From Hyaloraphidium curvatum (Eukaryota; Monoblepharomycota; Hyaloraphidiomycetes; Hyaloraphidiales; Hyaloraphidiaceae), in NCBI GenBank assembly GCA_025558095.1, contig JAIVFI010000032.1:1-64000 (forward strand): a stretch of DNA of 64,000 nt, given 5' to 3'. The notes below the pieces were generated by a model, which had not been told where the DNA came from, did not search any database, and saw only the letters and a program-made list of their open reading frames with translations. The stretch's first letter is position 1. Each line of letters begins with the position of its first letter. The position numbers and the translations under genes are program-made. Below, piece after piece: positions 1-64,000 of this stretch.

Positions 1-225
1 CGCCGCGCGGCGCATCGCGGCGCGGAGCCGGCACAGCGAGCCGCGGTGCACGGCGGCGGCGGCGAGGGCCGCGGCGGAGAACAGGGGCCGCACGTCCGCG
101 TCGTCGCCGCCCGGGAAATCGTCGCGCGCGGTCAGCCCCGGAGCGGGAATCGGGACGGCGAGCCAGAGTATCGCCGCGGCGGCGCCGAGGACGAGAGCCG
201 CCGCCGCGGTCCGCCCGGGGATCAT
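1..225 (-). CDS. Type II membrane protein, N-terminal 75 residues (gene runs off the left edge)
   Basis: An ATG at 225 opens a frame that stays open to base 1 on the minus strand (75 codons, cut by the window edge). The encoded start has a short basic head (MIPGR), then a hydrophobic Ala/Leu-rich span at about residues 6-27 ending in VPIPAPGL, then a soluble Asp-rich stretch and an Arg-rich segment. That is the layout of a signal anchor of a Golgi type II membrane protein. The next genes rightwards are glycan-modifying enzymes with the same layout, so a Golgi transferase is a reasonable guess, but no catalytic region is visible. What is seen: open frame and membrane span. What is inferred: topology and Golgi location. 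Confidence 0.5.
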   Translation of the reverse strand, partial: MIPGRTAAAALVLGAAAAILWLAVPIPAPGLTARDDFPGGDDADVRPLFSAAALAAAAVHRGSLCRLRAAMRRAA

Positions 226-504
226 CTAAAAGCGCCCCGGGAGGTCATCAATCTCTATCACAGGCGCTGAGCGCCCCCCAACCCCGATACATCACGGCAC
301 GCCAGATACATTGAATTCGGGGAAGAGGGGAGGGGTTAGATGTCCGCCGAGCTGCCGGGTACAGGCTTCCTTGAACCTGTTCATAAGCTGTTGGCAACCC
401 AGTACGCGCCCCCGCTGAACAACGGCGCGCAGACGGCCGGTCTGGCGGGCCATGAGACCAGGAGGTCATCATCAACGCCGTGAGCTTGCACCACGACGGA
501 AACC

Positions 505-780
505 TCGCACCAACTCACGGCCCGCTCTCCAGGCGACCGGCTCGTGCATCCCGGCCTACCTCATTGTCGAGCTGGCCAACATCCTCGCCTTCCACGCCAT
601 CCCCCTCCTCGACGCCGCGGCCCCCAACGCCGGCCTGGACGCGCTCGTCGGCTTGTACCGCGGCGCGCGCTCGCGCCTCCTCCGCCGACTCCTCCGCCGA
701 CGCCCTGCACCCCACCACCCCCCCGGACCCCGCCCTCCCCGCCGTGCGGAAGCTCGTCTCAGTCCACGCGACCAGTGCTC
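505..780 (+). pseudogene. Relic of the seven-pass membrane protein family (C-terminal third)
   Basis: The plus strand here encodes ATGSCIPAYLIVELAN and, after a hydrophobic stretch, LDALVGLYRGARSRLL. These align with the intact paralogue at 44.7-46.2 kb, which has AAGSCVPAYPIATL and VISELYGSTASLLSRLL at the same spacing. After about base 690 the similarity seems to continue in a different frame (ASSADSSADALHPTTPPDP against ASAAAQPNTDPASLRRW), indicating a frameshift. No start, no upstream membrane segments and no last membrane segment are found, so it is a truncated, decayed copy. It lies between the left-edge gene and the 3' end of the O-fucosyltransferase-like gene. Bases 226-504 hold nothing else I recognise. 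Confidence 0.6.
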
Positions 781-919
781 AAGGGTTCGACTGTCAGCCG
801 GGCCTCACACTGCCAACAGCTCATGAACATGTTCGAGGAGGGCGGATTCGCCGCCGTCCACCCATCCGCACTAGTTCCGTCTCGTCCCCCGCCCGACCAC
901 ACCAGCCCGAGCCTGTCCT

Positions 920-2647
920 TCACCATCTCCCCGGCCCGCATTCCCCGCACGTCTCCCTCGAACGCACCCTCCCCTCCCACCCCAGGCTCGGCAGGAACCT
1001 CCCCCTCGCCGCGCACCCCAGGTTCCAGAACCTGTCGGGCCCCAAAACGGCGCGCGGCTTCCCGTCGCGCCACGGGAACCGCGCCGAGAAGTCCACGCCC
1101 GCGCGCCGCGCCTCGTACTCCCGCGCCGCGAGCTCCCCCGGCGCCATGTGCCCGTCGTCCTCGGGCACGGGCGCGCCGTTCGGCACGCAGACCAGCCGCG
1201 CCACCGCGGCCCCGATGGTCCTCGCGCGCCAGGAAAAGGTCGACCAGTGCGTCTGGTAGTAACCCCCCGCCGCCCCGCGGGAAACATGGTCTCCGCAGGA
1301 GAGCAGGATCTGATCGAGCACAGCCATCGCGAGCCCGCGGTGCTTCTCCCTCGCCAGCGGGCCGTAATCGGGCACCCATGCCCGCCAGCCGTCGAAGCCG
1401 ACGCTGGGGTGGTCCAGCAGCGAGGCGAGCGCGGGGTACGCGCCGTGCGCGAACGCGATCCGCGGGCGCGGGGCCGGGGGAGGGAGGACGGCGTCCAAGG
1501 CCGTGCGGAGGGAGCCGGAGAGGTCGCCCGGTCCCCAGGGCGATCCCGGGACGGCGTCGGTGGCGATGTAGGCGACGGTGCGCCCGGGGTCGGCCGACGC
1601 GAGCCTTTCCGCGAGGAAGCGAGCCGCCAGGGACTCCGTGGTGCCGCAGAGGGGAAAACGCAGGCGGGAGTTGCAGTACTCGGCGACGTACCTGGAGGTA
1701 CGGGCGTGGGCGGTGAGCAGGAGCGGGGAGGGGACGGGGTAGGCGTCGTAGGCGGGGTCGTCGAGCCGAGGGACGCCTCCCGGGGGGAGCAGGCGGACAA
1801 TCTTGTCCGCCGGATCCTCGTGAGTGCCGTTGCCCGGCGCGTCCGGGGAGAGGATCAGGTTCCACAGCGCCCATTTGGCAACGCGCAGGAGCTCCTCCCT
1901 GGGCGGCATCTCCCCGCTGGCCTCCTGCTCCGCTGCGCAGCTGATGTTGAACGTGTAGGGATACGGCGCGCCGACCAGCCGGCCTGCGAAGCGGCGGCGG
2001 AAATCCAGCGCCTCCGCTCCCGGGACCGCGTCCGGGGGAGCGTGCGTGGCCCAGGGTCCCAACAGCACCGTCTCGCGGCAGGAGAATGGCTGCGTCCGCA
2101 CGGCGCGGCTGTCACCCACCGCGTGCTCGTCCAGCACGCAGGGGAGTGAGAGCGGCTCGTCGTTATTGTGCTGGTGGATCTGCAGGCGCAGGCGGAACGC
2201 GGCCGCGTCTTGATCCGAGGGCGATCCGGCACCCGTCCCCCGCACGCCCTCCCGCGCCAGCACGCGTCCGACCCACTCCCGCTGGTCCTCCCGGCCGAGG
2301 TCCACGAAAAAATCGCCCCGCGGTGCGTAAAACTCCCCCAGCGGGATCGTCCCGGTGTGCCACGCGTCCCTCCTCTTCCCGCCGCCCGCGCCGCCCTCGG
2401 ACAGGAACAGCGGCAGCACGCGGCAGCCCAGCCTGCGCGCGACGGCGACGATCCGCACGATGCCGAGCATCTGGTTCGAGTGCATGTAGCGGCCCTGCGG
2501 GTACGCGAAGACGAGGCACGGCTCCCGCGCGGCCGGGGCATCCGCCGGGTTCTCCGCCGCGCCGGACGGCGGGCGCCATGGGGTGAGCGCGCCCGCGGCG
2601 ATCGCCAAAACGGTGCAGGCGAGGCGGAGGCGCGTGCGGAAGCGCAT
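920..2647 (-). CDS. O-fucosyltransferase-like glycosyltransferase, type II membrane/secretory
   Basis: Single exon, 575 aa, ATG at 2647, TGA at 920. A basic head and hydrophobic span at about residues 8-22 form a signal anchor or signal peptide. The N-terminal part of the enzyme shows a SNQMLGIVRIVAVARRLG segment and a PLGEFYAP segment, which recall the substrate-binding region of GDP-fucose O-fucosyltransferases (a G-x-NNQR-like stretch and a PF-x-x-FF element). The C-terminal half has VAYIATDAVPGSPWG, then AMAVLDQILLSCGDHVS and STFSWRARTIG. This matches the family pattern of a YIATDE-like strand, a D-x-x-I-x-x-x-GD helix and an STFT-like loop that binds nucleotide sugar. Family membership is by pattern only; fucose as donor and protein as acceptor are inferred. 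Another GT-B transferase family is the main alternative. Confidence 0.6.
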   Translation of the reverse strand: MRFRTRLRLACTVLAIAAGALTPWRPPSGAAENPADAPAAREPCLVFAYPQGRYMHSNQMLGIVRIVAVARRLGCRVLPLFLSEGGAGGGKRRDAWHTGTIPLGEFYAPRGDFFVDLGREDQREWVGRVLAREGVRGTGAGSPSDQDAAAFRLRLQIHQHNNDEPLSLPCVLDEHAVGDSRAVRTQPFSCRETVLLGPWATHAPPDAVPGAEALDFRRRFAGRLVGAPYPYTFNISCAAEQEASGEMPPREELLRVAKWALWNLILSPDAPGNGTHEDPADKIVRLLPPGGVPRLDDPAYDAYPVPSPLLLTAHARTSRYVAEYCNSRLRFPLCGTTESLAARFLAERLASADPGRTVAYIATDAVPGSPWGPGDLSGSLRTALDAVLPPPAPRPRIAFAHGAYPALASLLDHPSVGFDGWRAWVPDYGPLAREKHRGLAMAVLDQILLSCGDHVSRGAAGGYYQTHWSTFSWRARTIGAAVARLVCVPNGAPVPEDDGHMAPGELAAREYEARRAGVDFSARFPWRDGKPRAVLGPDRFWNLGCAARGRFLPSLGWEGRVRSRETCGECGPGRW

Positions 2648-2894
2648 GGGGCCGTGGCGCCGGCGGTGGCGGGCAGGGCCCGATCGGATTGCTCGTTCCG
2701 GGAACTAATATACACGAAAAGCGAACCCTTCCATCTCGTAGAGCCACTGAGCCGTGCCCTCCACCCGATGACTTACCTCACCGGCCGCCCTCCCAGCCGC
2801 CGTGGACGCCCCCTGCAGCGACCCCGATCCCGAATCCTGGCCGTCCGAAGAACATCCAGCAGAGCCGCCGCCGTTGCCGCGAACGCAAAGATTG

Positions 2895-3230
2895 ACCCAG
2901 CGTCGGAATATGGGTTCCGTGCCGCGCACCAGGGCCGCCGTAAGCCGCTGGCGTGCCGAAGTCGTGAAGAGGGCCCTCAGTCCATCGATGTCATCCCCGG
3001 GGCCGTCAGGGTCCGGGGCCGCGGGGAAAGGCGAGGAGAGAGAGCTGTTGAAGAAGCCGCGCGAACTCGGGATCGAAGGCCCCCGTAGATTCCATCACTG
3101 CGGGAACGAGAGAGGTCGGAGTGTTGGTCCCGATCAGGTAGTGGCGCTGGTAGTGCCGGATCTTAGCAAGATAGCGCGCCTCTGCGGGCGCAAGCGCCTT
3201 GGTGGCTGCTGCGGGGAGGTGCCGATCCAC
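2895..3230 (-). mobile_element. Relic of a non-LTR (LINE-like) retrotransposon ORF2 C-terminus
   Basis: The minus strand from 3230 encodes ATKALAPAEARYLAKIRHY, then a VPAVMESTGAFDPEFARLL segment and QLSLLAF, ending at a stop. After a frame change it continues as GLRALFTTSARQRLTAALVRGT. Eukaryotic non-LTR reverse transcriptases commonly end with an A-E-x-x-K-x-x-K-Y helix, a V-P-x-x-V-E-S-x-G-A-x-G element and a final R-x-S-V-A-L-x-R-G helix. All three occur here in the right order. No reverse transcriptase core, endonuclease or poly(A) tail is visible, and there is at least one frame break, so this is a dead 3' fragment. It lies in the shared upstream region of the O-fucosyltransferase-like gene and the sulfotransferase. 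Confidence 0.5.
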
Positions 3231-3495
3231 GCCGCACGATCCCCTTTATTGGATCGCTTGAGACGAACTGTGAGGCTCCTGCGGCCACCGACGACGCAGT
3301 TTGCCCACCCCGGACCTCGAGAGCGGCCGCAGAAGAAGGCGCAACTTGGCGATGCGTCCCACTCCTGTTCACCGACCGGCCGGATCCGGGTGCGGAGAGG
3401 TTTCGAGGGTTGGCCGAGGGTGTGGACAACCAGAGGCTCGCGGGCGGGCGCAGCAGCATCCTCGGGGTCCAATCTCCCCCACCCCACCCAAAGCG

Positions 3496-4746
3496 ATGGC
3501 GAGCGGGCGGCCCCTCCGACGCATGCTGGCGACAGCCGCTCTCGTGGGCGCCGCGTGGCTCGCTGCATCCGGGCCGGCGGGGCGAGCGGGCCCGCCGGCT
3601 CTGCAGGGGGTCGCTTCCGCACTGCAGGGCGTGCCGGAGGGCTGCCCGCCGCAGCGCAAGCTCGGGCCGTACCCGGCCGCGGTGCTGGCGCGCCTCGCTG
3701 CCCCCGATGTCGCGGCCGGCGACCCGCCGCTGCTGCCCCTCGCCGTCGCCTCGTTCCCGCGCAGCGGCACCACGTGGATGCGCGCCGTGCTGCACGCCGC
3801 GCTGGGCTGGGCCGAAACGTCGGTCGACGACTCGTCGGCGCTGGGGCTGGCCGACCCCTTCGTCGTCAAGACTCATTTCCCGGAGCGCATGGGCGCGTGG
3901 GAGCGCGCCGTGCCCGAGGCGGCCCGGGGGTGGGGCATGTTTGCCCGCGCCATGCACCTCGTAAGGAACCCGTTCGACGCCATCGCGTCGTCCATCGCCT
4001 TCGACGAGGCCAACGCCGACCTCAAGCGCGCAAACGTCTCCAGCGCCGAGAGGAACAGGCGCCTGCGGCTGCTCTCGCGGCCCGACGCTCCCGGCAGGCC
4101 GTCCATCTCGCCGGATTCGCCGCACTTTCGGAGGCACCTGGACGGCTACGCCCGCCACCTGCGGTACTGGTCCGCCCCGCCGCGGCTCCCCTCGCGCACC
4201 GAGAGACGGCTGCTGGTGCGCTACGAGGACCTCGCGACGGACCCGCAGGCCGCCCTGCTGAGGATCGCGCGCTTCGTCTTTGACCCGCAGCTCCGAGCCG
4301 CCGCCTCGGCCTTCCTCGCCGACGACCTCCCCGGCAACGCCACCCTCTGGCCCTCCCCCCTGGACCACCCCTTCTTTTACTCCTCCGGAATCGACGCCCG
4401 CGCGCTCTTCTCGCAATTCCACGCCTCCCGCCTCGCCTTCCTCGACACCGCCCCCGCAACCGCCCGCGCCCTCCTCCAGCCGGACGCCTCCCCCCTCGCG
4501 CCCTCGGAACCGCAGCTCGCCACCGCGCTGCGCTGCGCCGCGCTCGCCGACGCCGCCGGCGGGATCGACACCGCGCGGGCCGGCCGCGGCGCGCGGAAGG
4601 CCGGGGACGGGGTGCGGGTGTTCGAGCCGGGGGCGGTCGGGGAGATCGTTCATGCGGTGGGCAAGGAGCGGCTCTGCGGAATGGGGTACGGGGGCTTGCT
4701 CAAGGAGGCGGGGTACGGCGGGCTCGTGGAGGGGTGCGGGGGCTAA
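3496..4746 (+). CDS. Type II membrane (Golgi) sulfotransferase
   Basis: 416 aa, single exon, TAA at 4744-4746. ATG 3496 is chosen because it is followed at once by a basic head and a hydrophobic anchor (MLATAALVGAAWLAASG); longer readings upstream lack an ATG in a sensible place. The 5'-phosphosulfate loop of PAPS-dependent sulfotransferases is seen as SFPRSGTTWMRAVLH (about residues 86-100). The 3'-phosphate site is LVRNPFDAIASS, and LLVRYEDLATDP is the usual third conserved block. These features define the sulfotransferase fold and predict transfer of sulfate from PAPS to a glycan or protein in the Golgi lumen. The acceptor cannot be read from sequence. Neighbours are an O-fucosyltransferase-like gene and a GT61-like gene, consistent with a shared glycan pathway. 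A decayed fragment of the former begins directly after the stop codon. Confidence 0.85.
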   Translation: MASGRPLRRMLATAALVGAAWLAASGPAGRAGPPALQGVASALQGVPEGCPPQRKLGPYPAAVLARLAAPDVAAGDPPLLPLAVASFPRSGTTWMRAVLHAALGWAETSVDDSSALGLADPFVVKTHFPERMGAWERAVPEAARGWGMFARAMHLVRNPFDAIASSIAFDEANADLKRANVSSAERNRRLRLLSRPDAPGRPSISPDSPHFRRHLDGYARHLRYWSAPPRLPSRTERRLLVRYEDLATDPQAALLRIARFVFDPQLRAAASAFLADDLPGNATLWPSPLDHPFFYSSGIDARALFSQFHASRLAFLDTAPATARALLQPDASPLAPSEPQLATALRCAALADAAGGIDTARAGRGARKAGDGVRVFEPGAVGEIVHAVGKERLCGMGYGGLLKEAGYGGLVEGCGG

Positions 4747-4752
4747 GCGGCC

Positions 4753-5022
4753 CACGTCGGCCGACCCTCGCGTCACCGTCGCCTACGTCGCGACCGATGC
4801 CGTCGCCGGATCCCCCTGGGGACCGGGCAACCTCGCCGGCACCCTCCGTTCCGCCCTGGACACCGTCCTCCCCCCCCCGCCCCCCGCCCCCGGCTCGTCT
4901 GGAACCTGGGGTGCGCGGCGAGGGGCCGGTTCCTGCCGAGCCTGGGGTGGGAGGGGAGGGTGCGTTCGAACGAGACGTGCGGGGAATGCGGGCCTGGGAG
5001 GTGGTGAGAGCGGTGCGAATTC
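4753..5022 (+). pseudogene. Decayed inverted copy of the 3' part of the O-fucosyltransferase-like gene
   Basis: Starting a few bases after the sulfotransferase stop, the plus strand encodes TVAYVATDAVAGSPWGPGN and GTLRSALDTVLPPPP, near-identical to TVAYIATDAVPGSPWGPGD and GSLRTALDAVLPPPA of the gene at 920-2647. It then jumps, in another frame, to WNLGCAARGRFLPSLGWEG and ETCGECGPGRW followed by a stop, matching the extreme C-terminus of that gene. About 130 residues between the two blocks are missing and the blocks are out of frame, so this is an internally deleted pseudogene. Its orientation is opposite to the intact gene, about 2-4 kb away. Confidence 0.85.
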
Positions 5023-5148
5023 CGCGGCCCCTTGTTCTTGCATGAGCAGGCCGGTGCGAACGGCACGTACCCTCGAATATGACGCGGGCTTGCGACCGGG
5101 AAGCGTAGAAGCGGGGCACCACACCGGCCCGATCGGATGTTTTGGTCA

Positions 5149-6762
5149 TCACGCCCCGCACGCCGGCTCCGTCCCCAGCGCCTCCCCCACCCCGCCCAGC
5201 ACCCCCTCCCCGCACGCCCCCCGCACATCCATCCCGGATCCGTCGACCGCGCAGGTGATCCGCAGGTAGCGAAGCCCCGTCTTTGCCGCCAGATGGGCAA
5301 ACACCCTCCTCCTTGCCTCGCCATCCCACCCCGCGGGCTGGATCTCGAGCAGCGCGGCGCCGGGGCGCATGGCGGCCGCGTGGGAGAGGAAGGCGCCGTG
5401 CACGCCGACCACCACCGCAGCGGAGTGGACGAGGGCGAGGAGGTCCGGCAGGGGAGGCAGGTGGGAATCGTCGACCACGCGGATGCGCGCGCGGGGGAAG
5501 CACCCCCGCAGCCTTTCCGCGAGCGGCATCCCGGTGTCGGGGACCAAGGTGCGGTTCCCGTCCGCGCGGCGGCGGAGGTGCAGCAGGACCACGGGGCTGC
5601 GATCTCGCCGGGCGTCCGCGGCGGGGAGGGGGCGCCAGAAGGGCGTGCGCTGCGCGAGGAGGGCGCGGGCGAGCGGGCGCAGGGTGCCCGCGAGGAGGGC
5701 GGCCTGGGAGGGCGAGAGGGAGCCGCAGCCCGATGCGGGCTCGGGGACCCATGCGCGGCGCGCGAGGATGGCGCCGGTGACGAGGCGCGAGGCGGGGATG
5801 CCGAGCAGCGGGAGTAGTCTTTGCAGCAGGCCTCTGTGCACGTGCACGGCAATGTCGGGGTCGGCGACGAGGGCGCCAAGGTGGGGCAGCAAGCGCGGGA
5901 GGGCCTCGGCGAGCGCGTGCCACGGGTTGAAGGACCACAGCGAGGAGGCGACAAAGACGCGGGGGTGTTCGGGGAGGCCGCGGGGCGAGGCGTTGCGCGG
6001 GTCGGGGTTGTAGTCGCACAGGCCGACGACGGGCCAGAATGCGGCGCCGCGGGCGACGACGTTGCCTTCCGTTGTCACGATCGCGTCTTTGAAGGAGAGG
6101 AGCAGCTGGGCGTGGTGTTCCAGGAACGGCCCCCTGCCCTCGACCGGGCCCCACGCGCGGTCCACGGCCGGTTCCAGCTGCGGACGGCAGGTCGCCCACG
6201 CTTCACGCGCGGCGTTGGCAGCGCGGCGGCGGGCGGCGCGCAGGCAGGCTGGGTCGGCGGGCGTCGGGCACGCGTCCGAGAGGTCGGCCCGCGCGGGGAG
6301 GAACTGCGTCGCGTCCCGCAGCGCGTCCGACGCGTAGCCGTCCGCCAAACGCACCGCACATATTCCACTGGAGGCGTTTCCGTCCAGCAGGGCATAGAGG
6401 TCGCGCGCCGTGCGGATTGCCGGTGACCCCCGCGGGTCAAAGTCCAACGGCGCGGGCACTCGGGGTCCTCGGGCGCGCCGGGGGTCGACGGCCGGCAGCG
6501 GGCACGCCTCGCGCGCGTCCGCCGGCGTCGCCGCCACGCGCAGGAACGGCGGGTCGGCGGCGCCCGCGAAGAACGGCGTCGGGGGCAACGGCGGGAGCGC
6601 GGCATCGCCCGAGACGCGGCACGGCGCGGAGGCCCACGCGACGCCATCGGCCGCGTCCCCGCCGCCGGCCGAGTGCGTGAAAAGCACCAAAACGCTGCCC
6701 GCAATCGCCACGAGGAGCAGCGGCCGGAGCGGGGGCAGTGGGGGAGGACACGAGGGGGGCAT
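5149..6762 (-). CDS. GT61-type (EOGT/XylT-like) glycosyltransferase, type II membrane
   Basis: 537 aa, single exon, ATG at 6762, TGA at 5149. The in-frame reading extends further upstream only through a GTG, so the ATG preceding the Pro-rich head and the anchor LLLVAIAGSVLVLF (about residues 14-27) is preferred. The catalytic region has the DUF563/GT61 hallmarks: FNPWHALAEALPRLLPHLG in the middle, an RRADGNRTLVPD region, and near the C-terminus a VVVGVHGAFLSHAAAMRPG block followed by LLEIQP. In GT61 enzymes such as EOGT and plant xylosyltransferases these positions bind the UDP-sugar. The protein is therefore predicted to add GlcNAc or xylose to glycans or proteins in the secretory pathway. 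Donor and acceptor are not determinable here. Confidence 0.75.
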   Translation of the reverse strand: MPPSCPPPLPPLRPLLLVAIAGSVLVLFTHSAGGGDAADGVAWASAPCRVSGDAALPPLPPTPFFAGAADPPFLRVAATPADAREACPLPAVDPRRARGPRVPAPLDFDPRGSPAIRTARDLYALLDGNASSGICAVRLADGYASDALRDATQFLPARADLSDACPTPADPACLRAARRRAANAAREAWATCRPQLEPAVDRAWGPVEGRGPFLEHHAQLLLSFKDAIVTTEGNVVARGAAFWPVVGLCDYNPDPRNASPRGLPEHPRVFVASSLWSFNPWHALAEALPRLLPHLGALVADPDIAVHVHRGLLQRLLPLLGIPASRLVTGAILARRAWVPEPASGCGSLSPSQAALLAGTLRPLARALLAQRTPFWRPLPAADARRDRSPVVLLHLRRRADGNRTLVPDTGMPLAERLRGCFPRARIRVVDDSHLPPLPDLLALVHSAAVVVGVHGAFLSHAAAMRPGAALLEIQPAGWDGEARRRVFAHLAAKTGLRYLRITCAVDGSGMDVRGACGEGVLGGVGEALGTEPACGA

Positions 6763-7776
6763 CGGAGTGGGTGGGACGCGGGACCCAACCCGCCGACCAC
6801 CATACCCCACCGGCGGGATCGGACGGATGCAACGCCCCGGATCATCGAACGGATGGTTTTCCGGCTAGGTCATTCCGCTCGGTTGCTTCCGTCCGCGGGG
6901 CTGGAATGCGATGGGGACGCGCCATGCGGCGGCCGGGAGGCGGATCGCGGTCCGCTAGAGGAATGGAGCTGGTATCGGAGCGCTCTTGCGAGCACAGCAT
7001 CACATTCGGGGAGGGGATAAGGAACGCCCGCCGGAATCCGCGGGCGACGGCGGCCTGGAGGGGCGCTCGATCGTCAGCGGGTCCTCGGGGTCCGGGGCGG
7101 TGCCGAGCCCGGGAACGCACTGGCGAAGGACGGATCAGTCTCCGCAAACCGTGCTGGGGCACACGGCCGGGCTCTTGGCCTTGAACGACGTGGGGCCCGA
7201 GGGCTGGTGCGCGCGCAATCGCGGCAACTACGAGACCGAACCTTCCGACAATTGGGCGCGCCAGCTGGCATTGCGAAGATGCTTGCCTGCTGTCGGGACG
7301 GGATGGTACACTGGCCCGGATATGCCGGATGCGAGCAAGGAAAGTGCGCCTGCGAAGTAGCCCCGTACCCGCCTTCGCAGGCAGCCCCGCCTTCCCTTCC
7401 TTCACTTTTGGCTCGAGAAATCAAAGGATCCACTCCGGCGAATCAAGCGCCAAGGGTGCCAATTTGGTGCGCGAGTGTCTACGACGCCGGCAGTTATAGC
7501 TGGGCGCTGGTGGCGCGCTCGTCGGTCTCTCGCGGAACCGCCCTCCCTCCGTAGGCTTCGGCCGCATCGGGGACCTTCCTCGCCGTCATCCTTGTGGCGA
7601 GATCGGTGTTAGGTGCCGCATGCCCCAGGCATAGCGGCCGAGGCGCGGCAACCGCGGTTTCGGCGCCCGCGTCCCCATTTCGGCGCCCGGCCATCCCCAC
7701 GCGACTCACACACCCAAATCGACATCGGCGCCGTTTCCGCCCGTTCCCCGACGCGAACCCCGATCAAAGCACCGCG
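6763..7776. other. Intergenic, no recognised gene (about 1.0 kb)
   Basis: This stretch separates two divergently transcribed secretory genes. Several frames of 60-190 codons are open on both strands, which is expected at this base composition. None has a recognisable motif, a signal peptide or a codon pattern like the neighbours. It probably carries both promoters. No repeat or RNA gene was seen. Confidence 0.5.
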
Positions 7777-9220
7777 ATGCGGCCCCTGAACGCGCTCCTC
7801 GCCCTCGCCCTCGCCGCGCTCCTCGCGGTCCCCAATGTGGCGGCCCAGGACCTCGGCTACGCCCGCTCCGCCACCGAATGCTCCCGCGTCCTCGGGGGCA
7901 CCGACGTCACCGTGATATTCACCGCCGATCCCGGCCAATCATACGGCGGGATCGGGGAAGGTTACTACATTGCCCTCGCTCTCAAGGCTCCCCGCAACGT
8001 GACCATCGCGGGGTGCTACAACGCCACGGTCGGGACCATCGCCGGGCAGCGCGTCGCGCAGATCGTCACGGGGGAGGGACCTTCGACGGCGCAGATGTGC
8101 ATTTTCCAGGTGCTCTCGTGCTCCTCTGTGATCAAGGAGATCATGTTCTTTGGCACCGCCGGGTTCTCGCCGAGAGTGGGGGGGCTGCTCAACCCGGGTA
8201 ACTGCGAGCCGCCGGCAAACCCGGACCCGGCGACGCTGGTCAGGCCGGGGGACCTCTGCGTGTCGCTGCACGCCATCAACTGGTGCGTCCCCGTCGCGGG
8301 AAGCAGTCATGTCGAACCCAATTCCTGACACTGGTTCCAGGGACTGCCAGGGTGGTCCGTGGTCCCAGACCGCCGCCGCCTTCCCGCAGGAATGCTCCGT
8401 CCCCGGCTCGCCCAACCAGCCCTTCGTCGACGCCTTCACCGACCGCTCCAGCGCCGATTTCCGCGGGTGGGACTGCTTCGTCGACGTGATCCCCAACGCC
8501 GCCTCGCGCCGCCTCGCCGACGAGCTCATGGCCGGCCGCCCCGCCCTGCAATCCGTCGTCCCCCCCGCACCGGTGCAGGAGTACACCCAGTGGTACTTTG
8601 GCAACACCACCCTCGCCATGGGCCCCACCTTCTCGCCCAACGTGTCGGCACCCCCGCGGGCGTTCGGCCCCTCGGTCTGCGCCGAGGTCGACTCGGTCTT
8701 CTGGTGGACCGGCACCCCGTGGGACGCCCAGGCCCGGGGCATGGTCGGCTACGCGGTCAACGTCTCCGGGCTCGCCTCGGTCCCCTCGGGCGCCTTCCTC
8801 GGCGGATCGGTGGTCGCCGCCTCGGCCATGGAATCCATCGGCATGCTCGCCGCGCAGCGCAACGCCCGCCGGCTGACGGGCATCGACGTGCCCTACGCCA
8901 TCGTCCGCAGCGCGTCGGACTACAACCTCGAGCCCAACGTGCGGTCGCCGGCCAACGCCTCGGTGTGGCTGCAGGGGCCGAGCGTGGCCAAGCCCCCGGG
9001 CCTGTCGAGCGATACCGCCACGGCGACGGTGTATGCGATACAGACGGGGTCGCAGCTGATCTTGGGGGCGCTGAGGCAGAGGTGTTTGGCGGCGGGCGGT
9101 TCGGCGGCGGTTTGCAACGACCAGGGGACGCCCAGCGTGGGGGTCAGGGGGGCGGAGATGGGGGTCGCGGCGGGAGGGGCGGCGGCGGTGGCGGGGGCGG
9201 CGCTGAACCTGCTGCTGTAG
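7777..9220 (+). CDS. Secreted nucleoside phosphorylase/nucleosidase-like protein, probably GPI-anchored
   Basis: Two exons, 7777-8282 and 8341-9220, giving 461 aa; the 58-nt intron has GTGCGT donor, CTGAC branch and CAG acceptor. The protein starts with a clear signal peptide (LNALLALALAALLAVPNVAAQ). IKEIMFFGTAGFSPRVGG resembles the substrate-binding glycine loop of the purine nucleoside phosphorylase/MTA nucleosidase fold, and AASAMESIGMLAAQ resembles its M-E-S/G active-site helix. Extracellular members of this superfamily (bark storage proteins, NUP-type proteins) have a similar N-terminal signal and many Asn sites, which are also present here. The last 20 residues are hydrophobic (AAAVAGAALNLLL) after small residues, typical of a GPI signal. 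Whether the enzyme is active is unknown. Confidence 0.6.
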
Positions 9221-9520
9221 ACCTCCTAGTTGCCGGACTACGAGGGGACACCTGCGGCGTAAAAACGGGCGCCAAGAGGGAAGGACGCAACAGATATCCA
9301 CTGACGACAACCTCATAGAACATCCGACATCCACGCCCCACTTTTCCGCCCCGTCCGTCTGGAAAGTCCCGTCCGCACCGTGCAGAAAAGTTCCGACGAG
9401 AGAGGCCGTCAAACGCCGGCGGAACCAACTTCGGCCCTTCCAACGCCCGATTCCGAAAGCGCCGGCATCGGACCGGCGCGGGGCCACCAGCAGATCCCGC
9501 TCCTCCACCCCGGCGGGTCC

Positions 9521-10267
9521 TCAGGTCCTCGGTGGCGCGGAATAGGGCGGCGGGGCCTCCGGGAACGCCTGCCCCCCCTGCGGCGGCGGGTACCCTCCCT
9601 GGGGCTGGGGCGGCGGGTAACCCCCCGAGGGGTACACGGCGTTGGGATCGTACGCTCCCGAGGGGGATCCGTACCCCTGCCCCGTCGGCACGGGCGCGGG
9701 CATCGGGGGCGGGTTGGCGGCGGCCTGCTTGATCTTGCGCATCATCATGATGCCGTAGCCGATGAAGGCCAGGCCGAGGACGATGAGGATGATGCCGATC
9801 CACCAGTAGAAGTTGTACCTGTCGGAACGAGGGGCGAGGGGGTGAGCGGGACGGCGGAGGGGCAGGAGCGGGGCAGCCCACCTGTAGGTCGCGCCGTAGT
9901 ACAAGCCGACCATGACGCCGCCGCTTGCGGCGATGACGATGCCCGAGATGATGTAGCTGCGCGCCTTGCGCTGCAGGTACGCCGGGGCGGGCACGGGGGC
10001 GGCGGGCTGCACGGTGCCGGGGACCACGACGGTGGTCGACGCGTAGGCGCCCGGGGGGTAGCCCGGCTGCGGCGGGTACGGCGGGTACGACGAGTACGAC
10101 TGCTGCGTGGGGTACGAGGCCGGCGCCGGCGGGTACGCGGGGTAGTTGGACGGCGCGGCGGGGGCCGCGGGGAAGTCGGCGTAGTTGTTGGGCGGCGGGT
10201 ACGCCGACGAGCCGCCGTTGGGCACGTCGGTGGCGCCGGGCGGCGCGCTTTTCGTCTCGACGGACAT
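9521..10267 (-). CDS. Small two-pass membrane protein with Pro/Tyr/Gln-rich tails
   Basis: Exons 9882-10267 and 9521-9818, 227 aa after removal of a 63-nt intron (9819-9881). The intron is a multiple of three and has no stop, so an unspliced product of 248 aa is also possible. The N-terminal 95 residues are rich in YPP, PAYPP and PPGAY motifs. Then come two hydrophobic segments, SYIISGIVIAASGGVMVGLY and WWIGIILIVLGLAFIGYG, separated by a short loop in the spliced form. A second Pro/Gly/Tyr-rich tail (GGYPPPQPQGGYPPPQ) ends with PPPYSAPP, a PPxY-like motif that WW domains (for example of NEDD4-type ubiquitin ligases) recognise. No named family is recognised. A role in membrane trafficking or ubiquitin adaptor function is only a suggestion from the PPxY motif. 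Confidence 0.6.
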   Translation of the reverse strand: MSVETKSAPPGATDVPNGGSSAYPPPNNYADFPAAPAAPSNYPAYPPAPASYPTQQSYSSYPPYPPQPGYPPGAYASTTVVVPGTVQPAAPVPAPAYLQRKARSYIISGIVIAASGGVMVGLYYGATYRWAAPLLPLRRPAHPLAPRSDRYNFYWWIGIILIVLGLAFIGYGIMMMRKIKQAAANPPPMPAPVPTGQGYGSPSGAYDPNAVYPSGGYPPPQPQGGYPPPQGGQAFPEAPPPYSAPPRT

Positions 10268-10842
10268 GGCGGGAGGGCGCCGGGGGAGGGGGTGTGGAGC
10301 CTGGAAGTGGAGGTGGCGTGGCGGGGGTCCGCACAGCGCGCGAGGTCAGCAGGCGCAAACGGACAAACCCGACGGGATGCGGCCTCGGGATTAACTGCGA
10401 ATTTCCTCCGCAGGTCCATCAAAGGCAAGAGATGAAGGAACTGACCTAGATTGGCCGGATTCGCTTCGGCCGGCTGGCATCCGCGCGAGCACGTGACTCT
10501 CCGGCAGCGGCGGAGAAGGGGCCTGTTCCGGTCCGGATGCATGCAACGATGGGGCAGAGATATCTGAGCTGCTGATTTTGACCCGAACAGGTCCACCTGA
10601 GGCAACCGGCGTTGGAGCCGATGCGACAGGGAAGCGCGGCAGGCGCCCGCGTAGCTCGGAGCTCCCCGCCTTCCGCTGACCCTTCGCTCGTGCTCCCATC
10701 GAGGCCCTCCGGAGTTCGCCACCATCCAATCCATCCATGCAGCTAATCGCATACCTCCAGCTCAAGTAGCCCACCGCTGACTCTCATCCCCGCAAGTCCC
10801 TTGCGTGCGATCGGGCGGCGGTCCCTGCTGCGCCGGACGGCG

Positions 10843-13800
10843 ATGGAGCCCGACGCAGGGGCCGCGGGGCCGCCGGCACCCGGTGCGCCGCCGCGGAGCG
10901 ACACGTCAGTGTGGAGCGAGGCCGAGAAGCGCTGGGTGCCGCTGGCCGAGGTGCCGACGGGGGACACATCGACAGAGACCGCGAAGGCCTCCCCGCCGGG
11001 GCACACGGCCAACGGGGCATCGGCGCCGACGGTCGGCGCATCGCCGGCCACGCCCGCGGGCCCCGCAGCGCCGCAGCGCACGTGGGGCCCCCCGCAGGCG
11101 AGCCCGCCTTCGCCCGCTTCCCCCCACAAACCCTCGCTGTACACCGGCGCCACCTTCGTCACGCGGTACCTGCCGCCCGAGGACGCCCCGCGCGAGCTGC
11201 GGCTGCACCCCGCGGACGCCGAGCTGTTCGACGAGATGATCGCCTGGCGGGCCGCGCGGCCCCACGCCGGCCTGGAGGAGTGCCTTGCCGCCTTTGCCGG
11301 CCGCACGCTGGCGCCGGACCTGCAGATATACACAAACGCAAACGCCCTGGCCCGCACCATGTACGCCCCGTTCTACCCGGACCTGGTGCTGGTCTTCGAG
11401 GCCGACGCGCTGCCCTCGCCCGAGGCCGGGAAGCGGGCCTACCTCCGCGACCGCTACGAGGACCTGATCGTCGGCATGGGCATCATCGTCGAGCGCGAGC
11501 CGCCCCGCCCGCACGCGGACCCGGCCTCGGCGCTGGCCCCGCACCGCTGGTTCGTCAAGCTGTGGATCCCGTTCGAGACCATGTGCAAGGCCGCCGAGGA
11601 GCTGATGCTGCGCATGCCGTTCGTGCCCGCGGCGTCGGTGGCCGCGGGCTTGGAGGCGGCGGGGGTGCCGTACAAGGCCACGCAGCCGTTCGAGAGGGAC
11701 CTGCTGGAGGAGTTTGTCGGGGGGAAGGCGGCCGGCGGGCGGGAGTGGGAGGTGCAGATGAGGTTTTGGGAGGGCGGATGGCGCGCCCTGGCCGGCGCGT
11801 ACCTGGTTGAGCACTTGACCATCCGGGACTACAGCCCGGACCGGCCCAAGGCCAGGCTGAACAGGCTGCTGGGCGACGGCGTCTACACCGGTTCGTTGCC
11901 TTTTCGTCGCCAACGAGACGAACCCCTTCCTTCAACTGACCCTCGCGCTGCCCCCCTCAGACTTCTACCCTCCCCACTCGGGTCCCATCAACGGCCAGGG
12001 CCCCGGCTCCTCCTCCAACGGCCTCTCCTTCCTTCCCCCACCCCCCGACGACCCCGAGGCGCCCCCGCCGTCGGCCCCCTCGACCGTCCTCGTCCCCCCG
12101 AACCCGCGCGTGGACCTGCACCGCGACTGGGCGCGGGTCAAGCTCATGTGGCGCAAGGGGTGGCGGCAGCCGCTGGACGACGTGCGCAAGTACTTTGGCG
12201 AGCGGATCGCGTGGTACTTTGCCTGGGCAGGCGGGTCTCCGCCGACCGATCCCCCGCGTGTCCGCTGACACCCCGCTTCCCCCTTGCCAGGCTTCTACAC
12301 CCTCCTCCTCATCCCCCTCTCCGCCTTTGCCTTTGTCGTCTTCATCTACGGCCTCGTCACCGCCGCCACCGGCGGCGCCTTCTCCGTCGACTTTGCCCAG
12401 GCCAACCTGACCGAGGTCGGCACGGTGATCGTCACGGGCTTCGCCGTGACGTTCGACAACGCGCTCACGCCGTGGTACGGCATCGCCCTGTGCGCGTGGG
12501 CGACGATCGCGTTCGAGTACTGGAAGCGGAGGACGTCGGCGCTCTCGTTCGCGTGGGACACGGGGGATTTCAAGCACTCGGAGGTGACGCGGCCCGAGTG
12601 GATCGGGACCAACACGCGGAGGAGCACGGTGACGGGGAGGTTCGAGCAGTACGCGCCGGACGGGGTGCAGCAGGGGCTCAGGACGCTGTCGTGGTGCCTG
12701 GTCGGGCTGTCGGTACGTGGCGTCCCCGCTGAGTTGCCTGCGTGCCGGCGCTGAACGGCCGCCTTGTTAGATCGGCGTCGTCGTCCTGGCCATCTGCGGC
12801 TTTATCGCCTTCCAGGCCTGGGCCATCCGTTCCCTCGCCGACTACCCCTTTGCCGGCACCATCCTCCCCGCCCTCCTCTCCCTGGTCTCGATCGTCGTGC
12901 TCGACGGCCTGTACAAGAAGCTCGTGGTGCCGTGGCTGCTGCAGATCGAGAACTGGAAGAAGGAGAGCGAGTACGAGAACTCGTACATCATCAAGGTGTT
13001 CCTGTTCGACTTTGTCAACCTGTACGGGTCGCTGTTCTACATCGGCGTGGTGAAGCCGTGGGTGAGCCTGACGGGGGTGTTCAACCGGGACGACTGGAAG
13101 GACACTTGCGCTTGTGGGTTTCCGTCCCTGCCGCCGAACCCTGGCCACCCGCTTACCTCCCCGCCCGGGTAGTCAACTCGTGCATGGCCGAGCTCATGAT
13201 CCAGCTCGTCGTCATCTTCCTCGCGCGGCAGTGGCTCAACTCGCTCGTCGAGTGGGTTCTCCCCCGCCTGAAGACGTGGTGGAACGAGCGCAAGGGCAAG
13301 GTGGTGCGGGACGATGACGTGGTCGAGGACGCGACGAGGGGCCAGTACATCTCGGACGCGGGGAGGATCAAGTACGAGAGGGCGGATTTGTGGGCCGACT
13401 ACACCAAGATCAGTGCGTGCTCTTTCCGGCTTGCCGAATGACCGCAGCTCACCCTGTTTCGGGCCCGCAGTCGCGCAGTACGGCTACATCTCCCTCTTCT
13501 CGGTCGCCTTCCCCCTCGCCGCGCCGCTCGCGCTCTTCAACAATCTCATCGAGATCCGCTCCGACGCCTCGCGGCTGGTGCTCATCTGCCAACGGCCGTT
13601 TTTCCGGCGGGCAAAGGACCAGGGCGTGTACGACAGCGTGCTCAGCGTCATCTCGTACATGAGTGTCATGGTCTGTCCCCGCCCGCCTGCCCCGGCCTTG
13701 GTTGTGCTGACCGTTCCCCGCCGTGCAGTTCAACGCCCTCATCATCTCCTTCTCCTCCACCGCCGTCAAGGTGTCCTACCTGGACCGGTACGGCCCGCAG

Positions 13801-14393
13801 AACGCGCTGGCGGCGCAGTTCGGCTTCGCGCTGGCCTTCACGGGGGTCGTGCTGGTGGTGTCCAAGGCCGCGGAGCTGGTCATCCCGGACGTGAGCAAGG
13901 AGACTAAGACGGCGATGGAGCGAGAGGAGTACCTCGTGGGGACCAAGGTGGGTTTCCGGCTCGGGGCGAGCGGGTAGCGTGGTCGGCCTGACCGCCGCCG
14001 CCCGGGCAGTTCTTCGAGTGGCGCGAGGCCCAGGACGTCGCGGTCCCCCGCGCGCAGCCGTCCACGTGGGAGGCGCTGCAGCGGCTCATGGGCAGCGACA
14101 AGCTGCGGCAGCGCAAGGCGGCCGAGGCGCTCCAGGCCGACAAGAACAAGGCGGGCGTGGTGCTGGAGCCGCCGCCGTCCGACATCGACGCCAAGCGGTC
14201 CGAAACCATCGAGCGCGCGGCGGAGGAGAAGCGCAAGGCGCAGAGGCTGGCGGTGCAGGAGGCCGCGGCGGCGCACGCAGCGTGGAGCGGGCTGCCCATG
14301 TCGGACGAGCTGGACATCGAGAAGCTGCCGCCGACGCAGAGGTACAGGCTGCAGCAGCAGAGGCGGGACAGGGCGTTGGGTGTATCTGGCTAA
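10843..14393 (+). CDS. Anoctamin/TMEM16-family membrane protein (Ist2-like)
   Basis: Eight exons: 10843-11890, 11961-12230, 12291-12712, 12771-13113, 13173-13412, 13471-13670, 13729-13947, 14010-14393; 1,041 aa, frame exact. The first 350 residues form a soluble domain with a disordered Pro-rich head. The anoctamin core follows: YFGERIAWYFAWAGFYTLLL before TM1, TPWYG and EYWKRRTSALSFAWDT loops, the LYKKLVVPWLLQIENW and FDFVNLYGSLFYIGVV helices, CMAELMIQL, LFNNLIEIRSDASRL, and LDRYGPQNALA. The C-terminal tail is a charged coiled-coil-like segment (AAEEKRKAQRL). Family members are Ca2+-activated ion channels or lipid scramblases; the yeast member Ist2 tethers ER to plasma membrane. The second intron (12231-12290) starts GCGGGT, a GC-AG intron; it is the only donor that keeps the frame there. 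Confidence 0.85.
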
Positions 14394-14476
14394 CGTATCG
14401 CGGGCGGGTCGTCTGTGACTAATGTGAACTGAGTCTGTTTACCTTGTGTCTTCTGCCACCTCCTACACCCTCTTTG

Positions 14477-17273
14477 CTACTTCTGCCTGAAGTTGCAGAA
14501 CCGCAGCGCCAGGTACGCCAGCGCAAACCAGCCCACCCCTTGGACGAACGCCACGCCGACGTAGAAGCTGGTCGGAGTCACGGCGGGGTGGTCGATCCCG
14601 AAGCCGACGACGGCGTTGCTGGCGTTGCGGATGACCCCTGCAGGAAGAACGGATCAGCTTCGGACGGATGGGCTCGGCGAGGACGACACCCACATTCAAA
14701 CTGCAGCACGCCAGCGACAAACTCCTCCCCCGACGACAGCGAGCACACGTAGGTGATGGGCAGCGGGTTGGCGATCAGGTGGTTCGCAAGACCCATGAGC
14801 GCCGACGCCCGCACGGTCCTGTTGAGGCTTTCGTCGAAGGCGGTGACGGAGCTGGTCGGGATCCCGACGGCGGAGGAGAAGGCGGAGGAGGCGTCGGCAA
14901 TCAGGCCGTAGAGGCTTGACAGGGTCGAATTTGGGTTTCCCGCCGAGGCCGCCGCCGCGCGCGCGGTGCGGAGGTTGGCCAGCCGCCGGGCGTCGCGATA
15001 CAGCCCGAACAGGGTGTCGTTGACCGCCAGCCCAGCGTCGCGCCAGATGCCGAATGAGTTGAGGGCGGCTACCAGCGAGGCGTTGCCGGCCGCCGCGAGG
15101 GCGGTGAGGTTCTTTGCCGCGCCGCCAAGGCCCGAGACGGAGATGGAGGTGACCTCGAAGGGGAAGCGCTCCGAGTTGGTGGCGCACGAGAGGGGCTGCC
15201 CGACGAACTCGTCGCGCATCATGGGGACGAACATCATGCGCGCCCAGCTGTACGTGGTTGGATCGGGTCACATCGGGCGCGGGCGGGCAGGTCGGCACGC
15301 AGGAACCCACGAGAGCCACTGCCAGAAGGTCCTCGTCGTCGGGTGCCTCGCGAACAGGAAGGCGTCCGAGACATACATCCCCCCCAGGATCAGGCTGTAG
15401 TAGAACTGCAGCGTGAAGGTGGCGTTGGCGTAGGGGATCGATGCGGCGACGTAGGCGCAGAGCATGTTGACGGCCGTGGTGGCGAATGCCTCGGGGATCA
15501 TGTAGCCGACGTAGCGGCCGGGGTGGAGGAAGCCGGCCATGGAGAAGACGATGCCGCCGACGATCGCCTGTACGTTTGGAGGGTAGTGAGTCCCAGTGAT
15601 CGCGCGGGGATGCCGGTGAGAGTTACCATGATCAGAGAGATGAAGAGCCACTCGACAAGGAACATGGCGGTGAGGTGCGCGAGCCTGTGGTAGTAGCCGG
15701 CCGCCTCCTCGTGGTAGTATAGCTTGCGCTTCTCGACCCAGTAGGCGATGGCGGCCGATCCGAGACCGGCGGTCATGAGCTTGTACAGGAAGGCAAGAGC
15801 CGCGCGGCCCTCGTAGCCACCTGCGCGACGAATGTCGATTATCAGTTGAAGGAGGAGCCAACCATACTCCATGGATGCATACCGAGGTTGCGCTGCAGCT
15901 GGTAGTAGGCCACGCCGAAGAAGAGGGCGACGACAATGCCCGCGATCAGCCGCGAAGCCGACATGACCGGGTTGCGGAAGTAGATGACGACCTGGCGCTT
16001 GACGAGCTCCCAGAGCTGCACGTGGAAGCCAGCGACCTGGTAGAACCCGGCGCGCTCCCAGAAGCCGGGCTGGGCGTCGCCTCGGCCGGCGAGTTCGGCG
16101 ACGGAGCCCTGGCCTGCGTGGATAGCGTCGACCTTGGCGACGAGTGCGGAGTCCTGCCAGGCTTGGATGAGCTTGTCGGACTGGGCGGCGAGGGCCATGG
16201 AGTATGTTTCGGCTGCAAGGCAAATCGCATCAGACGAACTCTGGCTGCAGCGGCAACGCAAAAAACCGACCTGGGTTGCCCGTGACCTGGATTCCGAGGC
16301 CCTCGAAATACTGCACGGCGTCCGCGACCGTGCCAAAGTAGCAGAGCTTGCCCTTAGCCAGCAGCAGCAGGTGGTCGAACTGCTCAAGGATCGTGTACGA
16401 CGGCTGGTGGATGGTCGCGACGCAGGCAAGCTTGCGGAGGCGAGCGACCTCGACGATGTTCGAGACAATCTCCCGGCCCGTGGTAGAGTCGAGGCCTGTC
16501 GTGGGCTCGTCGAGGAAGAGGACTGGCGGGCCCTGCAGGAGCTCGAGGGCGATGTAGCAGCGCTTGCGCTCGCCCGTCGAGAGGCCGCGGACGATGGCCG
16601 AGCCGATGCGGCGGTTCTCGCAGTGCTTGAGCCTCATGACCTCGAGGGCATCGTCAATCTGAAGCGCGCGGGAGATCAGTCAAGCTGTGCTAAGCGGCGC
16701 AACAGGGGGCCAACACCCACGCGGGCCTCGTGCTGGGCATAAGACCAGCCCCCAGGAAGACGGAGATTCGCTCCGAATCGCAGCATCTCCCTGACGGTGA
16801 GCTCCGGTGGCAGCAGGTCGTCCGAGGTCACGTAGCCGGAGCTCTTCATGAAGGTGCGCTTCTGCAACTGCGCGCCGTTCAGCCGCACGTCCTGAGTCCA
16901 CTTCCCGATGGTCTTGCGGAAGGCGAGCACGTCGAGGAGCGTCGACTTGCCGGCACCCGAGGGGCCCATGATGGCGAGGGCCTGTCCGGGCGGCCGGAAT
17001 TCGGGGTTGAAGGGGGAGGCCAGGATGGAAGAGACGACCCACCTTGCAGAAGCCGGAGACCGCATCGAGCAGGATCTTGGGCTTGCCATCGACCTTGAGC
17101 ACGCAGCTGATGTCCTTGAACGAGAAGAATACGGGGTTGAGCTGGTCGTTGTCGGAGACGGCCCATGTGGCCATGCGCGAGGCGCGGCCGCCGGGCTGCG
17201 CAGCAATGGGAGACACCCTCCCGTACGCATCCCCATTCGAGGCCGGTGCCGGAGCAGGGGTTTCGCTCCGCAT
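14477..17273 (-). CDS. ABCG-type half-transporter (divergent pair, member 1)
   Basis: Eight exons (minus strand): 17043-17273, 16721-16981, 16271-16658, 15883-16212, 15627-15820, 15311-15567, 14694-15247, 14477-14637; 791 aa, frame exact. ATP-binding domain first: Walker A MGPSGAGKSTLLD, signature LSTGERKR, Walker B VLFLDEPTTGLD, and the H-loop ATIHQPS. Then comes a membrane domain with the characteristic ABCG pattern of KRQVVIYFRNP before the first membrane helix and AIVGGIVFSMAGFL later. A long extracellular insertion (most of exon 7, about 150 residues, several N-x-S/T sites) precedes the last membrane helix LAYLALRFCNF. ABCG half-transporters must dimerise; the divergent neighbour is an obvious candidate partner. 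Substrates (sterols, lipids, xenobiotics) cannot be inferred. The junction of exons 1 and 2 lacks the usual P-G-Q before ALAIMGP. Confidence 0.88.
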
Positions 17274-17566
17274 ATTTCAGCGGTTTCCGGCGGTCGGAAT
17301 AGAGGTTGCAGACGTCCGACGGGTCTGCCGGTGCCGTTGCGTCGCCAGGGTTTCCAGACCCGCCTCCAACCCATCGCAATTCCGACTCTGCGGGGCGGTT
17401 CGACGGCGAGCTGACGACAAAGAGCAGACTACCTCGACTAAAGCATTGAATTCCGGACACCGTCGGAAAGCCTTTCCCTCGCGAGAGAACACCGCCGTTC
17501 CCCTCCCCGGGTCCGCCGCCGACCTCCGCCGCGCATTCCGACTCTGCAGCTACGAAACCGCCCGAA
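17274..17566. promoter_or_regulatory. Shared divergent promoter of the two ABCG genes (293 bp)
   Basis: The start codons of the two oppositely oriented ABCG half-transporters are separated by 293 bp with no open reading frame of its own. Such an arrangement is compatible with co-regulation of subunits that may heterodimerise. No specific operator or TATA element could be identified with confidence. Confidence 0.55.
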
Positions 17567-20129
17567 ATGAACACCGAAATCGAACGCACAGCTCCCGCTT
17601 CCCCCGGCACCGCGGGCACTGGGCAGCCCCTGCTCCCCGCGCAGACCGGCAGCGGGCAGCCCGGCTACACTCTGACCTTCGAGAACGTCAACTGCACCAT
17701 CACCACCACGAGCTGGTTCCCCAGGGAGACAAAGGTCGTGCAGCAGAGCCTCGTAGACTGCAGCGGCTTTGCCCGTCCTGGAGAGTCTCTGGCCATCATC
17801 GGCCCCAGCGGCGCGGGCAAGACGACCCTGCTCGGTTGGCTCCTCGCCAGTCCGCCCCGTTCGGCCCAGCTGATCTCGATTTCCTCCCAGACATCCTCTC
17901 GCAGCGCAAGTCGGTCGGCAAGATCACCGGCGAGGTCCTCGTCAACGGCGAGAAGCCCGACATGTTCTACAAGAAGCGCCTCGGGCACGTCGCCGCGACC
18001 ATGGCCAGCATATCGACCATGACCGTGCGCGAGACCCTTGTGTTCGCCGCCGAGTGCCGCATGCCGCGGGCCTCGACGCGCGAGGAGCGCATCGCCCGCG
18101 TCGACGAGGTCATCGCGGGGCTCAAGCTCGCGGAGGCGCAGAACACGCCCATCGGCGACGAGTTGATCCGCGGCCTGTCGTCGGGCGAGAAACGGCGCAC
18201 CGAGGTGGCCACCGAGATGATCGCCCGCCCGCGCATGCTGTTCCTGGATGAGCCGACTTCGTGGGTGTCCCCACCGTGCGTACCGAGCGCGTGGTTTCGA
18301 GCTGACGCCTCGCTCGTCGCAGGGGCCTCGACGACTTTGGCGCCCGCTTCACCATGGAGACCGTGCTCAAGTTCGTCAAGTCCGAGAACGTCTGCGTGAT
18401 CGTCGTCATCCACCAGCCCTCGGAAGCCGTCTTCCGGCTGTTCGACCAGGTCATGATCATCTGTGCCGGCCGAACCTGCTACTTTGGACGCGTGGCGACC
18501 GCCGAGAACTACTTTGCGGGCATCGGCCACCCGTCCGCCAAGCTCCAGAACCCGATCGAGCACTATCGTAGGCTTTCGCAGTCAGTCTCTCTGCGGCCTC
18601 TGCTAATCACCGTGCCGTCTCTTGCAGTCGACGTCTGCTCTGCCGATCCCGCCGCAACCGCCGACGCCTACGGAAGGTCCGACCTCGCGAAGCAGAACCT
18701 CGCGGAGCTCGCCCGCCTCAAGGCGCAGCAGTTCCAGCCGATCCGCTACTCGCAACACATCGTCGAGCGCCCGTGGTATGACCAGATCGCGCTGGTCGGG
18801 CGCCGCACGCTGCTCCGCTACTACCGCAACCCCGCCACCTCGTGGGGCCGGCTCTTCGTCTTCACCATCCTCGGCCTGCTCTTCGGCATCATCTTCTACC
18901 AGCTCGGCAACAACACCACGGGGATGCGCAACACCCTCGGCGTGGCGACGACGTTCACGTTCCTCGCGGTGTACGTCGCTATCGCGGCGGTTCCGCAGTT
19001 CCTCGAGGACAGGGAACTGTACCTGCAGGAGCTAGATTCCGCCTTTTACGTTACGTGGCCCTACTGGTTCACCTATCTCGCGATCGAGTGCGTACGAGGC
19101 ACGATGCGCCGCCATGCTTCTAACTCTTTTGCCCCGCACAGATCGAACATCACGACCGTCATCACCACCATTCAGATCCTCATGATTTGGCCGATGGCGG
19201 GCTTCCCCTGGGCCCCCTTCGGCCACGTGTACGCGATGATGCTCGTCCAGTTCTGGCTGGCGACGGCGGTCGCGCAGGCCTGGTCGGCGTGGTGCAGGAC
19301 GCTGGTGCAGGCGTACACGGCGCTTTGGGCCGCTGCTCTCATCTTCTACGCTTTCTCTGGGGCGATGGTGCCGCTGGGGACCGTGAGCCCGGCGCTGAGG
19401 TGGCTGGCGGACGTCAACTACTGGCGCTGGTGCCTCCAGTACGTCGTGAGTGTCGATCCGTGCCAACATCTCTTGGTCCACGGTTTTTAAAGCTCCTTCG
19501 TATCGCAGATCTGGCAGATGATGAAGGACTACATCGTCGAATGCGTCCCGACCCCGTCGACCACCTTTGCCGGCGGCGCCGCCCGTGCCTTCGCAGGCGC
19601 TCTGACCGGCAGCTTCGTTGCCAACGCGAGCAACCCCGCCGATGTCTCGAGCTTCTGGAGCGGCGTCGCCACTATGCGTGCCAACGCCGCCGCCTCGCTG
19701 TCCGCCGACCAGGCCGCGCAGGCCGACCTGCTGGCCAACAGCAACGCCGTCGCTGCGGCCATCGCCCCCGTCGCAAACGGGACCACCTTTGGCCCTCTGG
19801 CGAACCAGTACGCCCGTGCGGTGGCGTCGTACGACTTCTACCTGAACGCCTCCGCCGCGGCCGCCGAGATCGCCGCCAACCCCGCCGCCTTCCCGCCGGG
19901 CTTCTTCTGCCCGTTCGGGCAGGGCATCGACTTCGTCAGGAGGTTCCGAGACCTTTCGCCCGAGAACCCGGCATCGACGCCCGTGGCGTTCGCGGTCAAC
20001 ATTGCGCTGCTGGTCTTCTTTTCGCTCATGACTCTGACCGGTGGGTGGCCACCCTGCGATCGATCCCGGCCGAGCTGACGGAATCCGCTTCCAGGCCTCA
20101 TGTACTCCAGGAACTACCGCAAGAGGTAG
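17567..20129 (+). CDS. ABCG-type half-transporter (divergent pair, member 2)
   Basis: Seven exons: 17567-17834, 17891-18260, 18323-18567, 18628-19087, 19142-19445, 19509-20040, 20095-20129; 737 aa, frame exact. Nucleotide-binding domain: Walker A IGPSGAGKTTLLD spanning the first junction, signature LSSGEKRR, Walker B MLFLDEPTSGLD spanning the second junction, H-loop VVIHQPS. The membrane domain starts with RRTLLRYYRNPATSWGR and has helices such as FVFTILGLLFGIIFYQLG. An Ala/Asn-rich extracellular insertion of about 150 residues (exon 6) lies before the last helix, mirroring the divergent partner. The C-terminus is YSRNYRKR. Intron 3 (18568-18627) is 60 nt and stop-free, so retention would insert 20 residues. 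Confidence 0.88.
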
Positions 20130-20216
20130 ATCGATGCGTCGGATCGCGTGTAGGCTTTGAAATGGGATCGCGGGGTTGAGTGGGCCGATCGTCCCCCACG
20201 TCCCCCACCTCCAACA

Positions 20217-21066
20217 ATGTCCGCCCCCGACGTCCTCTACGATGTCAGCGACCACATCGCCACGATTACGCTCAACCGTGCCGACCGGATGAACACCATC
20301 TCGGGCCCAATGCTCGACCAGCTGACCGCGCTCATGCTCCGCGCCGACCGCGATCCCGAAGTGCGCTGCATCGTGCTCACCGGCACCGGGCGCGCCTTCT
20401 GCGCCGGCCTGGACCTCTCGGGCGCGCGGCAGGGCAACGTCCAGCCCGAAGGACTGCAGGGCGCGACGGACATCGACCTCCGGGCCACTCCGCCGACCGT
20501 CATTTACAGCCTGAACACGCCGGTGATCTGTGCGCTCAACGGGTCGGCGGCGGGATACGGGATGGACCTGGCCATCGTGTGCGACATCAGGATCATGGCC
20601 CAGAGCGCGAAGCTCGCGGCCGCGTTCGTCAAGCGCGGGGCGATGCCCGAATCGGGAGGTGGGATCCGACACAGAGTTCCGCCGCCTTCCATTCCTGAGC
20701 GACACGTCGTTGACAGGCACCTGGCTCCTCCCCCGTCTCCTCGGCTGGGCGAAAGCGGCTGAAGTGATTTTCACCGGCCGCACCCTCTCCTCGGCCGAGT
20801 GCCTCTCCCTCGGCCTCGTCTCCCATGTCGTCCCCGACGCCGAGGTGCAGCGCACCGCGCGCGCCCTCGCCGCCGAGATCGCGGGCAACGCGCCGCTGGC
20901 CGTGCAGGCGTGCAAGCGGATGATGAGGATGGGGATGGGGCAAACCTTCGACGCCCACGTGCACCATGTGTTCCTGCAGCTGCTGCCGCTATTCAGGACC
21001 AGGGACGCTAGGGAGGGCATGGGCGCGTTCATGGAGAAGAGGGACCCCAAGTTCGAGGGGAACTGA
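20217..21066 (+). CDS. Enoyl-CoA hydratase/isomerase (crotonase family)
   Basis: Exons 20217-20658 and 20717-21066, 263 aa; the 58-nt intron has a GTGGGA donor. The first oxyanion-hole block is VLTGTGRAFCAGLDLSG, the second is LNGSAAGYGMDLAIVCD, and the Glu that activates water sits in GAMPESGGTWLLPRLLG, the block formed across the splice junction. FTGRTLSSAECLSLGLVSHV is the usual following helix. The fold and catalytic residues support hydration of 2-enoyl-CoA, or isomerisation, in fatty-acid breakdown. The C-terminus FEGN is not a peroxisomal signal, unlike the second hydratase at 59.8-60.9 kb, and no clear mitochondrial presequence is seen, so location is open. Confidence 0.88.
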
Positions 21067-21142
21067 TCGGAGTGTCAGGAGGGAATCCGCCGGGACCGCG
21101 AGAAGCCAGGAATCGAAGCCGTTGGGTCATCTTCGCCTCCTC

Positions 21143-21955
21143 CTACGGCTGGTCCGGGTACCCGTAGAAGTGCAGCAGCCCGATCTTCCTGTCCCCCGCC
21201 GCCTCCAGCCTCGCGGACACCTCGTACGTCCCCTCCCTTGCCGGCCTCACCCACGCCATCCCGCCAGATCCGTCTTCCCCCGCAGGCGAGTAGTCCTTCC
21301 ACCCCGTCGAGTGCGCCGCCCACAGCGCCGGATCCCTGCGCTCCCGTTCCGTCTTGATCCTCTTCAGCGAGACCGCCCTCACTGGCCCTTCGGAAGGATC
21401 GGGAATGAACAACCGCGGGATCCGGAACTCCCCCGCCGCATGGTTCGCCCAGTGTCCCTCCAGCGCCGCCACGTAGGGCTCGGCAAAGGCGATCCCGGCA
21501 TTGAGGTCAAAAATCTGGCTGTCAGGGCTCTTCGGTGCCGCCGACCACGCGTGCCGGAACAGCGGTACCGGGTCGCCGTGCTGCCCCTTGTCCGTATAGG
21601 CGCGCTGGTTGAGGGTGTCCGCCCAAACGCGCACGAGTGCGCCATCTGGGCCGAGTGGCAGCGAGGCGGGGCACGAGAGCTGCCTCTCCACAGACGCGCC
21701 GTAAAGCGCCTTCTCGAACACGGCGGACGCGTCGTTCGGGCAGGTGACCCAAGATCCGGAGGGACGAAAGAACTTCCATAGCGGGTGCGCAGCCGCGCCG
21801 TCCTCTTGCGCGGGAGCGGGGTCAGGGGAGTCGGCCGGGGCAGTGCGACTTCGGCGGGCCGCGGCCGCGCGAGGTTTCTTGGCCGGCGCGGCAGATTGCG
21901 ATTCTTGGGTTGTGGATCCGCGTTTTCGCTTGGGATCAGCTAGCTTAGGAGGCAT
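21143..21955 (-). CDS. Probable WWE-domain protein with basic nuclear-type N-terminus
   Basis: 270 aa, single exon, ATG 21955, TAG 21143. Residues 1-50 are basic and low complexity (PKRKRGS, AKKPRAAAARRSR), typical of a nuclear localisation signal. Residues about 58-130 read PLWKFFRPSGSWVTCP, then ASAVFEKALYG, and end in TLNQRAYTDKGQHGDPVPLFR. This follows the WWE pattern of an early Trp, a G-x-W, an acidic/Leu helix and a final N-Q-x-x-T-G-x-x-x-P-V-x-R strand. WWE domains bind poly(ADP-ribose) or ubiquitin-ligase partners. The remaining 140 residues are not recognised. The assignment rests on a loose motif match and needs a profile search. Confidence 0.5.
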   Translation of the reverse strand: MPPKLADPKRKRGSTTQESQSAAPAKKPRAAAARRSRTAPADSPDPAPAQEDGAAAHPLWKFFRPSGSWVTCPNDASAVFEKALYGASVERQLSCPASLPLGPDGALVRVWADTLNQRAYTDKGQHGDPVPLFRHAWSAAPKSPDSQIFDLNAGIAFAEPYVAALEGHWANHAAGEFRIPRLFIPDPSEGPVRAVSLKRIKTERERRDPALWAAHSTGWKDYSPAGEDGSGGMAWVRPAREGTYEVSARLEAAGDRKIGLLHFYGYPDQP

Positions 21956-22230
21956 CTGGGGGGCGAACTTGGTTGCGTGTTGGGCGAGTAAACAAACCGA
22001 TGCGTGACGCTATGTCGATACGAAGCCCATCGGCGCAGGATGAAATCTATTTGCTCCATGACAAGGATGCGATGAAGTTCGAGCCCCATTAGTGGCAAAT
22101 TCGAGAGAGCGGATGACGGTTTTCCTTGGGAACATGGAACATTCCGCGTGGGTGGGAGACACCATCCTCGGATTCGCGCCCACTCGTCCCCGAACCCCGA
22201 CTCTCACTTCCCTTCTCCTCGATTTCAGCA

Positions 22231-23383
22231 ATGCCGGCTTATTCCGAGATCAAAAACTTCAAGCTGGGCGACTTTGCCCTCGAGGACGGGTCCGCCACCC
22301 TCAAGGACGCGTTCCTGGGCTACAAGACGATCGGCGACGTCGCCACGGCCTCCAAAGGCACGAATCGCCTCGCTGGCGTCTAGATGGGCCTGCTGACGCG
22401 TCTTTTTCCTACCAGTAATCGTCGTCCCAACGCACTACTCGGGCACCATCGACGAGACCGCGTGGTTCGCCGTCCCCCTCTCGGAACACCCCGACACCGC
22501 GGTTCTCTGCATCGCCATGTTCGGCTCCGGCGAATCTTCCTCACCCAGCAACACCCCCGCCCCCCACGACGGTCCGCGTTTCCCCCGGGTCACGCTGCGG
22601 GACAACGTGCGCGCGCAGAAGGCCCTCCTTGACTCTCTCCACCCAGGCGCCGTCGTCGACGTGGTCGGGTGGTCCATGGGCGCGGGGCAGTGCTGGCACT
22701 GGGCCGCCATGTTTCCCGACGCGGTGCAGTCGATCGTGCCGATGTGCGGGTCGGCCAAGACCTCGCCGCACAACTGGACCTTCCTCGAGGGCGTCAGGCT
22801 GAGCCTGCTCGCGGATCCCAAGTTCGAGGGCGGGGACTACGCCAAGGCCGGCGTGTACCCCGAGGACGGCATGAGGGCGTTCGGGACGACGTACGCGAGC
22901 TACGTGTGCAGCCAGGCGTGGTACCGCAAGCAGCGCTGGACCGAGATCGGGATCGGGAGCCTGAACTCGTTCATCAACGACGTGGTCGTTGCGCTCTTCA
23001 GGAGCAGGGATGCCAACAACCTGCTGCTCCAGCTTCACTCGTGGCAGACCAGCGACGTGGCCGCCGGCGGGTCGGTCGAGGAGGCGCTGCAGAAGATCAA
23101 GGCGCGCTGCCTGATCATGCCCTGCGACACGGACATGTACTTCCCGCCCGAGGACTGCTTCACCGTTGGTGTTCGTTGGCTGCGGGTCGCCTTCCCGATC
23201 TCACCTCCCTCACACTCACAGGAGGAGGCCCAGATCGGCGACAAATCCCGTGCCCGCTGCCTCCCCATCGTCAGCGAGTGGGGCCACATGGCCGGCGGTG
23301 GCTACTCTGCCGCGGACGTCCCATGGATCCTGGGCAAGATCAAGGCGTTCCTGTTTGAGGATGCGGACCTCGCCAGCCTGTAG
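22231..23383 (+). CDS. Alpha/beta hydrolase of the homoserine O-acetyltransferase type (copy 1)
   Basis: Exons 22231-22357, 22416-23164, 23222-23383; 345 aa. The fold and order follow the MET2/homoserine acetyltransferase-like hydrolases: GYKTIG near the start, an oxyanion-side block FGSGESSSPSN, the nucleophile elbow VVGWSMGAGQCWHWA (Ser in G-W-S-M-G), a catalytic Asp in MPCDTDMYFPPED and a His in VSEWGHMAG. The length is slightly short of typical homoserine acetyltransferases and the LGGS-type acetyl-CoA signatures are not evident, so a related esterase or acyltransferase is equally likely. Intron 1 begins GCACGA (GC-AG), whereas the paralogous intron in copy 2 begins GTGGGA. Intron 2 (57 nt) is stop-free. 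A close paralogue lies at 26.5-27.7 kb. Confidence 0.8.
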
Positions 23384-23561
23384 TAGGGGGCCGGGGCATG
23401 CCGCTCGCCAGGCAGTGGAAGTACGGTTGTACATGCTCTGCAGAATGCTATGTTTCAATTCAACATTCAAGCGCGACGACCAATACCACTACGTTGAGCT
23501 CGGAGCTGCCATGTGGGAGCAGCTGCCTTCGGACATCGGGCGTGCCCGCAGCCCGCAGCCC

Positions 23562-25100
23562 TCACGCCGCCGGCACCGGACACACCGTCTCCATCGTGAA
23601 CCCCACCCCCGCGGCCCTCAAGATCGTCCACAGCGCCGCCAGCGCCGTCGCCATTGTCGCCAGCACCGTCCTCACGGTCCCGAACCCGACCGCGGACCCC
23701 CACATGCGGGTCTTGGCGGCGTCGATCTCGAGGAAGGACGAGAGCAGCGCCTCGTGCGCGCGGAGGCCGGCCATGGCGGCGGATTGGGCGGGGGAAGGGG
23801 AGGCGCGGAGGGAGGAGACGGCGAGGAGGCGCAGATCCCGCCGGGCGGAGGAATAGAGGCGGGCCAGGTCGTTGACCTGGTCGTTGCTCGTGGCGATGTT
23901 GACGAGGTCCGTGAGGACAAAGTGCACGAGGAAGAGGAAGTTGAAAATGGCCGCGAAGGGGATGCAATAGCCCCCGAGGATGTTGGAGACGGCCATGGTG
24001 CCGGGCATGAGGAACGCCATCGTGGCGAACGCCGGGGCGATGCCGACGAAGAGGTCGTACCGCCGCGCCCAGCTGCCCGCGATGGCCAGGTGGAGCTGCT
24101 GGTACGGCTCGTCGCCCAGCAGCTGCGCGGGCTCGTCAAAGTCCGAAGAAGTGAGCGCGGTACGGTACCGTGCTACGAGGTTGGCCAGGGCCGACCGCAT
24201 CGCGCGGCGCACGACGCGCCGCGAGAGGTCCAGGGAGGCGAGGTTGCCCGGGTAGCGGAGAAGGTTGTTGACACCGTACCACGCGATCGACGAGGCGACC
24301 GAGAGAGAGAAGAGGAGGGGACCCCACCACGAGGCGAAGAAGGGGCCGCGAAAGGTGATGACCGAGGTCCAGGCGACGAAGAGGTCGATGACGAGGGTGC
24401 CGGAGATCGTGCGGACGGAAAGCTCCAGCAGGTGGAGGCGGCCCGCGAGGACTGGGATGCCGCCAGAGCACCCGGGCCGCGGGCAGGGGCACAGGGTGTC
24501 CGAGGGGTCGTGCTCGAGCAGGCCCGCGGTGACTGCGGCCGGGTCGGGCGCGCCGTCCTCGGCGACCGCGGGCGTCCGCACGAGCTGCAGCCACCTCGCG
24601 ATCCCGGCCCAGATGTGGCTGCTCGCGTCCTGTTTGCCACCCCCGTCACCCAGGCCCCGCGGCCTCCGCACGGCGGGGTAGAATGTCGGGCCCAAGAAAG
24701 TCGCGAAGACCATCCCGAAGGCAAGGACGAGGCCGACCGTGCCCAGGGCCAGTTGCCGCTCGCCAAACCGGCCGTCGTTGAAGACGTACGCGCCCGCGGC
24801 GAAGCACGGCGCGAGGAAGAGGCCCATCGCGCCGCGGGGCACGGCCAATTTGGCGAGAGGGGCAAAGGCAAACTGCATCCGCGTGAGGAGCAGCGTCGGT
24901 CCCGTCCCTTTCAGCTCGTGGAGCAGCGCCACCCGCGTTAGCGGCCTCTCTGCGCGAAGTTCCGCCGCGGGGTCGGCCGAAGCGGCCTCGCCGAGGTCGT
25001 CCGCCGTCGAGAGCGGGGCGGGCACAATGGCGATCCATTCCGCGGCGCTGAAGGCGATCCGCGGGGGCAGGACGCCCGGCGACGCGTGCGTTCCGTCCAT
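23562..25100 (-). CDS. Seven-pass membrane protein family, member A (unknown function)
   Basis: 512 aa, single exon, TGA at 23562. Translation could extend to 25217 only with a GTG, so ATG 25100 is used; it puts MDGTHASPGVLPPRIAFSAAEW in register with the starts of members B and C (PLFSPAEW). About seven hydrophobic segments are visible. Between the second and third lies LEHDPSDTLCPCPRPGCSG, carrying the family motif His-x6-Cys-x-Cys-x4-Cys. Shared C-terminal landmarks are GGYCIPFA, GFGTVRTVLATMATALAALW and a terminal G-x-x-F-T-M-E-T-V-C. This is the most divergent intact member together with D. No known family was recognised from sequence alone; a receptor, channel or transporter role is inferred only from topology. 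Confidence 0.8.
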   Translation of the reverse strand: MDGTHASPGVLPPRIAFSAAEWIAIVPAPLSTADDLGEAASADPAAELRAERPLTRVALLHELKGTGPTLLLTRMQFAFAPLAKLAVPRGAMGLFLAPCFAAGAYVFNDGRFGERQLALGTVGLVLAFGMVFATFLGPTFYPAVRRPRGLGDGGGKQDASSHIWAGIARWLQLVRTPAVAEDGAPDPAAVTAGLLEHDPSDTLCPCPRPGCSGGIPVLAGRLHLLELSVRTISGTLVIDLFVAWTSVITFRGPFFASWWGPLLFSLSVASSIAWYGVNNLLRYPGNLASLDLSRRVVRRAMRSALANLVARYRTALTSSDFDEPAQLLGDEPYQQLHLAIAGSWARRYDLFVGIAPAFATMAFLMPGTMAVSNILGGYCIPFAAIFNFLFLVHFVLTDLVNIATSNDQVNDLARLYSSARRDLRLLAVSSLRASPSPAQSAAMAGLRAHEALLSSFLEIDAAKTRMWGSAVGFGTVRTVLATMATALAALWTILRAAGVGFTMETVCPVPAA

Positions 25101-25368
25101 CCTCGGCACAGGCAGCACTTCCGCTTCCTCCTCGCCGGGCAAGCGGGCAGCTTTGGGAGACAAACAAAGGTGGAAATGGCGTCGGGAGGCGGCCACGCCG
25201 CGCCGCCCGAACCTCACGCGACCAGCCGGGACTACGTCAGAAAACGTGGAAGCCAGATGAACACCGCTAAATCATGTTCAAGTTGTTCGATAAATCATCA
25301 ATCCGGACCGAGAGGGCGGGACTTCCATGTGTCCCTCAGAGGCCCCGCGTCCCATCATCGTCCCGCGG

Positions 25369-26208
25369 CTAGGCATCATCCGGCTCCCGATCCACCCCTA
25401 TCTTCCACGCGTACTCCTCAAACATCTCCTCCGGGGTCATCCCCAACCACGGCGGGTACTGCATGAGCACCTGCATGCCCAGCTCCGCGATCGTGCCGGC
25501 CTCGTTGGCATGCGGGAACGGCACGTCCGGGACCGGTTTGCCAAGGAAGCGGCACAGGGGCTCCCAACCTTCCTGGGGTCGGAAGACGAGCAGCTGCGAG
25601 GGAGGGACGGCGGACTTGACACGCTGGATGTGGTTGAGGTGGGCCTGGATGGCTCGGGCCTGGCGGGATCGGTGCGGGGTCAGTGCCGAAAACGGGGCCG
25701 GGCGGTGCCGAAATCCCACCTTGTTCATCTTCCCGCCCTTGTCGAGCTTGAACAGCCTGCCCACGCTGTTCCCGCCGTGGTCGAACGCCGTGATGGGGTG
25801 GTCCGGCACCGCCTTCCACGCGTCCCGCTGCAGCCGCCACGTGTTTATCGGCGCGATCCCGTTCGCGTAGGATTTCCACCACGAGTCCATGTCGTCGCGC
25901 ACGGTCAGGATGACCTTGGCGTGGGGCAGCTGCGCCCACGCGTCCTCGAACGCGAAGCCCATGTCCACGAGGGCATCGTACCCCTCGAACGCGCCGAAAT
26001 CGATGTGCTTCCCCGCCGCGGCGGCCGTGAGCAGCTCCTGGTTGTGCGGGTACGTCTGGCCGAATTCGCCCAGCCCGGGGACGACGGTGCCCGGCGGGAA
26101 GCACGCGGTGTAGCTGTGGTGCGATCTGAAGCCCAGGATCTCGAGGGCTACGTGGAGGGAGAGCGTGCCGGTGCGGTGAAATCCCGCTCCGAGGATCGTG
26201 AGGGGCAT
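25369..26208 (-). CDS. Fungal-type P-loop sulfotransferase-family protein
   Basis: Exons 25720-26208 and 25369-25659, 259 aa. ATG 26208 is preferred over 26274 because MPLTILGAGFHRTGTLSLH is the canonical start of this cytosolic family; the upstream 22 residues look like leader sequence. The 60-nt intron (25660-25719, GTGGGA donor, CTGAC branch) is stop-free. The phosphosulfate-binding loop is GAGFHRTGTLSL and the 3'-phosphate-site block is VILTVRDDMDSWWKSY. YDALVDMGFAFEDAWAQLP is the typical intervening region, and LLVFRPQEGWEPLCRFLGK is the C-terminal block. Such proteins (Sulfotransfer_4/NAD-dependent epimerase-annotated in fungi) have mostly unknown acceptors. It sits between the two hydrolase paralogues, next to membrane protein A. 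Confidence 0.8.
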   Translation of the reverse strand: MPLTILGAGFHRTGTLSLHVALEILGFRSHHSYTACFPPGTVVPGLGEFGQTYPHNQELLTAAAAGKHIDFGAFEGYDALVDMGFAFEDAWAQLPHAKVILTVRDDMDSWWKSYANGIAPINTWRLQRDAWKAVPDHPITAFDHGGNSVGRLFKLDKGGKMNKVGFRHRPAPFSALTPHRSRQARAIQAHLNHIQRVKSAVPPSQLLVFRPQEGWEPLCRFLGKPVPDVPFPHANEAGTIAELGMQVLMQYPPWLGMTPEEMFEEYAWKIGVDREPDDA

Positions 26209-26536
26209 TCTGGCGTTGCACGGGCCAAGGGGAACGGCGTTGGGGACCTGTGTCCCCCACGAAGCGCGGAACATTCTCCGAACCCCTCGGCGGAAGCTCC
26301 AGATTCCCCCCCGAAGCTTCTAAAGCGCGTTCTAGGTTATCAAGATACTATTCTGTCGATGGATAATTGTGGAGGAATCCGCGGGCAGGACCCCCCCCGG
26401 TGGATGGGGGACACTCCCTTTCTCCATACACGGCAATACCCATTCACGCGTGTAGGACTTGACCTTCGAAACTGCGCCTTCTGTGCTCGGCTGGGCCCCC
26501 GCCTTCCAGGCGCGACCTGTTTCCGCACCTGCAACC

Positions 26537-27687
26537 ATGCCGCCCTACTCCGAGCTCCAGACTTTCAAGCTGGGCGACTTTACTGTCGAGGACGGGTCCG
26601 CGACCTTGAAGGACGCTTTTCTGGGCTTCAAGACCATCGGCAACGTTGCTACTGCTTCCAAAGGTGGGACCCGCCGTTCAGACGCATCCTGGAGCATCCT
26701 GACGCGTCGCGTGGCCGCCAGTCATCGTCGTTCCCACGGCCTACTCGGGCACCACCGACGCCACCGCGTGGATCGCCGTCCCCCTCTCCGAGCAGCCCGA
26801 CACCGCCATCCTCTGCATCGCCATGTTCGGCTCCGGCGAATCCTCGTCCCCCAGCAACACCCCCTCGCCGCACGACGGCCCGCGCTTCCCCCGCGTCACA
26901 TTGCGCGACAACGTGCGGGCGCAGAAGGCGCTCCTGGACTCGCTGCGCCCTGTCGCGGTCGTGGACGTGGTCGACTGGTCGATGGGCGCGGGGCAGTGCT
27001 GGCACTGGGCCGCCCTGTACCCCGACGCCGTCCGCTCGATCGTGCCGCTGTGCGGGTCGGCCAAGACGTCGCCGCACAACTGGACCTTCCTCGAGGGCGT
27101 CAGGCTGAGCCTGCTCGCGGATCCCAAGTTCGAGGGCGGGGACTACGCCAAGGCCGGCGTGTACCCCGAGGACGGGATGAAGGCGTTCGGCACCGTGTAC
27201 GCGAGCTACGTCGTCAGCCAGGCGTGGTACCGCAAGCAGCGCTGGACCGAGATCGGGATCGCGAGCCTGGGGTCGTTCATCAACGATGCGATCGTGCCCC
27301 TGTTCAGGAGCAGGGACGCCAACGACTTGCTGCTGCAGCTGCATTCGTGGCAGACGAGCGACGTCTCGGCGGGGGGTTCGGTGGAGGAGGCGCTGAAGAA
27401 GATCAAGGCAAGGTGTCTGATCATGCCTTGCGACACGGACATGTACTTCCCGCCCGAGGACTGCTTCATCGTGGGTTGCCATCCGCCTCCGCAGCTTTGG
27501 ATCCTGACCGCCCTCGCCCCCGCAGGAGGAAGCCTACATCGGCGACAAGTCGCGAGCGCGGTGCGTCCCCATCGTCAGCGAGTGGGGCCACATGGCCGCC
27601 AGCGGGTTCTCGCCCGCCGACACGGCGTGGATTTTGGAGAAGGTGAAGGCGTTCCTGTTCGAGGGCGCTGCTCTCGCGAACCTGTAG
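26537..27687 (+). CDS. Alpha/beta hydrolase of the homoserine O-acetyltransferase type (copy 2)
   Basis: Exons 26537-26663, 26722-27470, 27526-27687; 345 aa, exon lengths identical to copy 1 at 22.2-23.4 kb, so they are clear paralogues. The nucleophile elbow reads VVDWSMGAGQCWHWA, with Asp in place of the first Gly of the G-x-S-x-G motif; the Asp (CDTDMYFPPED) and His (SEWGHMA) blocks are kept. Both introns have ordinary GT donors (GTGGGA, GTGGGT). A 107-bp tract (27068-27174) is identical at every base to copy 1. The two copies bracket membrane protein A and the P-loop sulfotransferase, which both run on the opposite strand. Substrate unknown. Confidence 0.8.
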
Positions 27688-28089
27688 CAGGGTGTGTGTC
27701 TTTGGCAGGGGGTGGATCTTCGACGGCACGGATGGGCGGTGTGTGTACCTTCTTCGCACAACGTGAGCTTTGGTCGGATGCGTAGGGAGGGTGGTGAGCA
27801 CGTGCAGTCGCCGCTCGTCCGCGTACGCTGGAACAGCGCACCCTAAGGCGAACGAGGCCGCGCCATTAAAGCACGCAGTGGCCGGGGGAGGATCCGAACG
27901 CTGTCGGGTGGCGGCAGATGCAGCCGGGGAGGGGGTGGTGAGCCCGGGCTGGGCCCATCAATGAATCGTAGTTCAAGAATTGTCGTTTCCCACCAATTGC
28001 ATTGAATTCCAACTCTTCGCCCGATCGCGGCCGACGGAGAAAGGGGCCCTCGGGGGATCGGCGCCGCAGCTGGACCCCGACCCGCAACA
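27688..28089. other. Intergenic, no recognised gene (402 bp)
   Basis: Lies between the 3' end of hydrolase copy 2 and the ATG of the amphipathic repeat protein, both on the plus strand. No open frame with recognisable content, repeat or RNA gene was seen. It probably contains the terminator of the first and the promoter of the second gene. Confidence 0.45.
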
Positions 28090-29158
28090 ATGCCTCCCCT
28101 TTCGAGCCGGCCCGTGCGGCTCCTCCTCCTCGCGGCCCTATGCGCCGCGCTGCTCCTCCTCCTCTCCGCCCCGCCCGCGGCGGCTGACGCCCCCGCGGCG
28201 TCGATGGAGCCCGACGTATTCGCCAACCTCGAGCACGCGGACTCGCAGGCCCCGGGCGACGCCGGCGCCTTTGCCGCGCAGGAAAAAGCGGCGCCGACGC
28301 AGCCGGGAAGGCCGAGGAAGAGGTCGCTCGCGGCGTTTTTGCTATCTCCTTTCCGGTCGCTGCTGAACGCCGCGGAGAGGGCGCTCTTCGGGCTCGCGGA
28401 CGACGTCTACGACGAGATAGTGGAGTTCGTCACGTTCCCCTTTGTGTGGATATACCAGCACACCATCGGCTTCGCGACGAGGGAGATCAAGGAGGCCGTC
28501 GACGCCCTGGTCGACTGTGGGACTCCGTCCTTGCACCGTGCGCCCGTCTCCTCCGCTAACCCCCGTGCAACCGGATCCCAGTCATCCTCTACCCCTTCCG
28601 CGCCATCTCCTCCGCCATCCGCGCGGCCTTCCGCGCCCTGCACGCGTTCCTCACCTGGCCCTTCCGCAAGCTGTGGGAGCTCCTCACGGCCCCGTTCAGG
28701 GCCGTCGCCGCCTTCTTCGCGCGGATCTGGGCGACCATCCGGAACGTCCTCTCGGCGCCGTTCAAGCTCGTGGGTTCGGCCTTCGCTCCCGCCGCCGTCG
28801 CGGACCGGCTGACCGCCCGCCGCCGCAGCTCTACGCGGTCTTCGTCGCACCCTTCCTCGCACTCTTCCGCCTGATCGCCGCCCCTTTCGTTCTCGGCAAG
28901 GATTTCCTCGAGGACCTCGTGGAGGGCATCGGTCACGTGCTCATGCCGATCTGGTTCGCCGGTCTGTGCCCCTCCGCCGCGTCGATTCCCTTCCGAATAG
29001 GAAGCTGACCACCTCGTTTGACAGCCGTCGCCGTCGGTCTCGGGTACATCTACTTCCGGGTGCCGTACCCGCTGAACTGGCTCTCGATCGGGGGAGTGTT
29101 TGCCGCCGCGGGGGCGCTGCTGTGGAGCGCGGCCGAGTTCGAGCCTGGGCAGCACTGA
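28090..29158 (+). CDS. Secretory/ER protein built of amphipathic x-PF repeats (unknown)
   Basis: Four exons: 28090-28516, 28582-28769, 28829-28961, 29025-29158; 293 aa, frame exact. A strong N-terminal signal (LLLLAALCAALLLLLSAPP) is followed by an acidic, disordered stretch to about residue 70. Then comes a run of repeating units each containing Pro-Phe before an aromatic/aliphatic helix: LLSPFRSLL, VTFPFVWIY, ILYPFRAI, LTWPFRKLWELL, LTAPFRAVAAFF, LSAPFKLLYA, FVAPFLALFRL, IAAPFVLG. Spacing is about 11-22 residues. The C-terminus has two short hydrophobic segments (AVAVGLGYIYF, GGVFAAAGALLWS). The regular amphipathic repeats suggest membrane-surface binding, as in lipid-droplet or membrane-shaping proteins. 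That is inference; no family was recognised. Confidence 0.7.
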
Positions 29159-29361
29159 GCGTCCCGACAGGGATCGGGGGGGTGTTTGTGCGGATGTAAA
29201 TGGGAATGCAGGTCGCGTGGAGCTGGATCGTCGGCGTCTTTTGCGATCCGGATGCAGGTGGACGTGGAGCGGGCGTAGTCTGTCGCCACGCGGTAACAAG
29301 GCAATCCTACGCTGCCCCCGGCCCACGCCAACATCCGCATCCGCACGCACGGCGCCGGGGC

Positions 29362-31101
29362 TCACGACCTGAACCTCCAGATCTCCTCCGCGTCCTCCCA
29401 CGCCAGGAACCAAGGGCTCGTGTACGCCGGGTTCTCGAACACCGTCGCCTTGCCCGGCGGGTTGCACCGCAGCGCGTCCTCGTTCCCGGCCTTCTGGCAC
29501 ACGTCCCAGCCCCGGCACATCTTGGTGTCCACGGAGCACGCGAGGGCCTCGGATGTGCGGTGGGTCACGCGCGAGTGCTCGTTGGCGTTGTTGTGCGCGC
29601 GCCTTTGCCGGGCGGGGATCAGCGTTGATCGGGCGGCGCGGAGAACGGGGGGGCTCACCAGAACCACTTCGCGATCCCCAGCCTCGTGCCCGCATCGTCC
29701 GGCCCCGTCCCGCGGGAGGGCGGCCCGTACGCGTCCACGAGCTCGCCAAAGTTCCAGCGGCAGAAGATGCAGCTGTGCGTCTGCTTGACGAGGAAGGCGA
29801 GGCCGTCGACGGCGCGGAGCTGCGCAGGGTTGGGAATCTCGGGGGCGTTGTGGGCGAGGGTGTGGAAGATGGTCCCTGGGGGGCTGGTCAGACCGGCGGG
29901 GACGTGGCGGCGACGTACAAGGAACGCCCACATAGGTAGATGTAGTTCATGGCGGTGCTGATGAAGGGGGCCTGCAGCGCCCCGAGGGGGAAAGACGTGC
30001 ACTCGGTGCGCGCACACGGGGTGCCAGCAGGGGCTGGGCACGTGCCGTCGGCGTCGAAGCAGATCGGGAAGGGCCACAGCTGCTTGAGGAGATCGTCTGT
30101 CCGCACGGACCGCCGATCAGCCGGGCAAGAAGCAACGCAACGAGGGTGCGAACCCACTCCCGGCGCGCCAGAGCCCCGCCTGGCTCCCCCCGTAGAAGCT
30201 CACGATCCCCGCGCCGTTCGGCACCGGCACCGCCTCCATCGCGCTCTGGTTGTTGGTCACCTCGTTCATCCCGTTCTGCGAAACCAGGTAGCGCCCCGAG
30301 AACTCGAGCTCGGTCCGGTTGGGCGGCCTCCCCGCGGCCGAGGGGCACCACATGCCCGAGCCGGGGAGCGTGGCGGTGTTGGTGGGATCGAACGCCGGGG
30401 ACTCCCAGCCTTTGAACGAGTTGGTGTAGCACATGTTCCGGGGGCGGCGCTGCACGCAGGTCGGGGGGAGCACGTGGACGGTGTCGCCCGTGCAGAGGAG
30501 CGAGGCGGGGTCGCAGAAGGTGCCGCGCTTGAAGTAGTGGCCGTCCTCCTGGATGGGGTGGAAGGCGGGGCCGGAGAAGGCGGGGGTGCAGGACTGGCCC
30601 TCTTGCGCGTACGCTTGGCAACGACCGCGGTTCATGAAGTTGTCCGAGAAGGGGCGCCAGTTGTCCCGCACGTCGACGAGGCAGAACATCCCGTCGGGAC
30701 AGACGTAAGGCTTGTTGGGCTGCAGGAACGGATCCTCCGAGTTGGCCTTGTACGTGGGCGCCCCCGGCGCGGAGCCCAGCGCGCCGAAGCAGTCCGTGGC
30801 TCTTTCATCGCCCCGCAAGGGGTTCATCGCCCCGCAAGGGGAGGGTCAGATGGGATGGCGAGGTGTTCGACAGCGCGCCCCACAGGGAGTACTTGTACCC
30901 CGCCGCCGCCGGACTCTGCCGCCTGCCGAGCCTCCTGCGCGATGCGGCGTCCAGCAGCGCCTCGTCGACGAGCGGCGGGCGCGCCGAGTCCTCGCGCGCC
31001 GAGTCGGGCTCGCCGAGGATCACATCGTGGCCGTTCAGCAGCGCGGCGTGCGCGGCGTGGGCCGCGAGGAGGGCGCCGGCCAGCGCGGTCGGGAGGCGCA
31101 T
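29362..31101 (-). CDS. Secreted cysteine-rich protein (unknown)
   Basis: Five exons (minus): 30884-31101, 30158-30801, 29932-30096, 29659-29875, 29362-29602; 494 aa, frame exact. The start has a signal peptide (PTALAGALLAAHAAHA) and a possible dibasic processing site (SRRRLGRR). The mature part is rich in Cys in short C-x(5-8)-C spacings, for example YVCPDGMFCLVD, GTFCDPASLLCTG, GTCPAPAGTPCARTEC and SCIFCRW, and has several N-x-S/T sites. The Cys pattern is like small disulfide-bonded EB/TIL-type modules but does not match one family clearly. The first intron (30802-30883) is unusually long for this gene because it contains a 19-bp tandem duplication; its exact donor could also lie 11 nt downstream. 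The gene converges with the repeat protein, with 203 bp between their stops. Confidence 0.7.
30804..30841. repeat. Perfect 19-bp tandem duplication inside an intron
   Basis: TTCATCGCCCCGCAAGGGG occurs twice in direct succession (30804-30822 and 30823-30841). It lies within the first intron of the cysteine-rich secreted protein gene, near its acceptor, and lengthens that intron from about 63 to 82 nt. Confidence 0.95.
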
Positions 31102-31352
31102 GTCGGCAAACGTCCCTTGGGGGAGCACGGGGGCGGAGATGGGATGGGGGATGCCGAGGCGGAAAATCGGTTCAACTGTCCTTGTTCCTTCCTCCAAGCC
31201 GCAGCAAGTGGGGACGGAGGGTCTTCCTCCAATGCCGAAGGAAGACAGCGGCATTAGAAACAGCGGATCCATCCATCCCGTTTGATCGACCGCGTCATCC
31301 GGCGCGGGCGGGATGAGCGGCCGCCTCGCCTCATCTTGACGTCAACATCGCG

Positions 31353-32264
31353 ATGGCCCCGAAGCGACGCGGGCGCGTTCCCGCCGCGGACTCTGACGGC
31401 GACGACGACGTCGAACCGCAGAAGGACGCGAAGCCGACGAAACGCGCGCGCCACACCGCGCCCGCCGCCGGACCGTCTCCCACCGCCGCCACCCCGGCCG
31501 CCACCCCGCGCCCTGTCTCGATCCCCTTCGACAAACCGATCGCCGCCCGTCTTCACGGCCCCCCTTCCCCGAAATCCCTCGTCGTCGTCTCCCACGGCGC
31601 AGGCGGCTCCCACGACTCGCCCGACATCGCCTCGCTCTCCGCCGCCCTCGCCGCCGCGATGCCCGACCGCGGGGTGCTCGCGTGGGCGGGCACCACGATG
31701 AACCTCGCGCACAGGGCGAGGGAGCTGGGCGCCGTGGTCGAATGGGCCAGGAAGGAGTTCAAGCTGGAGTCCATCTATTTGGTCGGGAGGTCGATGGGAT
31801 GCCGTGCCTCTGCCAAGTACGCGCTGGAGGACGCCGAAATGCTGGTCAAGGGGCTGGCGTTCCTCTCGTACCCGCTCGTCGCCGGCGGCCGCGGTGCCGC
31901 GCCCGAACCAGCGGACAAGAAGGCCAAGGGCAAGCCCGGGAAGAAGGACGACCGCGCCTCCCTCCTCTCCGACCTCGCCCGCACGCGCCCCGACGTCCCG
32001 CTGCTCTTCTTCCGCGGCACCGCGGACCCTATGCTCCCCTCGGCCGCCCTCTCTGCCGCCCTCCGCGACGCCTTCGCGATCTCCGAATTGGACATTTCCC
32101 TGGCCGCGTGCCAAGGCGCGGACCACGGGCTCAAGGTCAAAGGGAAAGGGGCCAAAGAGAGGAGCGAGGGGCTGGAGAAGGCGGTGGTGGAGAAGATCGT
32201 GGCGTGGATCGCGGTTGGGCGGGTGGCGGGAAAGGGGGCCAGGGAGGAGGAGCTTTCGTTCTAG
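31353..32264 (+). CDS. KANL3/TEX30-like alpha/beta hydrolase
   Basis: 303 aa, single exon, ATG 31353, TAG 32264. An N-terminal charged segment (PKRRGR, DSDGDDDVE) looks nuclear or disordered. The hydrolase core begins with LVVVSHGAGGSHDSPD. It has the nucleophile elbow YLVGRSMGCRASAKYAL, then GLAFLSYPLV, a catalytic Asp in LLFFRGTADPM and His in CQGADHGLKVKG. This order and the H-G-A-G-G, G-R-S-M-G and R-G-x-x-D motifs are those of the KANL3/TEX30 (dienelactone-hydrolase-like) group. In animals KANL3 belongs to a chromatin complex while TEX30-like proteins are of unknown substrate; which applies here is not decidable. Confidence 0.8.
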   Translation: MAPKRRGRVPAADSDGDDDVEPQKDAKPTKRARHTAPAAGPSPTAATPAATPRPVSIPFDKPIAARLHGPPSPKSLVVVSHGAGGSHDSPDIASLSAALAAAMPDRGVLAWAGTTMNLAHRARELGAVVEWARKEFKLESIYLVGRSMGCRASAKYALEDAEMLVKGLAFLSYPLVAGGRGAAPEPADKKAKGKPGKKDDRASLLSDLARTRPDVPLLFFRGTADPMLPSAALSAALRDAFAISELDISLAACQGADHGLKVKGKGAKERSEGLEKAVVEKIVAWIAVGRVAGKGAREEELSF

Positions 32265-32327
32265 GTCGGTGCGGGAGCGGTATCGTGGTCACCGTCTAGT
32301 GTCCCTGATGACGACGGTCAACCACCA

Positions 32328-32365
32328 TTGGCCCATCACCGCCCACCCCTCGGCGCGCACGAGGC
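32328..32365 (-). repeat. 38-bp inverted copy of the end of the MYND-finger fragment
   Basis: The minus strand here matches plus-strand 36891-36928 with a single mismatch over 38 bp. The matched segment covers the last residues of the MYND-like reading frame (ASCAPRGG), its stop codon and a few bases beyond. Outside the 38 bp the similarity ends. This is a dispersed remnant of a MYND-type gene or of the element that carried it. Confidence 0.85.
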
Positions 32366-32482
32366 GTTCGAAAAGCCAAGTGACGGACTGTAGGCGTCTT
32401 CAGATCAGTGGACAGCTCACCCGACGACATCTACAGCAGCTTCAGAGACACAGATCAAAACGAAGCTCAAGCCCACGTCCCT

Positions 32483-35400
32483 TCACTCGCTGTCCTCGTC
32501 CTCGTCCCCCAGCACGAACCCCAGATCCTCCTCGTCCATGTCGTCCTCGTCCAGCATCTCCAGCCCCTCGTCCTCCGCCAGCTGCCCCAGCCCCTCCGGC
32601 ACCAGCCGCGGCGTGTACTCCATCGTCAGCCCCGTGTCCGCGCGCGCCACCGCCGGCGCGCGCGCGGCCATCTCCATCTCCGGGGTGGATGTGACCTTCT
32701 TGGCCGCGGAAAAGGTGGTGTCCTTGCGCAGCGACGCCGCGGTGCCGTCCCGCCTGAGCCCGGCCTCCTTCTCGCGCTCCTTCTCCTTCTCCCGCTCGGC
32801 GCGCGCGCGCTTGCGCTCCTCCCGCTCCGCCTTCTTGTCCTCCGTGGGCGGCTGCAGGATCTGGAAGGGCAGGGGGACGTCGAGCACGGCGCGGTAGAGG
32901 CCGCAGTTGTTGAGGTGCTCGTTCTCCATCCGGAAGCTGGCCAACGCGGGGAAAGCTCGGTCAGCCGACGGTCGGGGGACGCCGACGCGCACCTACAAGT
33001 TCCACTGGAACCGGCGGTACACCTCGAGCAGCGCAAACAGCAGCGCCAGGATCCGGCCGTCGATGAGGATCCCCCAGTAGGACGGGGAGATGAGCAGCAC
33101 CCAGTTGACCCTCAGCGCCGCGTTGAGCACGATGGCGATGTAGTACACCGCGATCGGGGCGTAGCGGAGCTCCTTGCGCAGGAGAAAGTGCTTGTCCCTG
33201 AACTCGAGGATGCGGAACAGGCCCCAGTCTGCGGCCACGGGGAGTCAGCGTGTCCGCTCCGAGCAAAAGAGAGACAGCCCACCGTAGTAAACGTCCCACG
33301 CGTACGAATACGTCGCGCTCAGCGCCGCCGTCGCGATCCACAAACCCCGGGCCGCGTCCCCGCCCGATATCTTGGACCACGTCGAGAACCAGATGACGAG
33401 CAGGGACAGCACGTACTTGCACCCGTTCGCCCCGTGCGGCCACGCGTTCCCCGTCTCGCGCCACCGCAGGAGGCACTGCCCCAGCCGCCACAGCGCCGGA
33501 AACGAAGTCGGCAAGGCGACGAAGTACGTGGCACCCATGGGGCAGGCGGCGCCGAGGTCCTCCCAGTGCGAGATGTAGGCGCACGCAAACGCCTGGATGG
33601 AGGTGAAGGTGTAGGTGACGCTGTTGAGCTCGTCGGTGATGAAGAAATCGCGGAACTCGACCCGCGCGGTGCCGAGGGCGTTGAACGACACGATGCGGGC
33701 CATGGTGCGGATGAACCACCACCGCGCCGAGCGGTGCAGCTGGTCAAAGGGCCAGAGGGCAAAGAGAAGGAGGACGCCGGCGAGGATGGCGGGGTAGAGG
33801 GTGCGCGGGATGAAGGGGAGGAAGTTGAAGCCCACAGAGAGGTACAGGGCGTAGCCGACGAGGACGATGGCCCAGAGGGCGAGCTCCTGCAGCTGGTAGG
33901 GGGTCAGGTAGTCGCGCGGGTTCCACTCGAAGATGAAGGGGTAGTTGATCTGCACCCGGGCGTAGGCCAGGCTGTTGACGCCAAAGAGGTAGAGGAGGAG
34001 CAGGGGGACGAAGAACCCGCCGTAGATCTTTCCTGGTGCGTCAGCACAGACTCCAATAGCCGCGAGCAAGGTGCACTTTACCTGAAGCATGACCCGGATG
34101 TCCTGCGGGAACACCGGCTCGTTGACCGCGATGCTGATGCACGAATACACCGTCGCCACGGCCGGCGGCAGCACCAAGCCCAGCAGCAGCCCGCTCCTGT
34201 ACGTCGGCCCAAAGTCACCCCTCCGCGCCGGCACCGCGGCTAGGGACGCGTGCGGCAGCCGGAGCTGGTGTACCAGCCTGCGGCGCTCCGAGGGCGGGAC
34301 GACGCGTTCTGAGGGGGGGGAGGGGAACGGGGGGGCGGTGCAGAGGTGCACGTAGAGGTCCTCGGTGGCGAGGACGAGCTTGGGGACGAGGGTGCTGGCG
34401 ACGAACGAGGCGGGCACTGGTAGACGGAGGGTGAGACGTCGAGGCGTGCGTCGCGAGAACGAGGGAACCCACGGACGCGCTCCGTGAACCACTTCTTCCC
34501 GAGCCCCTTCTCCACCGTGCCGCCATTCGCCCCTTCGTCGGTCGCCAGGCTCTTGATGCTCGGCGCCTTCCCCCCTCCCGCCGCCGCCCCCTTCTCGGCC
34601 TTCCTCCGCTCCTTCTCCGCCCCCGCCGCGACCCGCAGCACCTCGTCCATCCGCCTCGCCGCGCGCTCGAGCGCCCCCCTGTTGAGCGACTGGAAGTTGC
34701 GCACGAGGCTGAGGAAGCGGTAGTACTCCATCACCGCCTTGGTCAGGTTGTGCCGCGCGTCGGCGAGCGAGCGGACGCTGGCGAGCGGGGCGACGAGGAG
34801 CTCCGCGGGGGAGGCGGGGGAGTACGCGGGGGAGGCGGCGGCGACGGAGCGGAGGGAGGCGGCGGTGGGGAGGCGGCCGGTGGAGATGCCGAGTTCGGTA
34901 GGGGGGCGGTGCGGGCCGTGCGGGGAGGAGGCGGCGGCGGTGGGGCGGTGCCGGAGGAGGTTGGAGGGGGACATTGGGAAGAGCGGGGTGGCGTCGGGGG
35001 GATGTTCGGGGCGGGGAGGTCGGAGGTGCCGGCGAGAGAGGGTTTGGAGGCCGCGGGGCCGAGGACCAAAGGGGTGTTGGGGAGGCCCGGCGGGGGGGTG
35101 TCGGTGCGGGAAGGGGAGAGCACGACGTTGGGGGTACCGGTGATGCCGGCGGGGGAGGGGGTCGCCGACACGGTGCCGTTGAGGGGCGTCCCCGCGGTCC
35201 CGTCTCCGGAAAAGCCGTTGGAAGAGCCCGGCCGCACGGCGGGCGACTTGGAGCCCGAGCCCTTGCCGCCAAAGATGCGCCCCCACTCGGACCTAGACAC
35301 CACCTTTGGCGTCTTGGGCAGGTCCGACGTCTTGTTGGCGCGATTGACGGCCGACGCCGGCACCGAGATGGGCTGGGTCGGCAGCCTGCCCCCTTTCGAG

Positions 35401-35867
35401 GTATCCCAGTCCAGCGTGAAGGCCGCGAAGCCGAACGGGAACTCGTCCGCGCGCCGCCGCGCGCTGGTGTCAAATCTGGCGCCCGCCTTTTCGGTGCGCA
35501 GCCGCTCCTCGAGCTCCTCGATCAGCCGCGCCTGCGAGATGAGCGCGTTCCACCGCTCCACGGCCTCCCTCTCGCGCAGCCGGTAGAAGTCGTCGACCTT
35601 TTCCAGCTGGCGGTCGAGCAGCGCCAGCAGCGGCGCCCACGGCGGTTCCTGTTCCGCACGGTCCGGCGCCGGCAGCTCCTCGGGCACGGCGACCAGCCCG
35701 CCGCCCATCGCGGGCAGGTCCACGCGCGGCGTCGGCACGCGCGGCGGCGCGAGCAGCGCGGCCTCGAGGTCGCGCAGCGCCTTCTTGAGCTTGCCGTACG
35801 AGACGTACTTGGCGCGCCATTCCGAGACGAGCTCCTCCTCGAAGTACAAAGAGAACTTGGTCGGCAT
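32483..35867 (-). CDS. SPX-EXS phosphate exporter (XPR1/SYG1 family); one unresolved frame change
   Basis: Minus strand, ATG 35867, TGA 32483. An SPX domain starts with MPTKFSLYFEEELVSEWRAK and YGKLKKAL and resumes after a low-complexity Pro/Ser insert as NLTKAVMEYYRFLSLVRNFQSLN. After a 56-nt intron (34417-34472) come the membrane helices and the EXS domain: SLAYARVQINYPFIFEWNP, YAWDVYYDWGLFRILEF (formed across a junction) and FQWNFFRMENEHLNNCG. A charged tail with an acidic end follows. Exons after the SPX part: 34082-34416, 33283-34027, 32997-33228, 32483-32936, all in frame. Between about 35010 and 34780 the reading frame shifts by one and no consensus intron explains it. The only size-compatible candidate is 34778-34845, with a poor donor. 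SPX domains bind inositol pyrophosphates and EXS proteins export phosphate. About 1,050 aa. Confidence 0.85.
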
Positions 35868-36137
35868 CGCGGCAACGTCCTGCCCACCGCGGAACACACG
35901 AACTGCCGGACTACGCGGGACTCGTTCCGCAGCCCCTTAGGAACACTTTAGGCACCGCCTAGCCAGACCCATGGCCGGACCGGCACCAGGTCCGCAGGGG
36001 GAGACGTGGCGGGCCAGGAAAATCCCTTGCCCAAACACCACGTCCGTCTCCGAGCCTCCGGAGTTCGGGGAGCACAGCTTAGTTTCCTCCGTATCTTTCT
36101 CCGGCCCTGCTCTTTGCCAGCTTCAGTCGGCCCGAGC

Positions 36138-36428
36138 ATGGCCGTGGAGTACCACAATGTGACCCTCTGCGTCGTGGCCGGCCTCTGCGTTGTGGCCTGG
36201 CACTTCACGCACGGCTTCCGGCTGCCCGTCGCCGCCGTGCGCAGCGTCATCGCCGCCAAGTCCCTGGCACCGCATTTGCCCGATATTGACGCGTGGAGGG
36301 CCCGCGCCGTCGGCTCGCTGGACCGGACGTGCTACGGCTGCGGCCTCGCCGACGGGGTTACCCTACGCACGGACCTGAACCTGCGGCCCGCCCCCGCGCC
36401 GTCCCACGATCCCAGCGGGCGGGAATGA
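36138..36428 (+). CDS. Small single-pass membrane protein (hypothetical)
   Basis: ATG 36138 to TGA 36428, 96 aa. Residues 6-21 are hydrophobic (NVTLCVVAGLCVVAWHF), followed by a basic/aliphatic stretch and a Cys-x-x-Cys (DRTCYGCGLADG). The frame starts in the region upstream of the SPX-EXS gene, divergently. Codon choice is like the neighbouring genes. No family is recognised, and it could equally be an exon of a larger gene or a chance frame. Confidence 0.35.
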   Translation: MAVEYHNVTLCVVAGLCVVAWHFTHGFRLPVAAVRSVIAAKSLAPHLPDIDAWRARAVGSLDRTCYGCGLADGVTLRTDLNLRPAPAPSHDPSGRE

Positions 36429-36722
36429 GTATAAGATAATCTATGGAGCATTACGATAGTCTAGAGAGCTAAGAGGAGGAATGCCAAGAGTACCTCCTAA
36501 TCCTCCTCATCTGATTCTGGAAGGCTGCTTAGTATTCCGACCGTGCGGAAGGAGTACGGATCGTGCTCCCTTCGCGCTACTCTTGTCGGTCGACCTCCCG
36601 GTCGAAAACGTAGGAGCTGGGACCGGTGCTGACCCAGCGCTCGATACCCACATGGCCCCGAACCTCGCTAGGGTCGTCTCACCTCGGGAAATGAGATTGC
36701 ACGAAGCCAGGGACATTTAGCT

Positions 36723-36920
36723 GTGGAGCACGCGGGGGCCGATCCCGAGGGGCTGGGTGAGGGGAACTTCTGCCCCCGGTGCGACGCCGAGTCGTCGCAG
36801 CGCGACCGTGGGATGCAGCGCTGGGGGAGGTGCAAGTCGGTGCGGTACTGCTCGGTAGATTGCCAGAAAGCACAGGGGCCGGAGAACAAGGCCTCGTGCG
36901 CGCCGAGGGGTGGGCAGTGA
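36723..36920 (+). pseudogene. MYND-type zinc-finger fragment
   Basis: The frame reads NFCPRCDAESSQ, then WGRCKSVRYCSVDCQKAQG and NKASCAPRGG to a stop at 36920. The Cys pattern (C-x2-C, C-x-x-x-x-x-C, C-x3-C-Q, C) and the YCS-x-x-C-Q core are those of a MYND finger, a protein-interaction zinc module. The usual His before the last Cys is Asn here. No ATG lies in frame at the start of the finger. The bases just before it (gacatttag) look like a splice acceptor, so this is either a last exon of an unresolved small gene beginning near 36481 or a decayed fragment. A 38-bp piece of its end is repeated, inverted, at 32328-32365. Confidence 0.55.
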
Positions 36921-37375
36921 TGGGCCAAGTCGAAGAATGGGAGTTGCTTGCGGCTAGACATCGAATCCTCAGTTGCGGTTCTCGCCCTCCACCAGAGCGG
37001 GGGAACGCCTCAACCACTTGACCATTCGGAGGATTATATACACGACCATTGTCCAGTCCTTTCCATCAGCGTGGCCGTCTTTTCCGCATGTTGGGCGCTG
37101 ATCGTGCAGCCAATCTCCGGACATTGAAGTAGTGCTACTGGAACAGAGCTGCGCCACAGTGGGCGGCCGTCGCGCAAACTCCGGATCTACCAGTCGTCGC
37201 CTGATCGAGTTGTTTACCGATTGTTTACCTTCCGCAGCATTTCCTCACTCCGCCCTGGAATCTCGCCAGCCCCACGAATCCCACGTCTAGTACAGACCGT
37301 CGCGAGCAGCAGACTTCTGGACCCAGGGGATGACTAGAGGGGTGGTGTGACCAGCGTCGATTTCGAGGGGAGACA
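36921..37375. other. Intergenic, no recognised gene (455 bp)
   Basis: Lies between the MYND fragment and membrane protein B. It is somewhat less G+C-rich than the coding sequence. A minus-strand segment near 36950-37045 has a box-A-like TGGTCAAGTGG but does not fold into a full tRNA. No other feature is seen; the 3' part presumably holds the promoter of membrane protein B. Confidence 0.4.
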
Positions 37376-38968
37376 ATGGAGACCGACGCCCGGGATCCCC
37401 CCGCCGACCGGGTTCCGACCGCGCCTCGGCCGCTCTTTTCTCCTGCAGAATGGCTCTGCCTGTTGCCGGCGGCGCGGGAACCCCAAACGCGCGTGTCGAC
37501 GCTGGCGGCGCTGCTCCCGACCAACCCGGATCCCGCGGCGGCACTGCGGACCGCGAAGCCGCTGACCCCCGCGGAAATGAGGCACGCGATGGAAGTCGAC
37601 GGAGGCGCTCTGCTCCGCGCGGCGCTGACGTGGCAGCTCCGGATGTCCGAGCTCGGACGCGCGACTTTCGCCCTCGTGACCGTCTCGACGATGGCGGCGC
37701 TGGTGCCGCTCACTGCCGCCATGGTGCTCTGCGACACCGGCGGCGAGTACTCCCCGGCCAGCCAGGCAGTGGGACTCGCGGGCGTCTGGGCCCTCTGGGG
37801 CATTGCTTTCGTCCAGATCTGGGCCGGCGTGCACAAGTTCGTCGTCGACCGGTACTATCGGGCTATCAAGTCCGGCGAAGAGGAAGAAAGGGACGCCGAG
37901 GGACAGTTGCCGGCGGCACAGGACCTTTCCCGGCACCCTTTTGCGACCATGGCGAGGTGGCTCCAGTTGGTCGGGTCGGACGGCGCACCGCCGAGTTCCC
38001 CCGGATCGATCCTCCTGGCGGAAAGCCACCGCACGGGAGGAAGCGGGCTCGTATCGCACAGGGAAGGCAACGCCGACTGCCCCTGCTTCGCCTGCGCGCG
38101 CCCCCTCGTTCCTCTTGCGGGCCAGCTCCGCGCCCTCGAGTTCGCCGCCCGCGCGGCATTTGTCTTCGCCTCCGTCGTCTTTTCCACCCCTGCGCTGCTC
38201 AGCTATCCTGCAACCGTGTGGACCACCTGGTGGACGGCGCTCGCGGCGGCGGTGTTCCTGGCGGCGCTGGGATTCAGCGGGCTGCTGTTTGCGGGGACCA
38301 GGGTGCCGACCAACCTGGCCCTGCTGGACCTGGAGTCCCGCCTGCACCGCCGCGCGCTGCTCCTGGCCCTGCGCGAGTTCCTGGACCGGTACGGCCGGGC
38401 GGTCTCTGAGGGCAGCGGGGCGGAGGGGCCGGCAGCACCCGCCGACGAAACCTACGTCGTCCTGTTCCGATCCCTCGTCTCGGTCTGGAAAGACCGCTTC
38501 CCCGCCCTCCTCACCGGCACGGCCGTCGTCACGCGCCTCCTCGTGATCCCCGCCGCCGCCGCCGTCGCCTGCATCGCCGCCGGCTCGTGCGTGCCCCTCT
38601 GGACCGTCGTCGTCCTGGCCTCGTGCTTCGTGCTTCTCCTCGTGGACCTGGTCAACCACGCCGCGGCAAACGCGCAGATCGGCGGCTGCGTTGCGCTGCT
38701 GGGCCTCGCCCGCGCCGAAGCCCGGGAGCTCCTCGCCTCCTCCGCCTCGCGCCCGGGGCCCGCGAGGGAAGCCCTCGCGCAGCACGCGGAACTGATGGCG
38801 GCGCTGGCGGGGTCGGCGGGCAGCGGCGCGCGGCTGTTTGGGGCCGTGGTGAGCTACGGCGTGGTGAGGGCCGCGGCGGCGACGGTGTTCACCGTGGCGA
38901 TCGGGCTGTGGGGGGTGCTGAGGGGGACGGGGGTGAGGGTGGAGATTGCGGTGGCGTGCGCGGCGTGA
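37376..38968 (+). CDS. Seven-pass membrane protein family, member B (unknown function)
   Basis: 530 aa, single exon, ATG 37376. The N-terminal 75 residues are soluble and contain PLFSPAEWLCLLPAAREPQ. Hydrophobic segments follow near residues 95-122, 128-150, 242-268, 283-305, 378-402, 405-425 and 480-505, seven in all. The loop after the second carries MARWLQLVG and HREGNADCPCFAC, the family motif His-x6-Cys-x-Cys-x2-Cys. Later landmarks are AAGSCVPLW between segments 5 and 6, an Ala/Glu-rich helix before segment 7, and a C-terminal RVEIAVAC. Member C at 42.7-44.3 kb is very similar throughout, A and D much less so. No known family was recognised. Topology with the last helix at the extreme C-terminus recalls 7TM receptor/channel proteins, which is only a hypothesis. 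Confidence 0.85.
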   Translation: METDARDPPADRVPTAPRPLFSPAEWLCLLPAAREPQTRVSTLAALLPTNPDPAAALRTAKPLTPAEMRHAMEVDGGALLRAALTWQLRMSELGRATFALVTVSTMAALVPLTAAMVLCDTGGEYSPASQAVGLAGVWALWGIAFVQIWAGVHKFVVDRYYRAIKSGEEEERDAEGQLPAAQDLSRHPFATMARWLQLVGSDGAPPSSPGSILLAESHRTGGSGLVSHREGNADCPCFACARPLVPLAGQLRALEFAARAAFVFASVVFSTPALLSYPATVWTTWWTALAAAVFLAALGFSGLLFAGTRVPTNLALLDLESRLHRRALLLALREFLDRYGRAVSEGSGAEGPAAPADETYVVLFRSLVSVWKDRFPALLTGTAVVTRLLVIPAAAAVACIAAGSCVPLWTVVVLASCFVLLLVDLVNHAAANAQIGGCVALLGLARAEARELLASSASRPGPAREALAQHAELMAALAGSAGSGARLFGAVVSYGVVRAAAATVFTVAIGLWGVLRGTGVRVEIAVACAA

Positions 38969-39282
38969 TGGACCGGGACGGGCTGCCTTCACTCGGCCGG
39001 GGTGCCTCCGGGCGTGAGTGACATCAACCTATGCTGCTGGACAGTTGGACGGATTCGTGGAGGTGCGAAGGGTGCGCCGCGACCGAGCGCTGTACGCAGA
39101 GCACGTTGCTATAGAGCTCGTCCTCGCTGGATAGGCAGCCGGCTGGAGGACCGATGCCGATGACCGGGGATCGCTGGGTTGCCAACGGCGCCTTTACCAA
39201 GCACCACCGTACACATCCACGGAATGACCAATCCATGCCGATCCCCAGACGAAGCCCAGATCCAATGCCACCCCCCTGCGCC

Positions 39283-40646
39283 TCAGAACGCCTCGGGCCC
39301 GGGCGTCGCCCGCGCCTTGAGCGCGCGCCTGTATCCCTGGTCGGCGAACGCGCGCGCGACCAGCTCGCGCCGCCCCAGGCGGACCGTGGTGATTTCCTGC
39401 GCGCGGGGCGGTCAGCTCGCATGCACGCACGCGCATCGGGATCGGCTCACCGTCGTGGAAACCTCGAAGAAGTCGCCGCCGCCAGGGGGCGCGGGCGGCT
39501 GCCCGCTGGCGTCGGCCTTGAACACCAGGGCGCCGGACTGCCCCTCGATCTGCACGGCGTACGTCTCGCCCGGGTTGAGGTTGGTCGGGAGGCGGATGGT
39601 GCAGCGGCCGTCGGCCAGGGTGATGCACTGCCCGAGGATGACGGTCTGACGGGCGCCGAGGCGGCGGGTGGGGCCGTTGAGGACGACGAGGGCGCCGGAG
39701 CGGGGGGTGTCCGGGGGGTTCTGGTAGATGCCGTCGCCGGCAACGTCTGGAGGAGGCGGGGGAGGGGGTGAGCGGGGCCGGCGGGGGAGCGATGGGGAGG
39801 CGCACCGTTGAAGGCAAACACGGGGATGACCACCGCCGCCGGCTGCGTGACCGTCCTTGTGACCGTCTTGGTGGTCGTCTTGACCGTCGTCGTCTTTATC
39901 CTCGTCGTGGTCTTTGTGCGGGTGCGGTACGACGTGACCTTGGTCAGCCTGCAGCACCGCCTCGTGTTGCCCGAGCCGCTGGCGGCGGGCACGACGCCCT
40001 GCGGGCAGTAGCCGCAGACGCCCGTGCGCTGCTCCTGCCGGGCATACAGGTTGTGCTCGTCGCCGTCGGGGGCCGTGAAGTCTTCCGTCTCGTCGGGGAA
40101 CGACCTCTCGTTGAATGGCTCCTCCACCACCTCCTCGGCCGGGCTCTCGGCGGCGGCGGGCTCGGGTTCGGGCAGATCCCGCTCCAGCACTTGCGCGGAG
40201 GGTGCCTGCTCAACCTCCGCAAAGGGCGCCTCCCCATCGCGGGCTTCGAGCCGGCGCCGGTTGAGAGACGTGGTCGTGACGGTTCGGGTGACTGTTCTCG
40301 TGCGCTTGAGTGTCTTGACTGCCGTGCGCGTCCTGTACTTTGTGGAGATGACCGTCCTGCTCTTTGGGCAGCAGCAGCCGCCGCCCCAGCCGTTGTTGTT
40401 GCTGCCATCGGTGCCCGCGGGTGAGTCCTTATCGCGGGGGACCGGCGTGGGCTGCCCACCAGGTCGGCGCCTTGACCCAGACGAGCGAGGGCGTGTTGGG
40501 GCTGACGCCCTGCGCGGCCGCGGGCAGCGCGGCGGCCAGCGCGGCGGCGGCGCCGAGGAGCGCGAGCAGAGTCGCCGGGAGGACCTGTCGGCGGCGGGCG
40601 GTGTCAGCGGGGCGCGGCGGCCGCCGGCGCGCGGGCGCACCTTCAT
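39283..40646 (-). CDS. Secreted Thr/Arg-rich wall-like protein with a beta-rich C-terminal domain
   Basis: Five exons (minus): 40641-40646, 40460-40584, 39806-40401, 39451-39746, 39283-39396; 378 aa, frame exact. The first coding exon is only ATG AAG; splicing to the next exon creates a proper signal peptide (MKVLPATLLALLGAAAALAA). The mature protein has a CCCPKSRT stretch and two Thr/Arg/Lys-rich tracts (RTRTVTRTVTTTS, TTTRIKTTTVKTTTKTVTRT) separated by an acidic region and a CGYCPQG motif. The C-terminal part (GDGIYQNPPDTPRSGALVV, then CITLADGRCTIRLP and TYAVQIEG) looks like an immunoglobulin-like or Cna-B-like beta domain. Thr-rich tracts of this kind are typical of glycosylated fungal surface proteins. 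No named family. Confidence 0.65.
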
Positions 40647-41260
40647 CGCGGCAGATCGCGTCCGGCGCGAGTGCGATGCGGCGGCGGGACGCTGTGGGCC
40701 CCCGGGCACAGCGCTTTTCATGAGTCCCTCTGCGGGCGGCTGACGAGGAACGTCAGGCAGGGGGACTGCCGCACCTCAGCCCCATGACCTAACCCACCGC
40801 CCCGTGGCCGACGAGGTCCGCGACAGGCCCGGCGCTCGTCGGTGATCACCCTGCGAAATGTTCCGTCCATTTCCGGCGCGATTCGCTTCCCCCGGGCCGC
40901 CGAAGCGAGCACGGTGCTTTGGCGGGTCCTCCCCCAGCCGCCATGCAACTTTCCAAGGGGCGGCTTCCGCCGGTGCACGGGCAGCATCGGCACCACGGGT
41001 TCTGTGATCTGGTCCGAGCCATCACCTTGCATTCGTTCTCAGTGTTTTCCGAAGCAAAGCAGTGGGTTGGCGCGGGAAGGGCGCACACAGCGCTTGCGAT
41101 GCGGAGGTGGAAGAACCCGTTTCCCGCCCGCGTCTGATTGCGAACCAATCCCTGTTGGGTTTGATCAGGAATGACACAGCCAATCAGGTGATCTATGAAG
41201 CACGGACGCCATCGTCAGGCGCAAGATCTAGTGCCGCGAACACCATCCCCCTTCCCTCCT
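40647..41260. other. Intergenic, no recognised gene (614 bp)
   Basis: Lies between the start of the Thr/Arg-rich secreted protein gene and the 3' end of the orphan gene at 41261-42214. Only unsupported open frames of about 70-110 codons are present. No repeat, tRNA or mobile element was recognised. It should contain the promoter of the secreted protein gene. Confidence 0.4.
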
Positions 41261-42214
41261 TCACGCCGCCGCCGCCACCACCGGCACCGGCACCGCGACG
41301 ACCGTCGGCCCTTTGCCCTTGCTCAGCAGCGCCAGCTCCTTGTCCAACACCGCGTCCTGTCTGGCCAGCCACGCCGCGACCCCCGGCCACCCCATCGCCC
41401 CGCGCACCTCCGCGGCCCCCCTCTCGACAGCCGGATCCACGCGCAGGGATCCGGGATCGATCGTCCGCCCCCTATCATCGTCTTCCAGGGCCGCCGTGAT
41501 GGCACCCCTGCCGCCGAACGCCTCCCTCGCGAACCGCTCGGCCTCCCTCCTCCACCCGTCCACGCTCCTCACGGCCGACTTGAGCGCACCCAGCAGCACC
41601 CCCATGTCCGTCGTCCGGACGGTGTTCAGGTACGCCCTCCTGATCAGCTTCGCCTGCCTCTTCTGCTCCCCCGGGTCCGCCGACGCGAGCCACCCGTTGG
41701 CCAGGCACCTGTCCACCGCCCGCGAGAGCAGCAGCACCTCCGCCAGATCCCTCCACACCCCCGTGAACGCCGTCAGCAACGCCACCATCTTCCTGATGGG
41801 GAACAGCAGCAGGGCGAGGGGCAACCCCGCCACCGCCCCGCAGCACCTCCTCGCCACCCCCCCGGCCACCGACCCGCACAGCACCGCCACGATCGCCCCG
41901 GAAGGCTGCCTCCCGTGCGCCCTCCACGTCCGCGCGACGGCAGTCCTGAGCGCGCGGTGCTTGATCGCCCGGTCGGCCATGGGGACGGGGACGAACCGCG
42001 AGGCGGCGGCGGCGAGGGCGCACAGCGCCCATTCGCGCTGCAGGCGGGAGCTGACGGTCATTCCCGGGGCGGGGGAGGGCTCGGTGGAGGCGGAGGTGGA
42101 GGAGGGAGGGCGCGCGGGGTCGTCGGAGGGCGGGGCGAGCGACGGCGCGGGGGCCTCGGAGCCGCGGGTCGAGACGGCGGTGGAGGCCAGGGGGCAGCTT
42201 TCGGTGCTCGTCAT
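41261..42214 (-). CDS. Orphan protein with a central hydrophobic region
   Basis: 317 aa, single exon, ATG 42214, TGA 41261; a longer reading would need a GTG. The first 55 residues are a Ser/Pro/Ala-rich disordered head. Then comes WALCALAAAASRFVPVPMAD, a basic helix (RALRTAVARTWRAHG) and a hydrophobic region (AIVAVLCGSVAGG, AGLPLALLLFPIRKMVALL). The rest is helical and charged, ending in a short Val/Pro/Ala tail. The R-F-V-P-V-P element followed by a basic helix reminds me of uncharacterised bacterial membrane-associated proteins, but I cannot name the family. It lies between a secreted wall-like protein and membrane protein C. Function unknown. Confidence 0.55.
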   Translation of the reverse strand: MTSTESCPLASTAVSTRGSEAPAPSLAPPSDDPARPPSSTSASTEPSPAPGMTVSSRLQREWALCALAAAASRFVPVPMADRAIKHRALRTAVARTWRAHGRQPSGAIVAVLCGSVAGGVARRCCGAVAGLPLALLLFPIRKMVALLTAFTGVWRDLAEVLLLSRAVDRCLANGWLASADPGEQKRQAKLIRRAYLNTVRTTDMGVLLGALKSAVRSVDGWRREAERFAREAFGGRGAITAALEDDDRGRTIDPGSLRVDPAVERGAAEVRGAMGWPGVAAWLARQDAVLDKELALLSKGKGPTVVAVPVPVVAAAA

Positions 42215-42727
42215 TTTGTTGGTCTTGGGCACGGAATCGCTCGGCTTGAGCCCGTTCGGGTGTTTGGGTGCACGAAGGAGATGGTGACGTGGCCCTACGG
42301 TCTGTCCGCTGCGTCGATATGTTGACGCTGCCCGAAACCGCGCAGGCAGCCTTTCTGAGGGCTGGACAACTCCAAGATTCGCAAGGGAAGAAGCAACGTG
42401 GCCGAAATGGAGTGCGGCTTCCGCCCGCGGATGCCGCAGACAGGGGCTTTCGAGCGGCTCAACGTGCCGACGCTTTTGGGGCTAGCGACCGAAGAAGATC
42501 AGAATCGCAGGAGGCACCAATTTGACGATCGGACAGCGGAAGACAACAGTCGAGAGGGGTACCAATCGGGATAGGGCTTGCGTCGCGGCACGGGATAAGT
42601 CATTGACCAAACGCCCCACGGCCAGCAATACGTCCCATCGCACATCATCATTGATTTCGTTGATTCTGCCAAAAACCGACTGAATGGGAGCGGTCAGTCA
42701 CGCGCGACATGTATCAAAACCAGCCCA
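42215..42727. other. Intergenic, no recognised gene (513 bp)
   Basis: Separates the start of the orphan gene from the 3' end of membrane protein C (both minus strand). The segment 42560-42720 is visibly richer in A+T than its surroundings. No open frame with recognisable content or repeat was found. Confidence 0.4.
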
Positions 42728-44335
42728 TCACGCCGCGCACGCCACCGCGATCTCCACCCGCACCCCCGTTCCCCTCAACACCCCCCACAGGCCGATTGCC
42801 ACGGTGAGCACCGTCGCTGCGGCAGCCCTCACCACGCCGTAGCTCACCACGGCGCCGAAGAACCGCGCGCCGCTGCCCGCCGAGCCCGCCAGCGCTGCCA
42901 TGAGCTCCGCGTGCTGCGCGAGGGCTTCCCTTGCCGGCCCCGGGCGGGAGGCGGAGGCGGCGAGGAGCTCCCGGGCCTCGGCGCGGGCGAGGCCGAGCAG
43001 CGAGACGCAGCCCCCGATCTGCGCGTTGGCTGCAGCGTGGTTGACCAGATCCATGACGAGGAGCACGAAGCAGGCGGCCAGGACAAGGATGATCCAAAGG
43101 GGCACGCATGAGCCCGCGGCGACGCACGCGACGGCGGCGGCAACGGGGATCACCACGTTGCGCGAGAGGAAGGCGGTCCCCGTGAGGAGCGCCGGGAAGC
43201 GGTCCTTCCAGACCGAGACGAGGGAGCGGAACAGCGCGACGTAAATCTCGTCGGCCGGTGCCGCTAGTTCAGAGATGATGGCTGCTTCGGACGCCTCACT
43301 CGTCCCGCCACCCGCCGAGACCACGCGAGCGTACCGGTCCAGAAACTCCCGAAGGGCCAGGAGCAGCGCACGACGGTGTAGCCGCGACTCGAGGTCAAGC
43401 AGCGCAAGGTTGGTCGGCACCCTGGCGGCCGGGCTCACCAACAAGCCCATGGCCAGTGGCAGCAGGAACATCACGGCGGCAATGGCCGTCCAGGGTGTGG
43501 TCCAAAGTGCCACGGGGTAGCTGAGAAGGGCCGGCGCAGAGACGACAATGTAGGAGAGGGCAAAGGCGTAGCGCACGGTGAACTCCATAACGCGCAGTAT
43601 CCCGGCCAGGGGAACCAGAGATCGGGCGCAGGCGAAACAGGAGCAGTCCCGGTCACCATCTACGTGGGAGACGAGCCCGACACCTTTTGTGCTCTCCACC
43701 CGAACGGTCGATCCCGCGTCGCTGGGGGCTTTCTCCGCGCCGAAAAGCTGGAGCCACCTCGCCATCGTCGCGAAAGGGTGTCGCGACAGGTCCTGTGTTG
43801 CTGGCAGCTGCTTTGGACCCCTTTCGTCGTCGTTCTTGCGGATCTTCCCTCGGTAGTAGCCCTGCACGATGAGTTGGTTCAGGCCCGCCCAGACTTGGGC
43901 AAAGACCGCGCCCCAGAATGCCCAGATAGCCGCAAGGCCTACGCCCAGACTCGCTGTAGGATATCGTCCGCTGGTGTTGAAGAGTACCATCGCCGCCGTG
44001 AGCGCGGCAAGAGCCGCCGTCGAGAGGACTGTCATCGGCAAGAGGGTAACGCGTCCGACCTCCGAAATCCGAAGCTGCCAGGTCAACGCGGCCCTGAGCA
44101 GTGCACCGCCGTCCACGTCCAGCGCATTCCTCATTTCCGCCGGGGTCAGCGGCCTCGCGGTCCGCAGCGCCGCCGCGGGATCCGAGTTCGTTGGAACCAG
44201 CGCCGCGAAGGTCGACACGCGCGTTTGAGGTTCCCGCGCCGCCGGCAGTAAGCAGAGCCATTCCGCGGGAGAAAAGAGCGGCTGCGACGCGGTTGGGACG
44301 GGCTCGGCGGAGGAAACCCCGCCGTCGTCGTCCAT
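42728..44335 (-). CDS. Seven-pass membrane protein family, member C (unknown function)
   Basis: 535 aa, single exon, ATG 44335. Nearly the same protein as member B over its whole length: PLFSPAEWLCLLPAAREPQ at the start, DLSRHPFATMARWLQL before the Cys motif, HVDGDRDCSCFAC as the His-x6-Cys-x-Cys-x2-Cys motif, AAGSCVPLW and NHAAANAQIGGC around segment 6, and RVEIAVAC at the end. Differences from B cluster in the first two hydrophobic segments and in the loop around residues 340-355, where C has an 8-9-residue insertion. It is head-to-head with member D, starts 322 bp apart. Function unknown; see member B. Confidence 0.85.
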   Translation of the reverse strand: MDDDGGVSSAEPVPTASQPLFSPAEWLCLLPAAREPQTRVSTFAALVPTNSDPAAALRTARPLTPAEMRNALDVDGGALLRAALTWQLRISEVGRVTLLPMTVLSTAALAALTAAMVLFNTSGRYPTASLGVGLAAIWAFWGAVFAQVWAGLNQLIVQGYYRGKIRKNDDERGPKQLPATQDLSRHPFATMARWLQLFGAEKAPSDAGSTVRVESTKGVGLVSHVDGDRDCSCFACARSLVPLAGILRVMEFTVRYAFALSYIVVSAPALLSYPVALWTTPWTAIAAVMFLLPLAMGLLVSPAARVPTNLALLDLESRLHRRALLLALREFLDRYARVVSAGGGTSEASEAAIISELAAPADEIYVALFRSLVSVWKDRFPALLTGTAFLSRNVVIPVAAAVACVAAGSCVPLWIILVLAACFVLLVMDLVNHAAANAQIGGCVSLLGLARAEARELLAASASRPGPAREALAQHAELMAALAGSAGSGARFFGAVVSYGVVRAAAATVLTVAIGLWGVLRGTGVRVEIAVACAA

Positions 44336-44657
44336 TGTCTCCTAGCCTGCTGAAATTGACAACGCGGCGGCAAATACTGCCCTGTCCTCCCCCGGGCTAC
44401 GGACCGCTCGCTGTGCCAGCGCTGGACGTGAAGCTCGTGAGGCAACGAGATTCCAGGGAAGCAGGCAGTTTCCGTGGAAGCTGGGAAAGGGCAAGTCGAA
44501 TCCCGGAAACAGGCAGACGACTCGTGTCGCTTCGTGGAGCACGGAGCTCTGTTTCAACGGGATCTGGCCCAATTGTCCTTGGATACCGAGCACAGTTCTG
44601 CTGCGATACCTCGGGATTCACCGCGATTTCCGCCCACGGAGTGGCCCGCTGTCGAGA
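44336..44657. promoter_or_regulatory. Shared divergent upstream region of membrane proteins C and D (322 bp)
   Basis: The start codons of members C (minus) and D (plus) face away from this 322-bp segment, which carries no supported gene. It is probably a bidirectional promoter, and would allow joint expression or mutually exclusive choice of the two paralogues. No specific binding site was identified. Confidence 0.5.
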
Positions 44658-46224
44658 ATGACTCCGGAGACTTTTACCGACATCGAGGCCCCCAGCAACG
44701 GACTCCCGGCATCCTACGATGGTGCAGAATGGCTGGCCCTGTTCCCTCACCCCGACGGCGCGCCCCCTCCGTCGCCCCTCGCCACCGCGGCGTCGCCCGC
44801 CGTCCCTCGCGGCCCGTTTCCGGCGCTATGGGCCGCAGAACCCCTGCCGATGGCCGAGCTGGTGCGGATCGTGCGGAACATCTCACCGTTTCATGGCGCC
44901 ATCGTCAGGTTTCAGGCCACGACAGCGGGGTGGGCCGCGCGAGTGCTGTTCCGGAACGGGCTCGTCGCTGTTAGCGTGCTTTCCGCCGCTCTGCTTGGCA
45001 TCTGGTTCTATCTCGAGACGGGCCTGTCGCAGCGGATTGTGGGCACCGTGACCGTCCTTCTGGAGCACCTGGCGCCTATGGTCGCTGTGGCCATCAACTC
45101 GGAATCAATCTCCGCGGGCCTCGGCGCCGCCGGAAACGCCGAAGACCAGAACTGGAACCCGCTCGCCGTCCTATATCGGTACCGCATGTTACAGTTGCGC
45201 GCCACAGATGGGAAACCGTGCCCCCTTCTCGAGCATCGCGACATGGATTCGCACTGTCCGTGCCCTGGGCCGAACTGCGCCGGTCCCGTACTCTTTCCGG
45301 CGTCAGCCTTGGGCTGGCACCACCTGATAGCAGCGACCTTGTTTGGATTCAGCAAAGCAATGGTGTCGTGGACGGCTCTAGTCACGTTTGGCGCCGCCTT
45401 CTGGCCGACGCCGTACGGCGCCATTCTTGGCATCGGTTGCGGTACGTTTCCCGCACTCGCCTTGCGTCCCACCTTAACAGCCGTCTCCAGTGCTTTTCAC
45501 CGCCAACGTCGCCATCTTCAGCTACGTCCCCTGGCTCTACAGCCAGAATCCCAAGCTCGGGTGCCTGCAGCAGCGCCTCCGGTACCGAGCTTCGATGCTA
45601 GCCCTGTCATCACTCCTTTCTGCCGCGCAGCATGATCTCCTCGGCGAGAGAGCGGATGGAAAACGGGAACGACTCACCCGCGGCGACGGCCAGCTCGAGC
45701 TGGTCCTGCACGACTCGCTCGCCGCTTCCTGGAAGTACGATTTCAACAGCCTCACAAGCTGGGCTTCAGTGTTTGGCCTTAATGTGGTTGTAACGGCCAT
45801 CGCCATCGTGGCCAACATGGCCGCCGGATCGTGCGTGCCCGCGTACCCGATCGCCACCCTCGTCTACGTTGTGTTCGTTTTTGCGCACAACCTCGTCCTC
45901 CTGGCGTCGTACAACTCGGACGTCGACGTTATCTCGGAGCTCTATGGCTCCACCGCCTCCCTTCTCTCGCGGCTCCTTGCCTCCGCCGCCGCCCAGCCCA
46001 ACACGGACCCCGCCTCCCTGCGGCGGTGGCAGGCGCGCCTCGAGGCCCTACGCCCGCTCGCGGACGGCGAACAGCTGCGGGCGCGGTTCCTCGGCACCGA
46101 GATCGGGTACGGCGCGCTCCGGGCGGTGGCGGCGACAGCGTTCACGGCAGCAGTGGGCATGTTTGGGATCTTCAGGCCGCTGGGGATCAGGGTGACGATG
46201 GACGTCGCGTGTGTGGTTGGCTGA
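44658..46224 (+). CDS. Seven-pass membrane protein family, member D (unknown function)
   Basis: Exons 44658-45435 and 45491-46224, 503 aa; the 55-nt intron (GTTGCG donor) is the only intron among the four intact members. The family frame is kept: SYDGAEWLALFPHP at the start, then seven hydrophobic segments, HRDMDSHCPCPGPNC (His-x6-Cys-x-Cys-x4-Cys, the longer spacing as in member A), AAGSCVPAYPIATL, and IGYGALRAVAATAFTAAVG leading to RVTMDVAC at the C-terminus. Sequence identity to B and C is low outside these landmarks. The relic at 505-780 is closest to this member. Function unknown. Confidence 0.85.
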
Positions 46225-46331
46225 GGGCACGCGTGGGAAAACCGCATCCCGAGAGTGAAACCCACATCAGTCAATCAAAAAGGATCTATTCGCCGTCTTC
46301 GCCGCCCAAAACGCTCCCCGGCCCGGAGTCC

Positions 46332-47932
46332 TCAGAGCCTCGCCTTGGGATCGTGCCTGTATAGCCCGCCCTCGTCCTTCTTGATGTTCCGCGACGAGTA
46401 CCCCTGGATGCCAAAAAGCACCTGCCCCACGCGCCGCATCTGGATCTCCTCGGAGCCCTCGGTGATCCTGTAGCGGCGGTGGTGGCGGTAGATGTGCTCG
46501 AACGGCTTGTGGCGCGAGTATCCGATGCCGCCGTGGATCTGCATGGCGCGATCCGCGGCATCGCAGCAGAGACGGTTGGCGCGGTAGTTGCACATGGCTG
46601 TGGGAGGGCAGGACAGGATCAGGAGGAGCTCGGGAAAGCACCCGCGGGACCCACCAATGAAGTTCGAGAGGTACAGCGCATGCTCCGGCTTGGGCATCTT
46701 GTCCATCTCGGCCGCGGTCTTGAAGATGAGCCCCCTCAGCATGGTTGCCTCGGTGTGCAGCTCGATCAGGGGCCACTGGATGGCCTGGTTGGACGCCAGG
46801 GGCTTGCCGAACGGCTTGCGTTCCTTAGCATACTTCACCGTCTCGGCAATACAGTACTCGGCGGCGCCGCACGACGATGCGGCCTGGCGGATGCGGTTTT
46901 CGTGGACAAAGTGCGAAGCCACGGCAAGGCCTTGACCGCGTCCGCCGAAAATGTCCGAGTCCTTCACGCGGACGTCCTTAAGGCTCACGAGGGCGTGGTC
47001 GGTGGGCATATTGAAGGTCCAGAGGTACTCCTCGACCTTGAAGCCGGGTGCAGTTACGGGAACAATGAAGCACGTGATGCCGTCGGCGTTGCCGTCCTTG
47101 CCGTCGGTGCGGGCAAAGACCATGTCGTGGGTGGCGGAGTGCATGCCCGAGTTCCACATCTTGGCGCCTGCTCCATCCCGTCAGCAAGGCTACGTTCATG
47201 AATGGCTAGACACTCACCGTTGATGATCCAGTCGCCCGTCTTGGGGTCCTGGACTGCGCGGGTCTCCATGTACGTGGCGTCCGACCCGTGCTTGGGCTCG
47301 GTGAGCCCGAACGCGATTCGCATCTTGTCCTGGAGGACGTCCGTGACCCATTTCTGCTGCTCCTTGGTGCCGAAATCGCGCAGCATGGTGACCGAGTTGA
47401 TGTTGCTGACGATGGACGACTCGCCCTGAAGGTCGTTGAAGAGCCCGAGGCCTTTGCGGGCGAGGTGCCACCGGATCACGGCCATGGCGAGGTTGCTCCC
47501 GTCGCGGCCGCCGAACTCGGGCGGCGCCGGGAACCGGAAGTGGCCCGCCTCCATGGCCAGGGCGCGCATCTTGTCCAGCAGCTCCTCCCACTCCTTGCGG
47601 GGCAGGCCGCCGTGCTCAAAGTCCGTGCGGGCCCACTCGCGGCGGTGGTCGAAGAAGCGGTTGTTGTCGTCCTTCATCTGGAGCGGCGTGATCTGCGGGT
47701 AGGCGCTTCAACTTTCTGTCTCGCCACGGGGACACGTGTTGGCGACCTTCTCGTCGATGAACTTGTCGAGCACCTGGAGGTAGTCCGTTATCTCCTTCGG
47801 AATTGTGAACAGGTCGGGCGTGCCCGCTGCACCCGGCGGGGGACAGTGAGCGACAGAACCGCAAAGCGCCGGCAGCAGGCCTTTCTGCTCACCCGGGTTG
47901 AGCTTGGTCTTCGGGTCCAGGAGCAGCGACAT
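46332..47932 (-). CDS. Acyl-CoA dehydrogenase (ACAD10/11-like), peroxisomal PTS1
   Basis: Five exons (minus): 47893-47932, 47747-47826, 47218-47692, 46655-47167, 46332-46597; 457 aa, frame exact. The FAD acyl-CoA dehydrogenase fold is evident: FGLTEPKHGSDATYMETRA (substrate/flavin loop), WIINGAKMWNSGMHSA (across a junction), RIRQAASSCGAAEYCIAE, KPFGKPLASNQAIQWPLIE, and IHGGIGYSRHKPFEHIYR followed by ITEGSEEIQMRR. The Glu in TEGSEE aligns with the catalytic base of medium-chain dehydrogenases. The C-terminal tripeptide ARL is a PTS1, so peroxisomal beta-oxidation, first step, is predicted. Fungal peroxisomal dehydrogenases of the ACAD11 type are known; the usual fungal enzyme is an oxidase. 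One intron (46598-46654) is 57 nt and stop-free. Confidence 0.9.
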
Positions 47933-49252
47933 CGTCGTTCGGCGACGAGGTGTCTGAACGGTGCGGTGAAGTGCAGGTTGCGGTGTGGCGGGACAGTGTT
48001 TGGGTGAGCGTCGGTGGCTCCGGGAGACATACGAGACTGCGGTAGAGAACGAGTGGAAATCTCATCACGGGCACTATGTCGCGGACAAGGGCTGGATCTA
48101 ATAGCTTCTTCGGTCTCATGTGTCCCGACGCATCAAGGCGAGATGAAAACATCTTTGAGATTGTGCGGGTCGCCGCTTCAGGACGCGGTGCGACGGCCGT
48201 CTGCAGAAATGCGGTGCGCCGGACTAGTATACTTTTCGCTCCCGTTGCCTCTAAATTGATTTCGATGTCGAGGTGATGTGGTTTATTGTCGTGCGCCTCT
48301 GATCGATCGATCGGTGCGAACGACAACACGTACCGTGTGACCACCCTCCCGCCAAAATGCCCCCGCTTGCGACGTCGTACCGCCGCGTTGCAGCACGAGA
48401 AGAGCAGATTCAACGCTCCGATACCCCGAACCGGCCGCCCGGGAACGAGGGCATCCCCATCGGCGCGCCCGCCCGACCCCCTCCTCCCCCTCCCCGCCCC
48501 TCCCCGCGCGGCCCCGCTGTGCCGGACTGCTTCCACGACACACACCCGAGAGCCGGGCACGTCTTGCAACTTCGTCAGTCGCCGGGCGGCTTGCGGTAGC
48601 CGGTGGCGCGACGGGCCGATGCCGTCACTGGTGCGAGTCTGGGCCAGACCGGCTATCAGGCGGCAGCGAACGGAGGAAAGATCGAGGCCGCAAGAATGGA
48701 CACGGCGAGCGCGAACGCCTTCCAAACGACCCGAGGTGCCGCAGCAGGACCGGGGAGGGTCGCCCGGTGCCCCCCGTATGCATGGGACTTGGCGCCCCGA
48801 TGGTGCCTAAGCGGAACCCGCCCGACGTTTCCGAGCACGGCAGCTGCAGCAGATGTTTCCGGACTCATCTGTGGATAGGATGGACGGCAATCGATGATCG
48901 TCTCGGACCTGTTTGCACGGCGGCCCTTTGGGCAGCTCGACTTGATGCAACCTGGAAACTCGGAATCTCACCAGCCCAAACTTAACGGCCATCCGGAGCT
49001 CGCACGCGGCGGACCGCTTGCGCCCCTTCTTCAACTGGTCTTTTGCTCGGCATGATCTCTGTGCGGCTGCGGAACCTCGACACTTGCGGCCTCTATTCGG
49101 AGGTGCACTTTCAAACTGGACCCCGGCCTTCTTTTTTCAGGCGATCGGGCGGCCGTGCGGGCCGCTTGGGAGGATCCCCCGACAGGAATCGCGCCGCCCA
49201 CTTGATTTCCGAGCGACTGGGTCCCGCTTCCCCGAAACCCGCGCCGACCGGA
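47933..49252. other. Long divergent upstream region, no recognised gene (1.3 kb)
   Basis: Lies between the start codons of the acyl-CoA dehydrogenase (minus) and the Zn2Cys6 regulator (plus). Open frames of up to about 280 codons exist on both strands but show no domains, signal peptides or conserved motifs, and they overlap each other. Local base composition is mixed, with A+T-richer patches around 48050-48300. It likely holds both promoters and 5' leaders; transcription factor genes often have long upstream regions. Confidence 0.45.
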
Positions 49253-51781
49253 ATGCCGATGGCGGCGCCGGAGTCTGTCGCCGGTGGCCCAACCCGCGGA
49301 CGCGGCCTGCGGGCCTCCTGCAGCGGTTGCTATGAATCGAAAAAGCAGTGCGACACGCCGGGGCCTCCGGAGAAATGCCGGCGCTGCGTGCGGTTGAACC
49401 TCGATTGTGTCTTTCTCGAGCGCCTCAAGCCCGGGCCCAAGGGCGGTCGTCGCGACGGGCGCGGCAGGCGGCGACGCAAGGGCCGCCACTCCTCCTCCGG
49501 CTCGGCCTCGGACGACATCGATGACGACGATGTTTCGACGCCGATCGACGACCGGCCACCGGTGCTCCCAATCGCGGGGCCCGGTCGGCGCGCCCGCATG
49601 GCCTCGGACGTCGGCGGCGCCCGCCCTGAGCTTCCTCTACTGTCTCGCGCGGTCTCGCTGCCCTTTGCCGCGCCGGAGCCTCCGCCACATGCCTTCTCTA
49701 TGTCTCTTCCGCCCGTCAGGCTCTCGCACAGCATGCAGCTGCCGCCCGCCCCCTATCCCCACTACTTTGCCCACGACCCCGCCGCTGGCACAATGCCGCC
49801 GGCCGCGCTGATGTCGCCAGGCTACTCCGGCGCGATGTACGCCCCGCCCATGGACGGCCAGGTCTATATGCCGGTCGCTGATCCCGCCCTGGGCTGGGCC
49901 GGCGGTTTCCACCCTGCCGCCGCCTATGGCGACCCGAACCTGGGCTCCCCGTTCACCCCTCCCTACCCGCACAGCCCGGCCCCCATACCGCGGCCGATCG
50001 CCGCCGGCCCGCCGCTCCCTGACTCGGACACCCTCAACCTGATCATGTCCTCGTACCTCGGCCCGCTGTACTACACCTTTCCCCTCCCGATCAGGTCGGA
50101 GCTCGTCTCCGGACTCTCGGACGGCACCGTGCCAGAGTACCTCGCCTGCTCGGTGATGTTTTGGGCCCTTTGGTACGGCAGGGATCTGCCCGACGTTCTC
50201 GGCGAAAGCGGGCGCCGCACGGCGTGCTCGCAGTTGTTTGCCCGTGCGACCGTCGGAATCGGGCCTGATCTCGATAGGACGTTGACCGGTTACGACGCAC
50301 TCTTTCCCCCCGGATCAGCGCAGGACGGGTACCGTGCAGCGGCCCTGCAAGAGTACCGGCGCACCGCCGTGAGCGTCTGCATGGCCCTGAACTTCCTCGT
50401 CTCCGTGGCAGCCGGCTTCGGCACCCCGAACGGCGAACCGCACACCGACCTCCACGCGCTGCTATCCCTGGCCTTCCGCGCCGCTCGCGCCGCAAAACTC
50501 AACTCCGAGTCCGCCTACGCGGAGCAACACCCCTCCGCCGCATCGCCTTTCTCCGCCGCCGACCCTTTGATCGAGCATGGCCGCCGCACGTGGTGGTTCC
50601 TCGCCTGTGCCTCCTGGACGGCCTCGGCAATGCACGGCACCTCCCCCGACGGCGGCCCCGCCGGGATAGGCGAATGCGGCGGTGTGGGGATGTACCTCAC
50701 CCCCGGCGAGTACGAGACGGTACGGTCGGGCCGCAACGGAGACAGCCCTCCCGGGCCGCGCGCGCCTGAGCTCCCCGCCGCGGTGCCGTCGCCCTCGATC
50801 GAGCCGGGGAGCCTGTACGCGCTCTCGCCGCAGAGCGAGGGGATGATCCAGGAGCTGGTGCGCAAGCGCGGATCGGTGCCGCGCGCGGGGAGCAGTGGGA
50901 CGATCGGGGGCCTGGCGCCGCGGGCTGAGGCGGGCGGGCACCACGAGGTGCGGCCGAGCAGCGAGCCGTTCGCACCGGCGGCGTCGTGGACGAAGCTGGT
51001 GATGCTGATCGGGCGGATCGCGGCGTTCCGTGCGGGAAGACAGAGGCCGTACGAGACGGAGGACGGGCAGCGGGACGCGCTCCTGGCCGAACTCGGGGGA
51101 TGGTATGCGGACCTGCCCGATGGGGTAAAGGAGCTGGACGTGGCGTTCTTGAGGAGGCCGAAGTGCGGCCTAGAGAAGGAAGGCTCTGAGGCGGACGCGT
51201 GGAGGACTGTGCTCGGCTACGTGTGGGTTTGGATCCCACTCGTGCCGCCACACTTGCAGACCACATGCTGACCAACCTTTGACGCGCCAGGATGTGGCTC
51301 ATTACCTTCCATACCGCGCACGTGCTCCTTTCGAGCCCCGCCGACAGCGGCGCCGCGGCTGCGGAGCTCGACTTCGACTGGCTCGCCAGCCCGGCCTTCC
51401 TCGCGGCGCAGGAGCACGCTATCCGCGCGTCGGCGCTGCTCAAGCAGCTCCTCGACACGAGGCTCAAGATGGAGCTCATGTCGCTCCCGGTAGGCCCCTT
51501 GCTCCTGCCGAGGCGATCCGCAGATCTGACCTCGCCGCCCTGCCTCGCAGTTCTTCCAGTACTGCGCCGTCCGCACCGGGCTCGTCCACCTGGCCTACCA
51601 CCGCTTCGCCTCGGCGGCCTCGGTGCTGCACCTCGACGCGGCGGACCAGCAGCCGGCGGACTACGCCACGCTCGTCGGCGAGGCGGCGAGGCAGCTCGAC
51701 CTGCACACCGCGGCGCTGGTGGCGGGGCTTGGCGGAGGAGGAGGATGGTGGTACGGGATTTGGACCGCGGCCTTGGGCTGA
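49253..51781 (+). CDS. Zn(II)2Cys6 fungal transcription factor
   Basis: Exons 49253-51222, 51291-51489, 51551-51781; 799 aa, frame exact. ATG 49253 is chosen because the zinc cluster follows within about 25 residues; an in-frame ATG at 49052 would add an unusual leader. The cluster is CSGCYESKKQCDTPGPPEKC followed by RRCVRLNLDC, i.e. C-x2-C-x6-C-x8-C-x2-C-x6-C, then a basic linker (GRRDGRGRRRRKGR). A long Pro/Ala/Tyr-rich middle part leads to a fungal-specific regulatory domain (SSYLGPLYYTFPLP, CSVMFWALWYGRDLP, HGRRTWWFLACASWTASAMHG). Such regulators bind DNA as dimers at CGG-type sites and control metabolism. The target genes cannot be told; the divergent acyl-CoA dehydrogenase is a candidate. 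Confidence 0.9.
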
Positions 51782-52060
51782 TGTTGATGGGATGGCGGCG
51801 GCTGCCGGCGGACGCTGCCTCGGATGTGGTGGATTGCTCTCTGACGGACATGGCCCGACCGTGTATGTTATTAGCTTTCCAACCGCTGTACCTGATATCT
51901 GACTCTGTTGCAACTGACTTCTTGACCGAAAAGTGAAAGAGCGGCAGATGATGGCTCATTGCATGAATTCCACGACGTTGATTGTACACCATGCTGTTCT
52001 TTGTCGGACTTCTCGGCACGTTGATAATGGAAACAGGGTGACAGCCGATCGATGGTCGAA

Positions 52061-53908
52061 TCAAGAAGCTCGATCGGCCCGCTTGGCGGACGTCCCGGAC
52101 TGCATCCGTTCCTCCGCTAGGCCCTTGAAGAGAACAGGAAGCTGGCGTGATGGCGCACAGGTCAACTTCATCCGCTTCCGGCGGATCAAAACCAACCTGG
52201 GGCGTCCCCAGATCCGTCCAGAATCCTCCGCCGCGCTGAACCTTGCAACCCATGTCGCCGAGCAGTTCCTCGAGATACTCCGGAAAGTGGAGCATGTGCT
52301 GTTTCCGGGCATCAGGCTTCGATCAGGCCTGCCGTGCGGTCCGGGGAACCCACCAGGCACCCGAGCAAGTCCTCGCGACGATTTGTCGGGTACAGCCCCC
52401 TCTGCCAATCCAGAACGGCGTCGATCTCGGCGTTCTGCTGCTCGACGGACGGCATGGGCAAGAGGCTCTGGAAGAATGACGAGATCCAGTGCGCGCCGAC
52501 CTCCGAAGCTGCGCAAGAGATTGCAGTCGAGTGAGACACAGCGGATCAAGATGGTCGCAGGACGATAACCACGCACTCATCGAGTTCATGATGTTCCGCA
52601 CCATCCCGTTGAAGGCGATCCCGCCGATCCCTGGTGACACGAGCTGCCGCCACAGCCTGTACGGCCTCCCCTTCCTCGGGAGTCCCAGCGCCTCTGCCAC
52701 GTGCGGATCGAACAGGTCGGGGAACGCCGGGCGGTATCCGATGCACTCGATGACGCAGTCGGCGTCGATCGTTTCCCCGCCTTTGCTGACCGACAGCGAT
52801 GTTCGCGAGACAAACTCGGGCCGCATGGCGTGGTCGACCACAACCCGGACGGAACCGTCTCGCACGTGTTGGAAAAAGCCCTCGGTGGCGACGATGGCAC
52901 CTGGGTCGCTCCAGAGGTCGAGGTCGGGAGGGGGCCGGAGCACCGGCGCTACAGCTCAATGAGCTCTCACGATGCTGCAGCTTCGCGCGGTATTGGAACC
53001 CACGAGCCTTCGCTGCGAGGCCTCCCGACACGACTTTCCTCATCGCTGCCGCTGCTGCCGATCCCATCCACGTCCCGTGCACCCACGAGTTTCTGCTGTT
53101 CCAGTACGGTGCCAAACCCACGAATGCCTTGCGGAGCACCGGCGCCGCGCCCTTGTTGCTCTCGTCGATCGGGATCAGGTAGTGGTTGCTGCGGCTCAGG
53201 ACCGTGACGGGTCTATCGGGCCCGCTCTTCGAGGCCAGGAGAGTGGCGACGTCGATGGCAGACTTGGAGCATCCGACAATGACCACGCGTTCCGATTCCA
53301 GCACGCGGGAAGCGATCGCGGGGTCGCCGAGCTCGGCCGAATGGACGACTGTCCCGGCGAACTTGTCGCGATCGGCGACGCACGGGGGAAGGGGCTCGTC
53401 ATGAAGGCCCGTGCAGACGGCGAGGAAGGTACACGTTTTGGTCTTGACCTCTCCGCCGTGCTCGTGCGTGATGGTCCAGCGCGGGGAAGGCGAGCCCGAA
53501 AGGTCTCCCAAAGGTTCGATCCCGTCACCCGGGCGCCGAACGTAATCCTGCACCACCGCCGCCTGTCAAGTCATTCCGTGGAGCGCACCAAACGGCCCAC
53601 CTGTCCATCCCGACCCTCTCCTCCGCGAACCTCTCGAGCCCAGCCTGCACCTCCTCCTGGCGAAGGAACGTCTCGCCCGCGTACTGCTCCTCCTCGAACG
53701 GGAAATCGGAGAACCGATAGCTGCCCCTAGGGTTGTTGCTCCGCAGCTCTGGGTAGCCTCTTCCTCTGGCCCAGACGCCGCCCGGACCATGCGGGTGCTT
53801 CTCCAGAACGTCGACGCGCGTAAACCCGTCGGCGAGGAGGACTGCCGCCGTGGCGAGGCCGCTGAGGCCGGCGCCGAGCACAACGACGGGCTCGTCGAGG
53901 CGGGACAT
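52061..53908 (-). CDS. FAD/NADPH-dependent flavin monooxygenase (FMO-like)
   Basis: Six exons (minus): 53615-53908, 53004-53562, 52577-52954, 52354-52508, 52197-52298, 52061-52141; 522 aa, frame exact. ATG 53908 starts just before the FAD-binding Rossmann motif VVVLGAGLSGLATAAVLL. GGVWARGRGYPELRSNNPRG follows; the second dinucleotide motif VVIVGCSKSAIDVA binds NADPH. The long stretch ADCVIECIGYRPAFPDLFDP is the ATG-like C-terminal motif of FMOs. The end (MLHFPEYLEELLGDMGCK, then LPVLFKGLAEERM) follows the usual fungal FMO C-terminus. Predicted to oxygenate a soft nucleophile or ketone in a small molecule; substrate unknown. Introns of 49-68 nt; the last ones contain stops and shift frame if retained. 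Confidence 0.85.
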
Positions 53909-54222
53909 TTCCGCTCCCGGGCGAGAGCCTTCCGGGCCCGCAAGTTGTGCGATAAGCGGTTTCACTGACTGGTTGGCTGTGTTGCTGTGTCGACTTGGCG
54001 GCAACCCCCAGACTCTCCATTAGCTCTCTTCGCAGTGCTTGCAATGCACGGCCAGAGCGGTGTGTCACAGATATCGGTCGATCCGCATTTCGGCCTCGCC
54101 TGAGGCACCTTCCGGCCGGGCATCGGTCAAGTGGAATGAAATCGAGATCTAATCGTTTCCCGCCCTCAACTGGCGACCGGGTATGCCTCGAAATACATGC
54201 AATAGGTACATCCCCGCCGCCC
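53909..54222. other. Intergenic, promoter of the flavin monooxygenase (314 bp)
   Basis: Separates the start of the flavin monooxygenase from the 3' end of the sugar-dehydrogenase-like gene, both on the minus strand. Nothing recognisable is encoded. Confidence 0.45.
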
Positions 54223-57200
54223 TCACTTCCTCTCGGGCCCCCCGTGCGCCGCCTCCCTTTGCCGTGCGATGCGCGCCCACAGCCCCTCCTCGAGCGACCG
54301 CTCGTCCGCCAGCACGCCCTTGGCCCTGCGCCGCGCCGCGGGGACCTTGCCCGGGGGCAGCAGAGGGGTGGTGCGCTGCCGCAGCGCGGCCTCGGATCCG
54401 ACGATCACGTTGCGCACGGCGTAGTTTGTGCGCCCGCAGAGGTCCGTCCCGACGAGCTTGATCTCGTAGAAGACGAACTGCTCGTCCGAGGTCAGGCCGT
54501 GCGACTCGACGGTGAAGACGCCGTTCTTGACGCCGGGCATGTTCTCGTAAAAGTGCGTGTGGCACAGGCCGCCCTGGCAGTGGATGAGGTTGACGTACCA
54601 CTGGTACGACGCCTCGGGCAGCGGCTTGTCGTCGTAGGTCATGACGATGCCGGAAAAGACGACCACGTCGCCGACCCCGAAGAGGTTCTTGCTCTCGGGG
54701 TAGGTGATGTCGATGGCGGGCAGGTACGGCGAGTCGGGCCCGCAATACATCTTGGCCTCGGCCCAGTTGAGGAAGTTGAGGCTGGCGTCCATCTGCATCG
54801 CGTTGCCGGCGGGCTTGTACCCATACAGGCCGACGTCCGAGTACCACTCGAGGTTGATCAGGTCGATCGTCTGCGGCAGGTCCCCGGCGCGCATGTAGGT
54901 GCCCATGCGCTCCGAGAGGTTGAAGTGCACCGCGCCGTCCGTCTTGACGACGTACTCGGCGAGCCCGAGCCGGTTCTGCGTCGCCGCGTCGGCCGCGAAC
55001 GAGATGCCCGTCTGGTCGTCTGCGATCGGGGCCGTCAGCGCCTCGCGTGCGGGCGGACCGCGCCGCCAAACACTCACCGAGCCCGACCTCGGCGTAGAGC
55101 CGGTGGCAGTACCCCATCGTCGGCAGATGCACCTCGCTCGTCGTCGCCGTCCCCAGCCCGCGGGTGTACCACACCCCCGCGATGCTCATGATGGTCCCGT
55201 CCAGCGCCTCCTTGGCCCCCACGCTCATGTCGATCTCGACGGGCCCCAGCCCGTTGCGCGCGTACCGCACGTTGGGGAACTTGGGCACGTACATGATCGA
55301 GTCCCACCCGTTGGGCAGCGGGGGCACGGTGATCTTGGGCTTGTCCGAGGGGAAGCACGCCGCGCCCGTGATCACGGGCCCGTTGAGCACCGCGCCGGAG
55401 CCGGGGCCCGTGACGGTGTTGTCCCCCTGGAACGGCAGCGTCTCGTTGCCGCCGGGGGGAATCACCCGGCGGAGCACGCCGTACGAGGAGCACTGCACGC
55501 AGTGCCCGAGCACCCAGAGGTTGCCGTCGGGGCCCATGCGGAACGAGACGGGCTGGTCCATGCCCTGCGCGAGGAGGAGCGGCTTGACCGCCGCGAAGGC
55601 CTGCGAGCCGTTCTGCCGCGCGTCGTACCCGGGCGGCTGCTTGAGGTCTGCCATCACGGACCATTAGCGTCGCATCACCACGTGCATGCACCTCGCAGCT
55701 GCTCACCGTAGTCCCACTCGAGGCAGTACACCCCGCTCCGCACGAAGTCGGCAAACACCCAGCAGTCCCTCCTCTCGCCCTGCCTCTTCTGCGGCGGCCT
55801 CCTCGCCCCGCCGCGGGCCGTCGAGTTGGCCGCGGCCCCCGTGGTCGCGTTGACCCGCGACGCGGTGCCGGCGAGCGTCGAGTTGGTCCGTGCCGTGGCG
55901 GTCGCCGTCGCGCCCGCCGATCCCGACCTCGTGGCGCTGCCGGTGGCCGAAGCGGAGCCGGTGGCAGACTCGGTCGCGGACTCGGTCGCGTTGCCGTTCT
56001 CCCCGTCCGCCACCCTCGTCGGCTCCCCCGTCCCCCCCGTCCCGCCCGTCTCGACCCTCGTCTCGTTGGCCCCCTGGAACCACCACCCCGGCAAAAAGAT
56101 CCCCCCCACGATGGCCGAGGACTGGCCCTTGTGGTCCCACGCGTAGGGCACGGCCTTGTGCGTGAGGGGGAACACAGGGTGCGAGATGCGGGGGTAGCCC
56201 GTCGTCTGGGACTTGTAGAAGGCGGCGCAGGAGGGGTGCTCGTCGGCGGTGACGCGCTTGCCGTTGTACAGGAACCAGGGGGTCTTTTCCGGGCCCTGCG
56301 GAACGCAACCGCGGCGTCAGCAAACCGCATCCAACGCTCCGCCGCCGCGCGGACCCACCTCCCAGCACGGCCATCCCATGTTGCTCCCCTTGGTGATGTA
56401 GTACGCGTTCTCCCACGTGAACCACCCCACGTTGCCGCACAGCAGCTCCGGGTCGGTCCCGTCGGTCCCCGTGTAGGGCACGAACCCGCACCGCCAGGGC
56501 TGCCTGATCCCCGTCGCCCACACCTTGCTCCTGGGGGCATCGGGGTCGCCGTTCCAGAACGGGTTGTCCGACACGCCGCGGCCGGCCTCGTCAAGGCGCA
56601 GGATCTTGCCGGGGAGGTAGTCGAGGTGCATGGGGCCGAGGTAGTCCTGGTCCACCCAGCCGAACCAGTCCGTGCCTTCGAAGGACTGGCCGTCGCCCAT
56701 GGAGACCCAGAGGTGGCCGTCGGGGCCGAATTCCATCCAGTCGATCGAGTGGGTGGAGCCGATCATGGGGATGCAGTCGGCCGAGTAGTACTTGAGCGGG
56801 TTCTGCGGGGTGCCGGGGGCGCAGGAGCCGAGGAGGACGACCTCGGATGTGGGGTCGAGGGTGTCGTTGTTCATGGTGAAGCGCGAGAGGCGGGACCACT
56901 TGGGGCCTGTGGCGGTGCGGGGAAGTGTCAGCAAGGTCACCGGATCGGCGCAGGGGCACCGGCGCGGGCAAGTCCACGGCAGCTGGCGGGCAAGCGGGGA
57001 GCCGCTTCCAGCGCGCAAACACTCCTTCGGAGTTCGCGAGGTTCGCAAGGGGTACCTGACGCAGCGGGGATGCATCCCCGTGCGGCGACTCCCCGCCGCC
57101 AAAACCCCCACGGAGATAGACACCCACCGGGCGTGACGAACGCATCCCCGCCCCAGGTGTCCTTGACGTCGCCGAACGCCTTTGTCGCCACGTCCTTGGT

Positions 57201-57656
57201 CCCCTCCCAGACGTAGCCGACGTAGACCCAATCCTTGCCTGCGCCGGTGCCAAACTCCGGGTGCACGGCGGCCGACACCACGCCCCTGTCGCCGTACGCG
57301 CGGCCGACGAGCGTGGTCAGGTCCGCGGCGATGCCGGTGACCCTGTTGCCCTTGACCATGAGGATCCTGCCCGCCTTCAGGAGGACGAGGATGCGGCCGT
57401 CGGGGAGGAAGACAAAGTCCGTCGCGATGCCGAGGTTGTGCAGCACGTCCATTGTTTTGAAGCCCGGCGGCAGGCCGGTGGGGGCGGCCGCAGCGCGCGG
57501 CAGCGGGACGAGGAGGAGGAGCAGCGCGGCCAGCAGCAGCAGCGGGCGCGCGAGGGCGGCGGGTGCGAATGCGCATCGGCGGGCAGCGTGCGGTGCGGGC
57601 GGGCGGACCCCGGCCGGCCGGTGCCCGGGCAGCGCCGGCGAGTCCTCGGCGGCCAT
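54223..57656 (-). CDS. Large secreted glucose/sorbosone dehydrogenase-like protein
   Basis: Five exons (minus): 57128-57656, 56359-56906, 55707-56295, 55078-55647, 54223-55019; 1,010 aa, frame exact. ATG 57656 is followed, after a charged head, by a hydrophobic signal (ALARPLLLLAALLLLLVPLP). The beta-propeller has motifs typical of soluble quinoprotein GDH/HHIP-like domains: GIATDFVFLPDGRILVLLKAG near the start, AVHPEFGTGAGKDWVYVGY, DWMEFGPDGHLWVSMGDG, GKILRLDEAGRGVSDNPFW and GIRQPWRCGF. It is interrupted by a Thr/Ser/Gly low-complexity segment (exon 3) and then continues (FRMGPDGNLWVLGHC). A C-terminal domain with YQWYVNLIHCQGGLCHTHFYE resembles the W-x-V-x-L-H-H-x-H-x-H region of bacterial homologues. 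It probably oxidises sugars extracellularly or acts as a binding protein; PQQ dependence is inferred. Intron 1 is 221 nt, four times the usual size. Confidence 0.75.
57065..57080. repeat. Perfect 16-bp palindrome inside a long intron
   Basis: CGGGGATGCATCCCCG reads the same on both strands. It is in the 221-nt first intron of the sugar-dehydrogenase-like gene. It could form a short hairpin in the pre-mRNA or be a dyad site for a DNA-binding protein. Confidence 0.9.
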
Positions 57657-58721
57657 GGCCGGCCGCCTGCAGTCCGAGTCCGTGCGCGGATGTGCGCGGC
57701 GTGCGGGGGCGGCGGCGGCGGCTGCGCGGGCGCGGGCGCCTGCCCGGCGGCCCGCGCGGCCCGCGGATCCTACGAGGCGCGGCGTCGCGGCGCGGGGAGC
57801 GGAGGCGCGGCGCGGCGACTGCTGGCGGCGGCCGCGGCTGCGGAGGCGGTGTGTTTGTGCGCCGCGGGGGGAAGGGGACCGCCGGCGGAGCGCGGAAGGC
57901 CGCATTCAATAAACCAAACAGGGAAACCGGTGCGCCCCACGCGGCACACACCGCCGAACGGCTCGCCGTTGGTCTACAAGGCGCCCTTTGTATTCAATCG
58001 TCTACATCCGCCGAGTCGGCGCGAAAACACGCCGGTTTGGCTGTTGGGACGATGATGACGGCTGTCCGTGTTTCCAGGGCTCTGCCGTCCGTCCCGGCCT
58101 CCCGAGCCGATCCCGCGCCGCCTACGTTACAGGTCAGGCACCGATCCGTTTCCAGTCATCGGATGACGTGTGTTGGCCCCCCGGTGGACCCCTCCTGTCC
58201 GTTTTGCGGTGAGTCAACCGCATTCGTTTGATTGGCGAGGCGAAGGCGGCGGCTGGAGCAGGGGCCCAATCCGGACGACTGCCGCGTCGATCAGCCAAAA
58301 CCGCACAAAGCGACAGCGCACAGGCACCGGCCGCAGCACCCCTGCGTTCTCCAGAGCCAGCAAGGTCGGTACGCGGGCGACGATGTGCGCGGCGGGGGCG
58401 CCGGAGCCGGAGCCGGCGGTCGGGGTCGGGAGCTCCGCCCCGCGGGGGACGACGGGGCTCCGCTGCCTGCACTCCGCCCCGGGGGGCCCTCGGGCCGCCG
58501 GGCAACCTCGAGGGACCCACGATGGGGCCGTGTGCAATTGGCTGCGGACGGGGACGGCCCGGCGGCGGGGCGATGCGGCGTCCATCGCTCAGGCTCTAAC
58601 CGATTTGCTCGTTTTCGCCCCCCGCATCGGCCCCTCCTCCGCCCTCCGCCGCCCCCGTGCGCCCTCCTACCTTGCATTCCAACCGCCAGGCGCGCCCCCG
58701 CGCGCTGCACCCCCCTCCGCC
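57657..58721. other. Divergent upstream region, no recognised gene (1.07 kb)
   Basis: Lies between the start of the sugar-dehydrogenase-like gene (minus) and the cupredoxin gene (plus). Many long frames are open, as expected for G+C-rich DNA, but none has a domain or conserved motif. The two flanking genes both encode secreted proteins with unusually long first introns (221 and 214 nt), so this region may be a shared regulatory block. Confidence 0.45.
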
Positions 58722-59613
58722 ATGGCGCGCCCGCTCCTCCCGCTGCTCCTCCTCGCCGCCGCCCTGCTGGCCGGCCGCGCCGACGCAAAGGCGTATCCCG
58801 GCTCGGTGCACATCGTCAATGTCGGCGCGGACGGGGAGCTCAAGTTCTGGCCGAGCAAAATGGAGGTCCGCGTGCGGGACACGGTGGTGAGCGTCGGACT
58901 CGGAACGGGGGCGGAAAAGGGGGAAAGGGGTGCGGCGGCGGCGGCGTGCCCGTCATGCGGTGCTTGAAGGCGTCTGCGGTGCATGCGACGCCCGCGATTC
59001 GCTCGGCGTCGCCCGGCACCGGCGCTGCGCGCACGCCCGCCCTTTCCCGCCCCCCTCTCCCCTTCTCCTCGAATCGCCCGCTCACCAACCCCCCCTCCAG
59101 ATCTTCTCCGCCGAATCCGGCATCACCCCCATCTCCCACGTCCCCTCTGCGGGCAGCTGCTCCCCCTCCTCGCCCCTCTTCCAGGGCACCGTCGCCCCCC
59201 CCGGCCTCGCCACCTCCAACCCCGAGACGCTCGACTACACCTTCACCGCCCCCGGCGAGTACCACTTTGCCGCGACGGAGCACTGCGCCGGCGGTTTCCG
59301 CGGGTCGGTCCGCGTGCTCGCCGAGTCGGAAGGGCTGCCCGCGATCCCCGCCGAGTTCGAGGCCGCCACGCCGGTGGACAACGTCCCGCTCCCCGACAAC
59401 GGCGTCATCACCATCGCGCCCAGCACTACCAAGAAGCTCACGCAGCAGACGCCGCCCCCGAACGCGGTGGTGGACAGGCCGGCGGGGAGCACGACGACCG
59501 CCGCGAGGCCGGGGGCGACGACGACCCGGAGCCCGGGCAGCGGCGCCGGGCGCGCCGTGCAGGCGGGCGTGGCGGCCGCGGCCGTGGTGGCAGGTGCGCT
59601 GGCGCTGCTCTGA
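58722..59613 (+). CDS. GPI-anchored cupredoxin-like extracellular protein
   Basis: Exons 58722-58886 and 59101-59613, 225 aa. A signal peptide (LLPLLLLAAALLAGRADA) is followed by a plastocyanin-like fold: VHIVNVGADGELKFWPSKME, VRDTVIFSAESGITPISHV across the splice junction, SAGSCSPSSPLFQGTVAPPG, and YTFTAPGEYHFAATEHCAGG. These are the strands and the C-terminal loop typical of fungal serine-rich extracellular cupredoxins. A His, Cys and His-Cys occur at the expected places, but no Met ligand follows, so copper binding may be modified or absent. A Thr/Pro-rich stalk (TTTAARPGATTTRS) and a hydrophobic tail (AGVAAAAVVAGALALL) predict a GPI anchor at the wall. The intron is 214 nt, much longer than the window norm. 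Confidence 0.75.
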
Positions 59614-59818
59614 GCGGTCGATCGGGGGCTTGTGGAGCAGGGTGGGATGGCTTCTTGGGACTCGAAAGGAACCGGCACCTGCCGGACACGGGGGCCCCTC
59701 TGTGGGCCCCGCTTCACCCCATTTGTTTAAATTAGCACGCACACACGAAGCTCGGACATGTAGATTCAACCGCACGATACACGCGATGCACGCGACTTTG
59801 TCCCCGCCTGTCGGGAGA

Positions 59819-60872
59819 TTAGATCTTGGAGGGGAGCGGCGCCGGCGGGCCCCAGTTGGGCTTGCGCTTCTGGGCGAATGCAAGAGGTCCCTCGATGAAG
59901 TTGGACCCGTTGCGCATGGCGACGGCCTGCGTGGTAATTGGGAGGACGATGGATTGGGTCAGCCTCAACGCCTCCTCGATTCCACCACGCCCACGCACCT
60001 CCGGCAGGATGTTGGTGTCCAGGTTGGCCTGCACCCAGCCCACGTTGCGCCCGTTGCGGGCCTGCGCCTTGGACGCGCGCACGCCGTCGGGCGAGTTGGC
60101 GGTGATGAGCTCGGCCCACTCGAGCGCGCGGTCCAGGAGTTTCTGCCCGACCTCGCCATCAGCCCCCGAACCTACGCCGGACGGAACGACCCACCTCGTG
60201 CGGCACAATCTCCTGCACGAACCGGACCTCCTTCATCTCCTGCGCGGACATGTGCCTGCCGGTGAGGATCATGGCCATGGCGTTGTGGTACCCGATCAGG
60301 CGATGCATGTTGGCCGTGCCGCCGGCGCCGGCCGAGAGGCCGACCTTGACCTCGGGGAGGGCGAACTTGGCCTGGTCCGAGGCGAGGATGATCTGTTGGT
60401 GGGGCGGGGGTCGCTTAGATCCGGGGAAGCCGCTGGGAGGAGGGGAAGAGACCCACGTCGCAGGCCATGGCGACCTCGCAGCCTCCGCCCATGGCGATCC
60501 CGTTGACGGCGGCGATGATGGGCTTGTTGCACGTGGTCCTGTCCGTGAGCCCGCCGAACCCTGCTCCCGCCTTTCAGCCCGCCGCGCCGCACCCCGCGGA
60601 CGCCCGGACCCACCGTTGCCGGGCCGCTTGGTGATCGGCTTGCCGCTGCTCATCTCCACGAGGTCGTTCCCCGCGGAGAAGGCGCGCCCGTTGCCGGTGA
60701 GCACCATGACCCAGAGGTCGTCGTCCTTCTCGTAGTAGTCCAGCGTGGTGTACAGGTCGTTGTGCAGGCCCGAGTTGAACGCGTTGAGGTTGGCGGGGCG
60801 GTTCATCTTGACGAGGAGGACGTGCGGGCGGGGGACGGAGAGCTCGACGTTGTCGAGCTTGGGGAGCGGCAT
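59819..60872 (-). CDS. Enoyl-CoA hydratase/isomerase with peroxisomal PTS1 (SKI)
   Basis: Four exons (minus): 60614-60872, 60457-60560, 60195-60392, 59819-60142; 294 aa. For the last intron an acceptor nine bases earlier would also keep the frame, adding Val-Gly-Gln. Crotonase hallmarks: [18 protein letters not shown] (oxyanion hole), [19 protein letters not shown] with the first catalytic Glu, [16 protein letters not shown] with the second, then [22 protein letters not shown]. Both Glu residues of 2-enoyl-CoA hydratases are present. The C-terminal SKI fits the relaxed PTS1 consensus, so a peroxisomal second step of beta-oxidation is predicted, alongside the dehydrogenase ending ARL and the acyl-CoA ligase ending AKL in this window. 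Confidence 0.85.
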
Positions 60873-61212
60873 CTGCGGCGCACGGGCGCGTCGGCCGGAG
60901 CAGGCGGGTTCAATTTAGCTCCGATGGCGTACCGTGGCGTTCCGGGGCGCGTTTCTGGTCGGATTGGCGAGCGGGAGGCACTCGGGTCGCGGTGTTTTCG
61001 GAGGTCAAGAGCCGAGTCTTGCGGCAAAGAGTCTTCCTAAGCTCAGAAAGCTAATCGTCCGGAATTTCCTGGGATTAACCCTTGCTTGAAACGTCCCCGA
61101 AGTGTCTCCACCCCCACCAGAAGCGCAGAACCGCTCCATTTCGGGAACCATCCCCGCATCGGACACATAAGCAGTCCAAGCGCGCGTTCCGGCGCCGAGT
61201 TTGCCGATCGCC
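60873..61212. promoter_or_regulatory. Shared divergent upstream region (enoyl-CoA hydratase / GST-like gene, 340 bp)
   Basis: The start codons of the PTS1 enoyl-CoA hydratase (minus) and the GST-like gene (plus) are 340 bp apart, pointing away from each other. No gene or repeat is seen in between, so it presumably holds both promoters. Confidence 0.5.
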
Positions 61213-62708
61213 ATGTCATACGTGCGCCGGAACTTCGACGACGAACCGGAGCCCCCGAAGGCAGCGCCGCGAGTCGACGCGACGCCTTCCTCCCCGTTTG
61301 CCGTCATCGGCAACGTTGGCTCGCCCTACACCCTCAAGCTCCGGGGCTACCTCCGCTACCGGCGCATCCCGAACGTGTTTATCACGATGAACCCGCAACT
61401 GCGCCAGAAGTACGTGACCAAGGCCCCCGTTATCCCCAAGCTGTTATATCCGGACGGCGAGACGCTGCTGGCGGACAGCACGCCCATGATCCAGAGGCTG
61501 GAGAGGGAGACGGGGCACCTGGGGAGGACCGTGAACCTGCCGGAGCCGTGAGCACTTTCGTGCGCTAGGGCGTGCCAAACCAACCTTGACGCGATCTCCG
61601 GATGCAGGGCGATCCAGTTCCTGGCGCACCTGATCGAGGACTTTGCCGACGAGGTGCGTCTCACGCACGCCGGGAATCCTCCAGGGACAAAGCTGACATA
61701 TCTCATTCCCCTTCGCCTCATTCCCCTCTCGCCTCAAGTGGGTCACCAAGATCATGTTCGCCGCGCGGTGGTTCCATCCGCGGGACCAGCTGTTTGGGCG
61801 GAAGCTGGTCGGCATCGGCAACGCCTTCCCCGAGCGGGCCGAGATCGCAGACCGGTTCGCGACCGAAATAATGAACCGGCAGGTCGGGAGGAACCCGCTC
61901 GTGTTCGGGCCGACCTCCAACATCCACATCATCAACCAGACGTGTGGGTGTCGGGAGCTTGTGCCGCGCACGAGCCTCCTGATTGGCTTGACGTCCTTGC
62001 CAGTCGATGCGGTCATGTCGATCCTCGAAGAGCACCTGGCAAAGGGCCACCACTTTGTCCTCGGCACGCGCACCAGGCCCACGATCGCCGACTTTGCCCT
62101 GTACGGCCAGCTTTACCAGATCTGCGTCATGGATACGACCTATTCTTTGAAGGCGCGGGAGGAGTACGCGGGGCGGGCCTTCTTGTACTGCTTGCGGTTG
62201 GACGACCTGAGCGGGCTGGGATTTGGTTCTTCCGCGACGCCTGAGGAGCCCAAGGTGCGTGCTTCCTTCATCGAAACAAATAGCATCACACATGCTGACC
62301 TCGACCGCAGATCACCTCCCTTCCGCCGACGACTCTGCAGCTGATCCGGCTCGTCGGCCAGCTCTACATCCCCTTCCTCCTCGCCAACGAAAAGGCATGT
62401 CGGACGGAGGGTGCCGACAAGGTACCGTTCAAGGTGACCTTCGGCGACGACTGGGCGAGTTACACCGGAGTAAGTGCTCCCATGCGGCATGTAGATGGTT
62501 GCTAAAGGTTCTCCATCGGTGCTAGAATGCGTTCAGGTATCAACACAAATGCTTGCTATGGCTGCGAGAGCACCTCGCGCACGCGCTACGGACGGCGAGC
62601 TACGAGAACCGGACCGCCCTCGAATCGATCCTCAAGGACGCCGGATGCTGGGACGCCCTCGTGTACGGCGAGGAGGGGATAATGGAGGGCGAAAAGGTGA
62701 AGCTGTGA
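61213..62708 (+). CDS. Glutathione S-transferase-like protein
   Basis: Six exons: 61213-61547, 61608-61653, 61739-61943, 62004-62254, 62311-62469, 62526-62708; 392 aa, frame exact. The N-terminal part has a thioredoxin-fold GST domain: VIGNVGSPYTLKLRGYLRYR, then the cis-Pro strand TKAPVIPKLLYPDGETLLAD with the usual D/E-S pair (ADSTPMIQRLE). The remainder is helical, as in the GST C-terminal domain (PTIADFALYGQLYQI is the N-capping-box-like segment), and carries an extra C-terminal helical extension. A Ser or Tyr catalytic residue near Ser-Pro-Tyr is plausible. The long size (392 vs about 220 aa) points to a less common GST subgroup. Role in detoxification is inferred. Converges with the acyl-CoA ligase, stops 27 bp apart. 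Confidence 0.75.
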
Positions 62709-62734
62709 TCGTGTATCTACTGTCTAGAGGTCTT

Positions 62735-64000
62735 CTAGAGCTTGGCACCTGCACCGCCGCCTTTGAGCTGCTCTACCACGCCCTCTGAATTCATCCTCCT
62801 GAGAATCTGTTCCCGTAGCTCTGGAAAAGCTCGTGAGATGTAATCCGAAACGTTGATGAGCGAGGGAACCAACCATTCTTCTTGAGCTTCCCGTTCTGAT
62901 TCCGAGGAAGCCCGGCATCGTCTCCCTCGCCGATCCTCACGTCCACGTAGACCGGGACGGAGAACGCCGGAAGCAGCGTTCGGCAGAACTGCCTGATCGA
63001 TTCCGAGGTCGGCAGAGCCGTCGTCCGCCTGACCACGACGGCAGCGACGGGGAGCTCGCCGAGGGTAATGCCCGGATCGGGGATACCAATCGCGCCCTGC
63101 AGGCCCGGCGTCTCGTCAAATTCTGAACAGTCAGTTGACAAGCAGAACACTCACGGCATCCCAGACTCCGGGAAGCCTGTAAAGGGCTTCTTCGATCGAC
63201 ACAGTGTAGATGTTCTGGACGGGTTCAGTTAGTACAAGCCGTTCCGAATAAACGGAAGCCTCACCTCGCCCCCTCGCACTATCATCTCCTTGCTTCGATC
63301 TACTAGGTACACAAAACCCTCCTTGTCGATGTAGCCGACGTCCCCTGTCGAATCGGGGCGCATCAGATGCTCCAAACAAGATCTGGCGCAGATCCACCCA
63401 CCCGTGTGGAACCAACCGCCACGGAAGGCCCGCTTCGTCGCCTCGGGATTCTTGTAGTACTCCTGCGAGGCCCGTCAGCCGCCGTCCCATGCTCGGTACC
63501 TCTTCTCACTAACCTTGATCACATTTGCTCCGCGGAAGCACAGCTCACCAACTTCACCGACGGGCACCTCGCGATCCTGGTGATCGGGGGAGACAGAGTC
63601 CCAGTCGGTGATCTCGACGACTGCGAGGAGGGAGTCTTCAACGAACGGCACGTAAGCTTGGCCTGTTGACTCACTCTTCATCTCCGAGACGGGATTGAGC
63701 TTTCCCACGGAGCCTGGGTGGGTCAGGTAGTCATCTCCAGCGATCGAAACATTGTTCGAGCTCTCGGTCAGGCCGTCTGTCACGGACGATGGTCAGCACG
63801 TCCAGCCAAAAGAAGATCTTTCAGACCAACATCCTTGTCCAATTGAGCAGCCCGGGAAGACTTCGCGCAGCTTGTCAACGAGCGCCGCAGGGCAAGGTGC
63901 GCCGCCATAGCTGAGGGAGGTCACGCACGAAAGGTCCATCTCCTGTCCAGAGCGCTTGGCCTTTTCGATCGCGTCGAGGATGTTGTAGAACATCGTCGGC
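62735..64000 (-). CDS. AMP-forming acyl-CoA ligase/synthetase, C-terminal part, PTS1 (AKL); runs off the right edge
   Basis: Visible exons (minus): 63831-64000 (open at the edge), 63514-63776, 63402-63462, 63265-63344, 63155-63214, 62874-63096, 62735-62829, all in frame. ANL-superfamily motifs are in order: [33 protein letters not shown] (formed across a junction), [36 protein letters not shown] with the hinge, [19 protein letters not shown], and a C-terminal NQNGKLKKN with the lysine region. The protein ends AKL, a peroxisomal signal. It should activate a carboxylic acid to the acyl-CoA with ATP; chain length is not determinable. Intron 63215-63264 contains a perfect TACTAAC branch site. The last intron (62830-62873) is only 44 nt. 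Confidence 0.88.

Follow-up and report, generated by a model that had tools for sequence, protein, structure and literature searches.

The window analysed here, a 64,000-nucleotide stretch of the Hyaloraphidium curvatum genome with a GC content of 67.7%, carries four genes of one family (A, B, C and D; Table 1). A first-pass annotation, made from the sequence alone, had put forward these four genes as members of a seven-pass membrane protein family that looked undescribed. Translation bore out all four, D with an intron, as well as the low identity claimed outside the B/C pair: B and C are 72% identical, and every other pair in the window 25-27%. The conserved G-S/Y-C-V/I-P turn and the terminal Cys are likewise found in each protein, and in each a His is separated by six residues from the first Cys of a CxCx2C or CxCx4C group. 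A bacterial origin, to which long ORFs in high-GC DNA might point, was considered and set aside in view of the intron in D and of the anoctamin and fungal Zn2Cys6 domain inside the window.

Table 1. Genes of the family in the window and their conserved features, with positions, strand and the evidence for each.
Feature	Positions	Strand	Evidence
Gene A, 512-aa family member	23562..25100	-	translation, family matches, structure model
A: His-x6-Cys-x-Cys-x4-Cys motif HDPSDTLCPCPRPGC, residues 197-211	24468..24512	-	translation
A: GYCIP turn with the invariant Cys, in the short segment 5-6 loop	23958..23972	-	translation, alignment
A: conserved C-terminal Cys, residue 507	23580..23582	-	translation
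Gene B (P0001), 530 aa, intronless	37376..38968	+	translation, genome search
B: motif HREGNADCPCFAC, residues 228-240	38057..38095	+	translation; invariance in alignment and held-out genes
B: GSCVP turn, Cys405	38582..38596	+	translation, alignment
B: segment 7, about residues 490-515, within the family's most conserved part	38843..38920	+	hydropathy, conservation map
B: conserved C-terminal Cys528	38957..38959	+	translation, alignment
Gene C (P0002), 535 aa	42728..44335	-	translation, protein-database search, alignment
C: motif HVDGDRDCSCFAC, residues 224-236	43628..43666	-	translation
C: GSCVP turn, invariant Cys	43100..43114	-	translation
C: conserved C-terminal Cys, residue 533	42737..42739	-	translation
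Gene D, two exons, 505 aa after intron removal	44658..46224	+	translation
D: 49-nt spliceosomal-type intron, GT..CTTAAC..AG	45442..45490	+	inferred from frame and splice signals
D: motif HRDMDSHCPCPGPNC, residues 193-207	45234..45278	+	translation
D: GSCVP turn, invariant Cys	45826..45840	+	translation
D: conserved C-terminal Cys, residue 502	46210..46212	+	translation

NCBI taxonomy places H. curvatum in the Monoblepharomycota, and the available part of one report describes Hyaloraphidium as an atypical non-flagellated fungus (PMC8371127). Protein-database searches, which needed shared five-residue words, listed as matches only the window and H. curvatum proteins; the eight public-record proteins returned from this species are each named just 'hypothetical protein', and several of their gene models are truncated or fused. 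A Pfam search with five pieces of the window produced a single chance row at E <= 10, DUF7393, which fell below its cut-off at E 0.15; 65 family members at E <= 0.1 gave five stray families, the commonest being GlfT2_domain3 in two members with a best E of 0.0084. Neither the GR profile 7tm_7 (PF08395) nor DUF3537 (PF12056) matched any of the 65 members at that threshold, and genome profile scans for both produced no match, with the controls equally silent. A PDB sequence search with P0001, and with a profile (A1) of 65 of the 72 aligned proteins described below (seven with uncertain N-terminal ends were omitted), returned only rows at E >= 0.3. The Pfam and PDB sequence searches thus gave no convincing match to a named family. 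Titles and abstract openings in the open-licence literature on Hyaloraphidium, fungal GRLs and 7TMICs likewise contain no description of it.

The extent of the family became apparent when the H. curvatum genome itself (31.9 Mb, 55 contigs) was searched with seven protein queries, for each of which the best 48-86 of 683-756 first-look candidates were scored. The merged places of the seven queries amount to at least 203 loci on 41 contigs, some partial copies included, and the figure is a lower bound because window gene D occurs in none of the seven match lists. The places are moderately clustered along the contigs: among the 198 on contigs of known length, 31 gaps between neighbours were shorter than 10 kb, where 13.3 would be expected. 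Of these 198 places, 87 lie no more than 100 kb from a contig end, the expected number being 54, an excess that is smaller within 50 kb (38 versus 27) and not clear within 20 kb (13 versus 10.8). The expansion, proposed at first pass as local, is genome-wide with about 200 places, and a purely local one is rejected.

We fetched 78 regions, one of which was a contig end, leaving 77 family regions, and in 69 of these a single uninterrupted match covered the full or nearly the full length. The remaining eight (L009, L042, L046, L053, L058, L067, L079 and L085), broken up or cut short by an intron, an in-frame stop or a partial match, were omitted from further alignment for that reason. By eye, L009, L053 and L067 have in common an intron directly ahead of the GxC turn, one lies just after the turn in L042, and L079 has an in-frame TAG without splice signals. 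The 69 regions and window genes A, B and C made up an alignment of 72 proteins, which was extended to 74 members by gene D and the first half of P0003. Lengths in the 72 proteins range from 417 to 569 aa (59 fall between 481 and 539), some start codons being uncertain; the accessible part of PMC7746228 gives about 350-500 aa as the length criterion for 7TMIC/GR-like proteins.

Median pairwise identity among the 74 aligned members is 28%, and just 33 of 2701 pairs are at least 50% identical; the expansion is therefore for the most part old. Among 15 more similar pairs, dN/dS by region was 0.16-0.44, from which it follows that the genes are kept by purifying selection. These values bear on the view that this is a variant surface or self/non-self family, its diversity serving antigenic or allorecognition variation. 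A large number of dispersed copies, clustered and in excess in the 100 kb next to contig ends, would suit such a family, but no region has a dN/dS as high as 1, the scarcity of close pairs speaks against a recent burst, and the predicted outer loops, about 5-15 residues by boundaries that we set, would expose little surface; we consider this explanation very improbable. A mobile element and an antigen-type family were also considered and set aside.

Against this background of divergence a small set of residues stands fixed. In B numbering, His228, Cys235, Cys237, Cys240, Arg326, Cys405 and Gly489 are present in 74 of 74 members and Cys528 in 73; at any other alignment position Cys occurs in 14 of the 72 proteins at most. 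Positions 498 and 516 in segment 7 are Arg or Lys in all 72. The six-residue spacing between the motif His and the first Cys, seen at first pass as exact, proved near-universal and not strictly invariant: the spacing pattern matched 71 of 72 proteins, with six residues in 68, seven in two, and four in L038, which was so parsed owing to an extra Cys and has six by eye. L011 was unmatched by the pattern, yet it aligns with the motif His and Cys. As a held-out set we chose eight regions from the 123 merged places that the first query had missed, yielding nine genes, two of which (at C12) are the halves of P0003; the first half belongs to the 74 as well, and for the second we used the database protein. 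All nine genes have the His and the five Cys, and Arg326 and Gly489 were each missing once. Retention of the His and three Cys in every member at so low a median identity, and again in every held-out gene, argues that the motif is not due to chance.

Hydropathy averaged over the 72 proteins delineated five hydrophobic blocks, at about residues 108-113, 134-146, 262-301, 385-422 and 503-515 (B numbering). As blocks 262-301 and 385-422 are nearly 40 residues each, we assign two segments to both, for seven in total; segments 3/4 and 5/6, which we read as hairpins, are separate helices in both AlphaFold2 models (A and P0005; see below). The approximate count of seven segments in the first-pass annotation is thus sustained. 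With boundaries that we set, the N-terminus and three long loops (about 94, 81 and 68 residues) fall on one side of the membrane, and links of 15, 5 and 5 residues together with the C-tail on the opposite side. Helix-flank Arg/Lys on the N side came to 11.8 versus 3.9, with the N side richer in 71 of 72 proteins, a count that depends on the same boundaries and is partly confounded by the very short outer loops. Because the N side carries the long loops and more Arg/Lys, the proteins are predicted to be N-in, and computationally they combine an intracellular N-terminus with inner loops longer than the outer ones, the two features that PMC7746228 uses as criteria for 7TMIC/GR-like proteins. The His-Cys3 motif would then lie on the cytosolic, N-terminal side, and Cys405 and Cys528 on the outer side.

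The two groups of Cys are thereby predicted to face different environments: a cytosolic position favours metal over disulfide for His-Cys3, and an outer position favours a disulfide for the other pair. We infer a metal site made of the three Cys and the His, and one disulfide between Cys405 and Cys528. Redox activity is possible in CxC pairs, and palmitoylation is frequent on Cys close to membranes, so the three motif Cys might instead serve as disulfides or palmitoylation sites in a redox or lipid-anchored loop. Such an arrangement would leave the invariant His at near-fixed spacing without explanation, and by predicted topology the loop would be exposed to the reducing conditions of the cytosol; we judge it rather unlikely. 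The first-pass observation as a whole was confirmed; new with respect to it are the scale, approximately 200 places, and the predicted placement of Cys on both sides of the membrane.

For the fold we used template-free AlphaFold2 models of window gene A (model 1) and of P0005, the better model. With the P0005 model, ranks 1-16 of the structural comparison were all insect GR or OR entries, at sequence identities of 6-11%, and the Foldseek top seven were Gr43a/BmGr9, with weak E-values. With the gene A model, unrelated helical proteins head the structural comparison (VIA) and a GR first appears at Foldseek rank 28, both of which count against a GR-like fold. By these comparisons the family is assigned a predicted GR/OR fold, in support of the gustatory-receptor-like layout suggested at first pass, more weakly for gene A. 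Model confidence at the motif differs between the two: the P0005 blocks 191-210 (H193, C200, C202 and C207) have pLDDT 82-84 versus a mean of 64, and the motif of gene A lies within blocks of 45-53.

The proteins might alternatively be GPCR-like, or another unrelated seven-helix receptor or transporter family. Seven segments and a large receptor family, as is usual among GPCRs, would be compatible with this, as would the unrelated proteins heading the gene A list. The computational prediction, however, places the N-terminus inside, opposite to the extracellular N-terminus of GPCRs, and among the best 50 rows per model no GPCR or transporter reached the chain coverage of the GR/OR alignments, leaving this assignment with little chance of being right. 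Sequence conservation along the chain also agrees with a GR-style pore/pocket layout, identity across the family being 45.5% in segment 7 and the tail and about 21% in segments 1-2 and 3-4.

The likeness to insect GRs (Gr43a, BmGr9) and ORs (MhOr5, AaegOR10, AgamOR28) extends over nearly the whole chain in predicted fold and includes N-in topology, long inner helix extensions, a split and conserved helix 7, divergent helices 1-4 and a large gene family. Unlike them, the H. curvatum family has a segment 2-3 loop of about 94 residues with the invariant His-Cys3, a conserved outer Cys pair, and a basic residue (Arg/Lys) at each end of segment 7 in all 72 proteins, and it lacks the TM7 motif TYhhhhhQF: its segment 7 consensus, TxxTVxVGLWSxLRG, has at most one Thr in common with it. 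Since neither the 7tm_7 profile nor the TM7 motif was found, we do not file the family as an animal-type GR.

Comparable as well are the GRLs of unicellular eukaryotes, which, in the available text of PMC7746228, include one candidate each from the chytrids Spizellomyces punctatus and S. palustris. As described there, these proteins share seven segments, N-in topology, long inner and short outer loops and early-diverging fungal hosts with our family, and fungal GRLs likewise keep just one of the four TM7-motif positions. By that description, the two Spizellomyces species have one GRL candidate each versus about 200 places here, and the parts of it at hand make no mention of a His-Cys3 motif. 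In the accessible part of PMC9998090, DUF3537 plant proteins (PF12056) are counted as 7TMICs together with Ors, Grs and GRLs, fungal GRLs are known only from chytrids, and chytrids lie outside the structural survey; the wider superfamily is treated by Himmel et al. 2023, as cited in the available part of PMC11526382. From predicted fold and topology we place the H. curvatum proteins as a probable variant within the 7TMIC superfamily, and we propose that the His-Cys3 site and the outer Cys pair are peculiar to them.

Our main reading, to which we give a probability of roughly 0.6, is that H. curvatum carries, at about 200 or more places, a very large gene family with a predicted 7TMIC fold and topology whose proteins work as ligand-gated channels. 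In GRs, according to the accessible part of PMC11100771, the pore is lined by helix 7b, the anchor is built from the inner extensions of the helices, and helices 1-6 make up the pocket. By analogy, the N-terminus of the membrane-embedded protein would face the cytosol; the ligand pocket would be made by segments 1-4, which diverge most; and the later helices, through their long extensions on the inner side, would make an anchor domain for subunit assembly, probably into a tetramer. The highly conserved helix 7b would line a pore opened by a ligand from outside. The cytosolic His-Cys3 in the segment 2-3 loop may bind Zn(II) or another soft metal as a Zn-type knuckle, stiffening this long loop and pinning it against the anchor beside it, and an outer disulfide from Cys405 (loop 5-6) to Cys528 (just after helix 7) may clamp the pore helix.

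Fold evidence is silent on function, and the same fold could do another job, in an intracellular-membrane or metabotropic member; examples would be a protein of the ER or vacuole, or a leak channel regulated by metal or redox state. His-Cys3 would then be the actual sensor, of Zn, Cu or redox state. That the strictest conservation in the family falls on the His/Cys set and not on a typical channel signature fits such a role, as do the basic residues at 498 and 516, unlike the insect pore motif. About 200 divergent paralogues would nevertheless be superfluous for a single metal-sensing task, and segments 1-4 diverge most, as expected with many ligands; we regard this alternative as unlikely.

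Under the ligand-gated channel reading, a sensory role may be supposed. More tentatively, and with the balance of our judgement somewhat against it, a non-flagellated unicellular fungus would have a chemoreceptor set of about 200 or more GR-like channels, comparable in number to that of insects. These channels would follow a building plan of their own, in which a metal knuckle on the cytosolic side is coupled to the anchor domain and a disulfide on the outside locks the pore helix. The metal site may add a zinc or redox response, and the two invariantly basic helix 7 positions suggest an anion-permeable pore. We know of no larger GR-like repertoire outside animals. If this is true, large receptor-channel repertoires of GR-like fold arose outside animals as well, and a family of about 200 members in a free-living fungus would be a natural experiment on what the superfamily senses without neurons. 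Its hundreds of diverged sequences could be used to map pocket, anchor and pore, and the invariant His-Cys3 and the outer Cys pair would lead to direct, testable predictions on assembly and gating.

Public gene models for loci of this family, among them those of the database proteins P0003 and P0006, are unreliable; the Pfam domains of the latter are, by name, of the 2H phosphoesterase type. Three further database models (P0007-P0009), at 333-369 aa, look truncated. When the H. curvatum assembly (G000) was searched with a family protein, the places on contigs C30 and C48 were equal in score and identity, which suggests that a contig is present in the assembly twice or as an alternate.

Elsewhere in the window, the anoctamin-like gene is an ordinary-kind calcium-activated channel or scramblase gene, and the sulfotransferase-type and glycosyltransferase genes together span ~23 kb. 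The Zn2Cys6 match of the 761-aa frame barely passes the cut-off (21.5 vs 21 bits).

Features and their coordinates in the window and in G000
Feature	Location	Strand	Description
Anoctamin-like	window 12269-13169	+	exons
Sulfotransferase-type	window 3274-4743	+	gene
Sulfotransferase-type	window 25372-26319	-	gene
GT61-type glycosyltransferase	window 5152-6864	-	gene
761-aa open frame	window 48986-51268	+	fungal Zn2Cys6 domain
L079	G000:C37:205500-208200		family copy; in-frame TAG within segment 6
P0003	G000:C12:983-4094		model joins two tandem paralogues in one protein
P0006	G000:C16:668690-670183		PF13563/PF07823 after family C-terminus
Family place	G000:C30:69253-70374		
Family place	G000:C48:24802-25923		

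The family copy L079 is probably a pseudogene, since inspection by eye for splice signals around its in-frame stop revealed none, whereas copy L042 has a plausible intron at the corresponding place. Three other copies (L009, L053 and L067) share, by eye, an intron position directly before the GxC turn, the conserved turn between segments 5 and 6. As members of the 72-protein alignment are, in contrast, uninterrupted, this common position suggests a single old intron, lost repeatedly elsewhere in the family.
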